A stretch of 64,000 nt of DNA, taken from contig NZ_JAOARO010000059.1 in NCBI RefSeq assembly GCF_025211055.1, positions 1 to 64,000 on the forward strand. The letters are read 5' to 3'. This document shows positions 1 through 64,000 of the stretch, one piece after another. Every line of letters begins with the position of its first letter. Position 1 is the first letter of the stretch. Source of the stretch: Vallitalea sp. Its GTDB lineage: Bacteria > Bacillota > Clostridia > Lachnospirales > Vallitaleaceae. The notes below the pieces were generated by a model. That model made no database searches and had not been told where the DNA came from. It saw only the letters and a list, made by a program, of their open reading frames with translations. The position numbers and the translations under genes were made by a program.

Positions 1-39
1 AAAATAAGCAAGTAATAGAAAGTAATAAGAGCAAAAGAG

Positions 40-89
40 AAACCCACAAGAATTATAAGCTTACAAAACAGCTTAATCTTGCGGGGTTT
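40..89. other. Long imperfect hairpin of unknown role
   Basis: Arms AAACCC (40-45) and GGGTTT (84-89), CAAGA (47-51) and TCTTG (77-81), and AAGC (57-60) with GCTT (71-74) nest around a 10-nt loop. There is no U-tract directly after it, so it is not a standard terminator. The rest of 1-139 holds no gene that I can support; an isolated ACAGCCCC followed by ATTTTT lies at 132-145. It could be the end of a feature lying before position 1. Confidence 0.3.
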
Positions 90-139
90 ACTTATTTCTT
101 ATTTAAGAGCTCAAATATCGCTATTTAACGACAGCCCCA

Positions 140-181
140 TTTTTATATAAAAAAAGCCCTAAATGAATTTATTCATTTAGG
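140..181 (-). terminator. Rho-independent terminator of the small minus-strand genes
   Basis: Perfect 11-bp inverted repeat CCTAAATGAAT (158-168) and ATTCATTTAGG (171-181) with a 2-nt gap. Read on the minus strand it is followed by GCTTTTTTTA. It lies 35 nt downstream of the stop of the 48-residue minus-strand gene, which supports that gene being transcribed. Confidence 0.8.
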
Positions 182-215
182 ACAAGATTTCTTTCTATGA
201 AGAGGATAGATTGGG

Positions 216-362
216 TTAGTAATTACCACCCATTCCACCACCCATAAGCATAAGCATTAACATATAAAGCATCATATTATTGTCCATATATGAGCCTTTT
301 CCACCATCATTAAGCATTGATAAAAGTAATAACATCATCATCATATTATTATTATATTGCAT
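216..362 (-). CDS. Methionine/leucine-rich 48-residue small protein
   Basis: An ATG at 362 preceded by a strong GGAGGA ribosome binding site opens a 48-codon frame ending in TAA at 216. A strong terminator follows. The product has a run of four Met and four Leu near residues 7-14, an NDGG turn, an MDNN motif, a second Met/Leu-alternating stretch (about residues 30-40) and a GGGMGGNY tail. This suggests two short hydrophobic helices and a glycine-rich end. I do not recognise a characterised family. It resembles the next minus-strand gene upstream (481-684) in its central hydrophobic stretch followed by DNN, so the two may be paralogues. A role in the envelope or spore surface is possible but only a guess. 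Confidence 0.6.
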   Translation of the reverse strand: MQYNNNMMMMLLLLSMLNDGGKGSYMDNNMMLYMLMLMLMGGGMGGNY

Positions 363-480
363 TAGTAGTCCTCCTTTCAGAATTAAACTTTTCTTACAAT
401 TTCCTCAGTTTATCGTAAGTATAATATATTTTATGAAGGAGTATTTAAATGTGTGTTTGTATACATTTATTGCAAGGCTA

Positions 481-684
481 CTAATTAAGAAATATTTCCA
501 TTAGATTAGTTAAAATGTTGTTATCAAGCACAAAATTATCATTATCCATGATAAGCAATACTAAAATAAGCAAGAATATATCATTTATATCATCTTTATT
601 CTTATTCTTATATTTATTATTAGATTTTAAGAATCCATCTGGAATATCATTTAAAGAATAGTAAGTATTAATACTTTCTATCAT
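481..684 (-). CDS. Small hydrophobic-core protein, 67 residues
   Basis: The ATG at 684 has AAAGGA about 9 nt upstream on the minus strand. The product begins with a polar, Asn/Lys-rich half (residues 1-34) and then has a hydrophobic stretch, FLLILVLLIMDND, followed by VLDNNIL and an amphipathic end. The pattern of a Leu/Met-rich segment, then an acidic/Asn turn, then DNN matches the 48-residue protein encoded just downstream at 216-362. Both probably share one minus-strand transcript ending at the terminator at 140-181. Function is unknown. The composition is AT-driven, so a spurious frame is possible, but the ribosome binding site and similarity to its neighbour favour a real gene. Confidence 0.45.
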   Translation of the reverse strand: MIESINTYYSLNDIPDGFLKSNNKYKNKNKDDINDIFLLILVLLIMDNDNFVLDNNILTNLMEIFLN

Positions 685-753
685 ATAAATTTTCCTTTCT
701 AATGATAGTATCTATAATAGTTAATCTTTATTATCTATTACAATAGTTATGAA

Positions 754-778
754 ATAAATGAACAGTATATTCATTTAT
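754..778. other. Inverted repeat in the 685-1018 intergenic region
   Basis: ATAAATGAA (754-762) and TTCATTTAT (770-778) form a 9-bp inverted repeat with a 7-nt gap, between the divergent small minus-strand genes and aconitase. It could be an operator or a short RNA hairpin. Apart from this and the aconitase promoter, I see nothing else in 685-1018 except the palindrome GTAGATTAATCTAC at 978-991, just before the aconitase ribosome binding site. Confidence 0.35.
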
Positions 779-872
779 ATAATATTTATTAGAAATATCT
801 TCCAAAAGAAATATCAATAAGTCTGATTAGGACCAAAGTATTAATAGAAGTTGCTTACAGCCTATGAAACTA

Positions 873-901
873 TTGACATTCTAAGTACAATCGTATACAA
901 T
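873..901 (+). promoter_or_regulatory. Aconitase promoter with overlapping palindromic operator
   Basis: The -35 box TTGACA (873-878) and -10 box TACAAT (896-901) are 17 bp apart. The -10 box lies inside ATCGTATACAAT (890-901), which differs by one base from the palindrome ATTGTATACAAT found at the citrate synthase promoter and upstream of rex. A regulator bound here would block RNA polymerase. The 12-bp symmetry is typical of GntR-family sites, and a GntR gene follows icd in this cluster. The promoter and palindrome are directly visible; the identity of the regulator is inferred. Confidence 0.7.
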
Positions 902-1018
902 AATACCATAATTGAATATATATAAAATTTTTTGCATATATAGTAAAAAATTTGCTTAAGAGATCATTCTTACTTTTGTAGATTAATCTACTTAAAAAAT
1001 AGATAAGGAGGAATTACA

Positions 1019-2956
1019 ATGGGTTTAAATTTAACACAAAAGATTATAAAAGATCATTTACTTGAAGGTGAAATGATTCCAGGTAGTGAAATCGGTATAA
1101 AAATAGATCAGACCTTAACTCAAGATTCTACAGGTACAATGGCTTATTTGCAATTAGAAGCAATGGAAATTGATAAAGTAAAGACTAAGAGATCGGTTGC
1201 TTATATTGATCATAATATGTTACAACAAGGATTTGAGAATGCTGATGATCATAAGTACATACAAACTGTAGCTCATAAACATGGAGTGTATTTTTCAAGA
1301 CCAGGAAATGGTATATGTCACCAAGTACATTTAGAAAGATTTGGTGTGCCAGGTGAAACTTTATTAGGTTCAGATAGCCATACACCAACTGGTGGTGGAA
1401 TTGGTATGCTTGCTATTGGTGCAGGCGGTCTTGATGTAGCAGTTGCTATGGGAGGCGGAACATACTATATTACAATGCCAAAAGTAGTTAATGTTAAATT
1501 AACAGGAAAGCTAAAACCATTTGTTACTGCAAAGGATATTATCCTTGAAGTATTAAGAGTTATGACTGTTAAAGGTGGAGTTGGCAAAGTAATTGAATAT
1601 ACTGGAGAAGGGGTTAGTACTCTTAGCGTTCCAGAAAGAGCAACTATAACTAATATGGGTGCTGAACTTGGGGCTACTACTTCAGTATTCCAAAGTGATG
1701 ATGTAACTCTATCATTCTTAAAGGCTCAAGATAGAGAAGAATTATGGAAAGAATTAAAGGCTGATGAAGATGCTACTTATGATGAGACTATAAATATCAA
1801 TTTAGATGAACTTGAACCTCTAGTAGCAATGCCACATAGTCCAGATAACGTAGAAAAAATATCCAATATCAAAGATTTGAAAGTCTGTCAAGTCTGTATT
1901 GGAAGTTGTACCAACAGTTCATATCTTGATATGATGAAAGTATCTAAGATATTAAAAGGTAAAACAGTTCATCCTGATGTGAGCTTAGTTATAGCACCAG
2001 GTTCAAAACAAGTACTTAATATGTTAGCTGCCAATGGTGCATTAGCTGATATGATAGCTGCAGGAGCAAGAATATTAGAATCAGGATGTGGACCTTGTAT
2101 AGGTATGGGTCAGGCTCCAGCAACAGACGCAGTTACACTTAGAACTTTCAACAGAAACTTTAAAGGACGTTGTGGAACAGTTTCAGCAGGAGCTTATCTA
2201 CTTAGTCCAGAGGCTGCAGCGGTTAGTGCATTATCAGGGAAATTGACAGATCCAACTACTTGTACTACTGATATAGATGTTACTATGCCAGATAAATTCT
2301 ATATTAATGACAATATGGTAGTTCCACCTGCTAAGGATGGTAGTAAAGTAGAAGTTGTAAAAGGACCAAATATCAAACCATTCCCACTTAATGAAGAACT
2401 TAAGGATGATGTTGAAGGAAAAGTTTTAATTATTGTAGAAGATAATATAACAACAGACCATATTATGCCTTCTAATGCTAAGTTATTACCATTTAGATCT
2501 AATATACCTCACTTGGCTAACTATTGTTTAACACCATGTGACGAAGAGTTTCCTAAGAGAGCAAAAGCTAATGGTGGAGGGATGATTGTTGGTGGAGACA
2601 ATTATGGACAAGGGTCCAGTAGAGAACATGCTGCACTAGTTCCACTATATCTAGGGATAAAAGCAGTTCTTGCTAAGAGTTTTGCAAGAATTCACAAAGC
2701 TAACCTAATCAATTCAGGTATTTTACCACTTACATTTATTACTATGGCAGATTATGATACTATCAGTCCCTATGATGATTTATCAATGGATAATGTAATA
2801 GAGAGCGTAAAGACAGGAAAAGTAATTGTTCATAATAAGACTAAAAAACTTGATTATGAAATGAATATAGAACTATCTGACAAAGAATTAAAAATGATTA
2901 TTGCTGGCGGTAAAATCAACTTTACAAGAAAAGAGGCTATGCCTCGTCTTGCGTAG
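1019..2956 (+). CDS. acn: Aconitate hydratase
   Basis: Isomerises citrate to isocitrate through cis-aconitate with a [4Fe-4S] cluster, in the cytoplasm, as the second step of the oxidative TCA branch. The three cluster cysteines are C297 (in IGSCTNSS) and C357/C360 (in SGCGPCIGMG), with the spacing usual for aconitases. An HxVHLERFG-like region and a GSDSHTPTGGG motif lie in the N-terminal third, and the C-terminal swivel domain carries GGDNYGQGSSREHAA (about residues 525-540). At 645 residues it is the short aconitase type, not the roughly 900-residue AcnA. AAGGAGG stands 8 nt before the ATG. It is followed by icd and a GntR regulator. It probably supplies 2-oxoglutarate for glutamate synthesis, since no further TCA genes are nearby. 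Confidence 0.96.
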   Translation: MGLNLTQKIIKDHLLEGEMIPGSEIGIKIDQTLTQDSTGTMAYLQLEAMEIDKVKTKRSVAYIDHNMLQQGFENADDHKYIQTVAHKHGVYFSRPGNGICHQVHLERFGVPGETLLGSDSHTPTGGGIGMLAIGAGGLDVAVAMGGGTYYITMPKVVNVKLTGKLKPFVTAKDIILEVLRVMTVKGGVGKVIEYTGEGVSTLSVPERATITNMGAELGATTSVFQSDDVTLSFLKAQDREELWKELKADEDATYDETININLDELEPLVAMPHSPDNVEKISNIKDLKVCQVCIGSCTNSSYLDMMKVSKILKGKTVHPDVSLVIAPGSKQVLNMLAANGALADMIAAGARILESGCGPCIGMGQAPATDAVTLRTFNRNFKGRCGTVSAGAYLLSPEAAAVSALSGKLTDPTTCTTDIDVTMPDKFYINDNMVVPPAKDGSKVEVVKGPNIKPFPLNEELKDDVEGKVLIIVEDNITTDHIMPSNAKLLPFRSNIPHLANYCLTPCDEEFPKRAKANGGGMIVGGDNYGQGSSREHAALVPLYLGIKAVLAKSFARIHKANLINSGILPLTFITMADYDTISPYDDLSMDNVIESVKTGKVIVHNKTKKLDYEMNIELSDKELKMIIAGGKINFTRKEAMPRLA

Positions 2957-2970
2957 TAAGTTTCAGTTGT

Positions 2971-3037
2971 TAGGAAAGTTTCATTGACACATATGAAAAT
3001 GTTCCTATTTCATATGCTTAAAAGTAAAACTTTCCTA
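2971..3037 (+). other. Nested intercistronic hairpin between acn and icd
   Basis: Outer arms TAGGAAAGTTT (2971-2981) and AAACTTTCCTA (3027-3037) enclose a second stem, CATATGAAA (2990-2998) with TTTCATATG (3008-3016). No U-run follows, so it is not a normal terminator. It may stabilise or process the acn-icd transcript, or reduce read-through into icd. Confidence 0.5.
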
Positions 3038-3094
3038 TAAGATAAAAAATTTGTAAGATAAACGATACTTTACTAAGAAAGGGATGGAATAGGC

Positions 3095-4237
3095 ATGGAT
3101 TATATGAATAAATTCGAAGAACTTATCAAAGAACAAAAAGCTAGGGTAAAAATGATGAAGGAACAAGGTGATTTTGTCAATTATGATGAATTAGATACTA
3201 TAGTAGTTGGTGTAGTTGGAGGAGATGGAATAGGTCCAGCTATAACTGATCAGGCACATAGATTATTAGAGTATTTATTAGCAGATGAAATCAAGAGTAA
3301 AAAAGTAACTTTTAAGATTATTGATGGATTAACAATCGAGAATAGAGCAAAAACTAATAAAGCTATACCAGACGATGTTCTAGAAGAATTAAAGCAATGT
3401 CATGTAATATTAAAAGGACCAACAACTACACCAAGAAAAGGGGATAAATGGCCAAATATCGAAAGTGCTAATGTTGCAATGAGAAAAGAACTAGATCTAT
3501 TTGCAAATGTTCGTCCTGTTAAAGTTCCAGATAAAGGAATCGATTGGACTTTCTTCAGAGAGAATACAGAAGGTGCATATGTTCTTGGTAGCAAGGGTAT
3601 TAATATTGATGAAGATATTGCTATAGATTTCAAGGTTATCACTACTGGGGGAGCAGAACGTATTGCAAGAGCAGCATTTGAATTCGCTAAGAAAAATGGC
3701 AAAAACAAAGTTACAGTAGTAACAAAAGCCAATGTTGTTAAAACTACAGATGGTAAGTTCTTAGAAATCTGTAAAGAAATAGGTGAAGAATATGAAGGTA
3801 TTGAAGTTGATGACTGGTATATTGATATCATGACTGCTAAATTAGTAGATGAAAAAAGAAGAACACAATTTCAGGTAATGATTCTTCCTAATCTATATGG
3901 AGATATTTTAACTGATGAAGCAGCCGAGTTCCAAGGGGGAGTTGGTACAGCTGGAAGTTCAAATATCGGTAAGAAATATGCTATGTTTGAAGCTATTCAT
4001 GGTTCTGCTCCTAGAATGGTAGACGAAGGTAGAGATATCTATGCTGACCCTTCAAGTATTATAAGAGCTGCTGGTATGTTATTAAATCATATCGGTTATT
4101 CAGAAAAGGCAGATAAACTATATAAAGCTCTTGAAATCTGTAATACAGAGAAAAAATATGTTATAACAGGAAGAGACACTGGAGCGACAAATGAAGAATT
4201 TACAAATTATTTAATGAAAACAATTGAAAAATTATAG
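3095..4237 (+). CDS. icd: Isocitrate dehydrogenase (isocitrate/isopropylmalate dehydrogenase family)
   Basis: Oxidatively decarboxylates isocitrate to 2-oxoglutarate. The family signature is clear: GGDGIGPAITD near the N-terminus, FRENTEGAYVLGS (substrate-binding Ser/Asn/Arg region), the metal-binding segment NLYGDILTDEAAE, then GGVGTAGSSNIG and FEAIHGSAPR. At 380 residues it is the shorter type, unlike the roughly 420-residue E. coli enzyme, and is most like NAD-dependent members; cofactor choice cannot be settled by eye. Start ATG 3095 has GGGATGG upstream. Pairing with aconitase, and a citrate synthase 30 kb away under the same candidate operator, favours isocitrate over 3-isopropylmalate or homoisocitrate as substrate. 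It is separated from acn by a nested hairpin and from the GntR gene by about 170 bp without a terminator. Confidence 0.9.
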   Translation: MDYMNKFEELIKEQKARVKMMKEQGDFVNYDELDTIVVGVVGGDGIGPAITDQAHRLLEYLLADEIKSKKVTFKIIDGLTIENRAKTNKAIPDDVLEELKQCHVILKGPTTTPRKGDKWPNIESANVAMRKELDLFANVRPVKVPDKGIDWTFFRENTEGAYVLGSKGINIDEDIAIDFKVITTGGAERIARAAFEFAKKNGKNKVTVVTKANVVKTTDGKFLEICKEIGEEYEGIEVDDWYIDIMTAKLVDEKRRTQFQVMILPNLYGDILTDEAAEFQGGVGTAGSSNIGKKYAMFEAIHGSAPRMVDEGRDIYADPSSIIRAAGMLLNHIGYSEKADKLYKALEICNTEKKYVITGRDTGATNEEFTNYLMKTIEKL

Positions 4238-4409
4238 ATTATGTGTATAATATATATGTTGCATAGGAATTTTTATTTATACTTTACATAAGGTTAATAT
4301 TGTAATATTATTTAAAAGAGAATTAGTGTAATATATATAGCATGCACAATTAATATTTGGAAGATATTATATTAATAAGTGTATCCTATAAATAAGAGGA
4401 GGCACACCA

Positions 4410-5096
4410 GTGAGCGAGTATAATCTTCACGAAGAAGTAACTGATAAATACTCTTTAAGAGGTAGAGTTTTTAATAAAATACGAGAAGATATATTAAAGG
4501 GTAGATATAAGAATAGTGAACCTTTAAAAGAAACACAGATATCTAGAGAATTAGGAGTTAGTAGAACTCCCGTAAGAGAAGCCATAAGGCAACTTGAATT
4601 GGAAGGTCTTGTAACAATTATACCAAACAAAGGTGCTGTAGTTTCTGGAATTGATGCTAAGGATATACAAGATATATATGAAATAAGATCATTGATAGAA
4701 GGACTATCTGCTAGATGGGCAACTACTAACATAAATGAAGAACAACTTGAATTACTAGAAGAAATTGTTTATTTATCTGAATTTCATTATAAAAAGGGAC
4801 ATTTAGACCAGCTTTATGAATTAGATACCAAATTTCATGAAGTGTTATACCAAGCTTCACATAGTAAGATATTAAAACATGTTTTGTCGGATTTTCACCA
4901 TTATGTTCAAAGAATAAGAAGAGCTTCTATTTCATCTGAGGCAAGAGCTAAAAAATCAGTTGAAGAACATAAAGCGATTGTAGAAGCGATAAAATCGGGT
5001 GATGAAAATAAAGTAGAAGAATTAACGAATCTACATGTAAAAAACACCTTAAAGAACGTTGTAGACCATAAATTAATGGATATAATAGGAAAATAA
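4410..5096 (+). CDS. GntR-family transcriptional regulator, FCD (FadR-like) subfamily
   Basis: A DNA-binding repressor or activator responding to a small carboxylate. The N-terminal winged helix contains the typical TQISRELGVSRTPVREAI helix-turn-helix (about residues 42-60) and ends in LEGLVTIIPNKGAVV. The C-terminal all-helical FCD domain (about residues 80-220) retains the Asp/His pattern (LDTKFHEVLY, then EEHKAIVEAI and a late LHVKN His) that binds a metal and ligand in this family. The start is GTG with AGAGGAGG upstream. It sits directly after acn and icd, so citrate or a related acid is a plausible effector. I infer that it binds ATTGTATACAAT at the acn, citrate synthase and rex regions; this is not shown by sequence alone. 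Confidence 0.85.
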   Translation: MSEYNLHEEVTDKYSLRGRVFNKIREDILKGRYKNSEPLKETQISRELGVSRTPVREAIRQLELEGLVTIIPNKGAVVSGIDAKDIQDIYEIRSLIEGLSARWATTNINEEQLELLEEIVYLSEFHYKKGHLDQLYELDTKFHEVLYQASHSKILKHVLSDFHHYVQRIRRASISSEARAKKSVEEHKAIVEAIKSGDENKVEELTNLHVKNTLKNVVDHKLMDIIGK

Positions 5097-5103
5097 TATA
5101 AAA

Positions 5104-5141
5104 GGGAGAATTACTCTAACCAAGTAATTCCTCCCATTTTT
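5104..5141. terminator. Terminator between convergent gntR and ABC-F genes
   Basis: GGGAGAATTACT (5104-5115) pairs with AGTAATTCCTCCC (5123-5135) with one bulged C, followed by ATTTTT on the plus strand. It overlaps the last codons of the convergent ABC-F gene. A run of A before the left arm gives a weak U-tract for the minus strand too. Confidence 0.75.
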
Positions 5142-7050
5142 CATATAAATTCTCTAATTCATTTTCGTAATGAGTTTTTTCATCAAGAAGCTTAGCAGCT
5201 TTTTCAGCATTAGTATATATTTCTTCAAGACATAGCTTTTTATCAATTGTTGAAATGTTATTTTCAATTTCATGAATATCAGCTTCTGTTTTTTTAATTA
5301 GATTATTAAGTTTACGTTTATTAGCTTGTTCATCTTTACTTTTTAGCCAGTCTTGTTTGTTAGAAGTAGCAATTGGTTTATCCTCATGATTTTTATTATT
5401 CATGCTATTTTCTAGCTCAAGCAATCGTTGTTTTTCTTCTTCTTGTTTTTTTTCTATTACATAACTATAGTTTCCTAAGTAGTTTTTTAATATATTAGGA
5501 GTAAGTTCTAATACCCTTGTTGCAATTTTATTTATAAAATAACGATCATGCGAAATAAATAGAACAGTACCAGTATAATTTTTGATAGCTGATTCAAGAA
5601 TTTCTTTTGATATGATATCAAGATGATTAGTAGGTTCGTCTAATAACAAAAAATTAGCATTTGACAACATCAATTTTGCAAGTATCAATCTACCTTTTTC
5701 GCCACCACTAAGACTAGATATTTTTTTGAATACATCATCACCAGTGAATAAAAAAGCTGCTAATGTATTACGTATATGACCTGTATTCATATTGGGATAA
5801 GCATCTGATATCTCTTCAATCAAATTATTATCCCCATTTAGGGTGGTATGTTCTTGGTCATAATAACCAATGTTCACTTTAGCTCCTAGAGAAATAGTTC
5901 CCGTATCTCCAGTTAGCCCATTACTGATGATACGAAATAATGTTGTTTTACCTGTTCCGTTATCTCCGATGAGTGCTACTTTTTCACCTCTTTTAATCTG
6001 AAAATTAAGATTAGAAAATAGGTGTTTATTATCGAAGGATTTGGATACATCTGTAGCAGTAAGTACATCATTACCACTTATGACTCTCGGTGATAGTTTA
6101 AGATTCATTTTATCATTAATTAGTGTAGGTTTATCCACCATATTGATTTTTTGTAGTTGTTTTTCACGGCTTTGAGCTCGTTTGATAAGTTTATCTCTAC
6201 CGTGGGACCTAAGTTCACGAATAACTTCTTCCTGCCTTTTTACTTCTTTTTGTTGTTCTATATAATGTTTAACTTCAATATCTTGATTAAGGGCTTTATG
6301 TTTAATATAAAAGCTGTAATTACCATTATAAATATGTGACTGAGTGTTTTCTATCTCTATAACCTTATTAACTATTTTATCAAGGAAATAACGATCGTGT
6401 GAGATAATTATAACAGTACCTTGATAATTGCATAAGAAACCCTCTAACCATTCACATGCTTTAATATCTAGATGGTTAGTTGGTTCGTCTAATAGTAATA
6501 TATCTGGTTTTTCAAGAAGTATTTTTGCTAGTGCTACTCTTGTTTTTTGTCCTCCTGATAAGGTGGATATATTAGCGGTAAAATCTTCTTCACCGAATCC
6601 TAGACCTTTTAACACTCCTTTTATATTACTTTTATAGCTATATCCATTATTAAGTTCAAAAGTATGCTGTAGATTTGAATATGATTTCATAAGTGAGTCT
6701 AGAGCTTCGCTATCATTATCTAGTTTAGACATTTTTGATTCATATTCTCTTAATGTATTTTCCATTTGTATTATTTCTTTGCATGTCAATAGCATTTCAT
6801 CATAAATAGTTTTTTCCGATGATAGAGTACTATTCTGTGATAGATAACCAAGTTTTGTTAAGCTATTAATTATAACTTGTCCTGAATCCGCTTCCAATTC
6901 ATTAGTAATAATCTTGAACAGTGTTGATTTTCCGGCTCCATTAATACCTACTATAGCTGCCTTATCACCTTTTTCTAGCCAGAAGTTTACATTGTCTAGT
7001 ACTGTATTTGTTACAAATGCTTTGCATATATTTTTACATGATAAAATCAT
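5116..7050 (-). CDS. ABC-F family ATPase (YdiF-like)
   Basis: A soluble duplicated ABC ATPase without membrane domains, of the ABC-F class that acts on ribosomes. Domain 1 has Walker A GINGAGKST (about residues 35-43), signature LSGGQKTRVALAK and Walker B DILLLDEPTNHLD. Domain 2 has GDNGTGKTT, LSGGEKGRLILAK and FLLLDEPTNHLD. The charged interdomain linker and a C-terminal coiled coil rich in Lys/Glu (about residues 540-644) are present, and the 644-residue length matches Bacillus YdiF. GGAGGC precedes the ATG at 7050. Members include translation factors and antibiotic-protection proteins; linker sequence alone does not tell them apart. It is a single-gene unit facing the gntR gene. Confidence 0.92.
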   Translation of the reverse strand: MILSCKNICKAFVTNTVLDNVNFWLEKGDKAAIVGINGAGKSTLFKIITNELEADSGQVIINSLTKLGYLSQNSTLSSEKTIYDEMLLTCKEIIQMENTLREYESKMSKLDNDSEALDSLMKSYSNLQHTFELNNGYSYKSNIKGVLKGLGFGEEDFTANISTLSGGQKTRVALAKILLEKPDILLLDEPTNHLDIKACEWLEGFLCNYQGTVIIISHDRYFLDKIVNKVIEIENTQSHIYNGNYSFYIKHKALNQDIEVKHYIEQQKEVKRQEEVIRELRSHGRDKLIKRAQSREKQLQKINMVDKPTLINDKMNLKLSPRVISGNDVLTATDVSKSFDNKHLFSNLNFQIKRGEKVALIGDNGTGKTTLFRIISNGLTGDTGTISLGAKVNIGYYDQEHTTLNGDNNLIEEISDAYPNMNTGHIRNTLAAFLFTGDDVFKKISSLSGGEKGRLILAKLMLSNANFLLLDEPTNHLDIISKEILESAIKNYTGTVLFISHDRYFINKIATRVLELTPNILKNYLGNYSYVIEKKQEEEKQRLLELENSMNNKNHEDKPIATSNKQDWLKSKDEQANKRKLNNLIKKTEADIHEIENNISTIDKKLCLEEIYTNAEKAAKLLDEKTHYENELENLYEKWEELLG

Positions 7051-7273
7051 AGTTGCCTCCTATAAATATTAAAATTACCATACTATGATACCATTAATCA
7101 CTGGTTTTGAAAAGTTTAAGGGTTAAAATTAGAGGTTTTTGGTAAATATATAAATATCTATTGTGATAATTCTTTGCCAAATGAGAAATAACCTATTTTG
7201 TTCATACATAAGAATAAATTTCTTTGGGACAACATATATATGATAAAAGAACTTTTCTAAAGGGGATGATGAC

Positions 7274-7669
7274 TTGAGTCGTAATGCAGGTTATATGAAA
7301 AAATTGAGAAAATCTCGTGTGGAGAGAAAACAATGTATAAGATGTGGTAAACCTCTATCACAAGAATCGCTTATTAGAGGTGTTAAGCAATGTGAAAAAT
7401 GTCTTGATTATCAACGTAAAAGAAAATTAGGACAAATAAGTTCTAAGGTTAATACTACGTATTTTTATAATAGACAATACAAAAAAGATGAGATAAAGAG
7501 AAAAGAGCTAGGGAATTATATGGTTGAAAACAAAATAACAATCAAGGATCTAGCGAAAGAATCTAATTTATCTCAAAGAACTATACAAAGAATTTTATAC
7601 ACTGATGCAAACTATACAAAAAAAACTAAAGATGCTATTAATAAATATTTAGGAAAAGAACTTTTGTAG
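7274..7669 (+). CDS. Zinc-ribbon plus helix-turn-helix small protein
   Basis: 131 residues starting at TTG 7274 behind AAGGGGATG. The N-terminal half is strongly basic and has two CxxC pairs (C21/C24 and C40/C43) as expected for a small zinc ribbon. After an Arg/Lys-rich linker, residues about 78-128 look like an XRE-type helix-turn-helix (IKDLAKESNLSQRTIQRIL). The combination suggests a nucleic-acid-binding regulator. I do not recognise a characterised family. It stands alone between the ABC-F gene and rex, with its own promoter region and about 400 bp of AT-rich DNA downstream. An alternative start at M8 would leave the zinc ribbon intact. Confidence 0.65.
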   Translation: MSRNAGYMKKLRKSRVERKQCIRCGKPLSQESLIRGVKQCEKCLDYQRKRKLGQISSKVNTTYFYNRQYKKDEIKRKELGNYMVENKITIKDLAKESNLSQRTIQRILYTDANYTKKTKDAINKYLGKELL

Positions 7670-7848
7670 ATAACAATATTAAGTTAATAAAAAAATATAA
7701 AATAAAACTTAGCAATTAAAAAGGGTATAGAATTAATTTTTTATATCTATTTTATATGTTACAAGTAATATGTGGCATTTATAAAACACAAATATGTATG
7801 AAATGTAGGATATTAAAATTTTTTATAAGCATAATTTTCTAGAAAAAG

Positions 7849-7904
7849 TTGTAAAATATCAGGGGTTTATGATATAATTTATAAAATATAGATTGTATAC
7901 AATA
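7849..7904 (+). promoter_or_regulatory. Candidate distal promoter and ATTGTATACAAT operator upstream of rex
   Basis: TTGTAA (7849-7854) and TATAAT (7873-7878), 18 bp apart, form a possible promoter. GATTGTATACAATA at 7891-7904 contains the full 12-bp palindrome ATTGTATACAAT (7892-7903), just past the expected transcription start. This equals the operator at citrate synthase and is one base from that at aconitase. The site suggests that rex, or a leader transcript before it, is co-regulated with the TCA genes. The rest of 7670-8007 shows no gene. Confidence 0.5.
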
Positions 7905-8007
7905 AACAATTGATTGTTTTTATCTATATTTACTAAATATAGAATTTGTGTTAATAATTTTTACTGTGATATACATAAACAATAAGAGTTTATCAGCATT
8001 TGATTAT

Positions 8008-8036
8008 TTGACATAGATTTAACAACCATATATAAT
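8008..8036 (+). promoter_or_regulatory. Consensus sigma-A promoter of rex
   Basis: TTGACA (8008-8013), 17-bp spacer and TATAAT (8031-8036) match the vegetative consensus perfectly, about 45 bp before the rex start codon. A TTAACAA in the spacer resembles half of the Clostridial Rex site TTGTTAA-N4-TTAACAA, so autoregulation is possible but only one half-site is clear. Confidence 0.75.
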
Positions 8037-8085
8037 TATTTGTATAAAAGTTCCAAAATAGTATCAAGGATTGGGGATTGATTAT

Positions 8086-8718
8086 ATGATACAAAAGAAA
8101 ATATCAACAGCGGTAATTAAAAGATTACCAAAATACTACAGATACTTAGGAGACTTATTGGAAAAGGATGTTGTAAGGATTTCTTCTAAAGAGTTAAGTA
8201 ACAGAATGGGTGTAACGGCTTCACAGATAAGACAAGATTTAAATAATTTTGGGGGTTTTGGTCAACAAGGTTACGGCTATAATGTCGAATATTTATATAA
8301 CGCTATAGGTAAGATACTTGGTCTTGAGAATAAATATAATACGATTATTGTTGGAGCAGGAAACTTGGGTCAAGCACTTGCTAATTATACTAATTTTGAT
8401 AAAAGGGGTTTTGAAGTTAAGGGATTATTTGATGTTAACCCGAGGCTTATTGGAATAACTGTAAGAGGCATTGAGATTAAGGATTTAGATGAAATGGGAA
8501 GTTTCATTAAAGAAAATAGTATTGATTTGGCAATCCTAACATTACCTAAGCAAAAAGCACCAAAAGTTGCTAATGATTTAGTGAGTTATGGTATAAAAGG
8601 AATATGGAATTTTGCTCCTATCGACCTAAAATTATCTAATAAAAATGTTATAATTGAAAATGTGCATCTGTTGGATAGTCTAATGACTCTATCATATAAT
8701 ATCAAAGAGAGAATATAA
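8086..8718 (+). CDS. rex: Redox-sensing transcriptional repressor Rex
   Basis: Binds DNA when NAD+ is high and releases it when NADH rises, controlling fermentation and respiration genes. The N-terminal winged helix (about residues 1-75) includes SSKELSNRMGVTASQIRQDL and the characteristic FGGFGQQGYGYNVEYL segment. The C-terminal Rossmann domain has GAGNLGQAL and an FDVNPRLIG acidic turn. I chose ATG 8086 (210 residues) because GGGGA lies 8 nt upstream; an in-frame TTG at 8071 has its Shine-Dalgarno directly adjacent and is less likely. It is monocistronic, between a consensus promoter and a terminator. The upstream region carries the TCA-type palindrome at 7892. Confidence 0.95.
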   Translation: MIQKKISTAVIKRLPKYYRYLGDLLEKDVVRISSKELSNRMGVTASQIRQDLNNFGGFGQQGYGYNVEYLYNAIGKILGLENKYNTIIVGAGNLGQALANYTNFDKRGFEVKGLFDVNPRLIGITVRGIEIKDLDEMGSFIKENSIDLAILTLPKQKAPKVANDLVSYGIKGIWNFAPIDLKLSNKNVIIENVHLLDSLMTLSYNIKERI

Positions 8719-8770
8719 ATAAGAGTCTATAGTTTGTGTTTTAGAATGAATAACTATTCTTAGAGGTATT

Positions 8771-8802
8771 AGGTACTCATATATATGGGTACCTTTTAAT
8801 TA
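8771..8802 (+). terminator. Terminator after rex
   Basis: AGGTACTCAT (8771-8780) pairs with ATGGGTACCT (8785-8794), including one G-U pair, followed by TTTTAATTA. Confidence 0.7.
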
Positions 8803-8915
8803 TATTGTGCTATAGAATATAATAGTTTATTACGATATAATTAATATAGAAAATTTTTATTATATTACTAAGCAGGTATAAATTAAGTACATATAAATAA
8901 TGAGGACGTGAAAGC

Positions 8916-9530
8916 ATGTTTTTTTCAAAGAAAAATGTAGAGAAACCAATTAATATAGAAAAAAGAGTACATATATTAACATTGGATAATAGATGGCATG
9001 AGCTATTTAATAATAATAAAAAACCAAAAAAGATAGTTGAACTTGAAAAAAAGCTTAATAAGCTTCTTGGTGAACAAGGACAACTTACTAATGATATAAA
9101 AGAATATACTTTACTTAAAAAGAAAATGATGGTTGATATAGTTGATAATATGAAAGAAGCCATAGAAGATGAAGATGATAAAGCAATAGGAGAAATGGAA
9201 AAAAGCAAGAAATATATTAATGACATAAAAATAAAGATGGATAAGATGGAATCAAGAATGGAGAATATGCCAAAAGAGATTCAAACAACTAACAAAGAAT
9301 TACTAGAATATACCATGCAAGATTGTTATATGCGAATGTTTAATACTAAGAATGAATTAGATGAATTAAATGAATGGGTTGAAAAAGTTAGGGCAGAATT
9401 AAAAGAAAAAGCTGTCAAACAGACAGAAGCGAAGGAAGAATATGATATGATGTATTCTTATATGCATGATCTAGTAGGATATGAAATTATTGAATTATAT
9501 GATAAAAAATATCTGGGAGGAAGTAAATGA
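8916..9530 (+). CDS. Coiled-coil hypothetical protein upstream of acpS
   Basis: 204 residues, very rich in Lys, Glu and Met, with almost continuous heptad-like helices from about residue 40 to 185. No signal peptide or membrane segment is visible, so it is probably cytoplasmic. The N-terminus contains a short hydrophobic/aromatic patch (ILTLDNRWHELFNN), and the C-terminus ends DLVGYEIIELYDKKY. Its stop overlaps the acpS start (ATGA), so the two are translationally coupled. I do not recognise the family. The coupling to holo-ACP synthase may be only operon structure; no function is assigned. Confidence 0.75.
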   Translation: MFFSKKNVEKPINIEKRVHILTLDNRWHELFNNNKKPKKIVELEKKLNKLLGEQGQLTNDIKEYTLLKKKMMVDIVDNMKEAIEDEDDKAIGEMEKSKKYINDIKIKMDKMESRMENMPKEIQTTNKELLEYTMQDCYMRMFNTKNELDELNEWVEKVRAELKEKAVKQTEAKEEYDMMYSYMHDLVGYEIIELYDKKYLGGSK

Positions 9531-9892
9531 TAAAAGGAATAGGTAATGATATTATTGAAGTGAGTAGAATAGAAAAGGCCGTTCTCAATAAAAGATTCCT
9601 AGAAAAATATTTTACATCCAACGAGAATAAATTATTTGAAACAAAAAATTATAGAGGCGAAACAATAGCTGGCAATTTTGCTGTCAAAGAAGCAGTCTCT
9701 AAGGTTCTTGGGACAGGGTTTTTACATTTTACTCCTATTGATATTGAGGTTTTACGTAATGATAAAGGTAAACCCTATGTAGTTTTATATAACGGAGCTA
9801 AGGATTTGGCGAGACAACTTGATATTTCTACGATACATGTATCAATATCACATTCTAGGGATAATGTAACAGCTATTGCATTAGGGGAGTAA
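9527..9892 (+). CDS. acpS: Holo-[acyl-carrier-protein] synthase
   Basis: Transfers 4'-phosphopantetheine from CoA to the serine of apo-ACP, activating fatty acid synthesis. 121 residues, the standard AcpS length. The N-terminal motif GIGNDIIEVSRIE contains metal ligand D8, and NFAVKEAVSKVLGTG contains E55, the second ligand and catalytic region. A later HVSISHSRDN motif is also typical. ATG overlaps the stop of the upstream coiled-coil gene, with GGAGG upstream. The next gene (nnrD-nnrE fusion) starts 25 nt later, an acpS-nnr arrangement common in Firmicutes. Confidence 0.96.
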   Translation: MIKGIGNDIIEVSRIEKAVLNKRFLEKYFTSNENKLFETKNYRGETIAGNFAVKEAVSKVLGTGFLHFTPIDIEVLRNDKGKPYVVLYNGAKDLARQLDISTIHVSISHSRDNVTAIALGE

Positions 9893-9917
9893 CTTAGTTA
9901 AAAAGGAGAGAGTTGAG

Positions 9918-11462
9918 TTGAAGGTTGTCAAAAGTTATGAAATGAAGGAAATTGATAGGTATGCTATTGAAGAGATAGGTATACCTGGTATTGTTTTAAT
10001 GGAGAATGCAGCAATGTCTGTAGTGAGCGAAACTATACAGTTACTGAAGGGGAGCAATAATGTTGTTATTTGCTGTGGTACAGGAAATAATGGCGGAGAC
10101 GGATTTGCAATAGGTAGAATACTTAGCTGTAATAATATAAAGGTCTCTATAATCATAATAGGTGATTCTAGCAAAATCACTGGTGATGCCAAAATAAACT
10201 ATGATATAGCTAGACAATTGAATATTAATATACATGAATTAAATGATGAGAGACAGATGACAGAGTTAAAAAATATAGTTAGTGATTGTGATGTTATATA
10301 CGATGCTATTTTTGGGACTGGTCTATGTAGAGAGATAACAGGAAAATATTTAGAAGCTATCAATATCATTAATAGAGCTAATGCTTATAGAATAGCTATT
10401 GATATACCTTCTGGAGTGAATGCTGATGATGGTAAGATTCTAGGGAATTCAGTGTGTGCTGATAAGACAATTACATTCTGTCTGCCTAAGGTGGGTTTGC
10501 TTTTGTATCCAGGAGCTAACTATGTTGGTGATCTGGTTGTTGCAGATATAGGTATACCTAATATATCTATCGATAGAATTAATTCTTATACCACAATAAT
10601 GGATGATAATCTAGCAAAATATTTTATGCCTAATAGAGTAAATATGTCTCATAAGGGTTCTTATGGGAAAGTCTTAGTTATTGCAGGTACCAGTAAGATG
10701 ACAGGGGCAGCCGTTTTGACATCTCTGTCGGCTTATCGTACAGGAACAGGATTAGTCAAGGTATTTATTGAAGAGTCTGTATCTAGTGTAATTACGACAA
10801 AAGTTCCAGAAGCAGTTATTGAGACATATAGTAGGGATAATAATAATATATCTAATGAAGACAAAGATAAACTATTAGAAATGCTTGGGTGGGCTGATAC
10901 AATTGCTATAGGACCAGGTCTTGGGAATGACAATATTACAAGAGAGATACTTGAAATTGTAATTAGTAATTTTAATAAGACCATTGTTGTTGATGCTGAT
11001 GGAATTAACGCATTATCAAAAGATAAAGAGATATTGAATAATCGAAAATGTGAGATAATAATTACTCCACATCTTGGTGAGATGTCAAGGCTTACTGATT
11101 ATGATATTGATAAGATTACAAATAATACAATAAGTGTTGCAGTAGAACTTAGTAAGACCTATAAGATTACATGTGTCTTAAAAAGTGCTAGAACCATAAT
11201 TTCTTCTCCTAATGGGATGGTTAATATTAATATATATGGTAATTCAGGAATGGCAACAGCTGGTTCAGGAGACGTTTTGACAGGTGTTATTGTATCATTG
11301 TTAGGGCAAGGATTAAATGCTTCAGATGCGGCAATATTAGGTGTCTATATCCATAGTAAAGCTGGTGATAAGGCTAAAGATGATAAAGGAGAACATGGGC
11401 TTATCGCTAATGATATAATATGTAATATACCTTATGTAATTAAATCAAGTCTTAATGAATAA
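9918..11462 (+). CDS. nnr: Bifunctional NAD(P)HX epimerase / ADP-dependent dehydratase
   Basis: Repairs hydrated NAD(P)H: the N-terminal YjeF_N domain (about residues 1-215) epimerises R-NAD(P)HX, and the C-terminal ribokinase-like NnrD domain (about 235-505) dehydrates the S form using ADP. Epimerase signature: CCGTGNNGGDGFAIGR and the acid/base aspartate in YDAIFGTGL. Dehydratase signatures: HKGSYGKVLVIAGTSKMTGA, AIGPGLG, VVDADGINAL, TPHLGEMSRL and the AGSGDVLTG phosphate loop. The 514-residue length is standard for the fused protein. I use TTG 9918 with AAGGAGAG 7 nt upstream. It is co-transcribed with acpS and followed by a weak terminator. Confidence 0.95.
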   Translation: MKVVKSYEMKEIDRYAIEEIGIPGIVLMENAAMSVVSETIQLLKGSNNVVICCGTGNNGGDGFAIGRILSCNNIKVSIIIIGDSSKITGDAKINYDIARQLNINIHELNDERQMTELKNIVSDCDVIYDAIFGTGLCREITGKYLEAINIINRANAYRIAIDIPSGVNADDGKILGNSVCADKTITFCLPKVGLLLYPGANYVGDLVVADIGIPNISIDRINSYTTIMDDNLAKYFMPNRVNMSHKGSYGKVLVIAGTSKMTGAAVLTSLSAYRTGTGLVKVFIEESVSSVITTKVPEAVIETYSRDNNNISNEDKDKLLEMLGWADTIAIGPGLGNDNITREILEIVISNFNKTIVVDADGINALSKDKEILNNRKCEIIITPHLGEMSRLTDYDIDKITNNTISVAVELSKTYKITCVLKSARTIISSPNGMVNINIYGNSGMATAGSGDVLTGVIVSLLGQGLNASDAAILGVYIHSKAGDKAKDDKGEHGLIANDIICNIPYVIKSSLNE

Positions 11463-11489
11463 TAATATAATATATAAGTTTTTATAATA

Positions 11490-11529
11490 AGTTAGGAAAG
11501 TAATTATACTATCCTAACTATATTTTTAT
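11490..11529 (+). terminator. Probable terminator after nnr
   Basis: AGTTAGGA (11490-11497) and TCCTAACT (11512-11519) form an 8-bp stem with a 14-nt loop, followed by ATATTTTTATT. The U-tract is interrupted, so efficiency is uncertain. Confidence 0.55.
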
Positions 11530-11679
11530 TATTTGAAACTATAAGGGCAACACTACTGGCTTAAAATTACAATAAGTAGTATAATATTAGTGTTTAAAGA
11601 AAATATTATTGATTGAAATGGGATAGATGTTTAAGTTCAATATATATATAATGTTTAATATATGGAGGAAAGTGAGAGA

Positions 11680-12837
11680 ATGTACGAAAGAGTATATGCC
11701 CGTATAGACTTGGATGCAATAATACATAATATAACTAATTTCAAGAATAGAATATCATCAAACAGTACATTAATGCCTGTTGTGAAAGCAGATGGTTATG
11801 GTCATGGTGCGGTTCCTATCTCAAAAGAATTAATTAATTGTGGAATTGACAGATTTGCTGTTGCGACTATAGAAGAAGGTATTAGTCTAAGGAAAAATGG
11901 TATTGATAAAAGAATACTGATTCTAGGATATACTCCAGTTGATTTAGCTGATAAACTGGTTGAATACGATTTAATTCAGACTGTATATAATTATACAGCA
12001 GCTAAAAACATATCAGATATAGCTTATAAAGCTGGTAAAATAGGTAGAGTACATATAAAATTGGATACTGGAATGGGTAGAATAGGTTTTATCCCTAATG
12101 ATGAATCTGTTAGTATAATCAAAGATATATATAATTTGCCTAATATTAAGATTGAAGGTATCTATACTCATTTATCTAAAGCAGATGAATTAGATAAGAC
12201 TTTTACTAATAATCAATTAAAGATTTATAATGAGTTTATTAGAAAATTAGAGAGTAATGGTATCTATATACCTATTAAACATGTAGCTAATAGTGCAGGA
12301 ATAATTGACTTGGATAGTACACATTTGGATTTGGTGAGACTTGGTATATCATTATATGGATTATATCCATCTAATGAGGTAATTAAGGATAATGTAAAAT
12401 TACAGCCGGTTTTATCACTAATCAGTCATATTATACATATAAAAGAAGTAGAGAAAGGTACTCCTATCGGTTATGGGGGAACATATACAACAAAGAGGAA
12501 GTCAAAAATAGCAACTATTCCAGTTGGCTATGGAGATGGATATGATAGGCTGTTATCTTCCAAAGGTAGAGTATTAATTGGTGGGCAATATGCCAAAATA
12601 TTGGGTAGAATATGTATGGATCAATTTATGGTAGATATTACAGATATAACGGATGTGAAAGATTTTGATGAAGTAGTTTTAATCGGTAAGCAGGGACATA
12701 ATGAAATTACCGCCGATGATATTGCTAAGATAAAAGGTACAATAAATTATGAAGTTGTATGTCAGTTAGGTAAAAGAATACCAAGAGTGTATTATAAGGA
12801 TAATAAATATATGTATTCTATTGATTATTTTGATTAG
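11680..12837 (+). CDS. alr: Alanine racemase
   Basis: PLP enzyme that interconverts L- and D-alanine for peptidoglycan. The PLP lysine is K36 in VVKADGYGHGA. The catalytic tyrosine region GYGGTYTTKR and a downstream PVGYGDGYDR motif are intact, as is CMDQFMVDIT. I chose ATG 11680 (385 residues) because GGAGGAA lies 9 nt before it; an in-frame ATG at 11662 overlaps that Shine-Dalgarno. The toxin gene ndoA follows, as in Bacillus, but the intervening antitoxin gene found there is not visible here. Confidence 0.96.
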   Translation: MYERVYARIDLDAIIHNITNFKNRISSNSTLMPVVKADGYGHGAVPISKELINCGIDRFAVATIEEGISLRKNGIDKRILILGYTPVDLADKLVEYDLIQTVYNYTAAKNISDIAYKAGKIGRVHIKLDTGMGRIGFIPNDESVSIIKDIYNLPNIKIEGIYTHLSKADELDKTFTNNQLKIYNEFIRKLESNGIYIPIKHVANSAGIIDLDSTHLDLVRLGISLYGLYPSNEVIKDNVKLQPVLSLISHIIHIKEVEKGTPIGYGGTYTTKRKSKIATIPVGYGDGYDRLLSSKGRVLIGGQYAKILGRICMDQFMVDITDITDVKDFDEVVLIGKQGHNEITADDIAKIKGTINYEVVCQLGKRIPRVYYKDNKYMYSIDYFD

Positions 12838-13100
12838 ACACTTGGCTGTTAATTATATTCCGTTAAATAATATTAAAATTTTCTTATTAATGTATATTAA
12901 TTTAATTATTGGTGATAATGGTAATATAAGAAAATAGGAGTTGAACTTTTACATAAAGTACGATCTATATAATTAAAATATATATTAAGAACGTATACTG
13001 AACTGCAAAAATACACATATAGATAAATTATTATAGAGATGTGTTATTAGTTGAAAGTGAGGTTAAGAAGTTCAGCAAGATTTAGCGGAGAGTGAGTAAT

Positions 13101-13448
13101 GTGGTAGTAAAACGTGGGGATGTATTTTATGCAGACTTAAGACCAGTAATTGGTTCTGAACAAGGTGGTATACGTCCAGTACTTATCATTCAAAATGATG
13201 TAGGAAATAAATATAGTCCAACAGTAATATGTTCAGCAATAACATCGCAAATAAATAAGGCTAAGCTTCCAACTCATGTTGAAATCGAGGCAAAGAAATA
13301 TGATTTAGTAAAAGACTCGGTTGTTTTGTTGGAACAAATTAGAACTATTGACAAAAAAAGATTAAAAGAAAAAGTGTGTCATTTAGAAGATAAGGTGATG
13401 GAAAAAGTAGATAAAGCTTTAGTAGTTAGTTTTGGCGTTGATACATAG
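13101..13448 (+). CDS. ndoA: MazF-family endoribonuclease toxin (EndoA/NdoA)
   Basis: Sequence-specific mRNA endonuclease of the MazF/PemK family; Bacillus EndoA cuts at UACAU. The product closely follows that family: [27 protein letters not shown] (catalytic Arg), a Thr/Ser-rich CSAITSQ strand, LPTHVEI and [13 protein letters not shown]. Start GTG 13101 gives 115 residues beginning MVVKRGD, with GGAG 10 nt upstream; GTG 13092 is in frame but too close to the Shine-Dalgarno. It lies 263 nt after alr. In relatives a roughly 90-codon ribbon-helix-helix antitoxin gene fills this gap. Here the gap is stop-rich in all plus frames and holds at most a 14-codon frame, so the toxin looks solitary. Confidence 0.93.
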
Positions 13449-13453
13449 TTAAG

Positions 13454-13480
13454 AGACTTCCGAAAGGAAGTCTTAATTAT
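13454..13480 (+). terminator. Terminator after ndoA
   Basis: AGACTTCC (13454-13461) and GGAAGTCT (13466-13473) pair around a GAAA tetraloop, followed by TAATTATTTG. The U-run is weak but the hairpin is strong. About 245 bp of AT-rich DNA without a supported gene separates it from the AEC transporter. Confidence 0.6.
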
Positions 13481-13726
13481 TTGCAATTTTATAATATAAG
13501 TTTATTTGAGTTTCTTATTATTGCGAGTAAGTCAGAAAAATATTTTGCTTTAACTTGTATTCAGTATGACACAAAAATTATTATTCTAAATTTGTATAAT
13601 AATTGGCTATGTAGATTTTGTGAAAATAAAAATTGTAAATCAAATATATCTCTTGCGTTTTTTGGGGATTTGTATATAATGATAGATAATGAATATAGCA
13701 AATATAATTTGACGAAAGGGTACATC

Positions 13727-14650
13727 ATGGATTTTAATGCAATTATTAATCAAATATTAGTACTGTTTATTGTGCTTTTTTTAGGTTTTTTTATAAGAAA
13801 GATAGATATAATTGATGAACATGCAAGTAAGAAAATTGCTAGTCTTGTTGTTAAGGTAACAGCACCATGTCTTATCATCAATTCGATGATGAAGAAGACG
13901 GAGCTTGGTAATAGAGAGATATTGGAAATGCTTAGTTTATCAATTGCGGTGTACATATGTATGTTTATCATGACTTTTATAATACCTAAATTATTGAAGG
14001 TAGAAAAAAATAATATTGGTGTATATAGATTTATGATTATGTTTTCAAATGTTGGGTTTATGGGATTCCCAGTTATTGAATCCATTTTTGGCAAAGAAGC
14101 TGTGTTCTATGGTGCAATATATAATTTACCGTTTTACGCACTTGTATATACTCTGGGTATATATTTAATTTCTATGGATAATAAAAAGAATATAAAGTTT
14201 AAGATAAAGGATATTTTTAACCCAGGAGTATGTGCTGTAATAATTGGATTGATTATTTTTTCCTTTAAATTAACATTGCCTTATGTTGCGACCAAGACTA
14301 TTGATATGATTTCTAGTCTTACAACACCATTATCCATGATTGTTATAGGAGCATCATTAGCTGGTATTAAGATAAAAAATATATTTTCAAATACTAAACT
14401 ATATATTTACAGTTTTCTAAAACTATTAGTTTTTCCAATTATAATCTTAATTATCGTAAGACAATTAGGGTTTAATGAGATTATGACTGGTGTACCAGTT
14501 ATAATTACAGGAATGCCTGTTGCTGCGAATGCGGTAATTTTGAGTAAGGAATATGATGGTAATGATATACTTGCATCGGAAGGTGTGTTTATAAGTACCA
14601 TGCTATCAATAATAACTATTCCGATATTAGTGTTTCTATTAAGTAATTAA
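13727..14650 (+). CDS. AEC-family (auxin efflux carrier) transporter
   Basis: Integral membrane carrier of the AEC family; bacterial members export or exchange organic acids such as malate, malonate or citrate. The 307-residue protein has about ten hydrophobic segments in the usual 5+5 repeat and the family hallmarks ITAPCLI-like (KVTAPCLIINSM) and FSNVGFMGFPV in the first half. I start at ATG 13727, with AAAGG upstream, rather than at the longer frame from 13481, whose extra 82 residues resemble translated intergenic DNA. Substrate cannot be read from sequence. It is followed 34 nt later by a MATE exporter, probably in one transcript. Confidence 0.85.
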   Translation: MDFNAIINQILVLFIVLFLGFFIRKIDIIDEHASKKIASLVVKVTAPCLIINSMMKKTELGNREILEMLSLSIAVYICMFIMTFIIPKLLKVEKNNIGVYRFMIMFSNVGFMGFPVIESIFGKEAVFYGAIYNLPFYALVYTLGIYLISMDNKKNIKFKIKDIFNPGVCAVIIGLIIFSFKLTLPYVATKTIDMISSLTTPLSMIVIGASLAGIKIKNIFSNTKLYIYSFLKLLVFPIIILIIVRQLGFNEIMTGVPVIITGMPVAANAVILSKEYDGNDILASEGVFISTMLSIITIPILVFLLSN

Positions 14651-14684
14651 GCTGAAATTAATAATTATAGAGGTGATTAGTAAA

Positions 14685-16043
14685 ATGGTTAACCGTATTA
14701 TAAAAAATGATAAAAAGTTTTATTCAAAATTATTTGCAATAGGTCTTCCTATTGCTTTTCAAAACTTGATAACGTCCGCACTTAATATGATTGATGTATT
14801 TATGATAAGTTCTTTAGGAGTTACTGCTGTTGCAGCAGTTGGTGGTGCCAACAAACTATACTTTTTACTAAATTTATTCCTATTTGGAACCAGTAGTGGT
14901 ACTGGTATTTTTTCTGCCCAATATTGGGGGAAAAAGGATGTTAAGAATATTAAGAGAATATTAGGATTATGTTTAATAATAAGTGTTTCAGGGGGAGCAT
15001 TATTTTCAATAGCAGCAATATTCTTTCCTAAGTTCGTTATGCACATATTTTCTACAGAGGAAGAAGTTATTATAGAAGGTATTAAATACTTAAGAATTAT
15101 TGGTTTTAGTTATTGTTTCACAGCTATATCATTTGCATATATATTTGTGCTAAGAGGAATGAATCAAGTTAAAATGCCTATGATTATAACTATTATTAGT
15201 ATTTGTATTAATACATTTTTAAACTGGGTATTAATATATGGTAATCTAGGAGTTGAACCTCTAGGAGTAAAAGGTGCGGCTATTGCAACATTAATTGCAA
15301 GAACAGTAGAATGTTCCCTATTAATTACTAGTGTTTATGTACTGAAATTACCTATTGCAGGTAAGATTAAAGAGTTATTTGATATTAGTAAAAGTTTTGT
15401 CTCAAAATATTTATATACAGTTTTACCAGTTATGTGTAATGAAGTTATGTGGTCACTTGGGGTTGCTACTTATTCTTTTGTGTATGGAAGAATGGGTGAG
15501 GATGTCATGGCAACTATGACTCTGAATCAGACTATTGAACAATTATTTATGGTCATGTTCTTTGGAATATCTAGTGCTTGTGCTGTGATATTAGGTAACG
15601 AAATAGGTAATAATAAGACCCAAAGAGCATTTGAGTACAGTAAAAAATTCATTAAGATAACTGTCATAACTGCTGTTTGTATGAGTTTACTTATTATAGG
15701 TGCTTCAGGTTTTGTAGTAAATCTTTTTGACGACCTGACAGATGTGGTTAGGTATAATTCCAGACTATGTTTAATTGTATTTGGGTTATTTGTACCATTT
15801 AAAGCCTTGAATCTAATACTAGTCATTGGAGTTCTAAGAAGTGGTGGAGATACTAGGTTTACTATGATTTTAGATATGTGTGGTGTATGGTTAATAGGGG
15901 TACCATTAGCTTTCTTAAGCGGATTAGTATTAAAATGGGATATTCAATTTGTTTATGCATGTATATTATCAGAGGAATTTTTCAAGATGACATTTGCATT
16001 GAAACGTATGTATTCTAAAAAGTGGTTGAATAATCTTGTTTAA
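14685..16043 (+). CDS. MATE-family efflux transporter
   Basis: Cation-coupled multidrug/metabolite exporter with 12 predicted membrane segments in two repeats. Features include an N-terminal LFAIGLPIAFQNLITSALNMIDVFMIS, followed by GVTAVAAVGGANKLYFLL, and the repeat-joining region near residue 235. The 453-residue length fits the family. ATG 14685 has AGAGGTGA 8 nt upstream; a GTG at 14673 overlaps this site. It closely follows the AEC carrier and ends at a strong terminator. MATE proteins are hard to assign to a substrate, so drug export should not be assumed. Confidence 0.9.
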   Translation: MVNRIIKNDKKFYSKLFAIGLPIAFQNLITSALNMIDVFMISSLGVTAVAAVGGANKLYFLLNLFLFGTSSGTGIFSAQYWGKKDVKNIKRILGLCLIISVSGGALFSIAAIFFPKFVMHIFSTEEEVIIEGIKYLRIIGFSYCFTAISFAYIFVLRGMNQVKMPMIITIISICINTFLNWVLIYGNLGVEPLGVKGAAIATLIARTVECSLLITSVYVLKLPIAGKIKELFDISKSFVSKYLYTVLPVMCNEVMWSLGVATYSFVYGRMGEDVMATMTLNQTIEQLFMVMFFGISSACAVILGNEIGNNKTQRAFEYSKKFIKITVITAVCMSLLIIGASGFVVNLFDDLTDVVRYNSRLCLIVFGLFVPFKALNLILVIGVLRSGGDTRFTMILDMCGVWLIGVPLAFLSGLVLKWDIQFVYACILSEEFFKMTFALKRMYSKKWLNNLV

Positions 16044-16084
16044 CAACTTTGTATAACAAACACAATTAGTAGTTAGTATATTTT

Positions 16085-16128
16085 AAAGGGAAGTTTAAAA
16101 CCATTAAACTGTTCCCTTTATTTTTTTT
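16085..16128 (+). terminator. Strong terminator after MATE transporter
   Basis: AAAGGGAA-GTTTAA (16085-16098) pairs with TTAAAC (16104-16109) and TTCCCTTT (16112-16119), followed by ATTTTTTTT. Confidence 0.9.
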
Positions 16129-16212
16129 GCAAGTTTATAATGACTTTTAATTGCATAAATTACAGTAAATAAGATAAAATATTTATTAATATTGAAATAT
16201 TTTATAAAAATA

Positions 16213-16241
16213 TTGACAATTTAGACAAATGATAATATAAT
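16213..16241 (+). promoter_or_regulatory. Perfect consensus promoter of the secreted-protein cassette
   Basis: TTGACA (16213-16218), a 17-bp spacer and TATAAT (16236-16241). It leaves an untranslated leader of about 190 nt before the ATG at 16440. That leader contains short inverted repeats (GTGCT/AGCAC near 16332-16345, AACTA/TAGTT near 16360-16380, ACTGTT/AACAGT near 16397-16414), so an RNA control element is possible but I do not recognise a known class. No gene is visible elsewhere in 16129-16439. Confidence 0.8.
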
Positions 16242-16439
16242 AACAATGAAATATTAAATGAGTAATACTTAATTAAAAACAAACCAAATATCAAATATAA
16301 AAATAAAAAATAACATAAAAAGATGTTTGGTGCTTATTAGCACTTAACATAAATGATAAACTAACCTGTACAGATAGTTTAAAAAAAATTAAAAAGTACT
16401 GTTGATAAAAAACAGTAAAAAAACGGAGGAGAATTTTAT

Positions 16440-16901
16440 ATGAAAAAAGTATTAGGAATTATTTTTTGTTTTGCATTATTATCACAAAGCGTATTTGCAA
16501 CTAGTAACTCTAGAACCGATAGTATTCCACAACTATATGGAACAATAAGATCGGATGTATGGATTCAAGCATATGCAGATTCTGACGGTACTGGACTGTT
16601 CCAAGTTACTGCTGATTACGATAGTTCAATATATACTAGACCTTCATGGATAAAAACTAAATGGGATTTTTATGCAATTGGTATATCTGCAAGTATTAAT
16701 TTTAAAGCAGGTTCAGGGTCTATTTCAGGATATGGATACACAAATAGTAGTGGCGGATATTGGAAAAACACCAATGGAGCAAGTACAGCTTGGTATAGAG
16801 GAAGAGTAGGAGCTAACGGACTTACTATATATGTTGGTTGTGAAAATACTGCTTCAGGTTATGCAGCAGGAGTACCATTTTCAACTACTGCAAGAGTATA
16901 G
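16440..16901 (+). CDS. Secreted beta-rich protein with Sec signal peptide
   Basis: The first 20 residues are a textbook Sec signal peptide (two Lys, hydrophobic core, SVFA cleavage site), giving a mature protein of about 133 residues. The mature part is rich in Gly, Ser, Thr, Tyr and Trp, with alternating polar/hydrophobic stretches (WDFYAIGISASINF, GSGSISGYGY, GYWKNTNGAS), suggesting a small beta-sandwich. It has a single cysteine. A strong promoter and CGGAGGAG site suggest high expression. It is followed by a hairpin and then a four-gene set including an ABC transporter. The arrangement recalls lactococcin-972-type bacteriocin loci, but I cannot confirm homology to that peptide. Function is unassigned; a secreted antagonist or signal is one possibility. 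Confidence 0.75.
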   Translation: MKKVLGIIFCFALLSQSVFATSNSRTDSIPQLYGTIRSDVWIQAYADSDGTGLFQVTADYDSSIYTRPSWIKTKWDFYAIGISASINFKAGSGSISGYGYTNSSGGYWKNTNGASTAWYRGRVGANGLTIYVGCENTASGYAAGVPFSTTARV

Positions 16902-16927
16902 TTAATATGTATAGTTGATAAAGATTA

Positions 16928-16975
16928 GGGCTGTTTCATTGAAACATTATAATATAATGTTTGATGAGGCAGCCC
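16928..16975 (+). terminator. Long hairpin after secreted-protein gene (GGGCTG...CAGCCC)
   Basis: GGGCTG (16928-16933) pairs with CAGCCC (16970-16975), and AAACATTAT (16942-16950) pairs with ATAATGTTT (16954-16962). No U-tract follows, so it may partially terminate or protect the upstream mRNA, allowing the secreted-protein gene to be expressed above the genes that follow. A similar GGGGCTGT...ACAGCCCC structure lies at 55046-55139. Confidence 0.5.
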
Positions 16976-17019
16976 CATGTAGTATGAATACAATAAACTA
17001 AAATTATGGGGATAATAAT

Positions 17020-18708
17020 ATGAAGAGATTAATATACATATGTTTTATAATAATAATAGGAATAATTCTAATCTATATAGTCGATAGTCATCAATCAGCA
17101 GAAACGATAAAGGATGATAAACATCTAGTTTATGATGAGTCAATGGATAAGTATTTTACAAATTTTATAACAAATGAAAGCATAGAGTTAATGGAATATA
17201 CTGATACAACATCATTAGAAGACACTATAATAAACATTAGAATATTAAATAAATATGGTGAATTAGACTCTGAAAAGATAGATATAAAAAGTCTAAAAAA
17301 AATGATTACTGAAGAATTAAATAGTACCGAAGAAAATAAGGGAATGAGACTATATAATAAGTATGAACTGCTCTCTTCTGTAAATAATTTTTGTGATGAA
17401 TTGGGATTAAATGCAAGTGATTTTATAGATATTAATTATAATTCATTGGAAGATATAAAGAGTATAAGAAAATTAATTGATGAGGATAATAAAACCCTTG
17501 TTATGTATTTACAAATATTATCCAGAATAATAAGTATTAGTGATACAAATGAAGAGATTACATGTGTTAAAGATATAGTGAAAAGTATTAGTAATATTAG
17601 CTATGAACAGTACTCAAAACATGAACAAATGATGATCGGGTTTAATTTAATAGAAATAAAAAGAAAACTTGGTATTGAAGATGTTGACTTAGAAGATAAA
17701 TATAGTCAGCAATTAAGTAATATGATTAATGAATATAATATATATGATGATATAAATATTGGAGATATAGTTGTACTTAACAAAGGTATTCAGTTATTCG
17801 CTAACTTATTTACAGATAATGAAAAAGTCTTGAGTATAATGGACAAATTAAGTTTAATGCTGACAAGTAAAAATGATTACTTTGCTTTTATTAAGATTAA
17901 GTTTTATGAAATAGCTAGTCAAATTAATTATTATAATAAAGATGTTTATGAATGGGTAAAAGCTATGCCCAGAAATGAAGGATACATTTATTATAAACCT
18001 GTAGATATTATACCAACTATAAGAAGTTTATATTTATTTTTAAGATCTTATGAATTAAATAATATGAAAATAGTAGATGTTGAAAAAAATATAAATAATT
18101 ATTTGGAGTTAATATTAGATTCTAGCAACAAGAATAAACTGAATAATACAGAAATATATTATGGATATAAACTTAAAAAATATGTAAAAAATAAAAAGTT
18201 AGATAGTATTATTGAATTAAGTATAAAAAATAGTTGTAATAATATTAATAAAGTAGAAATAACAAAAAATAATGTATATGAATATGTTTTACTTTCAAAA
18301 ACACTAAAAATGAAAGGAGACAATCACTATAAAAAGATTTCAGATAAGATAATAGCTTTTCTGGAAGATGAATCTAATTATGTTAATGATGAAGAGAGAC
18401 TTTTCATGAAAATCATGAAGTTAAATATGAAATCCTATATGAATAAAAAAGAATTCGAAGAAGATATTATAAAATATGAAGATGATATATTAAATTATAA
18501 TGGTGAAACAGAACTTTTACTTATCCATACTTATCTAGAAATATTTCAAAATTTAAAACAGGAGATATCCAATGAATCTAAACAAAAAATCAATAATAAA
18601 TTAGAAGGATATAAGATTTATGGAGGGTATTGCAAAAGACATTCAAAATATGTTAGTTTATTTGATACTCAATTAGCAGAGGAAATAAAATATATGCTGT
18701 TAGATTAA
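17020..18708 (+). CDS. Membrane-anchored helical protein, possible alpha/alpha-toroid fold
   Basis: 562 residues. An uncleaved N-terminal membrane segment (about residues 4-22, no lipobox) is followed by an extracytoplasmic, Asn/Ile/Lys-rich and almost entirely helical domain. Two segments, EGYIYYKPVDIIPTIRSLYL (about 325-345) and YGGYCKRHSKYVSLFDTQLA (about 535-555), have the Gly/aromatic then Leu-aspartate-Thr/Ser pattern that ends repeats of prenyltransferase/terpene-cyclase-like toroids. This is a tentative fold suggestion; I do not recognise a named family and no catalytic DXDD-type motif is evident. It lies between the secreted protein and an ABC ATPase gene. A role as a surface partner, maturation factor or immunity factor for the secreted protein is inference from context only. 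Confidence 0.6.
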   Translation: MKRLIYICFIIIIGIILIYIVDSHQSAETIKDDKHLVYDESMDKYFTNFITNESIELMEYTDTTSLEDTIINIRILNKYGELDSEKIDIKSLKKMITEELNSTEENKGMRLYNKYELLSSVNNFCDELGLNASDFIDINYNSLEDIKSIRKLIDEDNKTLVMYLQILSRIISISDTNEEITCVKDIVKSISNISYEQYSKHEQMMIGFNLIEIKRKLGIEDVDLEDKYSQQLSNMINEYNIYDDINIGDIVVLNKGIQLFANLFTDNEKVLSIMDKLSLMLTSKNDYFAFIKIKFYEIASQINYYNKDVYEWVKAMPRNEGYIYYKPVDIIPTIRSLYLFLRSYELNNMKIVDVEKNINNYLELILDSSNKNKLNNTEIYYGYKLKKYVKNKKLDSIIELSIKNSCNNINKVEITKNNVYEYVLLSKTLKMKGDNHYKKISDKIIAFLEDESNYVNDEERLFMKIMKLNMKSYMNKKEFEEDIIKYEDDILNYNGETELLLIHTYLEIFQNLKQEISNESKQKINNKLEGYKIYGGYCKRHSKYVSLFDTQLAEEIKYMLLD

Positions 18709-18752
18709 TATTTTTCTAATTATCATAAAATTATTAGATAGGAGTTGTATTT

Positions 18753-19439
18753 ATGAAAGAAACTATTCTTAGACTTAGTAAAGTATCTAAAAAATATAAT
18801 AATAAAGTTGTATTATCTAATGTGGATCTTGAATTAAACAAAAGTGAGTTTATTTTAATAAAGGGAGAATCTGGCGAAGGGAAATCAACGTTATTAAATG
18901 TAATAGCCTTCTTAGAGCCTATTGATTCTGGTAAGATTTTTTGGAGACAAAAAGATATAAGTACTATGGATATAAAAGATAAGAAAAATATTAGACGATC
19001 TAATATAGGATACATATTTCAAGATTATAATTTATTTGAAAATCTAACTTTGGAAGAGAATTTAAAGGTCTTTTTAAGATTATCAACTAATAAAAAGGAA
19101 TTTGAGATAGAAAAGGACATTGACAAATGTTTATTAAAATTCAAAATGAGTGATAGAAAAAAGATATTTATTAAATTTCTGTCTGGAGGAGAAAGACAAC
19201 GAGTTGCTATTATGAGAGCATTTTTAGTTGATAAATCTATTATATTAGCCGATGAACCTACAGCAAATATTGATGAAATAAATAAAAAGCGGATTATAGA
19301 TTATTTTAATGAATGGAAAAATGAAGGTAAAGCTGTTATATTGGTTTCTCATGATGATTTCTATGATGATATTGCTGATAAGGTATACATTTTGAAAAAA
19401 GGAAATATTAGCATAATGAATAGAGGTGTAGTAGAATGA
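18753..19439 (+). CDS. ABC transporter ATP-binding protein (MacB/LolD type)
   Basis: 228-residue single ABC ATPase. Walker A is GESGEGKST (about residues 35-43), then a Q-loop in YIFQDYNLFENLT, signature LSGGERQRVAIMRA, Walker B IILADEPTANID and the H-loop VSHDD. The domain most resembles ATPases of the MacB/LolD/FtsE type and those associated with bacteriocin export or immunity. Its stop overlaps the permease start (ATGA at 19436), so the two are translationally coupled and almost certainly form one transporter. TAGGAG precedes the ATG. Confidence 0.92.
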   Translation: MKETILRLSKVSKKYNNKVVLSNVDLELNKSEFILIKGESGEGKSTLLNVIAFLEPIDSGKIFWRQKDISTMDIKDKKNIRRSNIGYIFQDYNLFENLTLEENLKVFLRLSTNKKEFEIEKDIDKCLLKFKMSDRKKIFIKFLSGGERQRVAIMRAFLVDKSIILADEPTANIDEINKKRIIDYFNEWKNEGKAVILVSHDDFYDDIADKVYILKKGNISIMNRGVVE

Positions 19440-20614
19440 AAACAGTATTATTATTTTGCAATAGAAATTTTCGGAAATTCATTGGAGTTATATTTTCATT
19501 AATGACATTTATGCTGATTTTTAATCTTATATTAGGTATTGTTCTTTCTGTATATGACAATATGAAAATAGGAATAGTGGATAATAATTCTCTTTATTTC
19601 ATGGAGGTATATAATGAAGATGAACCAATGAGTATGCCATATAACTTAAAAGAAGATTTGGAAATGCAAAAAGGTGTTGCAGGAGCATTTTTTGATTCTT
19701 CTCACCCTGTTAAATTAATTGATAATGAAAATAACAGTCTTGATATTACAAATATTTTTGGCGTTAGTATAGATGTATTGAAATTTTTTGGTATTGATAA
19801 AGATAATGTTGAAAACAACTTTATCTTCCTAAATAAATCATATAAAAACAATAAAAAATTTAAAGATATTAAAATGGGAGATAGAATATATATCAAAGAT
19901 TATAAGTATGTAAAAGACGGTGAGTTATGGAAGAGTGAGGAGTATCTAATTGAGAGAACTTTTTATGGATTTGTTGATACTAAAAATTTATCTATGTTTA
20001 ACAGTGATTTATCACTTATCGATTATGATACTTCCAAAAAGATTGCTAGAGGGATGACAAAAAACGGTGATCCCTATTTTACAAGATTGATTGTTATAGC
20101 TCCAGAAGTTGATATGCTTGAAGAAATATCTGATTATATAAAAGAAAAGAATTCTGTAGTTAAAACAAGGTACACGTTAGAAACAACAGGTAATTTACCT
20201 AGATTTGCAGTAATTATTGTTACTATTAGTATTTTTATTATTGTTATACTATTTTTAATAAGTACTTTTAGTGTTTCTTCTAATTTAACACAAATATTTA
20301 ATTTGAGAAAAAGAGATATAGCTTTATTTGATATATTAGGCATAGAGGAATCAAAAGTTATGAAAATGTTTATTGGAGAAATATTTATTTATGGAATAGT
20401 AACTTTTTTGTTGACTTCTATCATAACATTTGTTTTATTTTATGGATTCAAAAGCTTTTTAGGTTTTGATATATTGACCAATTATCAACATATATATTAT
20501 TTATTAAATTTTGTGCTTTCAGTAGGAATACTCGTTATAAACAGTTTTATAAAACTTAAAAAAATATTGAATACAAAAAATACTATGGAGTATTATAAGG
20601 AAGTGTTAAAATAA
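19436..20614 (+). CDS. MacB/FtsX-like ABC permease with large extracytoplasmic domain
   Basis: 392 residues with one membrane helix at the N-terminus (about 12-36), an external domain of about 220 residues and three C-terminal helices (about 255-278, 310-335 and 355-378). This is the four-helix topology of MacB/FtsX/LolE permeases, which work as mechanotransmitters rather than import channels. A cytoplasmic-facing segment, LRKRDIALFDILGIEESKV, after helix 2 matches the coupling region of this class. The external domain is not one I recognise. It overlaps the ATPase gene at its start and the lipoprotein gene at its end by one base, so ATPase, permease and lipoprotein are a coupled unit. Confidence 0.8.
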   Translation: MKTVLLFCNRNFRKFIGVIFSLMTFMLIFNLILGIVLSVYDNMKIGIVDNNSLYFMEVYNEDEPMSMPYNLKEDLEMQKGVAGAFFDSSHPVKLIDNENNSLDITNIFGVSIDVLKFFGIDKDNVENNFIFLNKSYKNNKKFKDIKMGDRIYIKDYKYVKDGELWKSEEYLIERTFYGFVDTKNLSMFNSDLSLIDYDTSKKIARGMTKNGDPYFTRLIVIAPEVDMLEEISDYIKEKNSVVKTRYTLETTGNLPRFAVIIVTISIFIIVILFLISTFSVSSNLTQIFNLRKRDIALFDILGIEESKVMKMFIGEIFIYGIVTFLLTSIITFVLFYGFKSFLGFDILTNYQHIYYLLNFVLSVGILVINSFIKLKKILNTKNTMEYYKEVLK

Positions 20615-21660
20615 TGAAGAAATATTTAAGCTTAATACTAGTAATTATATGTGCAATTATAGTTGCATTAGTCAGTTGCAGTAGAAGATTTGATTACTAC
20701 CTAGATAATGGTAATAAGAATAATAAACTGAATATAGATGAAAGGGATTTACAATATCTAGAAGTTAGTGATGGTTATATTAGCATTACCCAATATAATG
20801 AAGAAAAATCAAAAGTAGAAAAGAAGTATATTAAGGATAAATTAACTAAAAAAAATGATTTATTAACCTCTAGTAATAATGGTAACTTTGTTTTAGAACA
20901 AAAAAATATGGGGGTTGGCTCAGATAGAATTATTTCTTTAAATCAGTTAAAAAGCTATAATCTTAAAGAAAATGGTTATCAAATAATAAGTGAAAATGAT
21001 AATAACATACTACTTCAGGTATACAATCATAATGAACATGAATGGACTTTGAAATTCTTTAATAAACATCAATACAATCTATTAGACATTGACTTTTCTA
21101 AAACAATTAATAAAACTAATTCAGAAGTAAATGAAGGGATATCATTAGAAGAAAAAACATTTATCTTTCTTTTTAGAGAAGAAGATGGAACATATTTGTG
21201 TTATGTAAATGATCAAGATGTTAAATATACTAAAATTAGCGATGAAATAATGAGAGATATTAAACTGATTGATAGTGATTATAATCATATTTTGTTATAT
21301 AAAGGATACAAAGAAGGAGATAATTATGGCATTAGTTATCCTAAAATTATAAGTTTGGCTTACGATATTAATAATGACAAATTAGTTGTAAATACAGAAA
21401 AAGTTATAGAACTACAAAGTACTGATGATCTAAATGGAAGTGATTGTGTTGGTTTTGTTAGAAAAGATAATAATTACTATCTATTACTTCATTATAGAGG
21501 GGTAGGACTATTAAAATTATATAAATTTAATGAATCTGGCGAAGGTAAAGAAATAAAAATGATTAATCAATTTGATCTTAAAAAAGTAGTAGAAGTAAAT
21601 AAGGAATTTAAATGCTTTGATGGTCAAAGAGTAGTTACTTTTGATTTAACACAATACTAA
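20614..21660 (+). CDS. Lipoprotein, partner of MacB-like transporter
   Basis: 348 residues. The signal sequence ends in the lipobox LVSC with lipidation cysteine C22, so it is anchored outside the membrane. The rest is rich in beta-strand-like repeats with Tyr/Asn/Asp, perhaps a propeller-like fold; I see no enzymatic motif. Its ATG shares the last base of the permease stop. Coupling to an MacB-like ATPase/permease pair suggests that it is the extracytoplasmic partner, for example a substrate-holding or sensor/immunity protein. No family recognised. Confidence 0.7.
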   Translation: MKKYLSLILVIICAIIVALVSCSRRFDYYLDNGNKNNKLNIDERDLQYLEVSDGYISITQYNEEKSKVEKKYIKDKLTKKNDLLTSSNNGNFVLEQKNMGVGSDRIISLNQLKSYNLKENGYQIISENDNNILLQVYNHNEHEWTLKFFNKHQYNLLDIDFSKTINKTNSEVNEGISLEEKTFIFLFREEDGTYLCYVNDQDVKYTKISDEIMRDIKLIDSDYNHILLYKGYKEGDNYGISYPKIISLAYDINNDKLVVNTEKVIELQSTDDLNGSDCVGFVRKDNNYYLLLHYRGVGLLKLYKFNESGEGKEIKMINQFDLKKVVEVNKEFKCFDGQRVVTFDLTQY

Positions 21661-21715
21661 TTAGAGTGATGAATAGTTAATATAGATTAACTAAGATAAA
21701 CTCGCAATGGTGATA

Positions 21716-21744
21716 TTGTCAATTTCATTAAAACATGTTAAAAT
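21716..21744 (+). promoter_or_regulatory. Probable yebC promoter
   Basis: TTGTCA (21716-21721) and TAAAAT (21739-21744) are 17 bp apart, about 35 bp before the yebC start. An 8-bp inverted repeat TAGTTAAT/ATTAACTA lies at about 21674-21693, without a U-tract. Confidence 0.5.
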
Positions 21745-21779
21745 TTACAGGTGATTAATGTGAAGGAGTGAATATTTTT

Positions 21780-22508
21780 ATGTCAGGACATTCAAAGTTT
21801 GCGAACATAAAACATAGAAAAGAAAGACAAGATGCCAAAAAGGGAAAGGTTTTTACTAAAATTGGTAGAGAAATTGCGGTTGCAGTAAAAGAGGGCGGTT
21901 CTGATCCATCTCTTAATTCTAAGCTACGAGATGTAGTTGCAAAAGCAAAAGCCAATAATATGCCTAATGACACTATATCAAGAAGTATCAAAAAAGCTTC
22001 TGGTGAACTTGGTAATATTAATTATGAGCATATTATATACGAAGGTTATGGACCAAGTGGAGTAGCTGTTATAGTAGATTGCTTAACTGAAAATAAAAAT
22101 AGAACAGCTGCTAATATAAGACATGCTTTTTCTAAAAATAGTGGGAATCTAGGTACAACTGGTTGTGTTTCATTTATGTTTGACAAGAAAGGTCAAATAA
22201 TTATAGAACGTACAGAAGATATAGATGAAGATGAACTAATGATGATAGCTCTTGATAGTGGAGCTGAAGATTTTGTTGCAGGAATAGATTTCTATGAAAT
22301 CATTACTACACCAGAAGATTTTGGTGCTGTAAACACTGCTGTTGATGAAGCTCTAATTCAATCTGTATCAGCTGAAATTACAATGCTACCACAAACAACT
22401 ACCAAACTTACAAGTGAAGATGATATTATGAAAATGGAAGGTCTTATAGATCAACTTGAAGAAGATGATGACGTTCAAAATGTATGGCATAATTTTGACG
22501 AAAACTAA
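21780..22508 (+). CDS. YebC/PmpR family protein
   Basis: Conserved cytoplasmic protein; family members have been described as transcription regulators and more recently as translation factors that relieve ribosome stalling at proline runs. The N-terminal signature [22 protein letters not shown] is nearly invariant in the family (first 20 residues: [20 protein letters not shown]). The mid-region has [22 protein letters not shown]-like features, and the acidic C-terminus is also typical. ATG 21780 gives 242 residues with AAGGAG upstream; the in-frame GTG at 21768 is the end of that Shine-Dalgarno. Single-gene unit with its own promoter and terminator. Confidence 0.94.
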
Positions 22509-22531
22509 AAATTGATAATATAAGAAGCATT

Positions 22532-22567
22532 AGTCTTTATATCTTTTTAAGATATAAGGGCTTTTTC
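22532..22567 (+). terminator. Terminator after yebC
   Basis: A 14-bp stem with two G-U pairs (22532-22545 with 22549-22562) around a 3-nt loop, followed by TTTTC. Confidence 0.8.
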
Positions 22568-22679
22568 TATTTTATGCAATAATTAGATATCACCTTATAA
22601 AAAATGTCTTAATAAAAATTAATTTAATATTTAAAATTTTAAAATAATATGTTATAATTGAATTGAGGAGGGGTAGTAT

Positions 22680-23726
22680 ATGAAAATTTGTATGGTTTTT
22701 GTATTATGTGGGTTGATTTATGGTGTGTTTGTAGCAATTCTCTTCTGTCAGATAAGTAATAAAAAGCGAAGTATTGCTTCTTTTGGAATAGGTTGTATAG
22801 TAAGTGCGTTTTTGGCTATCTACGAAATTTTTACAGATGGACTTGGTATAGATAAAACAGATGTATTCATTTGGTTTGTATTATTTTTTATAATTGGATT
22901 TATACTTTGCTTTGGAATATACATATATTGTTTGAACATACAGGAAGATAGAAAGTATAAAGTAAAACCTATCGATATACTCATGAACAACTACAATATA
23001 TTAGAAGTACAGTCCAAAGATATGGAATCAGAGATAGAGAGTAGGAATAAGCTTAAGATAAAAGAGTTATTAGAAAAAGAAGAGGATATTAAACTAGCTA
23101 AACAAGAATTAAATGCTTTAGATAGAAAGATAAGAAATCAAATAAATCAAGGTATTTATATAAATATAGATAAACAAATTCCTATAACACAATACTTCAT
23201 TGATAGGCTTCCGGAGTATGTAGAAAATGTTGCTAATTATACTATTGAATTATATGAAAAAACAAATATGTTCATAAAAAATTATTGTAATCATAGAAAT
23301 AATAAAGACCAATTTGTACAAGGCTTTATATATGCAGTAGCTGTAATTACATGTAAGGTATTATTTGATACCAATAAAGATGTAAATGTCTGCATCAAAT
23401 ATTTTACGAAAGAATTCAATAACAAAGTATTTACTGATGTTAATAAAACTGATAATATATATAAGGTAACAGGAGATAAAGCAGTATTTGCAAAAGGTGA
23501 TGAAAATATTAGCGCTAATTCTGGTAATTTTGAAGATGTTATGGTTATAGAATTCAATAAAGTGCATATAATTAAAATGGAGATAATGATTAGGAATAAT
23601 TCGAAATATAAAGAGTTCACGTGCTTTTTAAAATATTGTAAGATTGACCAAATCATACAATTTTTCCTATTAGAGTTTATTGATGCATGTGATATTATAA
23701 ATATAAGGGAGGCTAATAATGGCTAA
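22680..23726 (+). CDS. Unknown membrane protein with cytoplasmic domain
   Basis: 348 residues: three hydrophobic helices (about 4-24, 32-50, 62-86), a coiled-coil stretch (about 110-150) and a soluble C-terminal domain (about 160-348) with several cysteines and strands ending in MRNNSKYKEFTCFLKYCK. GAGGAGG precedes the ATG. I do not recognise the family. The layout of a membrane anchor, coiled coil and soluble domain resembles a membrane-bound signalling or scaffold protein, but no catalytic motif is seen. It overlaps the next small gene by 8 nt, so the two are co-translated. Confidence 0.7.
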   Translation: MKICMVFVLCGLIYGVFVAILFCQISNKKRSIASFGIGCIVSAFLAIYEIFTDGLGIDKTDVFIWFVLFFIIGFILCFGIYIYCLNIQEDRKYKVKPIDILMNNYNILEVQSKDMESEIESRNKLKIKELLEKEEDIKLAKQELNALDRKIRNQINQGIYINIDKQIPITQYFIDRLPEYVENVANYTIELYEKTNMFIKNYCNHRNNKDQFVQGFIYAVAVITCKVLFDTNKDVNVCIKYFTKEFNNKVFTDVNKTDNIYKVTGDKAVFAKGDENISANSGNFEDVMVIEFNKVHIIKMEIMIRNNSKYKEFTCFLKYCKIDQIIQFFLLEFIDACDIINIREANNG

Positions 23727-23907
23727 GATTAACACAGTAGAGGCATTTATAAAAGCTTCAAAAATAATCAGTGAGACAAATGATCCTGTTATACTACAAA
23801 GAATAAATAATATACTATATCGTTCATTAAAACATAATGATGTATCAGATAATACAGATTATATTTATTTAACTAGAGAAGAAAAGAAAATATTTAGCGT
23901 TAGATAA
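23719..23907 (+). CDS. Small hypothetical protein, 62 residues
   Basis: The ATG lies within the last codons of the upstream membrane-protein gene and has AAGGGAGG about 7 nt upstream. The product is polar and helical with no membrane segment or cysteine motif. The overlap suggests that it partners the membrane protein. Not recognised. Confidence 0.6.
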   Translation: MAKINTVEAFIKASKIISETNDPVILQRINNILYRSLKHNDVSDNTDYIYLTREEKKIFSVR

Positions 23908-24032
23908 AGCTATTTAACAAGAATAATTATTACTAAAAAGTTATAACTAGCTAACATAATTTACTAGATATGTAAAAATATAGATAAAATACTTATATTA
24001 TTATAGGTAATTAGTACTATTTGGTTAATTAT

Positions 24033-24063
24033 TTGACATATTTTTCTAATAGTTGTGTATAAT
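24033..24063 (+). promoter_or_regulatory. Candidate promoter of small gene at 24129
   Basis: TTGACA (24033-24038) and TATAAT (24058-24063) with a 19-bp spacer, longer than ideal, about 65 bp upstream of the start codon. No gene is visible in the remainder of 23908-24128. Confidence 0.45.
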
Positions 24064-24128
24064 TAATATATAATAATATATAAATGATAGGTACAGAGAA
24101 AGAAATAATTGGGATGGGTGTGGTCGTA

Positions 24129-24308
24129 ATGTATGTAAATGACTTCGAAGTTAAAACTTTGGTTGAACTTACAGAACATTTTATTGACTTCTTGGACGTG
24201 CTATATAAAAAAGGAACCATAACAGAAAATCAATTTTTAGAAATGACAGAAAAGAAAATTGAATTTATTAATAAGATGAAGAATAATAATATTTCCTTAA
24301 AAGCATAG
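24129..24308 (+). CDS. Small helical hypothetical protein, 59 residues
   Basis: Starting at ATG 24129 the product is 59 residues, largely helical and charged (VKTLVELTEHFIDFLDVLYKK, then TENQFLEMTEKKIEF). The upstream in-frame ATG at 24084 would add 15 residues and has no Shine-Dalgarno; GGGTGTGG before 24129 is only fair. It has a consensus-like promoter and an immediately following terminator, so it is a stand-alone small gene. The pattern of two short helices resembles regulatory or sporulation micro-proteins, but I do not recognise it. Confidence 0.55.
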   Translation: MYVNDFEVKTLVELTEHFIDFLDVLYKKGTITENQFLEMTEKKIEFINKMKNNNISLKA

Positions 24309-24331
24309 TCGTAATATACGACTATTTTTTT
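24305..24331 (+). terminator. Terminator overlapping the stop of the 59-residue gene
   Basis: ATAGTCGT (24305-24312) and ACGACTAT (24318-24325) around AATAT, followed by six or more T. Confidence 0.85.
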
Positions 24332-24463
24332 GTATGAAATAATGGTAATATAAATTCAAGAAAATCTTTAAAGATATTATTATAGCATGATATAATATTT
24401 ATCTATGCTAGTAACTGCATAAAATATTCAAGTGGGAAAGTTGATAACAAGGAGATTAATTTT

Positions 24464-26428
24464 ATGAATGAATTAAATAGAATGAAAGAATTGGTTCAGC
24501 TGTTAAATAGAGCAGGCGAAGAATACTATCAAAAGAATAATGAAATCGTGAGTAATTATGAGTATGACAATCTATATGATGAATTGATTAAACTGGAAAA
24601 AGAGACGGGTATAACAATGAGTGATAGTCCTACTAATAAGGTTGGATATACTCTTTTAAGCTCCTTGCCAAAAGAAAAGCATAAAATGAGAATGTTATCC
24701 CTAGATAAGACAAAAGAAATATCAGCACTGAAAGAATGGATAGGGGATAAAAAAGGGATGCTATCATGGAAATTAGATGGCTTAACAATAGTCTTGACAT
24801 ATAACGAAGGTAAGCTGGTTAAAGCAGTCACAAGAGGAAATGGAGAGGTTGGAGAAGTAATTACTAATAATGCTAAAGTTTTTAAAAACATTCCTCTTAA
24901 TATTTCATACAAAGATGAATTAATCATTAGAGGAGAAGCAGTAATTAAGTATTCTGATTTTGAAATCATTAATGAACGTATTATTGATAAAGATAAATAT
25001 AAGAATCCTAGAAATCTATGTAGTGGTACTGTAAGACAGCTTAATAATAAAATCACAGCTAAGAGATATGTGCATTTTTTTCCTTTTACTTTAGTTCAAG
25101 GAGATAATGTTGAGTTTTGTGATTCAAAAATCAATCAGTTGGAATGGTTACAATCTCTTGGTTTTGATACTGTAGAGTACAGTATAGTATATAAGGATAA
25201 TATTGAGGATGAAATCAAAAATTTTGAAGATAAAATACAGGAAAATGATTTTGGTTCAGATGGTTTAGTACTAACTTTTGACTCTATTTCTTATTCTAGG
25301 AGTTTAGGACAAACAGCAAAATTCCCTAGACATTCAATAGCATTCAAGTGGAGTGATGAAGTAAAAGATACTAAGCTATTATATATAGAATGGAGTGCTT
25401 CTAGAACTGGAGCTATTAATCCTATTGCGGTCTTTGAACCTATAGAGCTTGAGGGAACTACTGTAAAAAGGGCGAGCCTTCATAATCTAAGTATATTAGA
25501 GCAACTGGAATTGATTAAAGGTGATACCATTGAAGTGTACAAAGCCAATATGATTATACCACAAGTTGCTAATAATTTGTCCAAAGATAAAACTGATAAT
25601 CAAACATCAAGAGAAGTTTTGATTCCTAGCAAATGTCCAGTCTGCGGTGGTGAAGTTGAGGTAAAACAAGTTAATGATGTAAAAGTTCTATATTGTATTA
25701 ATGAAGAGTGTCAAGCCAAGAAAATAAAATCATTTACACATTTTGTTGGTAGAGATGCTATGAATATAGAAGGGTTATCCGAATCTACAATACAAAAATT
25801 CATTGATAAAGGTTTTATAAAAACTTTTGCGGATATCTACAGAATTGAAAAATATAAAGATGAGATAATAGATATGGAAGGATTTGGCGAAAAGTCATAT
25901 ATTAATCTCATCAAATCCGTAGAAAAAAGTAAAAAGGTATTACTTCCTAATTTTATTTATGCACTAGGAATAATTAATGTAGGATTAAGTAATGCAAAAT
26001 TGATTTGTAAACATTATGATTATGATCTTGATAAAATATTATCTGCATCAGAAGAAGAGTTAACACTTATTGAAGGGTATGGAAGTATTATTGCCAAGTC
26101 TTTTGTCAGGTATTTCAGTGATGAAAAGAGTATGGAAGTAATTAATGATTTGCTTGATTATGTTATCATTCAAAAAATAGAAAGTACCAATAATAACATT
26201 TTGGAAGGAAAGACTTTTGTTATAACTGGAAGTTTAACTATATATGCAAATAGAAAAGAATTAAAGGAATTGATTGAGAGCTTAGGTGGAAAAGTAACAG
26301 GAAGTGTTACTGGCAACACAGATTATCTTATCAATAATAACGTGGAATCATCATCTTCAAAAAATAAAAAAGCAAAAGAGTTGGGTGTACCAATTATAGA
26401 TGAAGAAACCTTTCAATCCCTATTATAA
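24464..26428 (+). CDS. ligA: NAD-dependent DNA ligase
   Basis: Seals nicks using NAD+ during replication and repair. Domain order is intact: NAD-binding Ia region, adenylation domain with catalytic lysine K103 in SWKLDGLTIV, OB-fold, a four-cysteine zinc finger (CPVCGG ... CINEEC), helix-hairpin-helix repeats (DMEGFGEKSY, LIEGYGSIIAKS) and a C-terminal BRCT domain (GKTFVITGSL to the end). At 654 residues it is slightly short. The K-x-D-G context is SWKLDG rather than the more usual ELKIDG, a variant I associate with Lachnospirales-type ligases. AAGGAG precedes the ATG. gatCAB follows closely, so it probably shares that transcript. Confidence 0.93.
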   Translation: MNELNRMKELVQLLNRAGEEYYQKNNEIVSNYEYDNLYDELIKLEKETGITMSDSPTNKVGYTLLSSLPKEKHKMRMLSLDKTKEISALKEWIGDKKGMLSWKLDGLTIVLTYNEGKLVKAVTRGNGEVGEVITNNAKVFKNIPLNISYKDELIIRGEAVIKYSDFEIINERIIDKDKYKNPRNLCSGTVRQLNNKITAKRYVHFFPFTLVQGDNVEFCDSKINQLEWLQSLGFDTVEYSIVYKDNIEDEIKNFEDKIQENDFGSDGLVLTFDSISYSRSLGQTAKFPRHSIAFKWSDEVKDTKLLYIEWSASRTGAINPIAVFEPIELEGTTVKRASLHNLSILEQLELIKGDTIEVYKANMIIPQVANNLSKDKTDNQTSREVLIPSKCPVCGGEVEVKQVNDVKVLYCINEECQAKKIKSFTHFVGRDAMNIEGLSESTIQKFIDKGFIKTFADIYRIEKYKDEIIDMEGFGEKSYINLIKSVEKSKKVLLPNFIYALGIINVGLSNAKLICKHYDYDLDKILSASEEELTLIEGYGSIIAKSFVRYFSDEKSMEVINDLLDYVIIQKIESTNNNILEGKTFVITGSLTIYANRKELKELIESLGGKVTGSVTGNTDYLINNNVESSSSKNKKAKELGVPIIDEETFQSLL

Positions 26429-26506
26429 ACTCAAAGAGTAATAAAGTATTGTGTTAAAGCATGCCTTATGGTAGAATGTTATAAATCCAAAAAGGGAGGA
26501 ATTAAT

Positions 26507-26794
26507 GTGAAGATTACAAAAGAACAAGTTGAACATGTTGCTAATCTTGCCCGATTAAATCTTACGGAAGAAGAAAAAGAACAGATGACTACAGATATGG
26601 AAGTTATTATTGAATTTGCAAACAGGATTAATGAGATTAATATAGATAATACTAATCCTACAGCTCATATTATACCTATTAATAATGTATTTAGGGAAGA
26701 TACAGTTAATCCTTCTTTTTCTAGAGATGAATTATTAAGTAATGCACCGAACAAGGAAAATGGATGTTTCAGTGTTCCAAGAATCGTTGAGTAA
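26507..26794 (+). CDS. gatC: Aspartyl/glutamyl-tRNA amidotransferase subunit C
   Basis: Small subunit that stabilises GatA/GatB in the enzyme converting Glu-tRNA(Gln) and Asp-tRNA(Asn) to the amidated forms. 95 residues from GTG 26507, with GGGAGG 8 nt upstream; the longer in-frame ATG at 26468 would place the Shine-Dalgarno inside the gene. Family motifs VEHVANLARLNLTEEE and the C-terminal FSVPRIVE are present. It is the first gene of gatC-gatA-gatB, with gatA 24 nt downstream. Confidence 0.95.
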   Translation: MKITKEQVEHVANLARLNLTEEEKEQMTTDMEVIIEFANRINEINIDNTNPTAHIIPINNVFREDTVNPSFSRDELLSNAPNKENGCFSVPRIVE

Positions 26795-26818
26795 ATTAAA
26801 TAGCAGGGAGGCAAGATA

Positions 26819-28279
26819 ATGGATTTAATTAAAATGACAGCCCACGAACTTAAAGATAGATTAGAATCAAAGGAAATAAGTAGTGTAGATATCACTAAAT
26901 CTTATATAGATAGAATTGATAAAGTTGAAAGTAGTGTGAATGCTTATATTACATTAACTACATCACAGGCTTTAGCTAGGGCAGAAGAGATTGATGACAG
27001 AAGAGCTAAAGGTGAAAACTTAGGTATACTGGCAGGAATTCCTATAGGAATTAAGGACAATATGTGTACCAAGGGTATAAAAACGACTTGTGCTTCTAAG
27101 ATGCTTGAGGATTTTGTACCTCCTTATAATGCAACTGTTACCCAGAAGTTAAATAATGAAGGTGTAGTATTATTAGGAAAACTTAACATGGACGAATTTG
27201 CTATGGGTTCATCTAATGAAAATTCATATTTTCATAAGACTATGAATCCTTGGGATCTAACTAGGGTTCCAGGAGGTAGTTCAGGTGGTTCTGCAGCAGC
27301 TGTTGCAGCTAATGAGGCCGTTTTTACTCTAGGTTCTGATACTGGAGGTTCTATTAGACAACCAGCTCATTACTGTGGAGTTGTAGGAATGAAACCTACT
27401 TATGGAACAGTATCACGTTATGGTTTGGTAGCATTTGCTTCATCACTTGATCAAATAGGACCTTTGACAAAAGATGTTGAAGATATGGCTCTTGTACTAA
27501 ACACAATTACAGGATATGATAAATTAGATTCAAGTTCTTATAATAAAAAATACGAAGATTTCGGAGAAAATCTTACAAAAGATATAAAAGGTAAAAAGGT
27601 TGCACTACCAAAAGAGTATTTTTCTGATGGAATCCAACCTGAGATAAAAGAAAAAGTTATAGATGTTGCTAAGAAATTAGAAGAATTAGGTGCAATTGTT
27701 GAAGAAGTAAATATGAACATGACTGACTTGGCTTTGCCAGCATACTATTTAATATCTTCAGCTGAAGCATCCTCCAACTTAGCTAGATATGATGGCGTAA
27801 AATATGGATATAGAGCTAACAACTATGATAATCTAGTGGATTTGTACAAGCAGACTAGAGATGAAGGGTTTGGCAAAGAAGTTAAAAGACGAATTATGCT
27901 TGGAACATATGCCCTTAGTTCAGGATACTATGATGCTTATTATAAAAAAGCTCAGCAGGTAAGAACATTAATTAAAAATGAATTTGACAAAGTGTTTGAA
28001 AAATACGATATAATATTAACTCCAACAGGACCATCTACAGCATTCAAAATAGGTGAAAAAATAAATAATCCTATAGAAATGTATATGAATGATATATGTA
28101 CAGTACCTATAAATATTGCTGGAGTACCAGCATTATCAATGAATTGTGGATTTGATAGTAACAATATGCCAATAGGTGTACAATTTATTTCAAAAGCATT
28201 TAATGAAAGAACAATATTACAGATGGCATATGCTTATGAACAAAATAGAGATCTACCTAATATAACACCACAGATTTAA
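26819..28279 (+). CDS. gatA: Aspartyl/glutamyl-tRNA amidotransferase subunit A
   Basis: Amidase-signature glutaminase that releases ammonia from glutamine for tRNA amidation. The Ser-cisSer-Lys triad is in place: Lys in PIGIKDNM (about residue 79), and the serines in [14 protein letters not shown] (about 150-163) and [12 protein letters not shown] (about 173-185). 486 residues, the normal length. CAGGGAGG precedes the ATG. It lies between gatC and gatB. Confidence 0.97.
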
Positions 28280-28327
28280 ATTATACTATAAGCTATAAAT
28301 AATAGATTCTAAACAGAGGTGAAGAAA

Positions 28328-29773
28328 TTGAGCTATTCAGATTATGAAGTAGTTATTGGATTAGAAGTACATTCCGAGCTAAAAACTAAAACAAAAATAT
28401 TTTGTAGCTGTACAACAGAATTCGGAGGGGAACCTAATACACATTGTTGCCCTATTTGTACAGGTATGCCAGGTACATTACCAAAACTAAACGAAAAAGT
28501 TGTAGAATATGCTATTAAAGCAGGATTAGCAATGGATTGTAATATAAATGAATTCAGTAAACAAGATAGAAAAAATTATTTTTATCCAGACCTTCCAAAG
28601 GCTTATCAAGTATCACAATATGACCTTCCGTTATGTTATGAAGGTGAGATAGAGATAGAAGTAAATGGAGAAATTAAGAAAATTAGAATTAATAGGATAC
28701 ATATAGAAGAAGATGCTGGGAAATTGATTCATGAATCCGGCGAAGGCTCTATAGTAGATTACAATAGATGTGGCGTTCCGCTAATTGAAATTGTTACTGA
28801 ACCTGATTTTAGATCTTCAGAAGATGTTAGGATTTTCTTGGAGAAGTTAAGGACAATCCTTCTATATGCAGATGTATCTGACTGTAAAATGAATGAAGGT
28901 TCTCTAAGATGTGATATAAACTTGTCCATTAGAAAAAAAGGTGATACCCAATTAGGTACTCGTACTGAAATGAAAAACATGAATTCCTTTAATTATGCAG
29001 TTAAGGCTATTCAGTATGAAGCAAAAAGACAAATAAAAGTTATAGAAAGTGGCGATAAAGTCATTCAAGAAACAAGAAGATGGGATGAATCAAAAGGTAT
29101 AACAGTATCTATGCGAAGTAAGGAAGAAGCACATGATTATCGTTATTTCCCAGAACCTGACCTTATGCCTATAATAACATCAAAAGAAAAAATTGAAGAA
29201 ATAAGAAATTCATTACCTGAAATGCCTGATAGCAGAGTTAGAAGATATGTAGAGGAATATAAGATAACAGAGTACGACGCTAGATTAATTGCTGCTTCCA
29301 GAAATATGGCTGATTATTTTGAAAAAGCAGTAATAGATATTAAGAATAAAAAAGCGGTAGCTAATTGGATTATAACTGAAATCTATAGTAGATTAGATGA
29401 AGAACAAAAAGAACAAGCTAAAATACCGTTTGAACCTGATGTTCTAACAGAACTTGTTAATCTAATTGAAGATGGTACAATTAGTAATAGTATAGGTAAA
29501 AAAGTTTTTGCTGAGTGTTGGGAAACAGAAAAACGTCCAGGTGAAATTGTTGAAGCAAAAGGACTTAAGCAAATTAGTGACGATAGTCAGTTACAAAGTT
29601 TAGTAAAAGAAGTTATAGAAGCTAATCCAAAAGCTGTTAATGATTATTTGAGTGGAAAACAAGCTGCAATAGGAGCGTTAGTTGGTCAAATGATGAAAGC
29701 GACTAAAGGGAAAGCTAATCCTAAAATGGTTAATGAATTATTAAGAGGAGCAATTAGTAAGTTAAACAATTAA
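28328..29773 (+). CDS. gatB: Aspartyl/glutamyl-tRNA amidotransferase subunit B
   Basis: Kinase/amidotransferase subunit that phosphorylates misacylated tRNA and receives ammonia from GatA. Signature motifs YEVVIGLEVHSEL, the zinc cysteines in CSCTTEFGG and HCCPICTGMPG, then KNYFYPDLPKAYQVSQYD are present; the C-terminal YqeY-like tail domain runs to the end. I use TTG 28328 (482 codons including stop), 8 nt after AGAGG; a GTG at 28319 is in frame but overlaps that site. A strong terminator follows, closing the ligA-gatCAB unit. Confidence 0.96.
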   Translation: MSYSDYEVVIGLEVHSELKTKTKIFCSCTTEFGGEPNTHCCPICTGMPGTLPKLNEKVVEYAIKAGLAMDCNINEFSKQDRKNYFYPDLPKAYQVSQYDLPLCYEGEIEIEVNGEIKKIRINRIHIEEDAGKLIHESGEGSIVDYNRCGVPLIEIVTEPDFRSSEDVRIFLEKLRTILLYADVSDCKMNEGSLRCDINLSIRKKGDTQLGTRTEMKNMNSFNYAVKAIQYEAKRQIKVIESGDKVIQETRRWDESKGITVSMRSKEEAHDYRYFPEPDLMPIITSKEKIEEIRNSLPEMPDSRVRRYVEEYKITEYDARLIAASRNMADYFEKAVIDIKNKKAVANWIITEIYSRLDEEQKEQAKIPFEPDVLTELVNLIEDGTISNSIGKKVFAECWETEKRPGEIVEAKGLKQISDDSQLQSLVKEVIEANPKAVNDYLSGKQAAIGALVGQMMKATKGKANPKMVNELLRGAISKLNN

Positions 29774-29783
29774 AAAAACTTAA

Positions 29784-29822
29784 AAAGGTGCTGTTTCATA
29801 ATTATAAACAGTACCTTTTTTA
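29784..29822. terminator. Bidirectional terminator after gatB
   Basis: AAAGGTGCTGTTT (29784-29796) pairs with AAACAGTACCTTT (29806-29818), with one G-U pair. T-run on the plus strand and A-run before the left arm allow it to serve both gatB and the convergent small gene at 29834-30004. Confidence 0.85.
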
Positions 29823-29833
29823 ATATTTTAAGG

Positions 29834-30004
29834 TTAAGTACTTATAGAAGATTCTTCATTAATATCTTCTTTTTTCGAGATGTAATAAGGACAGTCAATA
29901 TTGACGTTTTTATTATTACTTATGTTGTTAAGAGTTACAGAGACAGATAAATTGCATTTTCCTTCTTTTTGATAAATGCAGTTGTGTGTGCAATTAATAT
30001 CCAT
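29834..30004 (-). CDS. Small cysteine-rich protein, 56 residues
   Basis: Minus-strand ATG at 30004 with AGGAGGTG upstream opens 56 codons ending at 29834, just before a bidirectional terminator. The sequence begins MDINCTHNCIYQKEGKC and has a fourth cysteine in IDCPYY: four Cys (C5, C9, C17, C38) that could bind a metal. Short proteins with this start and spacing are common in Clostridia and are often given misleading enzyme names; I assign no function. The N-terminal CxxxCx7C followed by a late DCPYY is the recognisable pattern. Confidence 0.7.
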   Translation of the reverse strand: MDINCTHNCIYQKEGKCNLSVSVTLNNISNNKNVNIDCPYYISKKEDINEESSIST

Positions 30005-30105
30005 AAGATAAATGCACCTCCTGTTATGGTATTTTATCCATAATTACTGAAAATAAACCAAAACTTACAGTTAAATGTTTGTAAAAATTATAAAAGGTGA
30101 TAAAT

Positions 30106-31284
30106 ATGTTAATATTTGGATGGGGATATAAAACAATTAAGAAATACGGAAATATAGGTAAAAGTAAATGTAATATTTGTAAGTTAGTAACAGATTGGCA
30201 ATTGGTTAAAGTAACTACTTGGTTTACATTATTTTTTATACCTATTATACCTGTTAATGTAAAAAGAATAATTATATGTACTAATTGTAATGGGAGACAT
30301 ATAGTTGATAAGCAAACTTTTGATAAATTATTAAATATCATAAAATCTAATAAGGGTAATATTAATTTACAAGAGATGCAATATTACAATAAAACGGAAA
30401 CACAAAAAAATTATTTAAAAGAGATGGAAGAGTTTAGAAAAAGTAAAGATAATGAAGATAAACAAAATGTTGATAAAAAACTTACTGAAAAAGATATTGT
30501 AGATGGAACGAGTACACCTAACACAAGGCATTCACTTAGAAAACAATTTGAAGAAATGGGATTGCAGAAAGGCATGACTGTAATTATACATTCTTCAATG
30601 AGTAATATTGGATGGATAAGTGGAGGGGCAGTAGCGGTTGTTCAAGCTTTAATGGATGTCATTACTGATGAAGGGACCATTATTATGCCAGCACATACTA
30701 CTGATTATTCGGATCCTGCGGATTGGGAAAATCCACCAGTACCAAAAGATTGGGTTTCTATAATAAAAGAGCATATGCCTGCTTTTGATAAAAATATTAC
30801 GCCAACCAATAAAATGGGGCGTATAGCAGAAACATTTAGGACTTATCCAGGAGTATTACGAAGTAGTCACCCACATGTTTCTTTTACTGCTTGGGGTAAG
30901 AATGCTGAAGACATTACCAGGAATCACTCATTGGAGTATAGCCTAGGATGTAATTCACCACTAAAAAAAATATATGATCTAGATGGGATGATTTTATTAT
31001 TGGGTGTAGGCTATGAAAATAATACTTCCTTTCACCTAGCTGAATATATGATTAGTAAGAAGAAAGAAGAAAATCTGGGAGCACCTATACTTTTAGACGG
31101 CAAAAGAAAATGGGTTGAGTATAAAGATATAGAACTTGATGTAGATGATTTTGATAAGATAGGATTAGAATATGAAGAAATCAAAGGAGTCATCAAACAT
31201 AAGATAGGTAAAGCTGAGTCTAGACTGTTTAGTCAAAGACAAGCAGTAGATTTTGCCATAGAATGGATGAAAAAAAATAGATAA
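30106..31284 (+). CDS. Zinc-ribbon fused to aminoglycoside N3-acetyltransferase-like domain
   Basis: 392 residues from ATG 30106 (AAGGTGA upstream). Residues about 1-70 form a membrane-proximal zinc ribbon: LIFGWGYKT start, CNIC, a hydrophobic WFTLFFIPIIPV segment, then CTNC. A charged linker follows (about 85-135), and residues about 138-392 are an AAC(3)/YokD antibiotic acetyltransferase domain: LRKQFEEMGLQKGMTVIIHSS, TIIMPAHTTDYSDP, SSHPHVSFTAWG, LGCNSPLKKI and LLLGVGYENNTSFHLAEY. The catalytic His/Glu residues of this fold appear present. Such enzymes acetylate aminoglycosides or unknown amines. Fusion to this zinc ribbon, normally a stand-alone protein, is unusual. The frame is continuous, so it is not an assembly artefact of two genes unless an indel is present. 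Confidence 0.85.
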   Translation: MLIFGWGYKTIKKYGNIGKSKCNICKLVTDWQLVKVTTWFTLFFIPIIPVNVKRIIICTNCNGRHIVDKQTFDKLLNIIKSNKGNINLQEMQYYNKTETQKNYLKEMEEFRKSKDNEDKQNVDKKLTEKDIVDGTSTPNTRHSLRKQFEEMGLQKGMTVIIHSSMSNIGWISGGAVAVVQALMDVITDEGTIIMPAHTTDYSDPADWENPPVPKDWVSIIKEHMPAFDKNITPTNKMGRIAETFRTYPGVLRSSHPHVSFTAWGKNAEDITRNHSLEYSLGCNSPLKKIYDLDGMILLLGVGYENNTSFHLAEYMISKKKEENLGAPILLDGKRKWVEYKDIELDVDDFDKIGLEYEEIKGVIKHKIGKAESRLFSQRQAVDFAIEWMKKNR

Positions 31285-31304
31285 TAATTAAGGAGTTATG
31301 TAGA

Positions 31305-31964
31305 ATGAAATATATTAAGATGTGGATATTTCTAATAACACTTATTGTAATTACAGGTTGTTCGAAAGAAGTAATTAAGATTGAAGAAGATGTTTACAAA
31401 AAATCACAACAAATTCTTCCTGATGATACGTATATAATGTCTGATATAAATGAAGATATCTCTCTTGTATATGGTGAAAGTAAAACTATCTACATAAAAG
31501 AGGATGATGAATATATAGAAGTAAGTAAGACGCTCTGTTCATATCCTAAAATCGCACCTAATGAATCAGCAATAGTATTTGTTACAGGTGAACCAGACTA
31601 TCCAGGTGAATTATACTTATATAATTTGAAAGATCATGAAAAGACAATGCTACTAGGTAATGATGAAGGTAGTAATACGCCAAAAGATGTAGAATGGTTA
31701 GATGATAAAAGATTATTAGTAATTAGAGGGTTTGGACATAAAGCAGTAAGATTAGGCGGGGAAATATCCATTTATAATATTGAGACAAAAGAGGTTATCC
31801 CATTACTAGTACCTGCTGAATTATCCGAATATAGAACTATAAAAAAGAAAGATGATATTTTTGAAATTGAATATGCTACATGGGAAGATGAAACACTTAG
31901 TAAAACCAATTCAAAAATCATAATATATAACATTACAGAAATTGAAAAATTAGTTGATAAGTAA
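31305..31964 (+). CDS. Lipoprotein, DUF4652-like beta-propeller fragment
   Basis: 219 residues with a signal sequence ending in the lipobox VITGC (C19), so it is a surface lipoprotein. The mature part has propeller-like repeats of the type seen in DUF4652 proteins (SAIVFVTGEPDYPGELYLYN, then VEWLDDKRLLVIRGFGH and GGEISIYNIETKEV). AAGGAG precedes the ATG. It lies 20 nt after the AAC(3)-like fusion gene and is probably co-transcribed. Function unknown. Confidence 0.75.
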   Translation: MKYIKMWIFLITLIVITGCSKEVIKIEEDVYKKSQQILPDDTYIMSDINEDISLVYGESKTIYIKEDDEYIEVSKTLCSYPKIAPNESAIVFVTGEPDYPGELYLYNLKDHEKTMLLGNDEGSNTPKDVEWLDDKRLLVIRGFGHKAVRLGGEISIYNIETKEVIPLLVPAELSEYRTIKKKDDIFEIEYATWEDETLSKTNSKIIIYNITEIEKLVDK

Positions 31965-32068
31965 AAAGAATATAATTATAAAATTTAATAAAAATAATTA
32001 ATATACATATAATAATGTTAATAGTATGGAATAAATTAACTAGAATTTTTTGCAGAGAGGTAGATATC

Positions 32069-32203
32069 ATGAAAAAATTTATTATGTTACTATTAATACT
32101 TAGTACTATGATTATATGTATAGGATGCAAAGGAAATAGAGTAGATAACGATAATTATAATAGAGCCAAAGATGTATTTTTGGAAGAAATTTATCCAAGA
32201 TAG
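32069..32203 (+). CDS. Very short lipoprotein, possibly truncated
   Basis: ATG 32069 with AGAGG upstream gives 44 residues: a lipoprotein signal ending IICIGC, then only about 24 residues (KGNRVDNDNYNRAKDVFLEE). It may be a complete micro-lipoprotein or the remnant of a larger one cut by a stop; no continuation is visible in the other frames before the terminator at 32229. Confidence 0.5.
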   Translation: MKKFIMLLLILSTMIICIGCKGNRVDNDNYNRAKDVFLEEIYPR

Positions 32204-32228
32204 TAAAATCGGTCAAACAATAATAAAA

Positions 32229-32284
32229 TATAGTTGATTTTCTAAAACTGATACTCTTAAGAGTAAGGTAAGAAAACCAACTAT
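32229..32284. terminator. Terminator between convergent lipoprotein and rqcH genes
   Basis: ATAGTTGATTTTCT (32229-32242) pairs with AGAAAACCAACTAT (32271-32284) with one mismatch, and an inner ACTCTT/AAGAGT stem. A/T runs on both sides suit bidirectional use. Confidence 0.7.
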
Positions 32285-32290
32285 ATTTAT

Positions 32291-34036
32291 TCATATTAAC
32301 GTAACTTTTTCATCGCTAGGATTAACATACATTGAATAGTTAGTATGATAAATAACATAACCAGGTACTGAGCCAGCTGGTTTTTTAATATGCTTTCTTA
32401 ATGTATAATCAACTGCCACTTTAGTTGAATTATTCGCTTTGCTATAATAAGCGGCTAGAGCAGCCGCTTCTTCATAAGCTGTATCACTTAATTCTCTGCC
32501 ATTAGTTTTGACAATTATATGTGAGCCAGGAACTTCTTTTGTATGAAACCACCAATCATTAGCGCTAGCAGTTTTCATAGTCAATTCATCATTTTGTAAG
32601 TTGTTTTTACCAACATAGATGTCAAAACCATCAGAAGACTTATAATGGAAAGGCTTGGATTTTTGCAATGCCTTTTTATTCTTGTTTTTTCTGAATCTAA
32701 GATAACCGTATTCCATTAATTCTGTACGTATCAATTGTAAATCTTCTTCTGCCTCAACAAAATTTAGAGAATTCTGTATAGATTCAAGATGGCTAATTTC
32801 ACTTTTGGTATCTTTTATCTGTTCAGTCAATGCATGAAAAGTTCTTTTAAGCTTATTATATCGATTATAATATTTTGCAGCATTCTCAGAGGGTGATAAA
32901 TTAGGTTTTAGACTAATAGTGGTTTCTTCGTTAGTGTAGTAATTGAACGCTTTCAGTTCTTTATCTCCTTCTTTTATTGCATATATGTTAGCTGTAATTA
33001 ATTCTCCTTTAATCTTATATTTATCTCTTGATTCCGTATCTTTTATCTGCTTTAACTGTAAATCTAATTTCTTATAACATCTCTCAAGATTTGTTGCTAT
33101 TATTTTCTTGATATCACTGGATTTTTGGCTTATCCTGGAGGTATTAGAACTTTTGGCATAATAACTATCCAGTACATGAGAAATTGACTCATAATCTATA
33201 GATTCATAATCTCCCCCATAACTACTTAACTCAATTGACGAAAACTCTTTATATGTTCCTTCTTCATCAGTAATTATATTAGGTGTATAATCGCCTCTCT
33301 CTATTAAATTCATCAATGATTCAAAAGTGGTATATATATTATTAAAATCACTATCAGTCAATTCACTGGTTGGTGTAGAACTATTAATACCAGCCCTATA
33401 ACATATTTCCTCGGAAATCACAGGACTTATACCATTAAAAGTAAAGTAGAGTGCTTTGTGAATAATGGTATTCTTATCATTTAGTATAGCAATAAAATTA
33501 TCCAAAGTAAAATTATCCAGAGGATTTATTTTATTCTTAGCTGGAGGATAAGTATAGATTCTATTAGGTAATACTTCCCTAACAGAACTAACATTAAGGG
33601 ATACATGTTTTATACTATCTAATATTCTATTATTTTCTTCACAGAAGATTATATTACTATGCCTACCCATTATTTCAATAATTAGCTTTTTAATGCACAA
33701 GTCACCTAGTTCATTAAGGTGTTCAAGGTGAATTTCTACTATTCGTTCAAAATTAGGTTGAATAACTTTAAGAATCTTACCACCAATAATATGTTTTCTT
33801 AATAACATACAGAAATTAGGGGGATTCAATGGATTCTTTTTTGGTATTTCTGTCAAGTGAATGCGTGGCATATTAGCTAAAGCTGATAATAATAATCTAT
33901 ATGAATTTTTATTATTTCTTATTGATATAATTAACTCGTCATTTTCAGGTTGATAGATCTTATCAATTCTACCACCAGTTATTAATTGATTAAGTTGGGA
34001 TACAATATTCGAAATTACAATTCCGTCTAGTGCCAT
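32291..34036 (-). CDS. rqcH: Rqc2/RqcH homologue (NFACT family)
   Basis: Binds obstructed 50S subunits and recruits tRNA-Ala to add C-terminal alanine tails to stalled nascent chains for degradation; older annotation is fibronectin-binding protein A. N-terminal NFACT-N domain (residues 1-about 200; MALDGIVISNIVSQL, NFCMLLRKHI), HhH and coiled-coil region (about 320-430), and C-terminal NFACT-R domain (KTASANDWWFHTKEVPGSH, PAGSVPGYVIY). The D97-R98 pair needed for Bacillus RqcH activity reads E97-R98 here (NFERIV), a conservative change. AAGGAA lies 11 nt before the ATG at 34036. 581 residues. Monocistronic and convergent with the small lipoprotein genes. Confidence 0.94.
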   Translation of the reverse strand: MALDGIVISNIVSQLNQLITGGRIDKIYQPENDELIISIRNNKNSYRLLLSALANMPRIHLTEIPKKNPLNPPNFCMLLRKHIIGGKILKVIQPNFERIVEIHLEHLNELGDLCIKKLIIEIMGRHSNIIFCEENNRILDSIKHVSLNVSSVREVLPNRIYTYPPAKNKINPLDNFTLDNFIAILNDKNTIIHKALYFTFNGISPVISEEICYRAGINSSTPTSELTDSDFNNIYTTFESLMNLIERGDYTPNIITDEEGTYKEFSSIELSSYGGDYESIDYESISHVLDSYYAKSSNTSRISQKSSDIKKIIATNLERCYKKLDLQLKQIKDTESRDKYKIKGELITANIYAIKEGDKELKAFNYYTNEETTISLKPNLSPSENAAKYYNRYNKLKRTFHALTEQIKDTKSEISHLESIQNSLNFVEAEEDLQLIRTELMEYGYLRFRKNKNKKALQKSKPFHYKSSDGFDIYVGKNNLQNDELTMKTASANDWWFHTKEVPGSHIIVKTNGRELSDTAYEEAAALAAYYSKANNSTKVAVDYTLRKHIKKPAGSVPGYVIYHTNYSMYVNPSDEKVTLI

Positions 34037-34290
34037 GTATCAATCATTCCTTTCTAAGTATTCTTGTTAAGTAATTATAATCACAAGTATAACACTAAGT
34101 AAATTAAAAAGGAAGTAATAGACTTAAATATATGGTATAAAAGGCGGTTTATCAATAATTAATTGGTGAGTATAAATATACTCATTACTATTTATGCATA
34201 TAACAGAATATTATGACTAATAAATTACCTTAAATTATTTCATTCATTTTTATTATTAAAGCTTGCAAAGTACATCGTTTTATATTACAA

Positions 34291-34302
34291 TAGTATACAA
34301 GT
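34291..34302. promoter_or_regulatory. Second, weaker GTATAC site upstream of citrate synthase
   Basis: TAGTATACAAGT shares the GTATACAA core with the palindrome at 34361-34374, 71 bp centre to centre (about seven helical turns). A looping or secondary operator is possible. Confidence 0.35.
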
Positions 34303-34343
34303 ATAAATTTTATTGTGGTTGTAATTTACAGGGATTCATAGCT

Positions 34344-34374
34344 TTGGCAATAATTTGTATGATTGTATACAATC
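34344..34374 (+). promoter_or_regulatory. Citrate synthase promoter with GATTGTATACAATC operator
   Basis: TTGGCA (34344-34349) and TACAAT (34368-34373) are 18 bp apart. The -10 box is inside the perfect 14-bp palindrome GATTGTATACAATC (34361-34374). The same arrangement, with the palindrome over the -10 box, occurs at aconitase. The remaining parts of 34037-34506 are AT-rich leader and the divergent rqcH upstream region, with no gene seen. Confidence 0.7.
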
Positions 34375-34506
34375 CATAGGCGTATAAAACAAACAAGATA
34401 CATTTGGTCATTTCTAATGGAATAAAAACCAATTACTTCTGGAAATCTTATTTACTTTATTAATATTTATAAGTGCAAAATAATAATAATACAAGGAGTT
34501 GATAGT

Positions 34507-35862
34507 TTGAGTGATAAAGAGATATATAGGAGAATACTGAAGTTCGCTAATTTAGCTGAAAACAATAACAAAATTGATTTTGAACTGTATGACAAATTTG
34601 GAGTAAAAAGAGGATTAAGAAATAAGAATGGAACAGGTGTTTTAGCTGGTCTAACAGAAATTGGAGATGTAATTGGTTATAGATTAGATGATAGTGAAAA
34701 AATCCCTACAGAAGGTTCTTTGCTTTATAGAGGTATTGATGTTAAAGATATAGTTGATGGATTTCAGTCAGAAGAACGATTCGGGTTCGAAGAAGTATGT
34801 TATCTGTTACTATTCGGTTCACTTCCTACTAGTAGTGAACTTAAGGAGTTCAATGAAATATTAGGAGAGAGCAGAGAAATTCCAGAAGGTTTTACTGAAG
34901 ATATGATATTAAAAGCTCCAAGTCCTAATATTATGAACAAATTAGCTAGAAGTGTTTTGGCGACTTATTCTTATGATGATAATCCAGATAATACAAGTAT
35001 AGAGAATATGTTAAGACAATGTATAGAATTAATAGCCAGATTTCCAATATTGGTTGCTTATGCATTCCAAGCAAAATCCCATTATTATGATAACAATAGT
35101 CTTTATATTCATAATACCACAAGAAATTTAAGTACTGCAGAAAACTTTTTACATATGTTACGTGTAGATAATAAATTCACCAAATCAGAAGCTGAATTAC
35201 TTGATCTATGTCTTGTACTACACGCTGAGCATGGTGGTGGTAATAACTCAGCCTTTACAGCAAGAGTAGTTTCATCTTCAGGTACAGATACTTATTCTGC
35301 CGTAGCAGCTGCAATAGGATCATTAAAAGGTCCTAAACACGGTGGAGCTAACAATAAAGTTAGACAGATGATGGATGATATCAAGGCTCATATAAAAGAC
35401 TGGGAAGATAAAAAGGAAATAGAGAATTATCTTACTAAAATATTAAAAAAAGAAGCAAATGATGGATCAGGACTCATCTATGGTATGGGTCATGCAATCT
35501 ATACATTATCTGACCCAAGAGCTGTTATGCTTAAGAAGAAAGCTCATCAATTAGCTATTGAGAAAGATATGATGAAAGAATATAATCTATATCAATCTAT
35601 TGAAAATCTAGCACCAGAAGTTTTTGCAAAAGTAAAAGGATCTTCCAAAGAAATATGTGCAAATGTAGATTTCTATTCAGGATTTGTTTATAATATGCTT
35701 CAAATTCCACCTGAATTATTTACTCCTATATTTGCTATTGCAAGAATTGGAGGATGGTGTGCACATAGAATAGAAGAATTCTATGGAGCTAACAGGATAA
35801 TAAGACCTGCATATAAAAATATTACGGAACCTAGAGAATATAAAAATATAAATAATAGGTAA
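34507..35862 (+). CDS. Citrate synthase
   Basis: Condenses acetyl-CoA and oxaloacetate to citrate, the entry to the oxidative TCA branch. Si-type enzyme with the catalytic triad regions LHAEHGGGNNSAF (His), GMGHAIYTLSDPRA (His) and NVDFYSGFVY (Asp). 451 residues, with an N-terminal extension of about 60 residues before EGSLLYRGID that is usual in Clostridial members. Start TTG 34507 with AAGGAG 8 nt upstream. It is monocistronic, and its promoter shares an operator with acn-icd-gntR, so the three TCA enzymes appear co-regulated although 30 kb apart. It could also act on propionyl-CoA; the aconitase and icd context favours citrate. Confidence 0.95.
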   Translation: MSDKEIYRRILKFANLAENNNKIDFELYDKFGVKRGLRNKNGTGVLAGLTEIGDVIGYRLDDSEKIPTEGSLLYRGIDVKDIVDGFQSEERFGFEEVCYLLLFGSLPTSSELKEFNEILGESREIPEGFTEDMILKAPSPNIMNKLARSVLATYSYDDNPDNTSIENMLRQCIELIARFPILVAYAFQAKSHYYDNNSLYIHNTTRNLSTAENFLHMLRVDNKFTKSEAELLDLCLVLHAEHGGGNNSAFTARVVSSSGTDTYSAVAAAIGSLKGPKHGGANNKVRQMMDDIKAHIKDWEDKKEIENYLTKILKKEANDGSGLIYGMGHAIYTLSDPRAVMLKKKAHQLAIEKDMMKEYNLYQSIENLAPEVFAKVKGSSKEICANVDFYSGFVYNMLQIPPELFTPIFAIARIGGWCAHRIEEFYGANRIIRPAYKNITEPREYKNINNR

Positions 35863-35902
35863 GTTAATATTATAATGAAATAGTTATTAGTGATGCTAAT
35901 TA

Positions 35903-35940
35903 TAAGAAAAGTGTTTTGCTAGGCAAAACACTTTTTCTTA
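35903..35940 (+). terminator. Terminator after citrate synthase
   Basis: AAAAGTGTTTTGC (35907-35919) and GCAAAACACTTTT (35923-35935) around a TAG loop, extended by AAG/CTT, followed by TTTTTCTTA. Confidence 0.9.
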
Positions 35941-35985
35941 CTTAAATGATTATAAATTAACTAAAATTCAATAATAAAATAGTCC

Positions 35986-36014
35986 TTGACAAAACCCGTA
36001 TCTTTTAATATACT
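35986..36014 (+). promoter_or_regulatory. Promoter of the metG T-box transcript
   Basis: TTGACA (35986-35991) and TATACT (36009-36014) with a 17-bp spacer, just before the T-box leader. Confidence 0.75.
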
Positions 36015-36030
36015 TTTAGAAAATAAAAGC

Positions 36031-36303
36031 AATGAAGAGAAGAGTAATTAAATTAGAAGCTTACAGAGAGTTTCCTTGTGCTGAGATGGAACAGTGAATA
36101 TTTAATGAACCAAGACTCTGAGCTGCATACGGATCTTATTAGTTATCTGAGATAATATGATAAGTGATGCTATGACGTTTGTTCACGTTACAGAACTATA
36201 GTATAATAAGTACTTGATGAGATTAGTATGGTGACATATTAATGAATTAGGGTGGTACCGCGAATAAATCGCCCCTACGAATATTTGTAGGAGGTGTTTT
36301 TTT
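36031..36303 (+). promoter_or_regulatory. T-box leader, probably Met-specific
   Basis: The conserved T-box AGGGTGGTACCGCG is at 36249-36262; its TGGTAC part binds the acceptor end of uncharged tRNA. Upstream lies a Stem I region (about 36064-36120) with an AGAG/CTCT base stem. A candidate specifier ATG (36105-36107), followed by AAC, suits the methionine gene that follows. A terminator hairpin built from CGCCCCTAC (36270-36278) and GTAGGAGGTG (about 36287-36296) with a run of seven T overlaps the antiterminator. Uncharged tRNA-Met would therefore allow read-through into metG. The T-box is certain; the exact specifier is inferred from position and downstream gene. Confidence 0.9.
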
Positions 36304-36388
36304 ATGAGCTTTTTTTCATGAAACAACTTGGAAATAATCCTAAATAATAAGTATGAATACAATAAAAACTATTTGAAGGAGTTTGCTT

Positions 36389-38389
36389 ATGAAAGACAAT
36401 AGAAGAAGGAGACCAAGACCAGAATTTCCTAAAAAAGCTGTTGTTACAGCAGGAATGCCTTATGGTAATAAAGAATTACATTTTGGACATGTAGGAGGAG
36501 TATTTGTTCACGCTGATACTTACGCAAGATTCTTAAGAGATAGAATAGGTAAAGAAAATGTTATATTCGTATCAGGAACAGATTGTTATGGTTCTCCAAT
36601 ATTAGCTAGTTATAGACAACTGGTAGATGATAATAAATTTGAAGGAACAATAGAGGATTATGTAAGACAAAACCATAATAAGCAAAGTGAAGTTTTAGAT
36701 AAGTATGAAATGAGTCTTAACTTATATGGAGCTTCTAGTTTGGACAAACCTGGAGAATTCCACAAAGAAGTTTCAGAAGACATATTCAATAAATTATATG
36801 AAAATGGTTATTTAACTAAGTTATCTACACCACAATTCTATGATCCGGAACATAAAGTATTATTGAATGGTAGACAGGTAGTTGGTAAATGCCCTATAGA
36901 AGGATGTAATTCTGACAAAGCATATGCAGATGAATGTTCAATGGGTCATATGTACATGCCTAATGAATTAATAGATCCTAAAAGCATTCTATCAGGTAAA
37001 ACACCAGAACTTACAGATGTGACTAACTGGTATTTCAAATTAGATGAATATAATGAAGTCTTAAAAGACAGAATCAAGGATCTAAAAGAGAATTCTAATT
37101 CTCGTAAATACCTATTAAATACTATTGAAGAATTCTTAAAGCCACCAATTATATATGTTAAGAGAAAGCAGTTAGAAGATGATTTAGCTGATATACAAAA
37201 AAAATTACCTAAACATACAATAATTGATGAACAAAAAAAACCTTCAATAACTTTTATATTTGATAATTTGGAGGATAGAGATACGGCAAGAGATGTTTTT
37301 GATGAGCTTGGAATAAGATTCAGAACTGGAAAGACATTAGTTCCTTTCAGATTATCAGGAAATATTGATTGGGGAATTAAAGTACCTGAGAAAGAAGACT
37401 TAGAAGATTTGACATTCTGGGTATGGCCAGAATCACTATGGGCACCAATTTCTTTTACTAAAACTTATTTAGATTCAATTGGCGAAGATCCAGAGAATTG
37501 GAAGGATTGGTGGGAATCAAAAGATTCAAAAGTATATCAATTCATCGGGGAAGATAATATTTATTTTTATGGTATTGCTGAAATGGGTATGTTCTTAGCA
37601 TTACTTGGCATTAATAAGGATAGTAGCCTAGATTGGGAAAACATTAATCTACCTCATCTAATACCTAATAATCATGTATTGTTCATGGATAAAAAGGCAA
37701 GTAGTAGTAGTGATATCAAACCACCTATGGCAGAGGAATTATTAGATTATTATACTCCAGAGCAATTGAGAATGCATTTTTTAAGTCTTGGATTAGCTAA
37801 AAAAAGTGTAAGTTTCACACCACAGGTATTTATGAAAGAAGAAGATAGACAAGGACCAGATACTGTTTTAAAAGATGGTAATTTACTTACTAATGTATTT
37901 AATAGACTTATTAGATCTTGTTTCTATACATCTCAAAAGTATTTTGATTCTAAAATCCCTATGGGAGAAATAGACGAAAAGATATTGGAGGAATCTAAAG
38001 AGGCAATACTAAATTATGAAAGACATATGTATAATCATGATTTTCATAGGATTGTATATGTACTTGACAGCTATATAAGAAAAATGAACAAATACTGGGT
38101 TAATAATATGAAGAAAGCTGAAGCTGAAGAAGATAATGAACTTAGAGAAAAAGTTCTAATAACAGCTTTTCATGGTGTACGTACTGCTATTACATTGATA
38201 CATCCAATTGCTCCAAATAGTTGCAAAATGGTTAGAGAATATCTGAAAGTAAATGAAAGCATTTGGGATTGGAATTATATTTTTGATAATATATATACAT
38301 TTATTGATGATTATGATAGTCATAAGATGAAATATCTAGAACCTCGAATAGATTTCTTTGAGAAACATGAAAGTCAGTATAATAAGTAA
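36389..38389 (+). CDS. metG: Methionyl-tRNA synthetase (atypical class I enzyme)
   Basis: Charges tRNA-Met. Class I features: GMPYGNKELHFGHVGG with HIGH-equivalent HFGH (residues 31-34), a zinc-type insert (CPIEGC ... CSMGH), LDEYNEVLKDRI and the anticodon-binding helical domain in the C-terminal third. The KMSKS loop is replaced by KASSS (K436-A-S-S-S) after VLFMDK. A roughly 70-residue insert (about 245-315; KRKQLEDDLADIQKK to FRTGKTLVPF) is not in standard MetRS. There is no C-terminal Trbp111-like domain. I use ATG 36389 (667 codons including stop) with GAAGGAG 7 nt upstream. Control by the T-box supports its being a tRNA synthetase; methionine specificity rests on the overall family resemblance. 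Confidence 0.85.
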   Translation: MKDNRRRRPRPEFPKKAVVTAGMPYGNKELHFGHVGGVFVHADTYARFLRDRIGKENVIFVSGTDCYGSPILASYRQLVDDNKFEGTIEDYVRQNHNKQSEVLDKYEMSLNLYGASSLDKPGEFHKEVSEDIFNKLYENGYLTKLSTPQFYDPEHKVLLNGRQVVGKCPIEGCNSDKAYADECSMGHMYMPNELIDPKSILSGKTPELTDVTNWYFKLDEYNEVLKDRIKDLKENSNSRKYLLNTIEEFLKPPIIYVKRKQLEDDLADIQKKLPKHTIIDEQKKPSITFIFDNLEDRDTARDVFDELGIRFRTGKTLVPFRLSGNIDWGIKVPEKEDLEDLTFWVWPESLWAPISFTKTYLDSIGEDPENWKDWWESKDSKVYQFIGEDNIYFYGIAEMGMFLALLGINKDSSLDWENINLPHLIPNNHVLFMDKKASSSSDIKPPMAEELLDYYTPEQLRMHFLSLGLAKKSVSFTPQVFMKEEDRQGPDTVLKDGNLLTNVFNRLIRSCFYTSQKYFDSKIPMGEIDEKILEESKEAILNYERHMYNHDFHRIVYVLDSYIRKMNKYWVNNMKKAEAEEDNELREKVLITAFHGVRTAITLIHPIAPNSCKMVREYLKVNESIWDWNYIFDNIYTFIDDYDSHKMKYLEPRIDFFEKHESQYNK

Positions 38390-38445
38390 TTAGAAATAAA
38401 ATATATTTAGAATTAACATATGGGCTTTAGTAAGTAAAAGTGAAT

Positions 38446-38490
38446 AAAAAAGAGAGCGTTCCATTTTATTTTGGAGGGCTCTTTTTTTAT
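38446..38490 (+). terminator. Terminator after metG
   Basis: AAAGAGAGC-GTTCCA pairs imperfectly with TTGGAGGGCTCTTT, followed by TTTTTTATAAA. The GC-rich upper stem and long T-run make it convincing. Confidence 0.8.
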
Positions 38491-38571
38491 AAAAATTACG
38501 ATAATATTAAAAAGGAAAAAAGGGGAAAAAAGGAAAAAAGAAAGAAATGAAAGTAAATGAAAAAATATAAC

Positions 38572-38600
38572 TTGAAATAAATGAAAATATATGATAATAT
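38572..38600 (+). promoter_or_regulatory. Probable promoter of the first sugar-acid operon
   Basis: TTGAAA (38572-38577), 17-bp spacer and TAATAT (38595-38600), about 50 bp before the cupin gene. It follows a nearly pure purine tract (about 38509-38555). Confidence 0.5.
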
Positions 38601-38650
38601 AAAAATACAAAAAATAATATATACAAGCAAAATAATGGAGGGATCATAAA

Positions 38651-39217
38651 ATGGTTAAAAAACCTTTTTCAATGTCTTTTGATTTAAAAACAGGGAATAC
38701 AGAGGAAAATAAAACTACTTCAAGATTTTTATCTAACATGAAAGATATGTATATGGATGTAGATAAAGCAGAAGAAATGATTAAGAAGGAAGATGTAAAA
38801 GTCTATGATTTTACAGAGCTAGGATTTGACGAAGTAGAACAAGATTTATTATATGGTACAAGTATTGTTTATCCTGGTAAAGTTGGAAATGAGTATTTTA
38901 TGACAAAAGGGCACTTTCATACAAAACTTGATCTTGCAGAGGTGTATTACTGTTTAAGTGGTAGAGGCTATATGCTAATGGAAACTCCTGAAGGTGATTG
39001 GGAGGCTGTTTTGTTAGAAGCAGGAAAAGCTGTTTATGTTCCAGGTAGATGGGCTCATAGAAGCATTAATATAGGAGATGAACCATTGGTTACTTTCTTT
39101 GTTTTTAGAGCTGATGCAGGACATGATTATGGAACTATTGAGACAAAAGGTTATAGAAAGCTAATTGTGGAAAAAGATGGGAAACCAGAAATTATTGATA
39201 ATCCAAAATGGAAATAG
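38651..39217 (+). CDS. Cupin-type glucose-6-phosphate isomerase
   Basis: Interconverts glucose 6-phosphate and fructose 6-phosphate with a bound metal; this cupin (archaeal-type PGI, PF06560) is unrelated to classical Pgi. 188 residues. The metal ligands are all present: H88 and H90 in TKGHFHTKLDLAE, E97, and H136 in PGRWAHRSIN. GGAGGG precedes the ATG. It opens a five-gene operon whose other members handle sugar acids, so the true substrate might be a related phosphosugar rather than glucose 6-phosphate; the family resemblance is strong, the substrate less certain. Confidence 0.85.
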   Translation: MVKKPFSMSFDLKTGNTEENKTTSRFLSNMKDMYMDVDKAEEMIKKEDVKVYDFTELGFDEVEQDLLYGTSIVYPGKVGNEYFMTKGHFHTKLDLAEVYYCLSGRGYMLMETPEGDWEAVLLEAGKAVYVPGRWAHRSINIGDEPLVTFFVFRADAGHDYGTIETKGYRKLIVEKDGKPEIIDNPKWK

Positions 39218-39249
39218 ATAGAATGTCATACTAATGAAAGGAGAGTTTT

Positions 39250-40173
39250 ATGAGTTATAAGATTCTAATTACTCCAAGATCTTTTGGGAAGAATAATTCT
39301 AAACCGTGGGATATGCTAAAAGAAAAAGGATATGAAATAATAACTAATCCATATGGAAGAATTATGACAGAAGAAGAAATGATAGATTGTATAAAAGATG
39401 TAGATGGGGTCATATTAGGTGTTGATCCTTGCAACAGAAAAGTACTAGAAAAAGCGACCAATCTTAAATGTATTTCAAGGTATGGTGTAGGATTAGATAA
39501 TATTGATATGGAGTATGCAAAGGAAAGAAATATACCAGTACATAGAACAGTTGGAGCTAATTCTAATGCTGTAGCAGATTATGCATTTGGACTTATGCTT
39601 GATATTACAAGGAAGATAAGTTGTATAGACAGGGAATGTAGAAAAGGAAACTGGAAAAAAATTAAAACTTCTGAAATGTGGGGTAAAAATATAGGTGTTT
39701 TAGGATTAGGTGCTATTGGAAAAGGTGTGGCAAAAAGAGCTTCTGGATTTAATATGAATGTATTGGCTTATGATGTTTTTAAGGACGAATCTTATGCAAA
39801 AGATAATAATATTAAGTATGTTGATCTGGAAACGATTTATAAAGAGGCTGATTTTATTAGTTTGCATTTGCCTTTGACAAAAGAAACTAAGGATCTCATA
39901 AGTTATAAGGAATTTGATATGATGAAAGATTCAGCTATTGTAGTCAATACTGCTAGGGGTGGTGTTATTAATGAAGATGCATTGTGTGATGCTTTATTAA
40001 ATAACAAAATACTAGGTGCAGGTATTGATGTGTTTGAGGAAGAACCACCTTCAAATAATCAGTTTACTAAACTAGATAATATTGTAATAGGTTCACATTG
40101 TGCGGCTTCAACATTAGAAGCAATTGATAATATGAGTATGATGGCAACAACTAATTTGATAAACGAATTATAG
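39250..40173 (+). CDS. D-isomer-specific 2-hydroxyacid dehydrogenase
   Basis: NAD-linked dehydrogenase of the phosphoglycerate/hydroxyacid dehydrogenase family. The Rossmann motif GVLGLGAIGKGVAKR (about residues 145-159) and the catalytic set Arg (NTARGGVINEDAL), Glu (DVFEEEPP) and His (GSHCAAS) are present. 307 residues without the C-terminal ACT domain of SerA, so it is likely catabolic. AAAGGAG precedes the ATG. Lying between a cupin isomerase and KDPG aldolase, it may reduce or oxidise a 2-keto/2-hydroxy sugar acid. Serine biosynthesis is a less likely role, given the context. Confidence 0.88.
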   Translation: MSYKILITPRSFGKNNSKPWDMLKEKGYEIITNPYGRIMTEEEMIDCIKDVDGVILGVDPCNRKVLEKATNLKCISRYGVGLDNIDMEYAKERNIPVHRTVGANSNAVADYAFGLMLDITRKISCIDRECRKGNWKKIKTSEMWGKNIGVLGLGAIGKGVAKRASGFNMNVLAYDVFKDESYAKDNNIKYVDLETIYKEADFISLHLPLTKETKDLISYKEFDMMKDSAIVVNTARGGVINEDALCDALLNNKILGAGIDVFEEEPPSNNQFTKLDNIVIGSHCAASTLEAIDNMSMMATTNLINEL

Positions 40174-40203
40174 ATTAATTGAAAAAAGTAGGAGGTCAAT
40201 AAA

Positions 40204-40854
40204 ATGGATAAGGAAACAGTAATTAAGAGAATATCTGAGGTAGGCTTAGTGGCAGTAGTTAGAGCTGAAAGTGCAGAAAAAGCAAAAAAAATTACAGAAG
40301 CATGTATAAAAGGTGGAGTAGCAGCTATAGAAATTACATTCACTGTTCCACAAGCTCATGAAATTATTGCTAAACTATCAAAAACATATTCAGAAGATGA
40401 TATTATCTTAGGAGCAGGTACAGTACTAGATTCTGAAACAGCACGTCTTGCTATATTAAGTGGTGCACAATATATAGTTAGTTCAAGCTATAGTGAAGAA
40501 ACTGCCAAGTTATGTAATCGCTATCGTGTACCTTATATGCCTGGATGTATGACCATGAAAGAAATTGTAGAGGCTATGGAAGGTGGAGCAGATATAATTA
40601 AAGTATTCCCAGGTGATATGCTAGGAACTAAATTTATTAAGGCTGTAAAAGGACCAATGCCACAAGTGAAAATGATGCCTACAGGCGGAGTTGATGTAGA
40701 TAATGTTAAAGACTGGGTGAATGCTGGAGTTGTGGCTTGTGGAGCTGGAAGTAGTTTAACAGCAGGAGCAAAAACAGGTGATTATGATAAAGTTGTTGAA
40801 ACTGCAAAATTATTTATTGAAAGAATAAACGAAGCAAGAAAAAATGTAAGGTAG
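40204..40854 (+). CDS. KDPG/KHG aldolase family protein
   Basis: Class I aldolase splitting 2-keto-3-deoxy-phosphogluconate (or a related 2-keto-3-deoxy acid) to pyruvate and an aldehyde such as glyceraldehyde 3-phosphate. Schiff-base lysine K133 in IIKVFPGDMLG and E43 in AAIEITFTVP are conserved, as are VVRAE (R20) and the phosphate-binding MPTGGV. 216 residues. Ribosome binding site GGAGG. It shares one base between its stop and a GTG of the next gene, so it is tightly coupled to the lactonase. It would be the pyruvate-forming end of the pathway encoded here. Confidence 0.92.
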   Translation: MDKETVIKRISEVGLVAVVRAESAEKAKKITEACIKGGVAAIEITFTVPQAHEIIAKLSKTYSEDDIILGAGTVLDSETARLAILSGAQYIVSSSYSEETAKLCNRYRVPYMPGCMTMKEIVEAMEGGADIIKVFPGDMLGTKFIKAVKGPMPQVKMMPTGGVDVDNVKDWVNAGVVACGAGSSLTAGAKTGDYDKVVETAKLFIERINEARKNVR

Positions 40855-40862
40855 TGATAAGG

Positions 40863-41813
40863 ATGTTTATACGAACAGTTTTGGGTGATAAAAGTATAGA
40901 CGAATTAGGTCATTGTCAATGTCATGAACATATATATCTAGAAAAGGGGTATTCTGCTGAGATTAACCCTGTATTATGTATTGATGACTATAACAAATCA
41001 TTAAAAGAATTGACTGATTATTATGATAATGGAGGAAGAGCAATTGTTGATGCACAGCCTATAGGATGTGGTCGTTGCGCAGATAAACTAATAGATTTAG
41101 CATCAAATAGCAAAGTAGATATTATTGCTTCTACAGGCTTTCATAAGCTTATTTTCTATCCTAGAGAACATTGGATTTATAAAATTAGTCAAGGGGAATT
41201 TGAAGAGTTAATGCACAAAGAAATTGAAGAAGGAATGTTCATTAATTGTAATACTAATTATCCGAGGGAACAAATTGACAATAAAGCTGGAATGATCAAA
41301 GTAGCATGTGACAAACAAGGACTTGATAATACATATAAAAAATACTTTGCAGCGGCAGCTGCTGTTGCAAAAAAAACAGGTATATCAATACAATGTCATA
41401 TTGAAAGAGCAGAAACTGGTATGGAAATCGTGGATTATCTACTAGAATCTGGTGTAAGTGCTGATTCAATAATTTTAGCTCATATGGATAGAAGAGTTGA
41501 TACTATTAAGGAAAATCTTTTGGTTGCTAAAAAAGGGATATATCTTCAATATGATACTATAGGAAGATATAAGTACCATAGTGATGAAGATGAAATAGCT
41601 CTAATTAAAAATATGTGTAGTGAAGGTTATATAGATAATTTGTTATTAGGATTAGATACAACACGAGCAAGATTGCTGAGTTATAAAGGGACAATAGGTC
41701 TTAGTTACATAAGAAAACATTTTATCAAAAAAATGATGGATAATGGTTTTAATAATGAGCAAATAAAAAGTTTGTTAATAGCAAATCCAAAAAAAGCATT
41801 AGCAAAGAAATAA
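40863..41813 (+). CDS. Phosphotriesterase-family hydrolase, probable sugar(-phosphate) lactonase
   Basis: Binuclear-metal amidohydrolase fold of the phosphotriesterase family. All six ligands are visible, numbered from ATG 40863: H21 and H23 (CHEHIY), carboxylated lysine K146 (AGMIKVA), H179 (QCHIER), H207 (LAHMDR) and D265 (LGLDTTRA). 317-codon frame; the in-frame GTG at 40854 is an alternative. Members of this family in Firmicutes and Mycoplasma hydrolyse phosphorylated sugar lactones, which suits a locus with dehydrogenases that would produce lactones and a KDPG aldolase. True phosphotriesterase activity is unlikely. Substrate is inferred from context. Confidence 0.82.
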   Translation: MFIRTVLGDKSIDELGHCQCHEHIYLEKGYSAEINPVLCIDDYNKSLKELTDYYDNGGRAIVDAQPIGCGRCADKLIDLASNSKVDIIASTGFHKLIFYPREHWIYKISQGEFEELMHKEIEEGMFINCNTNYPREQIDNKAGMIKVACDKQGLDNTYKKYFAAAAAVAKKTGISIQCHIERAETGMEIVDYLLESGVSADSIILAHMDRRVDTIKENLLVAKKGIYLQYDTIGRYKYHSDEDEIALIKNMCSEGYIDNLLLGLDTTRARLLSYKGTIGLSYIRKHFIKKMMDNGFNNEQIKSLLIANPKKALAKK

Positions 41814-41832
41814 TTGAAAAGGAGAATTAAAA

Positions 41833-42783
41833 ATGAGTGTAATATTACCAGGTAAAGCAACACAACCAACGTTTTATTTTATAGGTGTAACAACAACAAA
41901 ATCATCTATTATGAAAGTTTTTCCAAGATGGGCAAAAGAAGCTTTGGGACTCGAAGATGCTGTAATAAAAGGTATTGATATAGAAATACATGCTGATCCT
42001 AAGGATTATATTGATGTAGTTGATTTTATTAAAAATGATGAATTATCTCTAGGTGCATTAGTAACAACTCATAAACTAGACTTGTTTGAAGCAACTGAAG
42101 ATATGTTTGATTATCTTGATCCACATGCCAAAAGGTTTAGAGAGTTATCCTGTATATCTAAGAGAAATGGTGAGCTTAGAGGTCATGCAAAAGATCCTAT
42201 TTCAAGTGGACTTACTATGGAAAATTTTATTCCGGCTGGATTTTGGGAAGAGAACAAAGGAGAAGTTTTTATAATGGGAGCAGGAGGCAGTGCTCTAGCT
42301 ATAAGTTCTCATTTAACTAGAGAAAAATTTAAAGATGACGTACCATCAAAAATAGTAATAGCAAATAGAAGCCAGCCAAGACTTGATGCGGCAAAAGAAA
42401 AATTAATAGGAATTAATGACAAAGTTAGGTTTGAATACTTACTTGGGCCAACACCAGAGGATAATGATGGATATTTGAGCGATATTAAGCCTTATTCGTT
42501 GGTTATTAATGCAACAGGTTTAGGTAAAGATAGACCAGGCTCCCCATTAACAAATAATGCTGAGTTTCCAGAAAATAGCCTTGTATGGGAGTTGAATTAT
42601 CGAGGAAATTTAATATTTATGGATCAAGCAAAAGCACAAGAACAAGAAAAACAATTAACAATAGAAGATGGTTGGATTTACTTTATTCATGGTTGGACTC
42701 AAGTTATTGCAGAAGTATTTGATATTGAGATAACTGGAGAAAAGCTAAATCATTGTGAAAAGATAGCTTTTGAAATGAGATAA
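41833..42783 (+). CDS. Shikimate dehydrogenase-like oxidoreductase (divergent AroE family)
   Basis: 316 residues with AroE-like architecture: an N-terminal substrate domain and a C-terminal Rossmann domain (GAGGSALAIS, about 149-158; NRSQPR). The catalytic Lys-Asp pair is kept as K81 (VTTHK) and D121 (GHAKDP). The N-terminal SxS-PxxHN substrate signature of true shikimate dehydrogenase is replaced by TTTKSSIMKVFPRW, and the late Q-motif differs (HGWTQVIAE). It therefore probably oxidises another polyol or cyclitol acid. It is the last gene of the first operon (RBS AAAAGGAG). Shikimate biosynthesis is unlikely given the neighbours; quinate/shikimate-type substrates remain possible. Confidence 0.75.
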   Translation: MSVILPGKATQPTFYFIGVTTTKSSIMKVFPRWAKEALGLEDAVIKGIDIEIHADPKDYIDVVDFIKNDELSLGALVTTHKLDLFEATEDMFDYLDPHAKRFRELSCISKRNGELRGHAKDPISSGLTMENFIPAGFWEENKGEVFIMGAGGSALAISSHLTREKFKDDVPSKIVIANRSQPRLDAAKEKLIGINDKVRFEYLLGPTPEDNDGYLSDIKPYSLVINATGLGKDRPGSPLTNNAEFPENSLVWELNYRGNLIFMDQAKAQEQEKQLTIEDGWIYFIHGWTQVIAEVFDIEITGEKLNHCEKIAFEMR

Positions 42784-42932
42784 TCAATACATTATTATAG
42801 GATAATAGTTGAATAATGTTAAAAAATGGGTAAAATTAAAAAAAAATGAAAAAGCATGAAAAATTGCTTTATATAAAGTGCACAAAAATAATAGAAAAAT
42901 GTATAAAAAAGCAACTTTTTGCACATATAATA

Positions 42933-42961
42933 TTGACAAAAATACTATACGATAGTATAAT
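42933..42961 (+). promoter_or_regulatory. Consensus promoter with 7-3-7 palindrome, second sugar operon
   Basis: TTGACA (42933-42938), 17 bp and TATAAT (42956-42961) match consensus exactly. The spacer and -10 hold the inverted repeat ATACTAT-ACG-ATAGTAT (42942-42958), well placed for a repressor, perhaps the DeoR-family protein at 56815. The intergenic 42784-42932 also contains a weak AAAGCA/TGCTTT hairpin (about 42850-42871) that may end the first operon. Confidence 0.75.
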
Positions 42962-43021
42962 TTAATAAAACAAAAATAAATAATAAAATATGAAAAAGAA
43001 CAAAAGAGGTGAAGCGGTATA

Positions 43022-44047
43022 ATGAGTAAAAAAGTCGGTATATGTTTAATTGGTTCTGGAAGAGCAGGTATGATTCATGCTAATAATTTTAATACAAAAG
43101 TCCCTAATGCAGAAATGGTAGCTGTATGTGACCCAGTAGAAGAAGCCGCTAAAAAGGCATGTGAACAACTTGGTATAAGTACATATTACTTGGATTATAA
43201 AGAAGCATTAAAAGATGATAATGTTGACGCAGTTGTTGTTGCATCACCTACAAAATATCATAAAGAAATAGTTGTTGCAGCAGCAAATGCAGGAAAAGAT
43301 ATACTATGTGAGAAACCAATGGCAATGAACGTAGAAGAATGCGATGTAATGATAAAAGAGGCAAAATATAATAATGTAAAACTTCAAATAGCTTTTATGA
43401 GAAGATTTGATGAAGGCTTTATGCAAGCAAAAGAAATAATAGACTCAGGTGAAATTGGTGAAGTTGTTTTAGTGAAATCATTAACAAGAGGTCCTAGTAT
43501 TCCTAAGCCCTGGATGTATGACATTTCAAAAAGCAATGGACCATTAGCAGAAGTAAATAGTCATGATATTGATGCTATGAGATGGCTTGCAGGAAGTGAA
43601 TTTAAAACAATTTATGGAATAGCTGATAATTATAGAGCACCTCAAGTAAAAGAACAGTATCCAGATTACTATGATAATGTTATTATGGCAATTCAATTTG
43701 AGAATGGTGTACAAGGACTAATGGATGGGGCAACATCAGTTCGATATGGATATGATGCAAGAGCAGAAGTATTAGGTACTGAAGGTTGTATATTTATTGG
43801 TGGTACAAATGCTAACAATACTGTTACTTGTAGTCTTAATAATGGTAAGAAAAGAAAAGTAATGAATAGTTGGATGAACTTATTTAAGGATGCTTATACA
43901 GCTGAGGATGTTAGTTTTATTGATTGTATTATTAATGACCAAGAACCAAAAGTAACAGGTCATGATGGTAAAATGGCTGTAAAGATAGTAGAAGCAGGTA
44001 TGCAGTCAATAAAAACAAAAAAAGTGATTGATCTTAATAAAATGTAA
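43022..44047 (+). CDS. Gfo/Idh/MocA-family oxidoreductase (inositol-dehydrogenase-like)
   Basis: NAD(P)-dependent oxidation of a sugar or cyclitol hydroxyl. Rossmann motif GSGRAGMIHANNF near the N-terminus and the family motif CEKPMAMN (lysine in EKP, about residue 97) are present; the catalytic region VNSHDIDAMRWLAG follows. 341 residues, close to myo-inositol 2-dehydrogenase in length and motifs. GAGGTGA precedes the ATG. First gene after the consensus promoter, followed 12 nt later by a zinc dehydrogenase. The Gfo plus zinc-dehydrogenase pair recalls the inositol pathway of Thermotoga, but substrate cannot be fixed. Confidence 0.9.
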   Translation: MSKKVGICLIGSGRAGMIHANNFNTKVPNAEMVAVCDPVEEAAKKACEQLGISTYYLDYKEALKDDNVDAVVVASPTKYHKEIVVAAANAGKDILCEKPMAMNVEECDVMIKEAKYNNVKLQIAFMRRFDEGFMQAKEIIDSGEIGEVVLVKSLTRGPSIPKPWMYDISKSNGPLAEVNSHDIDAMRWLAGSEFKTIYGIADNYRAPQVKEQYPDYYDNVIMAIQFENGVQGLMDGATSVRYGYDARAEVLGTEGCIFIGGTNANNTVTCSLNNGKKRKVMNSWMNLFKDAYTAEDVSFIDCIINDQEPKVTGHDGKMAVKIVEAGMQSIKTKKVIDLNKM

Positions 44048-44059
44048 TGGAGGTATATA

Positions 44060-45115
44060 ATGGATACAATGTTGGCTGCAAGAATGTATGGTAAACAAGA
44101 CATTAGAATTGAGCAAGTCCCTATACCAGAAATTAACGATAATGAAATTTTAATAAAAGTTAAAAGTGCTGCAATTTGTGGAACTGATCTGAGAATGTAT
44201 ATGAATGGATATAAAGATATATCAGAAAATAATCCTAGAATACTGGGACATGAATTTGCAGGAACAATAACAAAAGTAGGTAAAAATATTAATAAATATC
44301 AAGAAGGAATGACAGTAGCTGTAGCTCCTAATATGGGATGTGGAGTATGTGAATTTTGTTCATCAGGTAAAAGTCATTTATGTCAAGATTTTTTTCAAGC
44401 TCCAGGAATTAATATAGATGGTGCTTTTGCAGAATATGTAAGAATTCCTGAACCAGCTGTTAGACAAGGAAATGTAATTGTTCTTGATGAAAGAGTTTCA
44501 ACAGAAGAAGCTGCACTAAATGAACCTCTATCATGTGTTTATAACGCATTTCAAAAAGTAGGAGTATTTCCTGGCGATAATGTATTAATTATTGGTGCTG
44601 GACCAATTGGTATTATGCATGCGAAACTAGCTAAGATGGCAGGTGCTGCTAATGTTATGATTAATGATTTATCAAAAGAGAGATTAGACATATGTAAAAA
44701 AATAGATAATAGTTTTATAGGGGTACATAGTGATGAACTTGAAGATATAATTATGAAAGTAACTAAAGGTAAAGGATTAGATGTTTGTATTACTGCTAAT
44801 CCAGCACCAATTACTCAGAAAATAGCACTAGGTCTAATGGCTATGGAAGGAAGAGTTAATTTCTTTGGTGGATTACCAAAAGATAAAGAAAATGTATCAC
44901 TTAATACTAATTTGATTCACTACAAAGAATTAGTTATAACAGGAAGCACAAAAGCAAGTGTAGCTATGTTTTCTAAGACTCTGCAATTTATTGCGGAAGG
45001 ACTAATTGACGTAAAATCTCTTGTATCCAATAGATATGAATTAAAAAATATACATGAGGCAATAGAGTCATCAAAAAATGCAACAGGTCTTAAGAATGTA
45101 ATAAGCTTTATATAA
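44060..45115 (+). CDS. Zinc-dependent alcohol/polyol dehydrogenase (MDR family)
   Basis: Medium-chain dehydrogenase related to sorbitol, threonine and scyllo-inosose-type dehydrogenases. Catalytic zinc region ICGTDLRMY (Cys near residue 38) and GHEFAGTI; structural zinc site CGVCEFCSSGKSHLC; cofactor motif GAGPIGIMHAKLAKMAGA. 351 residues. GGAGG precedes the ATG. Co-transcribed with the upstream Gfo/Idh/MocA gene. It probably performs a second oxidation on the same carbon skeleton; the exact step is inference. Confidence 0.9.
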   Translation: MDTMLAARMYGKQDIRIEQVPIPEINDNEILIKVKSAAICGTDLRMYMNGYKDISENNPRILGHEFAGTITKVGKNINKYQEGMTVAVAPNMGCGVCEFCSSGKSHLCQDFFQAPGINIDGAFAEYVRIPEPAVRQGNVIVLDERVSTEEAALNEPLSCVYNAFQKVGVFPGDNVLIIGAGPIGIMHAKLAKMAGAANVMINDLSKERLDICKKIDNSFIGVHSDELEDIIMKVTKGKGLDVCITANPAPITQKIALGLMAMEGRVNFFGGLPKDKENVSLNTNLIHYKELVITGSTKASVAMFSKTLQFIAEGLIDVKSLVSNRYELKNIHEAIESSKNATGLKNVISFI

Positions 45116-45211
45116 TATTTTTGAACATTATTTTCAGAATAACTTAACAAAGCATTTTTATCTTAATATTCAAACATTAATGATAAATTGGTATTCAAAA
45201 TAAAATTACAT

Positions 45212-45246
45212 ATTGAACTTAATAATAATTAATTATTAAGTTCAAT
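45212..45246 (+). other. Perfect 15-bp inverted repeat in intergenic region
   Basis: ATTGAACTTAATAAT (45212-45226) and ATTATTAAGTTCAAT (45232-45246) around AATTA, about 35 nt before the isomerase-like gene. No U-run follows. It may be an operator or an mRNA stabilising hairpin; a smaller analogue with TTGAATTAAG arms stands before 50794. Confidence 0.55.
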
Positions 45247-45279
45247 TGTTTATATTTGTATATATAGGAGGGTATTACA

Positions 45280-46596
45280 ATGAAAGCTAAACTAGTTCCA
45301 TTGTATTTTAAAGAAGGTAGAGATGAAGAATTTGATATTCAGTTAAATGCATTGAAGAGAATGCTTGAAGATGTAGCTGAATTTGAACAACCAATTGCTG
45401 TAGGAGAGGCGTTACCAGATGTAGATGCAGTCATTTTTCCTCAGCTTATAGGAGAAGCGTATAAAGTTATTAACGATATAAAGAAAATTGATGTACCAAT
45501 ATTAGCTGTGACATCAGAGTTTGGTACAGTTGCCATGTGGGATTGGGAGATTGTGACATATTTAAAAGCTAATGGTCTTGATACATATGCTCCTTATAAT
45601 CTTGAGCTAACTAAGAAATTATGTAAAACACTAGCAATGAAAAGAAGTCTTAAGGGTGCAAAATTTTTAGTATTTCAAGATGATCCAGGTGAAGGTATGC
45701 AGGCAAGTATTTTCAAACGTTTTTATTGGTGGGAAGATGAATGTGCAAAGACTATGCTAGATAAATTTGGGATAGCAATTGTAAAGAAAAGCTTTCAGGC
45801 ACTAGGAGAAGAAGCTAAAAAGATAACAGATGAAGAAGCACTTGCTATGTTAAGTAAAAAAACATTTGAAACAGAAGGTGTATGTCAAAAAGGACTTGCA
45901 AGTGCCATGAAAATGTATATGGTTATAAAAAAAGAAGTAGAAAATGATAGTAGTATTATAGGAGCAGGAATTAACTGTCTTAATGAATCTTTTTACTCTG
46001 ATACAACACCTTGTTTAGCGTGGAACTTATTATTTGAAGAAAAAGAATTAATGTGGGCATGTGAAGCTGATACTATGTCATTATTAACCAAATATATTAT
46101 CTACAAATCTTTAGGGGTACCATTAATGATGACAAACTTATATCCTTTCCTCATGGGTATGGCTGCCCTAAAACATGAACGAATTGATAAATTTCCACAA
46201 GTTGATAATCCCGAAAATCATGTTTTAGTTGCTCATTGTGGTTATTTTGGACTTATACCTAGATGTTTTTCTAGTAAATGGGTATTAAAAGAAAAAGTAT
46301 TAGGTATTGTTGATGACAACGCTACTGCTATTGACGGACGTATGGCAGAAGGAGATGTTACATTAATACAAATGCATCCTACACTCGAAAAGATGCTGGT
46401 AATTGAAGGAGAGTTAGAAGGGTATCAGCAATATCCAAATTCTGACTGTCTAAACGGTGGAATTATCAGAGTGGATAATGGTTATGTTATGATGGATAAA
46501 TTATATTCTCATCATGCTATTTTGGCAAAAGGAAAACTAAGCAAGGATGTTTATTATATAACAAAATTATTGGGTATAGAAATGGAAGAATGCTAA
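45280..46596 (+). CDS. L-fucose/L-arabinose isomerase-family protein
   Basis: 438 residues with the fold of the FucI/AraA-like isomerases: an N-terminal region with DAVIFPQLIGEAY, a VLAVTSEFGTVAMWDWE segment, and a C-terminal part containing AGINCLNES, EADTMSLLTKYI and the late H-rich HHAILAKG. Similar short members are annotated as L-fucose isomerase-like and have mostly unknown substrates. It lies directly upstream of the ABC transporter genes, with GGAGGG before the ATG. It could isomerise a keto/aldo intermediate, but classical fucose or arabinose catabolism is not supported because no fuculose or ribulose kinase/aldolase pair is present. Confidence 0.75.
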   Translation: MKAKLVPLYFKEGRDEEFDIQLNALKRMLEDVAEFEQPIAVGEALPDVDAVIFPQLIGEAYKVINDIKKIDVPILAVTSEFGTVAMWDWEIVTYLKANGLDTYAPYNLELTKKLCKTLAMKRSLKGAKFLVFQDDPGEGMQASIFKRFYWWEDECAKTMLDKFGIAIVKKSFQALGEEAKKITDEEALAMLSKKTFETEGVCQKGLASAMKMYMVIKKEVENDSSIIGAGINCLNESFYSDTTPCLAWNLLFEEKELMWACEADTMSLLTKYIIYKSLGVPLMMTNLYPFLMGMAALKHERIDKFPQVDNPENHVLVAHCGYFGLIPRCFSSKWVLKEKVLGIVDDNATAIDGRMAEGDVTLIQMHPTLEKMLVIEGELEGYQQYPNSDCLNGGIIRVDNGYVMMDKLYSHHAILAKGKLSKDVYYITKLLGIEMEEC

Positions 46597-46629
46597 TGAG
46601 CATAAGAATTTTTTTAAGGAGGATGTGAA

Positions 46630-48108
46630 TTGGAAACAATACTAGAAATGAAAAAAATTCACAAAAGCTTCTTTGGGGTTGAAGTTCTACATGGGGTTGA
46701 TTTTGATGTTAGAAAAGGTGAATGTATTGCCATATGTGGAGAAAATGGGGCAGGAAAATCAACACTTATGAAGATATTAACAGGCATACATAACAAGTTT
46801 TTAGGTGAAATAATTTATAAAGGAGAAAATATCCAACATCTATCACCTTTAGAGATTCAACATAAAGGTATTTCAATGATTCATCAAGAGTTGAATTTAT
46901 TAGATGAGATGACAGTAGCACAAAACATCTATTTATGCCGAGAACCAAAGAAAAATAGATTGATCGATTTTAAAAAGATGAATAAAGATGCAAAACAATT
47001 ATTAGAGAGATTAGAAGAAATTGATCCAAAGGCTAAAGTTAAAGATTTGGGTATAGCTAAAAAGCAGATAGTTGAAATTGCAAAATCATTATCCTACAAT
47101 GCTGATCTTATTATTATGGATGAACCAACAGCCGTATTAACAATTAATGAGACAAAAATGTTATTTCAACTAATAAGACAATTAAAGAAAAATGGTGTAG
47201 CTGTTGTTTATATTTCCCATAGATTGAAAGAAATAAAAGAAATATGTGATCGTGTTACTATACTTAGAGATGGAACCTATATTACAACAAAGGACATTGA
47301 AGAGGTTTCTGAAAAAGATATTGCAGAACTAATGGTTGGTAGAGAAATTGAAGAAGTAAATCAAAAAGAATATAGTGGTTCAGGCAATATTGCATTGAGT
47401 GTACAACATGTTTCTGATGACTTCTTAAAAGATGTGAGTTTTGAATTAAAAGAAGGTGAGATATTAGGTATCTCTGGATTAGTAGGAGCTGGACGTACTG
47501 AATTAGCAGAATATATATTTGGAATTAGAAAAGCAAAGAAGGGTGAAATTTCTGTTTATGGTGAACATGTAAGTATTAAATCCCCTATAGACGCAATAAA
47601 ATATCGTATTGGTTTTGCAACAGAAGATAGAAAAGGCTCAGGTCTATTTCTTGATAGAAGTATTAGAGATAATACTAACATTGTAAGTATGTTAAAAAGT
47701 AAAAATATCTTTAATAATAGAAGAAAAGAAGAGATATTGGCTAAAAATATGATTGACGTTTTTAGAGTTAAATGCCAGAGTACAGTACAAAAAATTAAGA
47801 ACTTAAGTGGTGGTAATCAACAAAAAATAGTTCTAAGTAAATGGATTGCTGTTAGTTCTAAGATATTAATACTAGATGAGCCAACAAGAGGCGTAGATAT
47901 AGGAGCAAGAAAAGAAATATATGACATTATTAATAGATTAGCAGAAGAAGGAAAATCAGTTATTGTTATATCATCGGATCTAACAGAGGTGTTAGCCATA
48001 TCACAAAGAGTTCTTGTCATGCACCAAGGAGAAATAAGAGGAGAAATTGTTGGTGATGAAATTAATGAAGAAAATATAATGATTCTTGCAACGGGTATTG
48101 GGGAGTAA
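46630..48108 (+). CDS. Sugar ABC transporter ATP-binding protein (RbsA/MglA/XylG type)
   Basis: 492 residues, a duplicated ABC ATPase as in ribose/galactose/xylose importers. N-terminal domain: Walker A GENGAGKST, Q-loop HQELNLLDEMT, Walker B LIIMDEPTAVL. C-terminal domain lacks a canonical Walker A (GLVGAGRTEL) but keeps LSGGNQQKIVLSKW and LILDEPTRGVD, which is normal for this class. Start TTG 46630 with AAGGAGG. It is followed by the permease (28 nt) and a binding protein. Confidence 0.95.
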   Translation: METILEMKKIHKSFFGVEVLHGVDFDVRKGECIAICGENGAGKSTLMKILTGIHNKFLGEIIYKGENIQHLSPLEIQHKGISMIHQELNLLDEMTVAQNIYLCREPKKNRLIDFKKMNKDAKQLLERLEEIDPKAKVKDLGIAKKQIVEIAKSLSYNADLIIMDEPTAVLTINETKMLFQLIRQLKKNGVAVVYISHRLKEIKEICDRVTILRDGTYITTKDIEEVSEKDIAELMVGREIEEVNQKEYSGSGNIALSVQHVSDDFLKDVSFELKEGEILGISGLVGAGRTELAEYIFGIRKAKKGEISVYGEHVSIKSPIDAIKYRIGFATEDRKGSGLFLDRSIRDNTNIVSMLKSKNIFNNRRKEEILAKNMIDVFRVKCQSTVQKIKNLSGGNQQKIVLSKWIAVSSKILILDEPTRGVDIGARKEIYDIINRLAEEGKSVIVISSDLTEVLAISQRVLVMHQGEIRGEIVGDEINEENIMILATGIGE

Positions 48109-48136
48109 TAAAAACGGAGAGAAGGAGTAATTGCAA

Positions 48137-49105
48137 GTGAGTAATATAAAAAACAAACCAAACATAACAAAAAAAAATTATATAAGAAGATTATGGAATA
48201 ACAATAGTTCTATATTTGCATTGGTGGTATTGGTGGTATTTGCAGCTATCTCAAGTGATAAATTTTTTCAAGTATCAAATATTATGAATGTATTAAGGCA
48301 AACATCTATTGTGGGGTTAATCGCTATTGGGATGACTTTCGTTGTTATTGGTGGAGGTATTGATTTATCCGCAGGTTCTGTTCTTGCATTAAGTGGTGGA
48401 GTTATTATATTAATGCAATCACAAGGATTACCAATTGTTTTATGTATATTAGGTGGGTGTATTGCTGGAATACTAGTAGGTATTATGAATGGGCTTTTTA
48501 TTACTAAAGCAAAATTAGCTCCATTTATTGTTACATTAGCAGTAAGTACAATAGCACGTTCATTGTTAATTCATTTTGCAAATGGTGCTACACTTATTGG
48601 TAAGAATGATCAAGCTTTTACAAGAATAGGTAACGGAAAAATTGGAGTTGTACCAATTCCAGTAATTATATTTGCTATAGTAGCTATTATAGCTCATTTT
48701 GTACTTAATAATACAAAATTTGGTACATATATATATGCAATTGGTGGGAACGAAAAGACAGCGGTGTATTCAGGAATAAGAGTAGATAGAATAAAGATAG
48801 CCACATATATGGTAATAGGATTATGTATTGGACTAGCATCAATGATAGAATCTGCAAGACTTGCATCTGTATCATCATCATCATCAGGAATATTATATGA
48901 GCTAGATGCTATTACAGCAGTTATCATAGGTGGAACGTCACTAAACGGTGGAAAAGGTAGAATATCTGGAACGATTATTGGTATGCTCATATTGGGAATT
49001 ATAAGTAACATCATGAACTTATTAGGAATTTCTCCATATCTTAATGGAGCAGTAAAAGGATTAATAATCTTAATTGCTGTACTTATGCAAAGAAAAGATA
49101 GGTAG
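48137..49105 (+). CDS. Sugar ABC transporter permease (RbsC type)
   Basis: 323-codon frame with about eight to ten hydrophobic segments and the RbsC-family motifs: GMTFVVIGGGIDLSAGSVLAL, YAIGGNEKTAVYSGI, AVIIGGTSLNGGKGRISGT. These place it in the carbohydrate uptake transporter-2 class. I use GTG 48137, 9 nt after GAAGGAG; TTG 48131 is in frame but only 3 nt from it. One permease gene is present, so it probably forms a homodimer with the adjacent duplicated ATPase. Confidence 0.94.
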   Translation: MSNIKNKPNITKKNYIRRLWNNNSSIFALVVLVVFAAISSDKFFQVSNIMNVLRQTSIVGLIAIGMTFVVIGGGIDLSAGSVLALSGGVIILMQSQGLPIVLCILGGCIAGILVGIMNGLFITKAKLAPFIVTLAVSTIARSLLIHFANGATLIGKNDQAFTRIGNGKIGVVPIPVIIFAIVAIIAHFVLNNTKFGTYIYAIGGNEKTAVYSGIRVDRIKIATYMVIGLCIGLASMIESARLASVSSSSSGILYELDAITAVIIGGTSLNGGKGRISGTIIGMLILGIISNIMNLLGISPYLNGAVKGLIILIAVLMQRKDR

Positions 49106-49159
49106 TAGATATATATTAAACATATATATAAATCTTAATTTCAAAAAGGAGTGAGTGTT

Positions 49160-50191
49160 ATGAAAAAGTTTTTTAGTTTTAGTATGGTTTTAGTAATGGC
49201 AATATTAATAATTGGGTGTGGGTCAAATAAAAGTACTGAAAAGGTATCAACTGATAAGGAGCAAACACAATCAGATGGTGAAGAAAAAACAAAGATTGAT
49301 AGAAAATATAAAATAGGAGTATCCTTACCTTCACCAGCAAATCAATGGGTGGGAGCAATAATTGATTATGCTAAAAAAGAAGCCCAAAAAGATTCAGAAG
49401 AATTCGATATAAAAATAGTTGTATCTGATAATCCAGCAGCTCAGGTTGCTGCAATTGAAGATTTACTTCAAGATGAATTAGATGCAATGGTAGTTTTACC
49501 TCTAGAGTCTGCACCATTAACTCCTATATGTGAATCTGTATATGATAAAGGCATTCCTTTATTAGTTTTGGATAGAGGAATAGCCAGTGATAAATATAAT
49601 AGTTTCTTAGCAGGAGATAATTATGGTATTGGAAGGGCAGCAGCACATTATATTGCTAAAGAATTAGGTGGTAAAGGTAATGTGGTTGAGATGCTTGGCG
49701 TTCCTTGTGAAATTGTACAATTAAGATCAGATGGATTTAACGATACTATTAAAAAATACTACCCAGATATTAATATTGTTGCTAGAGCAACTGGAAATTT
49801 TTCAAGAGAAGTTTCATTAAAAGCAATGGAAGATATATTGCAAGCACAATCATCTATTGATGCAGTTTATTCACATGATGATGAACAGACACTAGGTATT
49901 AAACTTGCAGTAGAAAATGCTGGAAGACAAGATGAAATGTTTCTTACAGGAGCAGGTGGAAATAAAGGTATATATCAAGAAATGTTAAATGGAAATAAAT
50001 TAATTAGAGCATCTTTTACTTATTCACCTACAATGGGAGGTTCTGCAATAAGAGTGGCTAAAAAGTTAGCAAAAGGTGAAGGTTTAGAAGATACCCTAGA
50101 GAAGGAAGTACCTAGACAAATTATATTAAATGCTTCTACAGTTACATCTGATAATGTTAAAAAATTCTATGATGAAGATTCTAGTTATTAA
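49160..50191 (+). CDS. Sugar-binding lipoprotein of ABC transporter, copy 1
   Basis: Periplasmic-binding-protein fold of the RbsB type (Peripla_BP_4), lipid-anchored by the lipobox LIIGC (C20). Mature sequence begins with IGVSLPSPANQWVGAI and contains VLPLESAPLTPICESVYDKG, VVEMLGVP and YSHDDEQTLGIK. 344-codon frame from ATG 49160 with AAAGGAG upstream; the GTG at 49151 overlaps that site. A second, clearly paralogous binding protein is encoded at 53970. It follows the ATPase and permease of the same importer. Confidence 0.94.
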   Translation: MKKFFSFSMVLVMAILIIGCGSNKSTEKVSTDKEQTQSDGEEKTKIDRKYKIGVSLPSPANQWVGAIIDYAKKEAQKDSEEFDIKIVVSDNPAAQVAAIEDLLQDELDAMVVLPLESAPLTPICESVYDKGIPLLVLDRGIASDKYNSFLAGDNYGIGRAAAHYIAKELGGKGNVVEMLGVPCEIVQLRSDGFNDTIKKYYPDINIVARATGNFSREVSLKAMEDILQAQSSIDAVYSHDDEQTLGIKLAVENAGRQDEMFLTGAGGNKGIYQEMLNGNKLIRASFTYSPTMGGSAIRVAKKLAKGEGLEDTLEKEVPRQIILNASTVTSDNVKKFYDEDSSY

Positions 50192-50213
50192 TATTTGTTA
50201 TAAATAAGTGAAT

Positions 50214-50245
50214 AGATAATTTTATATTCATAAATAAAATTATCT
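50214..50245 (+). other. Intercistronic 12-bp hairpin after binding-protein gene
   Basis: AGATAATTTTAT (50214-50225) and ATAAAATTATCT (50234-50245) pair around an 8-nt loop, without a U-tract. It lies 22 nt after the stop of the abundant binding protein and may protect the upstream mRNA, a known way to raise binding-protein levels. Confidence 0.5.
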
Positions 50246-50293
50246 TATATAAAATAATAAAAAACAATATAAAAACAAAAGGAGATGTTATTT

Positions 50294-50713
50294 ATGTCAT
50301 ATGTAGTAAGACACAAAAATGAAATTGTTAATTATCCAGTTGAAGGATGTCATGGAGGAGAAGGATATATATATGTTCGTCAAATGTTAGGTTATGAGCC
50401 TGCATTACCAGTACCAGGATTTCCTGAAGATTTTGAGACACTAGTTAATTTTGTTCATGTAACAACTTTACCAGAAGGAACATCCATAGGATTACATCCT
50501 CATAATGAAAATGAGGAGTTCTACTTAGTTATTGCAGGAACTGGGGAGATGACAGTAGATGGGGATAAGCATATTATGAAACCAGGTTCAATCTGCTTAA
50601 CTAAAAGTGGAAGCAAGCATACATTCAAGAATATAGGAAGTGAAGATTTACAGATAGTTGTTGTTGAGGCAGTTATGAATGCTTCACTTAAAAATGTAGC
50701 AGATAAAGGCTGA
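50294..50713 (+). CDS. Cupin-domain protein
   Basis: About 139 residues, single cupin barrel. Motif 1 is LHPHNENEEFYLVIAGTGEM (metal-binding His/His/Glu) and motif 2 is PGSICLTKSGSKHTFKN with the late His. I start at ATG 50294 (AAAAGGAG 9 nt upstream). Small cupins in sugar loci are often isomerases, epimerases or mutarotase-like enzymes, but this one could also be a ligand-binding protein. It precedes a second Gfo/Idh/MocA gene. Confidence 0.8.
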   Translation: MSYVVRHKNEIVNYPVEGCHGGEGYIYVRQMLGYEPALPVPGFPEDFETLVNFVHVTTLPEGTSIGLHPHNENEEFYLVIAGTGEMTVDGDKHIMKPGSICLTKSGSKHTFKNIGSEDLQIVVVEAVMNASLKNVADKG

Positions 50714-50739
50714 TAAGGTAAAATGATAATAAAAGTAGG

Positions 50740-50772
50740 TGTTGAATTAAGCAGTAATGGCTTAATTCAACA
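50740..50772 (+). other. Intercistronic hairpin before second Gfo/Idh/MocA gene
   Basis: TGTTGAATTAAGC (50740-50752) and GCTTAATTCAACA (50760-50772), a perfect 13-bp stem with a 7-nt loop, ends 8 nt before AGGAGGG. There is no U-run. It may affect translation or mRNA stability. Confidence 0.5.
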
Positions 50773-50793
50773 TTTATATAGGAGGGTTTAACA

Positions 50794-51969
50794 ATGAAAC
50801 TTAATATAGCTCTAATTGGGTATAAGTTTATGGGGAAAGCACATAGTTATGGCATTGATGCAGCTCCATTTTTCTTCAAAGATGGAATTGAACCTGTGAA
50901 AAAAGTCATTTGTGGACGAACAGAGCATTTAGTTAAACAAGCAGCTGAAGATTTTGGCTGGGAAGAATACTGTACAGATTGGCGTGAAATAATAAAAAGA
51001 GATGATATTGATGTAGTTGATATAGCAACACCAACTATAAATCACAAAGAGATTGCCATAGCAGCTATTAAAGCAGGGAAGCATGTTTTTTGTGAAAAAC
51101 CACTAGCTATGAACGCAGAAGAATCAAAAGAAATGATGGAAGAAGCAAAAAAAGCTGGTGTTATCAATATGCTTGGACACAACTATAGAAGATGTCCAGC
51201 AGCAGCTTTTGCAAAAAAAATGATTGAAGATGGTAAACTTGGAAAAATATATCATGTTAGAGCAGTTTATTTACAAGATTGGATTATGGATCCTAATTTC
51301 CCAGCTATATGGAAGCTTAATAAAGAGATTGCTGGTTCAGGACCTCATGGAGATTTAAATGCACATATTATTGATTTAGCTAGGTTTATGACAGGTGATG
51401 AGATTGACGAAGTAGTGGGAATGAAAGAAACCTTTATTAAGAAAAGACCATCACCAGTAGTTGAAAAAAAATTGAATTCTATGTTAAAAGCTGATGGATC
51501 TAGTGAAGATGTTAAAATGGTTGATGTAACTGTTGAAGATGCCTGTTCATTTCTAGCAAAATTCAAAAAAGGTGCTTTAGGTACTTTTGAAGCAACACGT
51601 TTTGCTGGAGGACGAAAAAACTTTAATCGTATAGAAATTAATGGAGAAAAAGGAACTATTATCTTCGAGTTTGAAGATATGAATCGACTTCAATATTTTG
51701 ATCTAGAAGAGCCTAAAGAAATTCAAGGATTCAAATCAATTATGGTAACCGAAGATTGTCATCCTTATATAGCTAATTGGTGGCCACCTGGACATATTAT
51801 TGGTTATGAAAATACTTTTGTAAATGAATTCGCTGACTTTTTCAGAGGAATTAAAGAAAACAAAGAAGTAACACCTAATTTTTATGATGGATGGAAAGGT
51901 AATCAAGTTTTAGATGCAGTTATGAAATCAACTGATACAAAAACTTGGCAAAAAGTTGATGAGATGTAA
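50794..51969 (+). CDS. Gfo/Idh/MocA-family oxidoreductase, second copy
   Basis: 391 residues, longer than and distinct from the one at 43022. N-terminal GYKFMGKAHSYGIDAAP (NAD-binding start), CEKPLAMNAEES with the EKP lysine, GHNYRRCPAAAFAKKMI, and a DLNAHIIDLARFMTG catalytic segment. The late WWPPGHIIGYENTFVNEF stretch is typical of glycoside/glucose-fructose-oxidoreductase-like members that act on C3 hydroxyls of glycosides. AGGAGG precedes the ATG. Two Gfo enzymes in one locus suggest either successive oxidations or an oxidation and a later reduction, as in oxidation-elimination-reduction routes. Confidence 0.88.
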   Translation: MKLNIALIGYKFMGKAHSYGIDAAPFFFKDGIEPVKKVICGRTEHLVKQAAEDFGWEEYCTDWREIIKRDDIDVVDIATPTINHKEIAIAAIKAGKHVFCEKPLAMNAEESKEMMEEAKKAGVINMLGHNYRRCPAAAFAKKMIEDGKLGKIYHVRAVYLQDWIMDPNFPAIWKLNKEIAGSGPHGDLNAHIIDLARFMTGDEIDEVVGMKETFIKKRPSPVVEKKLNSMLKADGSSEDVKMVDVTVEDACSFLAKFKKGALGTFEATRFAGGRKNFNRIEINGEKGTIIFEFEDMNRLQYFDLEEPKEIQGFKSIMVTEDCHPYIANWWPPGHIIGYENTFVNEFADFFRGIKENKEVTPNFYDGWKGNQVLDAVMKSTDTKTWQKVDEM

Positions 51970-52010
51970 TAAAGATCTAAGTTTATTAGAATGGGGGGTA
52001 CATAGATAAG

Positions 52011-53927
52011 ATGATTAGTAAATTATTTGAAACAATTAAAATTGGAAAATTAACTATACCCAATAGATTTGTAGTTCCACCAATGGTAACAAATTACTGT
52101 GAAGAAAATGGTATGGCAACTAATCAATTAGAAGATTATTTTGTAGAAAGAGCAAAAGGTGGATGGGGCTTAATTATTACTGCTAACTTTGCTGTAACAC
52201 CAAAAGGTAGAGGATGGAAATATAATGGTGGTATTTGGCACGACGAACATATTGCACCATTAAAAAAGATGGTTGATCATGTACATAAATATGATTCAAA
52301 AATAGCATTACAATTGTACCATGCAGGAAGAGAGACCACTTATGATATATTAGGAGATGTACCTGAGGCACCATCACCTATTAAAGATCCAACTATGCCA
52401 GATATTCCTAGAGAACTAACTATCGAAGAAATTGAAGATTTAATACAAAAATTCGGTGATGCAGCACTAAGAGGTAAAAAAGCTGGATTTGATGCGTGTG
52501 AAGTTCATTGTGCACACGGTTACTTAATTGATACCTTTTTATCTCCATTTTCTAATAAGCGAACTGATAAATATGGTGGTACTATATGGAATAGGACTAG
52601 GTTTGTGAGAGAAGTTATTAAGAATATTAAAGACAAAGCAGGAAAAGATTATCCTGTAATATGCAGAATTTCTTCTCATGAGCTAGTAAGTGGAGGTTTA
52701 ACCATAGAAGATACAAAAGTAATTTCAAGGATATTAGAGGCCTCTGGTGTTGATGCAATACATGCGTCTTTTGGTGTATTCAAATCAGGTAGTAGTATAG
52801 CCGCTCCTGTATTTGAAAGACATGGAAGCATGACTGATTATGCAGCTGAGATTAAAAAAGTTGTTAATATACCTGTTATTGCTGTTGGTAGAATCAATGA
52901 CCCTTTTATAGCAGATTCGATTATTGCATCAGACAAAGCTGATTTGGTGGCTATGGGTAGAGGATCACTGGCTGACCCCGAGTTGCCTAATAAAGCAAAA
53001 GAACAAAGCTATGATGACATTATTCGTTGTATAGGTTGCAGACAAGGATGTTCGGCTAGACTTTTTGTTAACAAACCCATTGGCTGTACACTAAATCCAC
53101 GAACAGGAAATGAAAAAGAATATACAATATCAAAAGCATCTACAAAAAAATTAGTTTATGTTATTGGTGGAGGTATTGCTGGAATGGAAACAGCTATCGT
53201 ATCAGCAAAGCGAGGCCATGATGTACACTTATATGAAAAAAGTAATCAATTAGGTGGACAATGGCTGTTAGCGGCAGTTCCTCCTAATAAAGAAGAACTT
53301 AACGCTTTTACGGTTTGGGCAAAATATCAGCTAGACAAATTAAAAGTTAATATTCATAAAAACACAGCTATGACTAAGGAAAAATTACTTATAGACAAAC
53401 CTGATGTTGTTGTAATTGCTACTGGAGCAAAAGAAAGATTGCCAAGAGAGTATAAACAATCGAATAAGTATTTTAGTTCTACAGATATTTTATCAGGGAA
53501 GAAGATACCAGGTGAAAAAGTTGCTGTTGTAGGAAGCGGTTCTGTTGCAGCTGAAACAGCAAATCATTTAGCAGCACACAATCATAATGTAACACTTTTA
53601 ATTCGTAGAGATGCTTTGCTTGATGACTATGAAAGTGCTGTACGTGAGTTTTTACTAAAAGACCTCGAATTAAATGGAGCTACTTTATTAACTAATACAA
53701 TTGTAGATACTTTTAATGATCAAGAACTAATTGTACTAAGTAATGAGGAAAAAATTAATCTAGGACATTATGATTCTATCGTTTATGCTATAGGTTATGA
53801 TTCTGTTATTGAAATGAATGAGCTTGAAAAACAGGATATAGACGTACGAATTATTGGAGATGCAAAAAAAGTAAGAAATGGGTATTTTGCAATTAGAGAA
53901 GGTTATGAAACAGGATTAAGTATTTAA
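52011..53927 (+). CDS. FMN/FAD/[4Fe-4S] enoate-reductase-like NADH:flavin oxidoreductase
   Basis: 638 residues, the Old Yellow Enzyme/2,4-dienoyl-CoA reductase architecture: N-terminal FMN TIM barrel (about 1-335; IPNRFVVPPM, LYHAGRE, VHCAHGYLIDTFLSP), a cysteine cluster C340-x2-C343-x3-C347-x11-C359 for [4Fe-4S], then FAD and NAD domains (VIGGGIAGMETAI, VAVVGSGSVAAETAN). This type transfers hydride from NADH to an activated C=C bond. In a carbohydrate locus it suggests that an unsaturated keto intermediate is reduced, or made in the reverse direction. AAGATG start with GGGGGG upstream. It could also be an unrelated passenger. Confidence 0.9.
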   Translation: MISKLFETIKIGKLTIPNRFVVPPMVTNYCEENGMATNQLEDYFVERAKGGWGLIITANFAVTPKGRGWKYNGGIWHDEHIAPLKKMVDHVHKYDSKIALQLYHAGRETTYDILGDVPEAPSPIKDPTMPDIPRELTIEEIEDLIQKFGDAALRGKKAGFDACEVHCAHGYLIDTFLSPFSNKRTDKYGGTIWNRTRFVREVIKNIKDKAGKDYPVICRISSHELVSGGLTIEDTKVISRILEASGVDAIHASFGVFKSGSSIAAPVFERHGSMTDYAAEIKKVVNIPVIAVGRINDPFIADSIIASDKADLVAMGRGSLADPELPNKAKEQSYDDIIRCIGCRQGCSARLFVNKPIGCTLNPRTGNEKEYTISKASTKKLVYVIGGGIAGMETAIVSAKRGHDVHLYEKSNQLGGQWLLAAVPPNKEELNAFTVWAKYQLDKLKVNIHKNTAMTKEKLLIDKPDVVVIATGAKERLPREYKQSNKYFSSTDILSGKKIPGEKVAVVGSGSVAAETANHLAAHNHNVTLLIRRDALLDDYESAVREFLLKDLELNGATLLTNTIVDTFNDQELIVLSNEEKINLGHYDSIVYAIGYDSVIEMNELEKQDIDVRIIGDAKKVRNGYFAIREGYETGLSI

Positions 53928-53969
53928 AGATAAGGTAAATAGTAATAAAAAATAACTTGGAGGTTTTAT

Positions 53970-55016
53970 ATGAAAAAAATAATGACTATATTACTTGTTA
54001 TGGTTTTAATATTCTCTTTTGTTGGATGTAGCAGTAAGACATCTGATACTACTACTAATAATATTGAAACAGAAAATAATAATACTGAGACTAAGGAAGA
54101 TAAAAAAGAAACAAAACAACCTGGAGAGAAATATACAATTGGTGTTTCATTACCAGGTCCTGATAACCAATGGGTGGCAGCTGTTATTGATTTTGCTAAA
54201 AAAGAAGCTAGTATTGATACAGACAAATTTGATGTAACAATAACTACTGCTAGTACACCTGCTCAACAAGTAGCAGATATTGAAGACTTATTAACAAAAA
54301 AGCCAGACGCTATGGTAGTATTTCCATTAGAGTCAGCTCCAGTTACACCTATATGTGATCAATTATACTCACAAGGTATTCCACTAGTTGTATTAACTCG
54401 TGGAATTAATAGTGAAAGTTATGATGTATTCATACATGGTGACGACAAAGCAGTTGGTATACAAGCGGCTCATTATATTGGACAGAAACTTAATGGTTCT
54501 GGAAATGTAGTTGAGATGCTATGTGCACCTTCTGAAATACAAGTACTTAGAACAGAAGGATTCCATGAAACACTAGAAGCATATTACCCAGATATTGAAA
54601 TCATTGCTCAAGGACAAGGTAATTTTGCTAGAGAGCCTGCACTAAAAGAAATGGAGAACCTATTACAAGCACATGATAAGATTGATGCAGTATATTCTCA
54701 AGATGATGAACAGTCACTAGGTATATTGGCAGCGATACAAGCTTCTGGACGTGAAGGAGAAATGCTCGTTACTGGTGTCGGAGGTAATAAAAGTGTATTA
54801 GAGCTAATGATGGATGGTGATGACAGTATCTCAGCAAGTTTTTCATATTCTCCATTGCAAGGTGGAAGTGCTGTAAAAATAGCTAAAATGCTAGTTACAG
54901 GACAAGGATTTACTGAATTATATGAACCAGGTATTCCAAGAGAAATCATATTATCAGCTGAGCCTATTACATTAGATAACGCAAAGAATTATTACAATAA
55001 AGACTCAAAATATTAA
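53970..55016 (+). CDS. Sugar-binding lipoprotein of ABC transporter, copy 2
   Basis: 348 residues, RbsB-type binding protein with lipobox FVGC (C20) and a Thr/Asn/Glu-rich tether (about 24-48). It is clearly paralogous to the protein at 49160: shared blocks include NQWVAA, DAMVVFPLESAP and YSQDDEQSLGI in the same order, roughly half of all residues by eye. No ATPase or permease accompanies it, so it probably delivers a related ligand to the same importer. GGAGG precedes the ATG. A long hairpin follows. Confidence 0.93.
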   Translation: MKKIMTILLVMVLIFSFVGCSSKTSDTTTNNIETENNNTETKEDKKETKQPGEKYTIGVSLPGPDNQWVAAVIDFAKKEASIDTDKFDVTITTASTPAQQVADIEDLLTKKPDAMVVFPLESAPVTPICDQLYSQGIPLVVLTRGINSESYDVFIHGDDKAVGIQAAHYIGQKLNGSGNVVEMLCAPSEIQVLRTEGFHETLEAYYPDIEIIAQGQGNFAREPALKEMENLLQAHDKIDAVYSQDDEQSLGILAAIQASGREGEMLVTGVGGNKSVLELMMDGDDSISASFSYSPLQGGSAVKIAKMLVTGQGFTELYEPGIPREIILSAEPITLDNAKNYYNKDSKY

Positions 55017-55045
55017 TAATTTATTTCTCCTACTATAAAAAATAT

Positions 55046-55139
55046 GGGGCTGTGGGATAATACATTTATTAAAGGTTAATAGATAGACTGACTTACAAAA
55101 TTTATAGTCTTTACAAAAATGTATTATGATTACAGCCCC
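55046..55139 (+). other. Long imperfect inverted repeat (GGGGCTGT...ACAGCCCC)
   Basis: GGGGCTGT (55046-55053) pairs with ACAGCCCC (55132-55139), ATAATACATTT (55057-55067) with AAATGTATTAT (55117-55127), and an inner AGACT/AGTCT stem lies between. Total span 94 nt. It resembles the hairpin at 16928-16975 and may be a terminator-like or mobile palindromic element. No U-tract follows directly. Confidence 0.5.
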
Positions 55140-55225
55140 ATTAGTAAAATGTGAAAAACTCTGTATACATTATATATGGTGAAGATTTACATAAGATTAA
55201 GTTGATAATGCTTGGGAGGGAAAAA

Positions 55226-56725
55226 ATGAAAACAAAATATATAATAGGTGTTGATATTGGCACACAAGGAACAAAAGTTGTATTATTCTCTGAAGATGGT
55301 AATAATATTATGGAAACCTTTGTATCATCTAATTTGATATATTTAGACGATGGCGGTATTGAACAAGACCCTGAGATTATCTACCAATCTGTTGTGCAAG
55401 GTATAAGAAAAATAATTGAACACTCTAAGATTCAACCAAAAGATATTGTTGCAGTAGGAATGGATGGACAAATGGCAGGTATTATGGGAATTGATGACAG
55501 ATTCCAACCTGTTGGAAATTATGATTCGTGGTTAGATAATCGTTGTGAAGTTTATATGGATTATATTCGTTCGTACAGTGAAGAAAAAATAATTAAAATA
55601 ACAGGTGCACCCATAAGCTATGCACATGGACCTAAAATAATATGGAGAAAAAAGACAAGACCTAATGAATATTCTCGTATAAAAAAATTCATTATGTTAA
55701 CAACATATGTAGCTGGAAGATTAGTCGATATGAAGTGGGAGGATGCTTATATAGATTATACATATCTGCATTTTTCTGGTTTTGGAGATGTTAATAAAAA
55801 AGAATGGTCTACCCAGTTACTAAATTATTTTGATGTGGACATAGAAAAAATGCCTAGAATATGTAATCCGTGGGATATTGTGGGTGAAGTTTCAGAGAAA
55901 GGTTCTAATGATTCTTTACTAGCAGTAGGAACTAAAATCATAGCTGGTTGTGGCGATACAGCGGCTACTATACTTGGAGCAGGGGGGACTAGACCTTCTA
56001 TAGCTGTAGATATTGCAGGAACAGCATCCGTTTTCGCTTGTTGCACTGATAAGTATATTCCAGATATAGAAAATAAGACTCTTATACATGCCAGGTCTAT
56101 TATTGATGGATTATGGACGCCATTAGCCTATGTAGGTGGAGGTGGCCAGTGTCTTGCATGGTTTAAAGATAGTGTTGTTAATCAAGTAGGATTATCCTTT
56201 GATGATCTAAACCAAGAAGCGTCACAGGTTCCAGCAGGCTCAGATGGACTAATATTTATTCCGCATTTTTCTGGCAGAACATGTCCGAATAATCCTAGAA
56301 TAAGAGGGTCTTGGTTGCATATGAATTGGTTCCATACAAGAGGTTTTCTCTTTAAATCCATTATGGAATCCATAGCCTTTGAATATAAGTTTTACACAAA
56401 TACATTATATAAATTATCTAATGAAGTTAATTTGAAAACTATTTATGGAGTTGGAGGAGGAGCTAAGAGTTCATTATTTGCTCAGATAAAAGCTAGTGTA
56501 TTAAACTGCAATTATATTCCTATGGATAGACCTGATTCTGCTACCCTAGCTTGTGCAGTTGTTGCCGGTTATGGTGTTGGTTTGTATCAAGATATAGAAA
56601 CAACCATTCAGAGGTTTATTTCTACAAAAAACACTATAAGTAGTAATGAACAAGAATATATGGTATACTTAGAACAATATAAAAGGTATATTAGATATAT
56701 TGAATTACTTGAAAACATGTATTAG
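55226..56725 (+). CDS. FGGY-family carbohydrate kinase (xylulokinase-like)
   Basis: 499 residues. Phosphorylates a sugar, polyol or sugar acid with ATP. N-terminal phosphate-1 motif IGVDIGTQGTKVVLF, substrate-region GVAVGMDGQMAG-like (VAVGMDGQMAGIMG) with the catalytic Asp later in GCGDTAATILGAG, and the C-terminal ATP motif YGVGGGAKSSLFAQI are all recognisable. I use ATG 55226 with GGGAGGG 5 nt upstream; 75 nt of upstream frame have no ribosome binding site. It lies between the second binding protein and the DeoR regulator. Xylulose, ribulose or a derivative is possible; substrate is not readable. Confidence 0.9.
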   Translation: MKTKYIIGVDIGTQGTKVVLFSEDGNNIMETFVSSNLIYLDDGGIEQDPEIIYQSVVQGIRKIIEHSKIQPKDIVAVGMDGQMAGIMGIDDRFQPVGNYDSWLDNRCEVYMDYIRSYSEEKIIKITGAPISYAHGPKIIWRKKTRPNEYSRIKKFIMLTTYVAGRLVDMKWEDAYIDYTYLHFSGFGDVNKKEWSTQLLNYFDVDIEKMPRICNPWDIVGEVSEKGSNDSLLAVGTKIIAGCGDTAATILGAGGTRPSIAVDIAGTASVFACCTDKYIPDIENKTLIHARSIIDGLWTPLAYVGGGGQCLAWFKDSVVNQVGLSFDDLNQEASQVPAGSDGLIFIPHFSGRTCPNNPRIRGSWLHMNWFHTRGFLFKSIMESIAFEYKFYTNTLYKLSNEVNLKTIYGVGGGAKSSLFAQIKASVLNCNYIPMDRPDSATLACAVVAGYGVGLYQDIETTIQRFISTKNTISSNEQEYMVYLEQYKRYIRYIELLENMY

Positions 56726-56814
56726 AACTTGATAACAACAAAAAACAAATAAAATACTTGAAAAAATATCAGAAGCTGATAGAATGCTAATAGACTATAA
56801 AAAGGGGGGATTGA

Positions 56815-57591
56815 ATGGATTCAAAACCAATGTTTGCAGAAGAAAGAAAGGAACAAATCATTAAAATGGTTAATGAAAAAGAAAAAATATATGTTCCTGA
56901 AATGAGTAATTTATTTAAAGTTTCTACTGCAACAATCAGAAATGATTTGAATGAGCTTGAAAAAGCAGGCCGTTTAATAAGAACCCACGGCGGTGCTATA
57001 AGTATTCAAAATTCAGGATTAGAACTAAATACGGAGCAAAAAAAAGTTAAAAATAATACAGCTAAATATTTGATTGCCAAAGAAGCATTGAAACTAATTG
57101 ATAGCGGAGATATTATACTTATTGATACAGGAACTACCACTTACCAATTAGCTACTTTACTAACAGAAAAAAGAAATATTACAATTATTACAAATGATAT
57201 CGAAATTGCATTAGAACTTGAAGAAGTAACAGGCTTAAATGTAATCTTAGTAGGTGGAATGTTAAGAAAAGGGTTTCACTGTACATTAGGTCCATTTGCC
57301 AATAAGATATTATCAGAAATCTCTGTAGATAAGGCATTTATTGCTACAAATGCAGTTGATGCTAAGATGAGTCTTTATACTCCAGATATGAATCAAGCTT
57401 CAATAAAACAGCAGATGATAGCATGTGCTAGAGAGAAATATTTAGTTTGTGATAGTACTAAGTTCAAAAGAAAATCTTTTTCAAAGTTTGCTGATATTTC
57501 TGATTTTGATATTGTAATAACTGATGACCAGATAGAAGATGAGGATTATAATTATATGTGTAAGGTTACAAAAGTGATAAAAGTTAAATGA
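56815..57591 (+). CDS. DeoR/GlpR-family transcriptional regulator
   Basis: 258 residues. N-terminal DeoR helix-turn-helix (about 8-60: AEERKEQIIKMV, FKVSTATIRNDLNELEKAGRLIRTHGGA) and a C-terminal sugar-phosphate sensor domain with LIDTGTTTYQLATLL, NDIEIALEL and a DSTKFKRKSF signature. Such proteins repress sugar operons until a phosphorylated intermediate binds. ATG 56815 with AAGGGGGG upstream. Position at the end of the carbohydrate locus makes it the likely local regulator; candidate operator at 42942-42958. Followed by a terminator. Confidence 0.93.
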   Translation: MDSKPMFAEERKEQIIKMVNEKEKIYVPEMSNLFKVSTATIRNDLNELEKAGRLIRTHGGAISIQNSGLELNTEQKKVKNNTAKYLIAKEALKLIDSGDIILIDTGTTTYQLATLLTEKRNITIITNDIEIALELEEVTGLNVILVGGMLRKGFHCTLGPFANKILSEISVDKAFIATNAVDAKMSLYTPDMNQASIKQQMIACAREKYLVCDSTKFKRKSFSKFADISDFDIVITDDQIEDEDYNYMCKVTKVIKVK

Positions 57592-57603
57592 AAAAGTTAA
57601 GTT

Positions 57604-57628
57604 GGAGATTATATCTCCTTCTTTTTTT
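57604..57628 (+). terminator. Terminator of the carbohydrate locus
   Basis: GGAGAT (57604-57609) and ATCTCC (57613-57618) with a 3-nt loop, followed by TTCTTTTTTT. Confidence 0.8.
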
Positions 57629-57747
57629 GTTTTTTAGCTACCCGTTGACTAGATATTTATAGTAGGGTATAATACCATATAAATGATATCAATAAATATG
57701 AATTAAAATATTAGATTTTAGCTCATATCTAAGAAATGAGTGATTAT

Positions 57748-58623
57748 ATGGTAAAAAGTATGACAGGCTTTGGTAGAGGAGAATATGTATCTAATGATAG
57801 AAAAATGACGATTGAAATTAAATCTGTTAATCATAGATATTGTGATATTAATGTTAGAATGCCAAAGAAAATAAGCTTTCTAGAAAATAGTATTAGAAAC
57901 TTTGTCAAGAAAAAAGTATCTAGAGGAAAGGTCGATATATTTATTTCTTATGAAGATAATTCTGAAGGGAATGAATGTATAAAACTTAATGAAGATTTGA
58001 TAGGACAATACCTAAAGTACTTTGATATCATCAGTAAGAAATTTAAACTTGATAATGATATAAAAGTATCTAATATTACTAGGTATCCTGAAGTCATAGC
58101 AATAGAAGAACAGGATGTTGATGAAGAGCTATTATGGAACCTAATGAAGAGGGCATTGACAATAGCTATAGAGAATCTTATTTCTACTAGAACGACAGAA
58201 GGGGAATTATTAAAAAAGGATATAATACAGAAGCTTGACACTATTAATAACTTAGTTTCCAATATCAAAACTAGAGCACCATATGTTATTGAAGAGTACA
58301 AAGTTAAATTAGAAAATAGAATAAGTGATTTATTAAATAGCTCTATTGACGAAGCAAGACTTGCTGTAGAAGTTGCTATATTTGCTGATAAATGTTGTGT
58401 GGATGAAGAAATTGTTAGACTGGAGAGTCATATTGAACATATGAGACGTACTTTGGAAAAAGGTATTCCTATTGGTAGAAAACTTGATTTTCTTTTGCAA
58501 GAAATGAATAGGGAATCAAATACAATTTTATCAAAATCAAATGACATTGAAGTTTCTACTAATGGATTAGAACTAAAAACAGAAATAGAAAAAATTCGTG
58601 AACAAATCCAAAATATTGAATAA
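57748..58623 (+). CDS. yicC: YicC-family endoribonuclease
   Basis: Conserved protein, YloC in Bacillus; members are reported as RNA endonucleases. The N-terminal MVKSMTGFGRGEY and the following SVNHRYCDINVRMP segment are the family signature, as is the C-terminal GRKLDFLLQEMNRESNT with the ILSKSND motif. ATG 57748 gives 291 residues and matches the usual start; ATG 57736 upstream adds four residues. First gene of the yicC-remA-gmk-rpoZ block that is conserved across Firmicutes. Confidence 0.94.
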   Translation: MVKSMTGFGRGEYVSNDRKMTIEIKSVNHRYCDINVRMPKKISFLENSIRNFVKKKVSRGKVDIFISYEDNSEGNECIKLNEDLIGQYLKYFDIISKKFKLDNDIKVSNITRYPEVIAIEEQDVDEELLWNLMKRALTIAIENLISTRTTEGELLKKDIIQKLDTINNLVSNIKTRAPYVIEEYKVKLENRISDLLNSSIDEARLAVEVAIFADKCCVDEEIVRLESHIEHMRRTLEKGIPIGRKLDFLLQEMNRESNTILSKSNDIEVSTNGLELKTEIEKIREQIQNIE

Positions 58624-58712
58624 GTATACTATACTCTATAATTATGTTGAGTTAGATAACCTAATCATATTAAATATTTAATTCAGTATATATAGTAAGG
58701 GAGATTAAAATA

Positions 58713-58991
58713 ATGATTCAAATGGTTAATATTGGTTTTGGAAATATTATATCTGCTAATAGAATAATTGCAATTATTAGTCCAGAATCCGCACCTATAA
58801 AAAGAGTTATCCAGAATGGCAGGGATGATGGGAAATTAATAGATGCAACATATGGCAGAAAAACCAGAGCTGTTATTATAATGGATAGTGGTCATGTTAT
58901 ATTATCTGCTATTCTACCAGAAACAGTAGGACAAAGACTTATAAAAGATAATTCGGATTTAATTGAAGAGGATAAAAAAAGTATGCTATAG
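58713..58991 (+). CDS. remA: RemA-family regulator (DUF370)
   Basis: DNA-binding regulator; in Bacillus RemA activates biofilm matrix genes. The signature [40 protein letters not shown] and [20 protein letters not shown] follows the family closely. 92 residues. AAGGGAG precedes the ATG. Placed between yicC and gmk as in many Firmicutes; its targets in this organism are unknown. Confidence 0.95.
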
Positions 58992-59040
58992 CATATATAG
59001 AACTAAAATAATAACAAAAAACATAATTAAAGGTGATTAG

Positions 59041-59673
59041 ATGAATAAAAAGGGTATACTCATAATTATATCAGGTTTTTCAGGCGCTGGAAAAGGTTCT
59101 GTAGTTAAAGAACTTTTATCAAAAGGAGATTATATTCTTTCAATATCTTCTACTACTAGAAAACCACGTGAGTATGAAGAAAATGGAAGAGAGTATTTTT
59201 TTGATACTAGAGATGACTTTGAAAAAATGATAGATAATAATGAACTTATAGAGTGGGCATCCTATTGCGATAATTATTATGGTACACCTAGAAGATTTGT
59301 TGAAAATAATCTTGAGCAAGGCAAGAATGTGATTCTTGAGATTGAAATGCAGGGAGCTCTTGATGTGAAAGCGCAATATGACGATGCAGTATTAATATTC
59401 ATAACAGCACCAAGTGTAGCTGAATTGAAAGCAAGATTAGAAAAAAGAGGAACAGAAAGTTCTGATATTATTAATAAAAGGCTTAAGAGATCATATGAAG
59501 AAGCAGAAGTTATCAATCAATATGATTATATAGTTATTAATGATGATTTGCAAAAATGTGCAAAAGATATTAATTCAATTATTAATGCAGAGCACAAAAG
59601 AGCTAATAGAAATGGTGAACTAAAAGAAAGATTAAAAGATGAATTTGCAGAGCTTTTGAAAGGAGAGATATAG
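59041..59673 (+). CDS. gmk: Guanylate kinase
   Basis: Phosphorylates GMP to GDP with ATP. P-loop GFSGAGKGSV near residues 12-21, STTRKPREYEENGREYFFD (GMP binding), and EIEMQGALDVKAQ are standard. 210 residues. AAGGTGA precedes the ATG. Its stop abuts the rpoZ start. Confidence 0.97.
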   Translation: MNKKGILIIISGFSGAGKGSVVKELLSKGDYILSISSTTRKPREYEENGREYFFDTRDDFEKMIDNNELIEWASYCDNYYGTPRRFVENNLEQGKNVILEIEMQGALDVKAQYDDAVLIFITAPSVAELKARLEKRGTESSDIINKRLKRSYEEAEVINQYDYIVINDDLQKCAKDINSIINAEHKRANRNGELKERLKDEFAELLKGEI

Positions 59674-59919
59674 ATGTTACATCCATCTTATACAGATTTA
59701 ATGACAACAATCAATGACAGAATGAGTAGTGATGAAGAAAAACTAAAAAGCAGATACTCAATTGTTATTGCTTCAGCAAAGAGAGCTAGGGAGATTATTG
59801 GTGGGGACGAAGTATTATCAACTAATAATTATACTAAGCCCTTATCAAATGCAGTTAATGAACTTTATGAAGGTAAAATTGATATAGTATCACATGATAT
59901 AGCTGAGGATGATCAATAA
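59674..59919 (+). CDS. rpoZ: RNA polymerase omega subunit
   Basis: Small subunit that helps assemble RNA polymerase by clamping the beta-prime C-terminus. 81 residues with SRYSIVIASAKRAREII and a following KPLSNAVNEL helix typical of omega. The ATG directly follows the gmk stop, with AAAGGAG upstream, so translation is coupled. A strong terminator follows. Confidence 0.93.
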   Translation: MLHPSYTDLMTTINDRMSSDEEKLKSRYSIVIASAKRAREIIGGDEVLSTNNYTKPLSNAVNELYEGKIDIVSHDIAEDDQ

Positions 59920-59942
59920 AAAGGGGGATACCCCCTTTTTTT
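59917..59942 (+). terminator. Strong terminator after rpoZ
   Basis: GGGGG (59923-59927) and CCCCC (59931-59935) with loop ATA, extended by A/T pairs, followed by seven T. Confidence 0.93.
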
Positions 59943-60080
59943 ATGCACTTGTAGAGATTTTTTATACTATATATAAGTTCTTTTTTTAAGAAGGCTATTA
60001 CGTTGTTATATGGTTATTCATATGTTATAATAACTAAATAATGATTATTTTATATGAGTTTTACATAAAAGGAAGATTAT

Positions 60081-62312
60081 ATGAATAAATATGCAGATAT
60101 TATTGTTGATATATCTCATTCAAAATTAGATAAAGTTTTTCAATACCATGTTCCCGACAATCTGACGCAAAAGATTGTAATTGGAACTGTTGTTAATATA
60201 CCTTTTGGTAAAGGAAATAAAAATTTGAAAGGATATGTAATAGGGTTTACTGATAAACCTAACTTTGACGTGGATAAGATTAAAGACATTACAGGTGTAG
60301 CGTCAATGAACATGTCCATAGAAGCTCATCTAATCAAATTAGCTGTTTGGATGAAAGAACGATATGCATGCACCATAATATCAGCTCTTAGAACATTAGT
60401 TCCAATCAATAAAAAAGTGAATGAAAAGACACAAAAAGAAATTATTAGAATAATAGATACTGACGAGCTGAAATCATATATAAAAATGTGGGATAGCAAA
60501 AATTATAAGGCTTTAAGTAGAGCTTCAAATCACTTGCTTACTTGTGAAAGATGTAAGCAAAGTGCTATAATTAAAAAAGCTGATGTATCTCCTACAGTAC
60601 TTTTGAACTTAGAGAAAAAAGGAATCATAAAAATTAATTCAGAACGTATTTATAGAGAACCATATAATGTTAATAATATAAGAAGAAGTAAAAACAAATT
60701 ACCTAATATGGAGCAGCAAATAGTTATTAACAAGGTATTGAGTAATTTGAATAAGGAGAGTCAGGTACATTTAATTCATGGTATTACAGGTAGTGGAAAA
60801 ACCGAAGTATACATGCAGATAATAGATAAAGTTCTAGAGAAAGGGCAACAGGCTATAGTATTGATACCCGAAATAGCTTTAACTCCTCAAACAGTTAGGA
60901 ATTTTATATCAAGATTTGGTAATCAGGTGGGTGTAATGCATAGTAAGCTATCCGCTGGTGAAAAATATGATGGTTGGAGAAGAGCAAGAGACGGTGATAT
61001 ATCTATTATGATAGGTCCGAGATCGGCGGTTTTTACTCCATTTAAAAATCTTGGCATGATAATTATTGACGAAGAACACGAAATGAGTTATAAGTCAGAG
61101 GTATCACCCAAATATCATGCAAGAGAAGTAGCCATCAAAAGAGGTGAGATGACTGGTGCTCATGTTGTACTTGGTTCGGCTACACCATCTCTGGAATCAT
61201 ATTATTTAGCTAAGGATGGTAAATATACTTTATTGGAATTAAAAGAGAAAGCAGCTTCAACTAATAAGTTGGATGTTAGGGTTATTGATATGCGTGAAGA
61301 ATTGATTAATGGAAATAAATCAATATTTAGTGATACCCTAAGAAATGAAATACAGAGTAAATTATTCAATAAAGAACAGATCATTTTGTTCTTAAATAGA
61401 AGAGGTTATTCAAGATTTATATCTTGCAGACAATGTGGGTATGTAATTAAATGTGATAGTTGTGATATACCATATACATATCATGCTTTTGGGGATAAAC
61501 TCATATGTCACTATTGTGGTAAAACAATTAGTATGGTTAGTAAATGCCCTTCATGCAATTCAAAATACATCAAGCAGTTTGGAATAGGTACAGAGAAAGT
61601 AGAATCTTATGTAAAAAAGGAGTTTCCTACAGCAAGGGTCTTAAGAATGGACCTTGATACGACTACAAGAAAAAAAAGTTATGATACAATATTAGGGAAG
61701 TTTAGAAATGGTGAAGCAGATATACTTATAGGTACTCAAATGGTTGCAAAAGGTCATGATTTCCCTGATGTGACACTAGTTGGTGTTATAGCAGCTGATT
61801 TATCTCTTTATATGAGTGATTTCAGAGCTTCGGAGAGGACATTTCAATTATTGACACAGGTAACAGGCAGAGCAGGTAGAAGCAACCTACAGGGAACAGC
61901 TATTATTCAGTCCTATACTCCAGAACATTATAGTATAGCCAAGTCAAAGGAACAAGATTACATTGGATTTTATGAAGCGGAGATTCAGTATAGGCAAGTT
62001 ATGAAGTATCCACCATTCTCGAATTTGTTAGTGTTGTTAATTCAATCCACTAATGAAAAAGAGTTAATTAGAAGATCTTATGAATTAAAAAATGATATAT
62101 TATTAGTTGCACCTAGACTGGGGCTGGAAGTTATTGGTCCATCACCAGCTAATGTATCTAAAATTAAAAATAATTATAGAAGAGTAATTTTGTTAAGAAG
62201 TATAGGATATAAGGAGTTGATGCAATTCATTAATAGATATATGGAAAGACTTAGTATTAAATACAAAGACATTTCAATACAAATGGATATTAACCCATTG
62301 ATTTCATATTAG
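60081..62312 (+). CDS. priA: Primosomal protein N' (PriA helicase)
   Basis: Restarts stalled replication forks; 3'-to-5' DNA helicase. N-terminal 3'-DNA-binding domain (YADIIVDISHSKLDKVFQYHV), Walker A GITGSGKTEVYMQ, DEAH-type IIIDEEHEMSYKSE, a double zinc-binding region with eight cysteines (CRQCGYVIKCDSC ... CHYCGK ... CPSC), and helicase motif VTGRAGRS. 743 residues, normal length. AAGGAAG precedes the ATG. The priA-def-fmt-yugP order continues beyond the window in many Clostridia. Confidence 0.97.
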   Translation: MNKYADIIVDISHSKLDKVFQYHVPDNLTQKIVIGTVVNIPFGKGNKNLKGYVIGFTDKPNFDVDKIKDITGVASMNMSIEAHLIKLAVWMKERYACTIISALRTLVPINKKVNEKTQKEIIRIIDTDELKSYIKMWDSKNYKALSRASNHLLTCERCKQSAIIKKADVSPTVLLNLEKKGIIKINSERIYREPYNVNNIRRSKNKLPNMEQQIVINKVLSNLNKESQVHLIHGITGSGKTEVYMQIIDKVLEKGQQAIVLIPEIALTPQTVRNFISRFGNQVGVMHSKLSAGEKYDGWRRARDGDISIMIGPRSAVFTPFKNLGMIIIDEEHEMSYKSEVSPKYHAREVAIKRGEMTGAHVVLGSATPSLESYYLAKDGKYTLLELKEKAASTNKLDVRVIDMREELINGNKSIFSDTLRNEIQSKLFNKEQIILFLNRRGYSRFISCRQCGYVIKCDSCDIPYTYHAFGDKLICHYCGKTISMVSKCPSCNSKYIKQFGIGTEKVESYVKKEFPTARVLRMDLDTTTRKKSYDTILGKFRNGEADILIGTQMVAKGHDFPDVTLVGVIAADLSLYMSDFRASERTFQLLTQVTGRAGRSNLQGTAIIQSYTPEHYSIAKSKEQDYIGFYEAEIQYRQVMKYPPFSNLLVLLIQSTNEKELIRRSYELKNDILLVAPRLGLEVIGPSPANVSKIKNNYRRVILLRSIGYKELMQFINRYMERLSIKYKDISIQMDINPLISY

Positions 62313-62363
62313 ATAATATAACTGAATAAATATTTATAAAAATATTAAAGGAGTGTTTTTATA

Positions 62364-62816
62364 ATGGCTTTAAGACAAATAAGAATTGAAGGCGACGAGA
62401 TTCTAAGGAAAAATTGTAAAGAGATTAAAGAAATCACAAAAAATATAAAAGTGTTAGCTGAAGATATGATAGAAACTATGAAAAGCGCTAATGGAGTTGG
62501 TTTAGCTGGGCCACAAGTAGGAATTTTAAAACAAATAGTGGTTATTGATATTGGAGAGGGTCCAATGGTTCTAATTAACCCTAAGATTGTTAAAACAAAA
62601 GGTGAACAAATAAATGCAGAAGGTTGTTTGAGTATTCCAGGAAAATCCGGAGAAGTTAAAAGACCTGTATATGTTAAAGCAGAAGCTTTGAATTTAGATG
62701 GAGAAAAGATTGTTATTGAAGGAAGAGATTTATTGGCTATAGCATTATGTCATGAAACAGATCATTTAAAAGGCAGATTATTTATTGATATAGCAGAAAA
62801 TATATTACAAGATTAA
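62364..62816 (+). CDS. def: Peptide deformylase
   Basis: Removes the formyl group from nascent N-terminal fMet. All three active motifs are present: GVGLAGPQVG (45-53), EGCLSIPG with C88, and CHETDHLKG with H130, E131 and H134. The metal ligands are C88, H130 and H134. 150 residues. AAAGGAG precedes the ATG. It is coupled to fmt, which installs the formyl group it removes. Confidence 0.97.
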   Translation: MALRQIRIEGDEILRKNCKEIKEITKNIKVLAEDMIETMKSANGVGLAGPQVGILKQIVVIDIGEGPMVLINPKIVKTKGEQINAEGCLSIPGKSGEVKRPVYVKAEALNLDGEKIVIEGRDLLAIALCHETDHLKGRLFIDIAENILQD

Positions 62817-62831
62817 AAAGAGGGTGAGAAT

Positions 62832-63767
62832 TTGAAAGTAGTATTTATGGGAACTCCTGATTTTTCAGTACCTACTTTACAGGAGTTAATCAATTCAGAA
62901 CATGAAGTAGTCGCAGTTGTAACTAAACCAGATAAACCAAAAGGAAGAGGTAATAAAGTTCTTTTTACACCTATAAAAGAAGTAGCTATCAGCAATGACA
63001 TAGATGTCTATCAGCCACAAAAACTAAGTGAGAAAGACTTTGTCGAAGCTATGGAACATATTAATCCAGATGTGATAGTTGTTATAGCTTTTGGTAAAAT
63101 ATTGCCTAAGCGTATTCTTGATTTACCTAAGTATGGCTGTATTAATGTTCATGCTTCCTTATTACCTAAATATAGAGGTGCAGGACCTATTCAATGGTCT
63201 ATAATCAACGGTGAAGCTGAAACTGGAATAACAACTATGTATATGGATGTTGGACTAGATACAGGCGATATGCTATTAAAAGAAGCTGTTAAAATAGAAG
63301 ACACAGATACAGGCGGTTCATTACATGATAAATTATCGAATATTGGTGCAAAATTATTGATTAAAACTTTAAAAGAAGTACAAAATAATACTATAAATAG
63401 AGTAAAACAAAATTCAGATGAATCAACATATGCACCTATGCTTGAAAAAAGCTTAGGAAATATTAATTGGGAGAACGAAGCATATAAGATAGAATTGCTT
63501 ATTAGAGGCTTGAATCCATGGCCTAGTGCTTATACTTATCTAGGTAATAAGATACTTAAGATATGGGCAGGTAAAATAATAGAGCATTCATATGACGGTA
63601 AACATGGAGAGATTGTTGATATTCTAAAAGATGGATTTATTGTAAAATGTAAAAAACAATGTATACTGATAAAAGAAGTACAGCTACAAGGTAAAAAAAG
63701 AATGTCAGCTGACGCTTTTTTAAGAGGGTATAAGCTAGAAGTAGGAGAAATTCTAGGAAGGAGATGA
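62832..63767 (+). CDS. fmt: Methionyl-tRNA formyltransferase
   Basis: Formylates Met-tRNA(fMet) with 10-formyl-THF to start protein synthesis. N-terminal VVFMGTPDFSVPTLQELI, catalytic Asn/His/Asp region INVHASLLPKYRGAGPI and YMDVGLDTGDML are intact, followed by the OB-fold C-domain. 311 residues from TTG 62832 with GAGGGTGAG upstream. 15 nt after def and 4 nt before the next gene. Confidence 0.96.
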   Translation: MKVVFMGTPDFSVPTLQELINSEHEVVAVVTKPDKPKGRGNKVLFTPIKEVAISNDIDVYQPQKLSEKDFVEAMEHINPDVIVVIAFGKILPKRILDLPKYGCINVHASLLPKYRGAGPIQWSIINGEAETGITTMYMDVGLDTGDMLLKEAVKIEDTDTGGSLHDKLSNIGAKLLIKTLKEVQNNTINRVKQNSDESTYAPMLEKSLGNINWENEAYKIELLIRGLNPWPSAYTYLGNKILKIWAGKIIEHSYDGKHGEIVDILKDGFIVKCKKQCILIKEVQLQGKKRMSADAFLRGYKLEVGEILGRR

Positions 63768-63771
63768 TAGC

Positions 63772-64000
63772 ATGAGAGGAATTGGCACATATGGTCTTTT
63801 TTATGACCCTACATTCGTTATATTGATACCTGCTATGCTTTTGTCTTTGTATGCTCAATCAAAGGTAGCATCTACATTCAAAAAATACTCTGGTTATAGA
63901 AATTCACGAGGGTATACAGGTAAGGATGTTGCAGAAATGATATTGAGGCAAGCAGGAATTTATGATGTAAGAGTAGAACATGTGAGAGGTAGATTAACTG
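63772..64000 (+). CDS. YugP-type zinc metallopeptidase, 5' part (runs off window)
   Basis: ATG 63772 follows AAGGAG and the fmt stop by 4 nt. The visible 76 residues begin with a membrane segment (FYDPTFVILIPAMLLSLYAQ) and continue KVASTFKKYSGYRNSRGYTGKDVAEMIL, the characteristic N-terminus of the YugP/PF04298 neutral zinc peptidases. The HEXGH active site lies beyond the window. This position after fmt is usual in Clostridia. Confidence 0.85.
   Translation, partial: MRGIGTYGLFYDPTFVILIPAMLLSLYAQSKVASTFKKYSGYRNSRGYTGKDVAEMILRQAGIYDVRVEHVRGRLT

Follow-up and report, generated by a model that had tools for sequence, protein, structure and literature searches.

A patchily distributed cassette of Clostridia joining a new secreted protein to a type VII-like ABC transporter, possibly a bacteriocin-like system

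We detected a rare cassette of four to five genes on the forward strand of a Vallitalea sp. contig (positions 16213-21660 of the window, i.e., the whole 64,000-nucleotide stretch analysed), with promoter, leader, exoprotein gene and hairpin followed by the genes of an anchored partner, an ATPase, a permease and a lipoprotein (Table 1). We give about an even chance to the view that it belongs to an undescribed family of mobile systems of Clostridia, in which a new conserved beta-rich exoprotein and a new anchored helical-repeat protein would be combined with a dedicated type VII ABC complex performing outside-facing mechanical work, for killing with self-protection or for surface building. No literature description of the exoprotein, the helical partner and a type VII ABC complex together was found. 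The best explanation of its function, which we hold tentatively and at a little under an even chance, is a mobile Sec-secreted bacteriocin-like system of an undescribed type with self-protection via the type VII ABC complex.

Table 1. Features of the cassette and of its right edge (positions in the window)
Feature	Position	Strand	Evidence
Promoter TTGACA-17-TATAAT	16213..16241	+	12/12 consensus positions
5' leader, about 190 nt, three hairpins (about 16323-16350, 16357-16381, 16397-16417) and GGAGGAG ribosome site	16248..16439	+	z -3.5
Gene 1, Sec-secreted exoprotein, 153 aa	16440..16901	+	ORF; signal peptide read by eye
Intercistronic hairpin without U-tract	16928..16975	+	z -6.7
Gene 2, partner, 562 aa, one N-terminal TM anchor, all-helical extracytoplasmic domain	17020..18708	+	ORF, AF2 model
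Gene 3, ABC ATPase, 228 aa	18753..19439	+	PF00005, 2e-32
Gene 4, MacB/FtsX-type (type VII) permease, 392 aa	19436..20614	+	PF02687, 34.2 bits (cutoff 25.5)
Gene 5 (optional), lipoprotein, 348 aa, lipobox LVSC	20614..21660	+	ORF
yebC promoter, right edge of cassette	21716..21744	+	28/29 identical to G005, 19/29 to sister G004

Architecture and components

The gene layout of the initial annotation, i.e., exoprotein, hairpin, anchored helical protein and overlapping ATPase, permease and lipoprotein genes, was borne out by the open reading frames and profile matches, with overlaps of 4 nt (ATPase/permease) and 1 nt (permease/lipoprotein). The perfect consensus promoter described there is the sole 12/12 match within 15.9-22.0 kb, where weaker matches occur at chance frequency. 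Both hexamers are also perfect in the cassette promoter of the related species (locus L005), with a spacer of 18 nt. The promoter is of the plain consensus sigma-70 type and shows no apparent operator. The leader, which begins near 16248 and extends to the gene 1 start codon (ATG, 16440), is indeed structured, as its folding exceeds that of shuffled sequences. In L005 its final ~105 nt recur almost unchanged, although the DNA further upstream is not alike. A known riboswitch was considered for the leader and rejected (no Rfam match up to E=1). The hairpin proposed between the exoprotein gene and the downstream genes was likewise recovered, and no intrinsic terminator was found there. Equivalent hairpins stand at the same position in L005 (z -6.5) and in the Ruminococcus locus (L004, z -5.4, sequence unrelated), so that all three loci have one.

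The first gene encodes, as annotated, a 153-residue product with a Sec signal (MKKVLGIIFCFALLSQSVFA), and a positive start, a hydrophobic core and an A-x-A type cut site can be read by eye in all three exoproteins. The mature protein has about 132 aa (14 kDa), is rich in S/G/T and in aromatic residues, and is encoded by a single copy in the genome of the window; no wall-anchoring motif, LPXTG or repeat was found in it. The initial annotation had recognised neither the exoprotein nor the 562-aa partner, and neither is known to Pfam, NCBIfam, PHROGs, PADLOC or the PDB, the exoprotein giving no family match above cutoff. DUF4859 (PF16151) is a consistent yet sub-threshold lead, scoring 13.8, 16.9 and 17.2 bits with the three exoproteins (gathering score 22.6). 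The AF2 model of the exoprotein (pLDDT 36) was left out of the fold search. For the partner, AF2 gave an all-helical model (pLDDT 66) with no Foldseek match in the PDB at E<=0.001. A check for a toroid fold (terpene-cyclase/prenyltransferase-like), made on this pLDDT 66 model, returned assorted helical solenoids (best E 0.019, TM 0.22). Weak matches to the exoprotein (G095, G732, G794) and to the partner (G508) were taken as chance after inspection. In the order given, they lay in a portion of an unrelated frame within a cluster for sugar transport and amylase, in a small frame that contains a stop and is out of context, in a LamG-like surface protein of 1751 aa, and in a glycosyltransferase.

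The permease was correctly called MacB-like, since PF02687 is above its cutoff both here and in the Ruminococcus MAG SIG549 (42.7 bits). Hydrophobicity and alignment place an outside domain of about 220 aa between TM1 and TM2-4, and this layout, together with the PF02687 permease and the overlapping upstream PF00005 ATPase, corresponds to a type VII ABC transporter. The best NCBIfam match of the ATPase is TIGR03608, with scores of 198 (gene 3) and 204 bits, both below the cutoff of 254.85. As four further ATPases of the same genome outscore gene 3 on this model, its proximity to the ABC group of lactococcin 972 has no discriminating value. At ten inspected TIGR03608-like ATPases of this genome, no second exoprotein cassette adjoined. 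A permease related to gene 4 (hhalign 98%) occurs in G662, where the anchored protein beside it shows no relation to gene 5.

Distribution and lateral transfer

The order exoprotein-partner-ATPase-permease was observed in all three exoprotein loci, i.e., in the window, in a species of the same genus (G005) and in the distant SIG549, which together span two distant groups of Clostridia. Widespread exoprotein homologues without the transporter, which would have refuted the initial interpretation, were not seen, as partner, ATPase and permease follow the exoprotein in three of three loci. To the question raised there, whether all five genes travel together, the answer is that genes 1-4 do so as one cassette, while the lipoprotein is missing from both other cassettes. 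The exoprotein is the best conserved component (82% identity to G005 and 61% to SIG549), compared with the ATPase (74% and 45%), the permease (69% and 32%) and the partner (50% and ~23-25%), and its dS of 0.74 is low against 1.3-2.2 for the remaining cassette genes. Contig ends suggest that an insertion element interrupts the partner gene of SIG549.

Four of the six genomes of the genus do not have the cassette, and in these the MATE and yebC genes are 67-104 bp apart, indicating gain or loss at one site. The sister species G004 (yebC 95%) is among the four with the empty site. Considering this patchy presence, and that the yebC promoter matches the cassette carrier G005 rather than the sister, the cassette has probably moved laterally. 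A relic of the native yebC promoter to the left of the cassette is not claimed (score reached by 5% of shuffles for G004 and 22% for G003). Searches of phages, plasmids and IMG/VR contigs gave no match that would indicate mobile carriage. Besides, G290 encodes a lipoprotein 45% identical to gene 5 behind an ATPase and a broken permease, without exoprotein or partner. By analogy, this leftover can be compared to orphan immunity genes; as its permease is decayed, the remnant may protect nothing.

Comparison with known systems

In lactococcin-972 loci, the gene of a beta-sandwich protein exported by Sec precedes membrane and ABC genes, which are presumed to confer immunity (PMC11796350; PMC4055356). 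The cassette resembles these and streptococcin loci (lcn972-orf2-orf3; scbABC) in that a small Sec-secreted product comes first, followed by a membrane-protein gene and an ABC transporter, and in the TIGR03608 match of its ATPase. However, the exoprotein relation to lactococcin 972 considered at first did not hold, with an hhalign probability of 0.3% (Lcn972 sequence checked against PDB 2lgn) and no PF09683/TIGR01653 match in Pfam/NCBIfam up to E=1; the exoprotein is unrelated in sequence and twice as long. An anchored all-helical protein stands where the multi-TM membrane protein TIGR01654 would be, a model matched by none of the five cassette proteins. In addition, the cassette has its permease as a protein of its own, with 392 aa and a single FtsX domain, the lipoprotein is optional and the ATPase stays below the TIGR03608 cutoff.

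With MacB/FtsX/LolCDE transporters the cassette shares PF02687, an N-terminal TM, a large outside domain, three C-terminal TMs and a separate FtsE/LolD-like ATPase. It differs from them in having neither a MacA-like adaptor nor an outer membrane partner (Gram-positive type), in adjoining an anchored helical protein and in some cases a lipoprotein, and in reaching no named subfamily above cutoff. Geobacillin 26 and alicyclobacillin 24, class III secreted bacteriocins of Gram-positives, are by description also secreted, unmodified and medium-sized with a signal peptide, and are known to be antibacterial; unlike the exoprotein, they have 24-26 kDa and an alpha-helical core, and immunity or ABC genes are not mentioned for them (PMC13176240).

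Proposed function and alternatives

Type VII ABC transporters work outside the membrane instead of carrying substrates across it (PMC8277102), and the families of genes 3 and 4 suggest the same mode of action for this pair. In the bacteriocin-like system that we propose, the strong promoter, the stable leader and the protecting 3' hairpin would yield much exoprotein and little of the other products. The exoprotein would be exported by Sec, cut after VFA and folded outside into a beta-rich protein of ~14 kDa, and its target may be the envelope of neighbours without the cassette. On the producer surface, the anchored partner, with the lipoprotein where present, would bind the exoprotein or its target, and ATP-driven movement of the ATPase-permease pair on the outer membrane side would drive them to strip the exoprotein, giving self-protection. 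Gene content, linkage, the secretion signal, the hairpins and the gain or loss at one site are what the sequences display; toxicity, target and immunity are what we infer from them. The fixed gene order in three of three loci, the patchy distribution and the sign of lateral exchange point to such a system, as do the presumed differential-expression hairpin retained in every locus and, by analogy, the comparable plan of lactococcin-972 loci. The low exoprotein dS and the strong promoter fit high expression. Bacteriocins often diversify, though, and here the exoprotein is conserved above all other components. The fast-diverging and in SIG549 apparently interrupted partner fits poorly with an essential immunity role, and no pheromone or two-component regulator adjoins the cassette.

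The same conservation, exceeding that of the ABC ATPase (61% vs 45% to SIG549), would be expected of a self-assembling subunit. The exoprotein could be an abundant structural or adhesive surface subunit, with the partner as anchored chaperone or assembly platform; its assembly would be powered or gated by the type VII ABC complex, comparable to the control of wall enzymes by FtsEX. The S/G/T-rich, aromatic, beta-rich sequence and the strong expression signals are consistent with surface assembly, which we nevertheless consider unlikely: wall-anchoring signals and repeats are missing, the clean empty site of the sister species argues against a housekeeping role, and the partner is far less conserved than a dedicated chaperone would be. 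It is quite improbable that the cassette is a sensing module, with the exoprotein serving as secreted signal or bait and the partner-transporter complex sensing it, or an envelope antibiotic bound to it, in a BceAB-like manner and relaying the surface state. MacB/FtsX-type permeases can relay instead of transport (PMC8277102), and the large outside domain and the extra lipoprotein could form a receptor, but neither a histidine kinase nor a regulator nor a sigma/anti-sigma pair lies in or beside the cassette, and the promoter is of a plain type. In a defensive or detoxifying role, the exoprotein would capture a toxin, antimicrobial or phage arriving at the surface, and what is bound would then be removed by the ABC complex. 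Such a role would agree with patchy distribution and lateral transfer, typical of defence genes too, and with the optional lipoprotein. It is likewise quite improbable, as PADLOC gave generic ATPase matches only for the cassette proteins, the neighbours are housekeeping genes and not a defence island, and secreted 14-kDa decoys are unusual.

Implications

If the cassette is a bacteriocin system, it would bring with it a new family of exoproteins as well as a new self-protection plan that relies on a type VII ABC complex; the sister species, nearly identical but with the site empty, would then be a ready indicator strain. A role in surface assembly or in sensing would instead widen what MacB/FtsX-type transporters are known to do in Gram-positives. 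Either way, it offers a comparable system for the immunity attributed to ABC genes in Lcn972-like loci, so far untested according to PMC11796350.

Distribution and probable mobility of the cassette

Over all sets searched, the exoprotein was present in three genomes, i.e., those of the window, of a relative of the same genus (G005), and of a Ruminococcus MAG (SIG549). These sets comprised 96 relatives together with 398 genomes sampled from the phylum and 391 from the class, with some overlap; 84,980 species genomes were covered by a single pattern-based scan, and plasmids, phages, and IMG/VR were searched as well. In G005, genes 1–4 lie at the same place (82, 50, 74, and 69% identity), without gene 5. 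In SIG549, the first half of the partner gene lies downstream of the exoprotein gene (61%) and runs to the contig end. A second contig starts with the partner's second half, followed by the ATPase (45%) and, overlapping it, the permease (32%); gene 5 is missing here too. The initial annotation asked for a check of whether all five genes travel together; exoprotein, partner, ATPase, and permease form a core, and the lipoprotein proved to be optional. The SIG549 contig ends splitting the partner gene resemble the two ends of an IS3-type transposase gene, thus the partner is probably interrupted in this population.

The lipoprotein (45%) also occurs in another genome, G290, next to the ATPase and a broken permease; neither exoprotein nor partner was found in it. 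This locus is an orphan, decaying relative, with ATPase and lipoprotein intact, whereas the permease between them contains an internal stop and has lost a large part by deletion. In genome G662, a distantly related ATPase-permease pair precedes the gene of an anchored protein of 324 aa, which suggests a wider type of module in which an ATPase and a single FtsX permease are combined with a surface protein.

In four genomes of the same genus (G001–G004), the MATE and yebC genes flanking the cassette site are direct neighbours, 67–104 bp apart. G004 is a close sister of the window (MATE 94%, yebC 95%), so the difference in cassette content between them is recent. In its yebC promoter, the window agrees with G005 at 28/29 positions, vs. 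19/29 with G004. The yebC gene itself follows G004, as the first 60-nt stretch over the start codon matches at 60/60 positions vs. 50/60 with G005. In the simplest account of these patterns, a block including the yebC promoter would have entered the window lineage from a G005-like relative, with recombination near the yebC start. Repeated cassette loss is less likely since the empty sites have one common promoter form, and G005 itself is not the donor, as it is devoid of gene 5. A candidate relic of the old promoter left of the cassette scored not clearly better than shuffled sequences, and we make no claim for it.

Coordinates of the cassette and of related features
Feature	Location	Coordinates	Strand
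Consensus promoter	window	16213–16241	
Gene 1, exoprotein (153 aa)	window	16440–16901	+
Hairpin	window	16928–16975	
Gene 2, partner (562 aa)	window	17020–18708	+
Gene 3, ATPase	window	18753–19439	+
Gene 4, permease	window	19436–20614	+
Gene 5, lipoprotein (348 aa)	window	20614–21660	+
yebC promoter	window	21716–21744	
Sugar-acid or cyclitol cluster	window	38651–57591	
Contig end, first half of partner gene	SIG549, L004	7586–7687	
Contig end, second half of partner gene	SIG549, L054	1–110	
Decaying relative	G290:C32, L017	500–3040	
ATPase-permease pair and anchored protein	G662:C32, L018	7667–10523	
RiPP-like cluster	G000:C21:210000–224000 (own genome), L063	5157–13374	

Expression signals and gene products

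The promoter had been described as a perfect consensus, and no other site in the region matches it at 12/12 positions. The leader reported as structured is more stably folded than expected by chance (z −3.5), and the last ~105 nt of it have hardly changed in a relative in which the surrounding non-coding DNA has diverged. The hairpin noted between genes 1 and 2 was recovered as well (48 nt, z −6.7, without a U-tract). It is present in 3/3 exoprotein loci, and its letters in SIG549 (z −5.4) are unrelated to those of the window, so that a retained function is well supported; in the simplest case, the hairpin would protect the exoprotein mRNA and make expression unequal.

The exoprotein, with a clear Sec signal as initially annotated, is the best-conserved product of the cassette, ATPase included (61 vs. 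45% to SIG549). Its dS between the window and G005 is also the lowest (0.74 vs. 1.3–2.2 in the other cassette genes), which fits strong expression. No cysteine is conserved across the three exoproteins, each having one, differently placed in SIG549. In line with the earlier description of exoprotein and partner as unrecognized, neither had an above-threshold match in Pfam, NCBIfam, PHROGs, PADLOC, or PDB, nor did the gene 5 lipoprotein. All three exoproteins share the same sub-threshold Pfam match, DUF4859 (13.8, 16.9, and 17.2 bits vs. 22.6), which may serve as a lead only. The AF2 exoprotein model, built from only three sequences, contained strands only and was not usable (pLDDT 36). The partner model was all-helical (pLDDT 66), and its Foldseek matches were weak throughout and spread over assorted helical solenoids (E ≥ 0.019), so the terpene-cyclase-like fold named initially is a candidate only.

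Genes 3–5, noted earlier as overlapping, do so by 4 and 1 nt and encode an ABC ATPase, an FtsX-domain permease (above the Pfam cutoff), and the lipoprotein. The best NCBIfam model of the ATPase is TIGR03608 (lactococcin-972 group ABC), but the score of 198 bits falls short of the 254.9 cutoff and is exceeded by four further ATPases encoded in this genome outside such cassettes; this resemblance thus does not place gene 3 in that group.

Two further loci were recognized by eye. A RiPP-like cluster elsewhere in the genome contains a PqqD/radical-SAM-type protein, an aminotransferase, and a methyltransferase. At its end lie a separate ABC ATPase, a permease of MacB topology (387 aa) that is not clearly related to gene 4, and a small anchored protein of 134 aa. 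In the window, a large cluster for the catabolism of sugar acids or cyclitols encodes two binding lipoproteins of the ribose type (49151, 53970) along with one ABC transporter, several oxidoreductases, and a regulator of the DeoR type.

Possible role of the cassette

We tentatively rank first a bacteriocin with self-protection, a role to which the patchy, laterally exchanged, and non-essential distribution, the strict linkage together with the unequal-expression hairpin, and the leftover transporter genes in G290 would point. A parallel with lactococcin-972 loci (PMC4055356; PMC11796350) argues in the same direction; the B and C genes of lactococcin-972-type loci are noted to be experimentally unverified in all of them (PMC11796350). 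Membership of the lactococcin 972 family itself was rejected, as several of its defining features were looked for and were absent. A bacteriocin is disfavoured by an exoprotein that is highly conserved and by a partner that diverges fast and appears to be interrupted. A role in surface assembly is rather unlikely, and sensing appears improbable, as does defence to the same degree.

No description of this gene set was found in papers or families. Apart from two new protein families, its parts are of known kinds, i.e., a Sec exoprotein, a type VII ABC transporter, and a lipoprotein. Type VII ABC transporters (MacB/FtsX family) power movements on the external face of the membrane with ATP, and substrates are not carried across (PMC8277102). 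This mode, with a Sec-exported exoprotein and a partner anchored outside, suggests that the cassette may encode an outside-acting machine.
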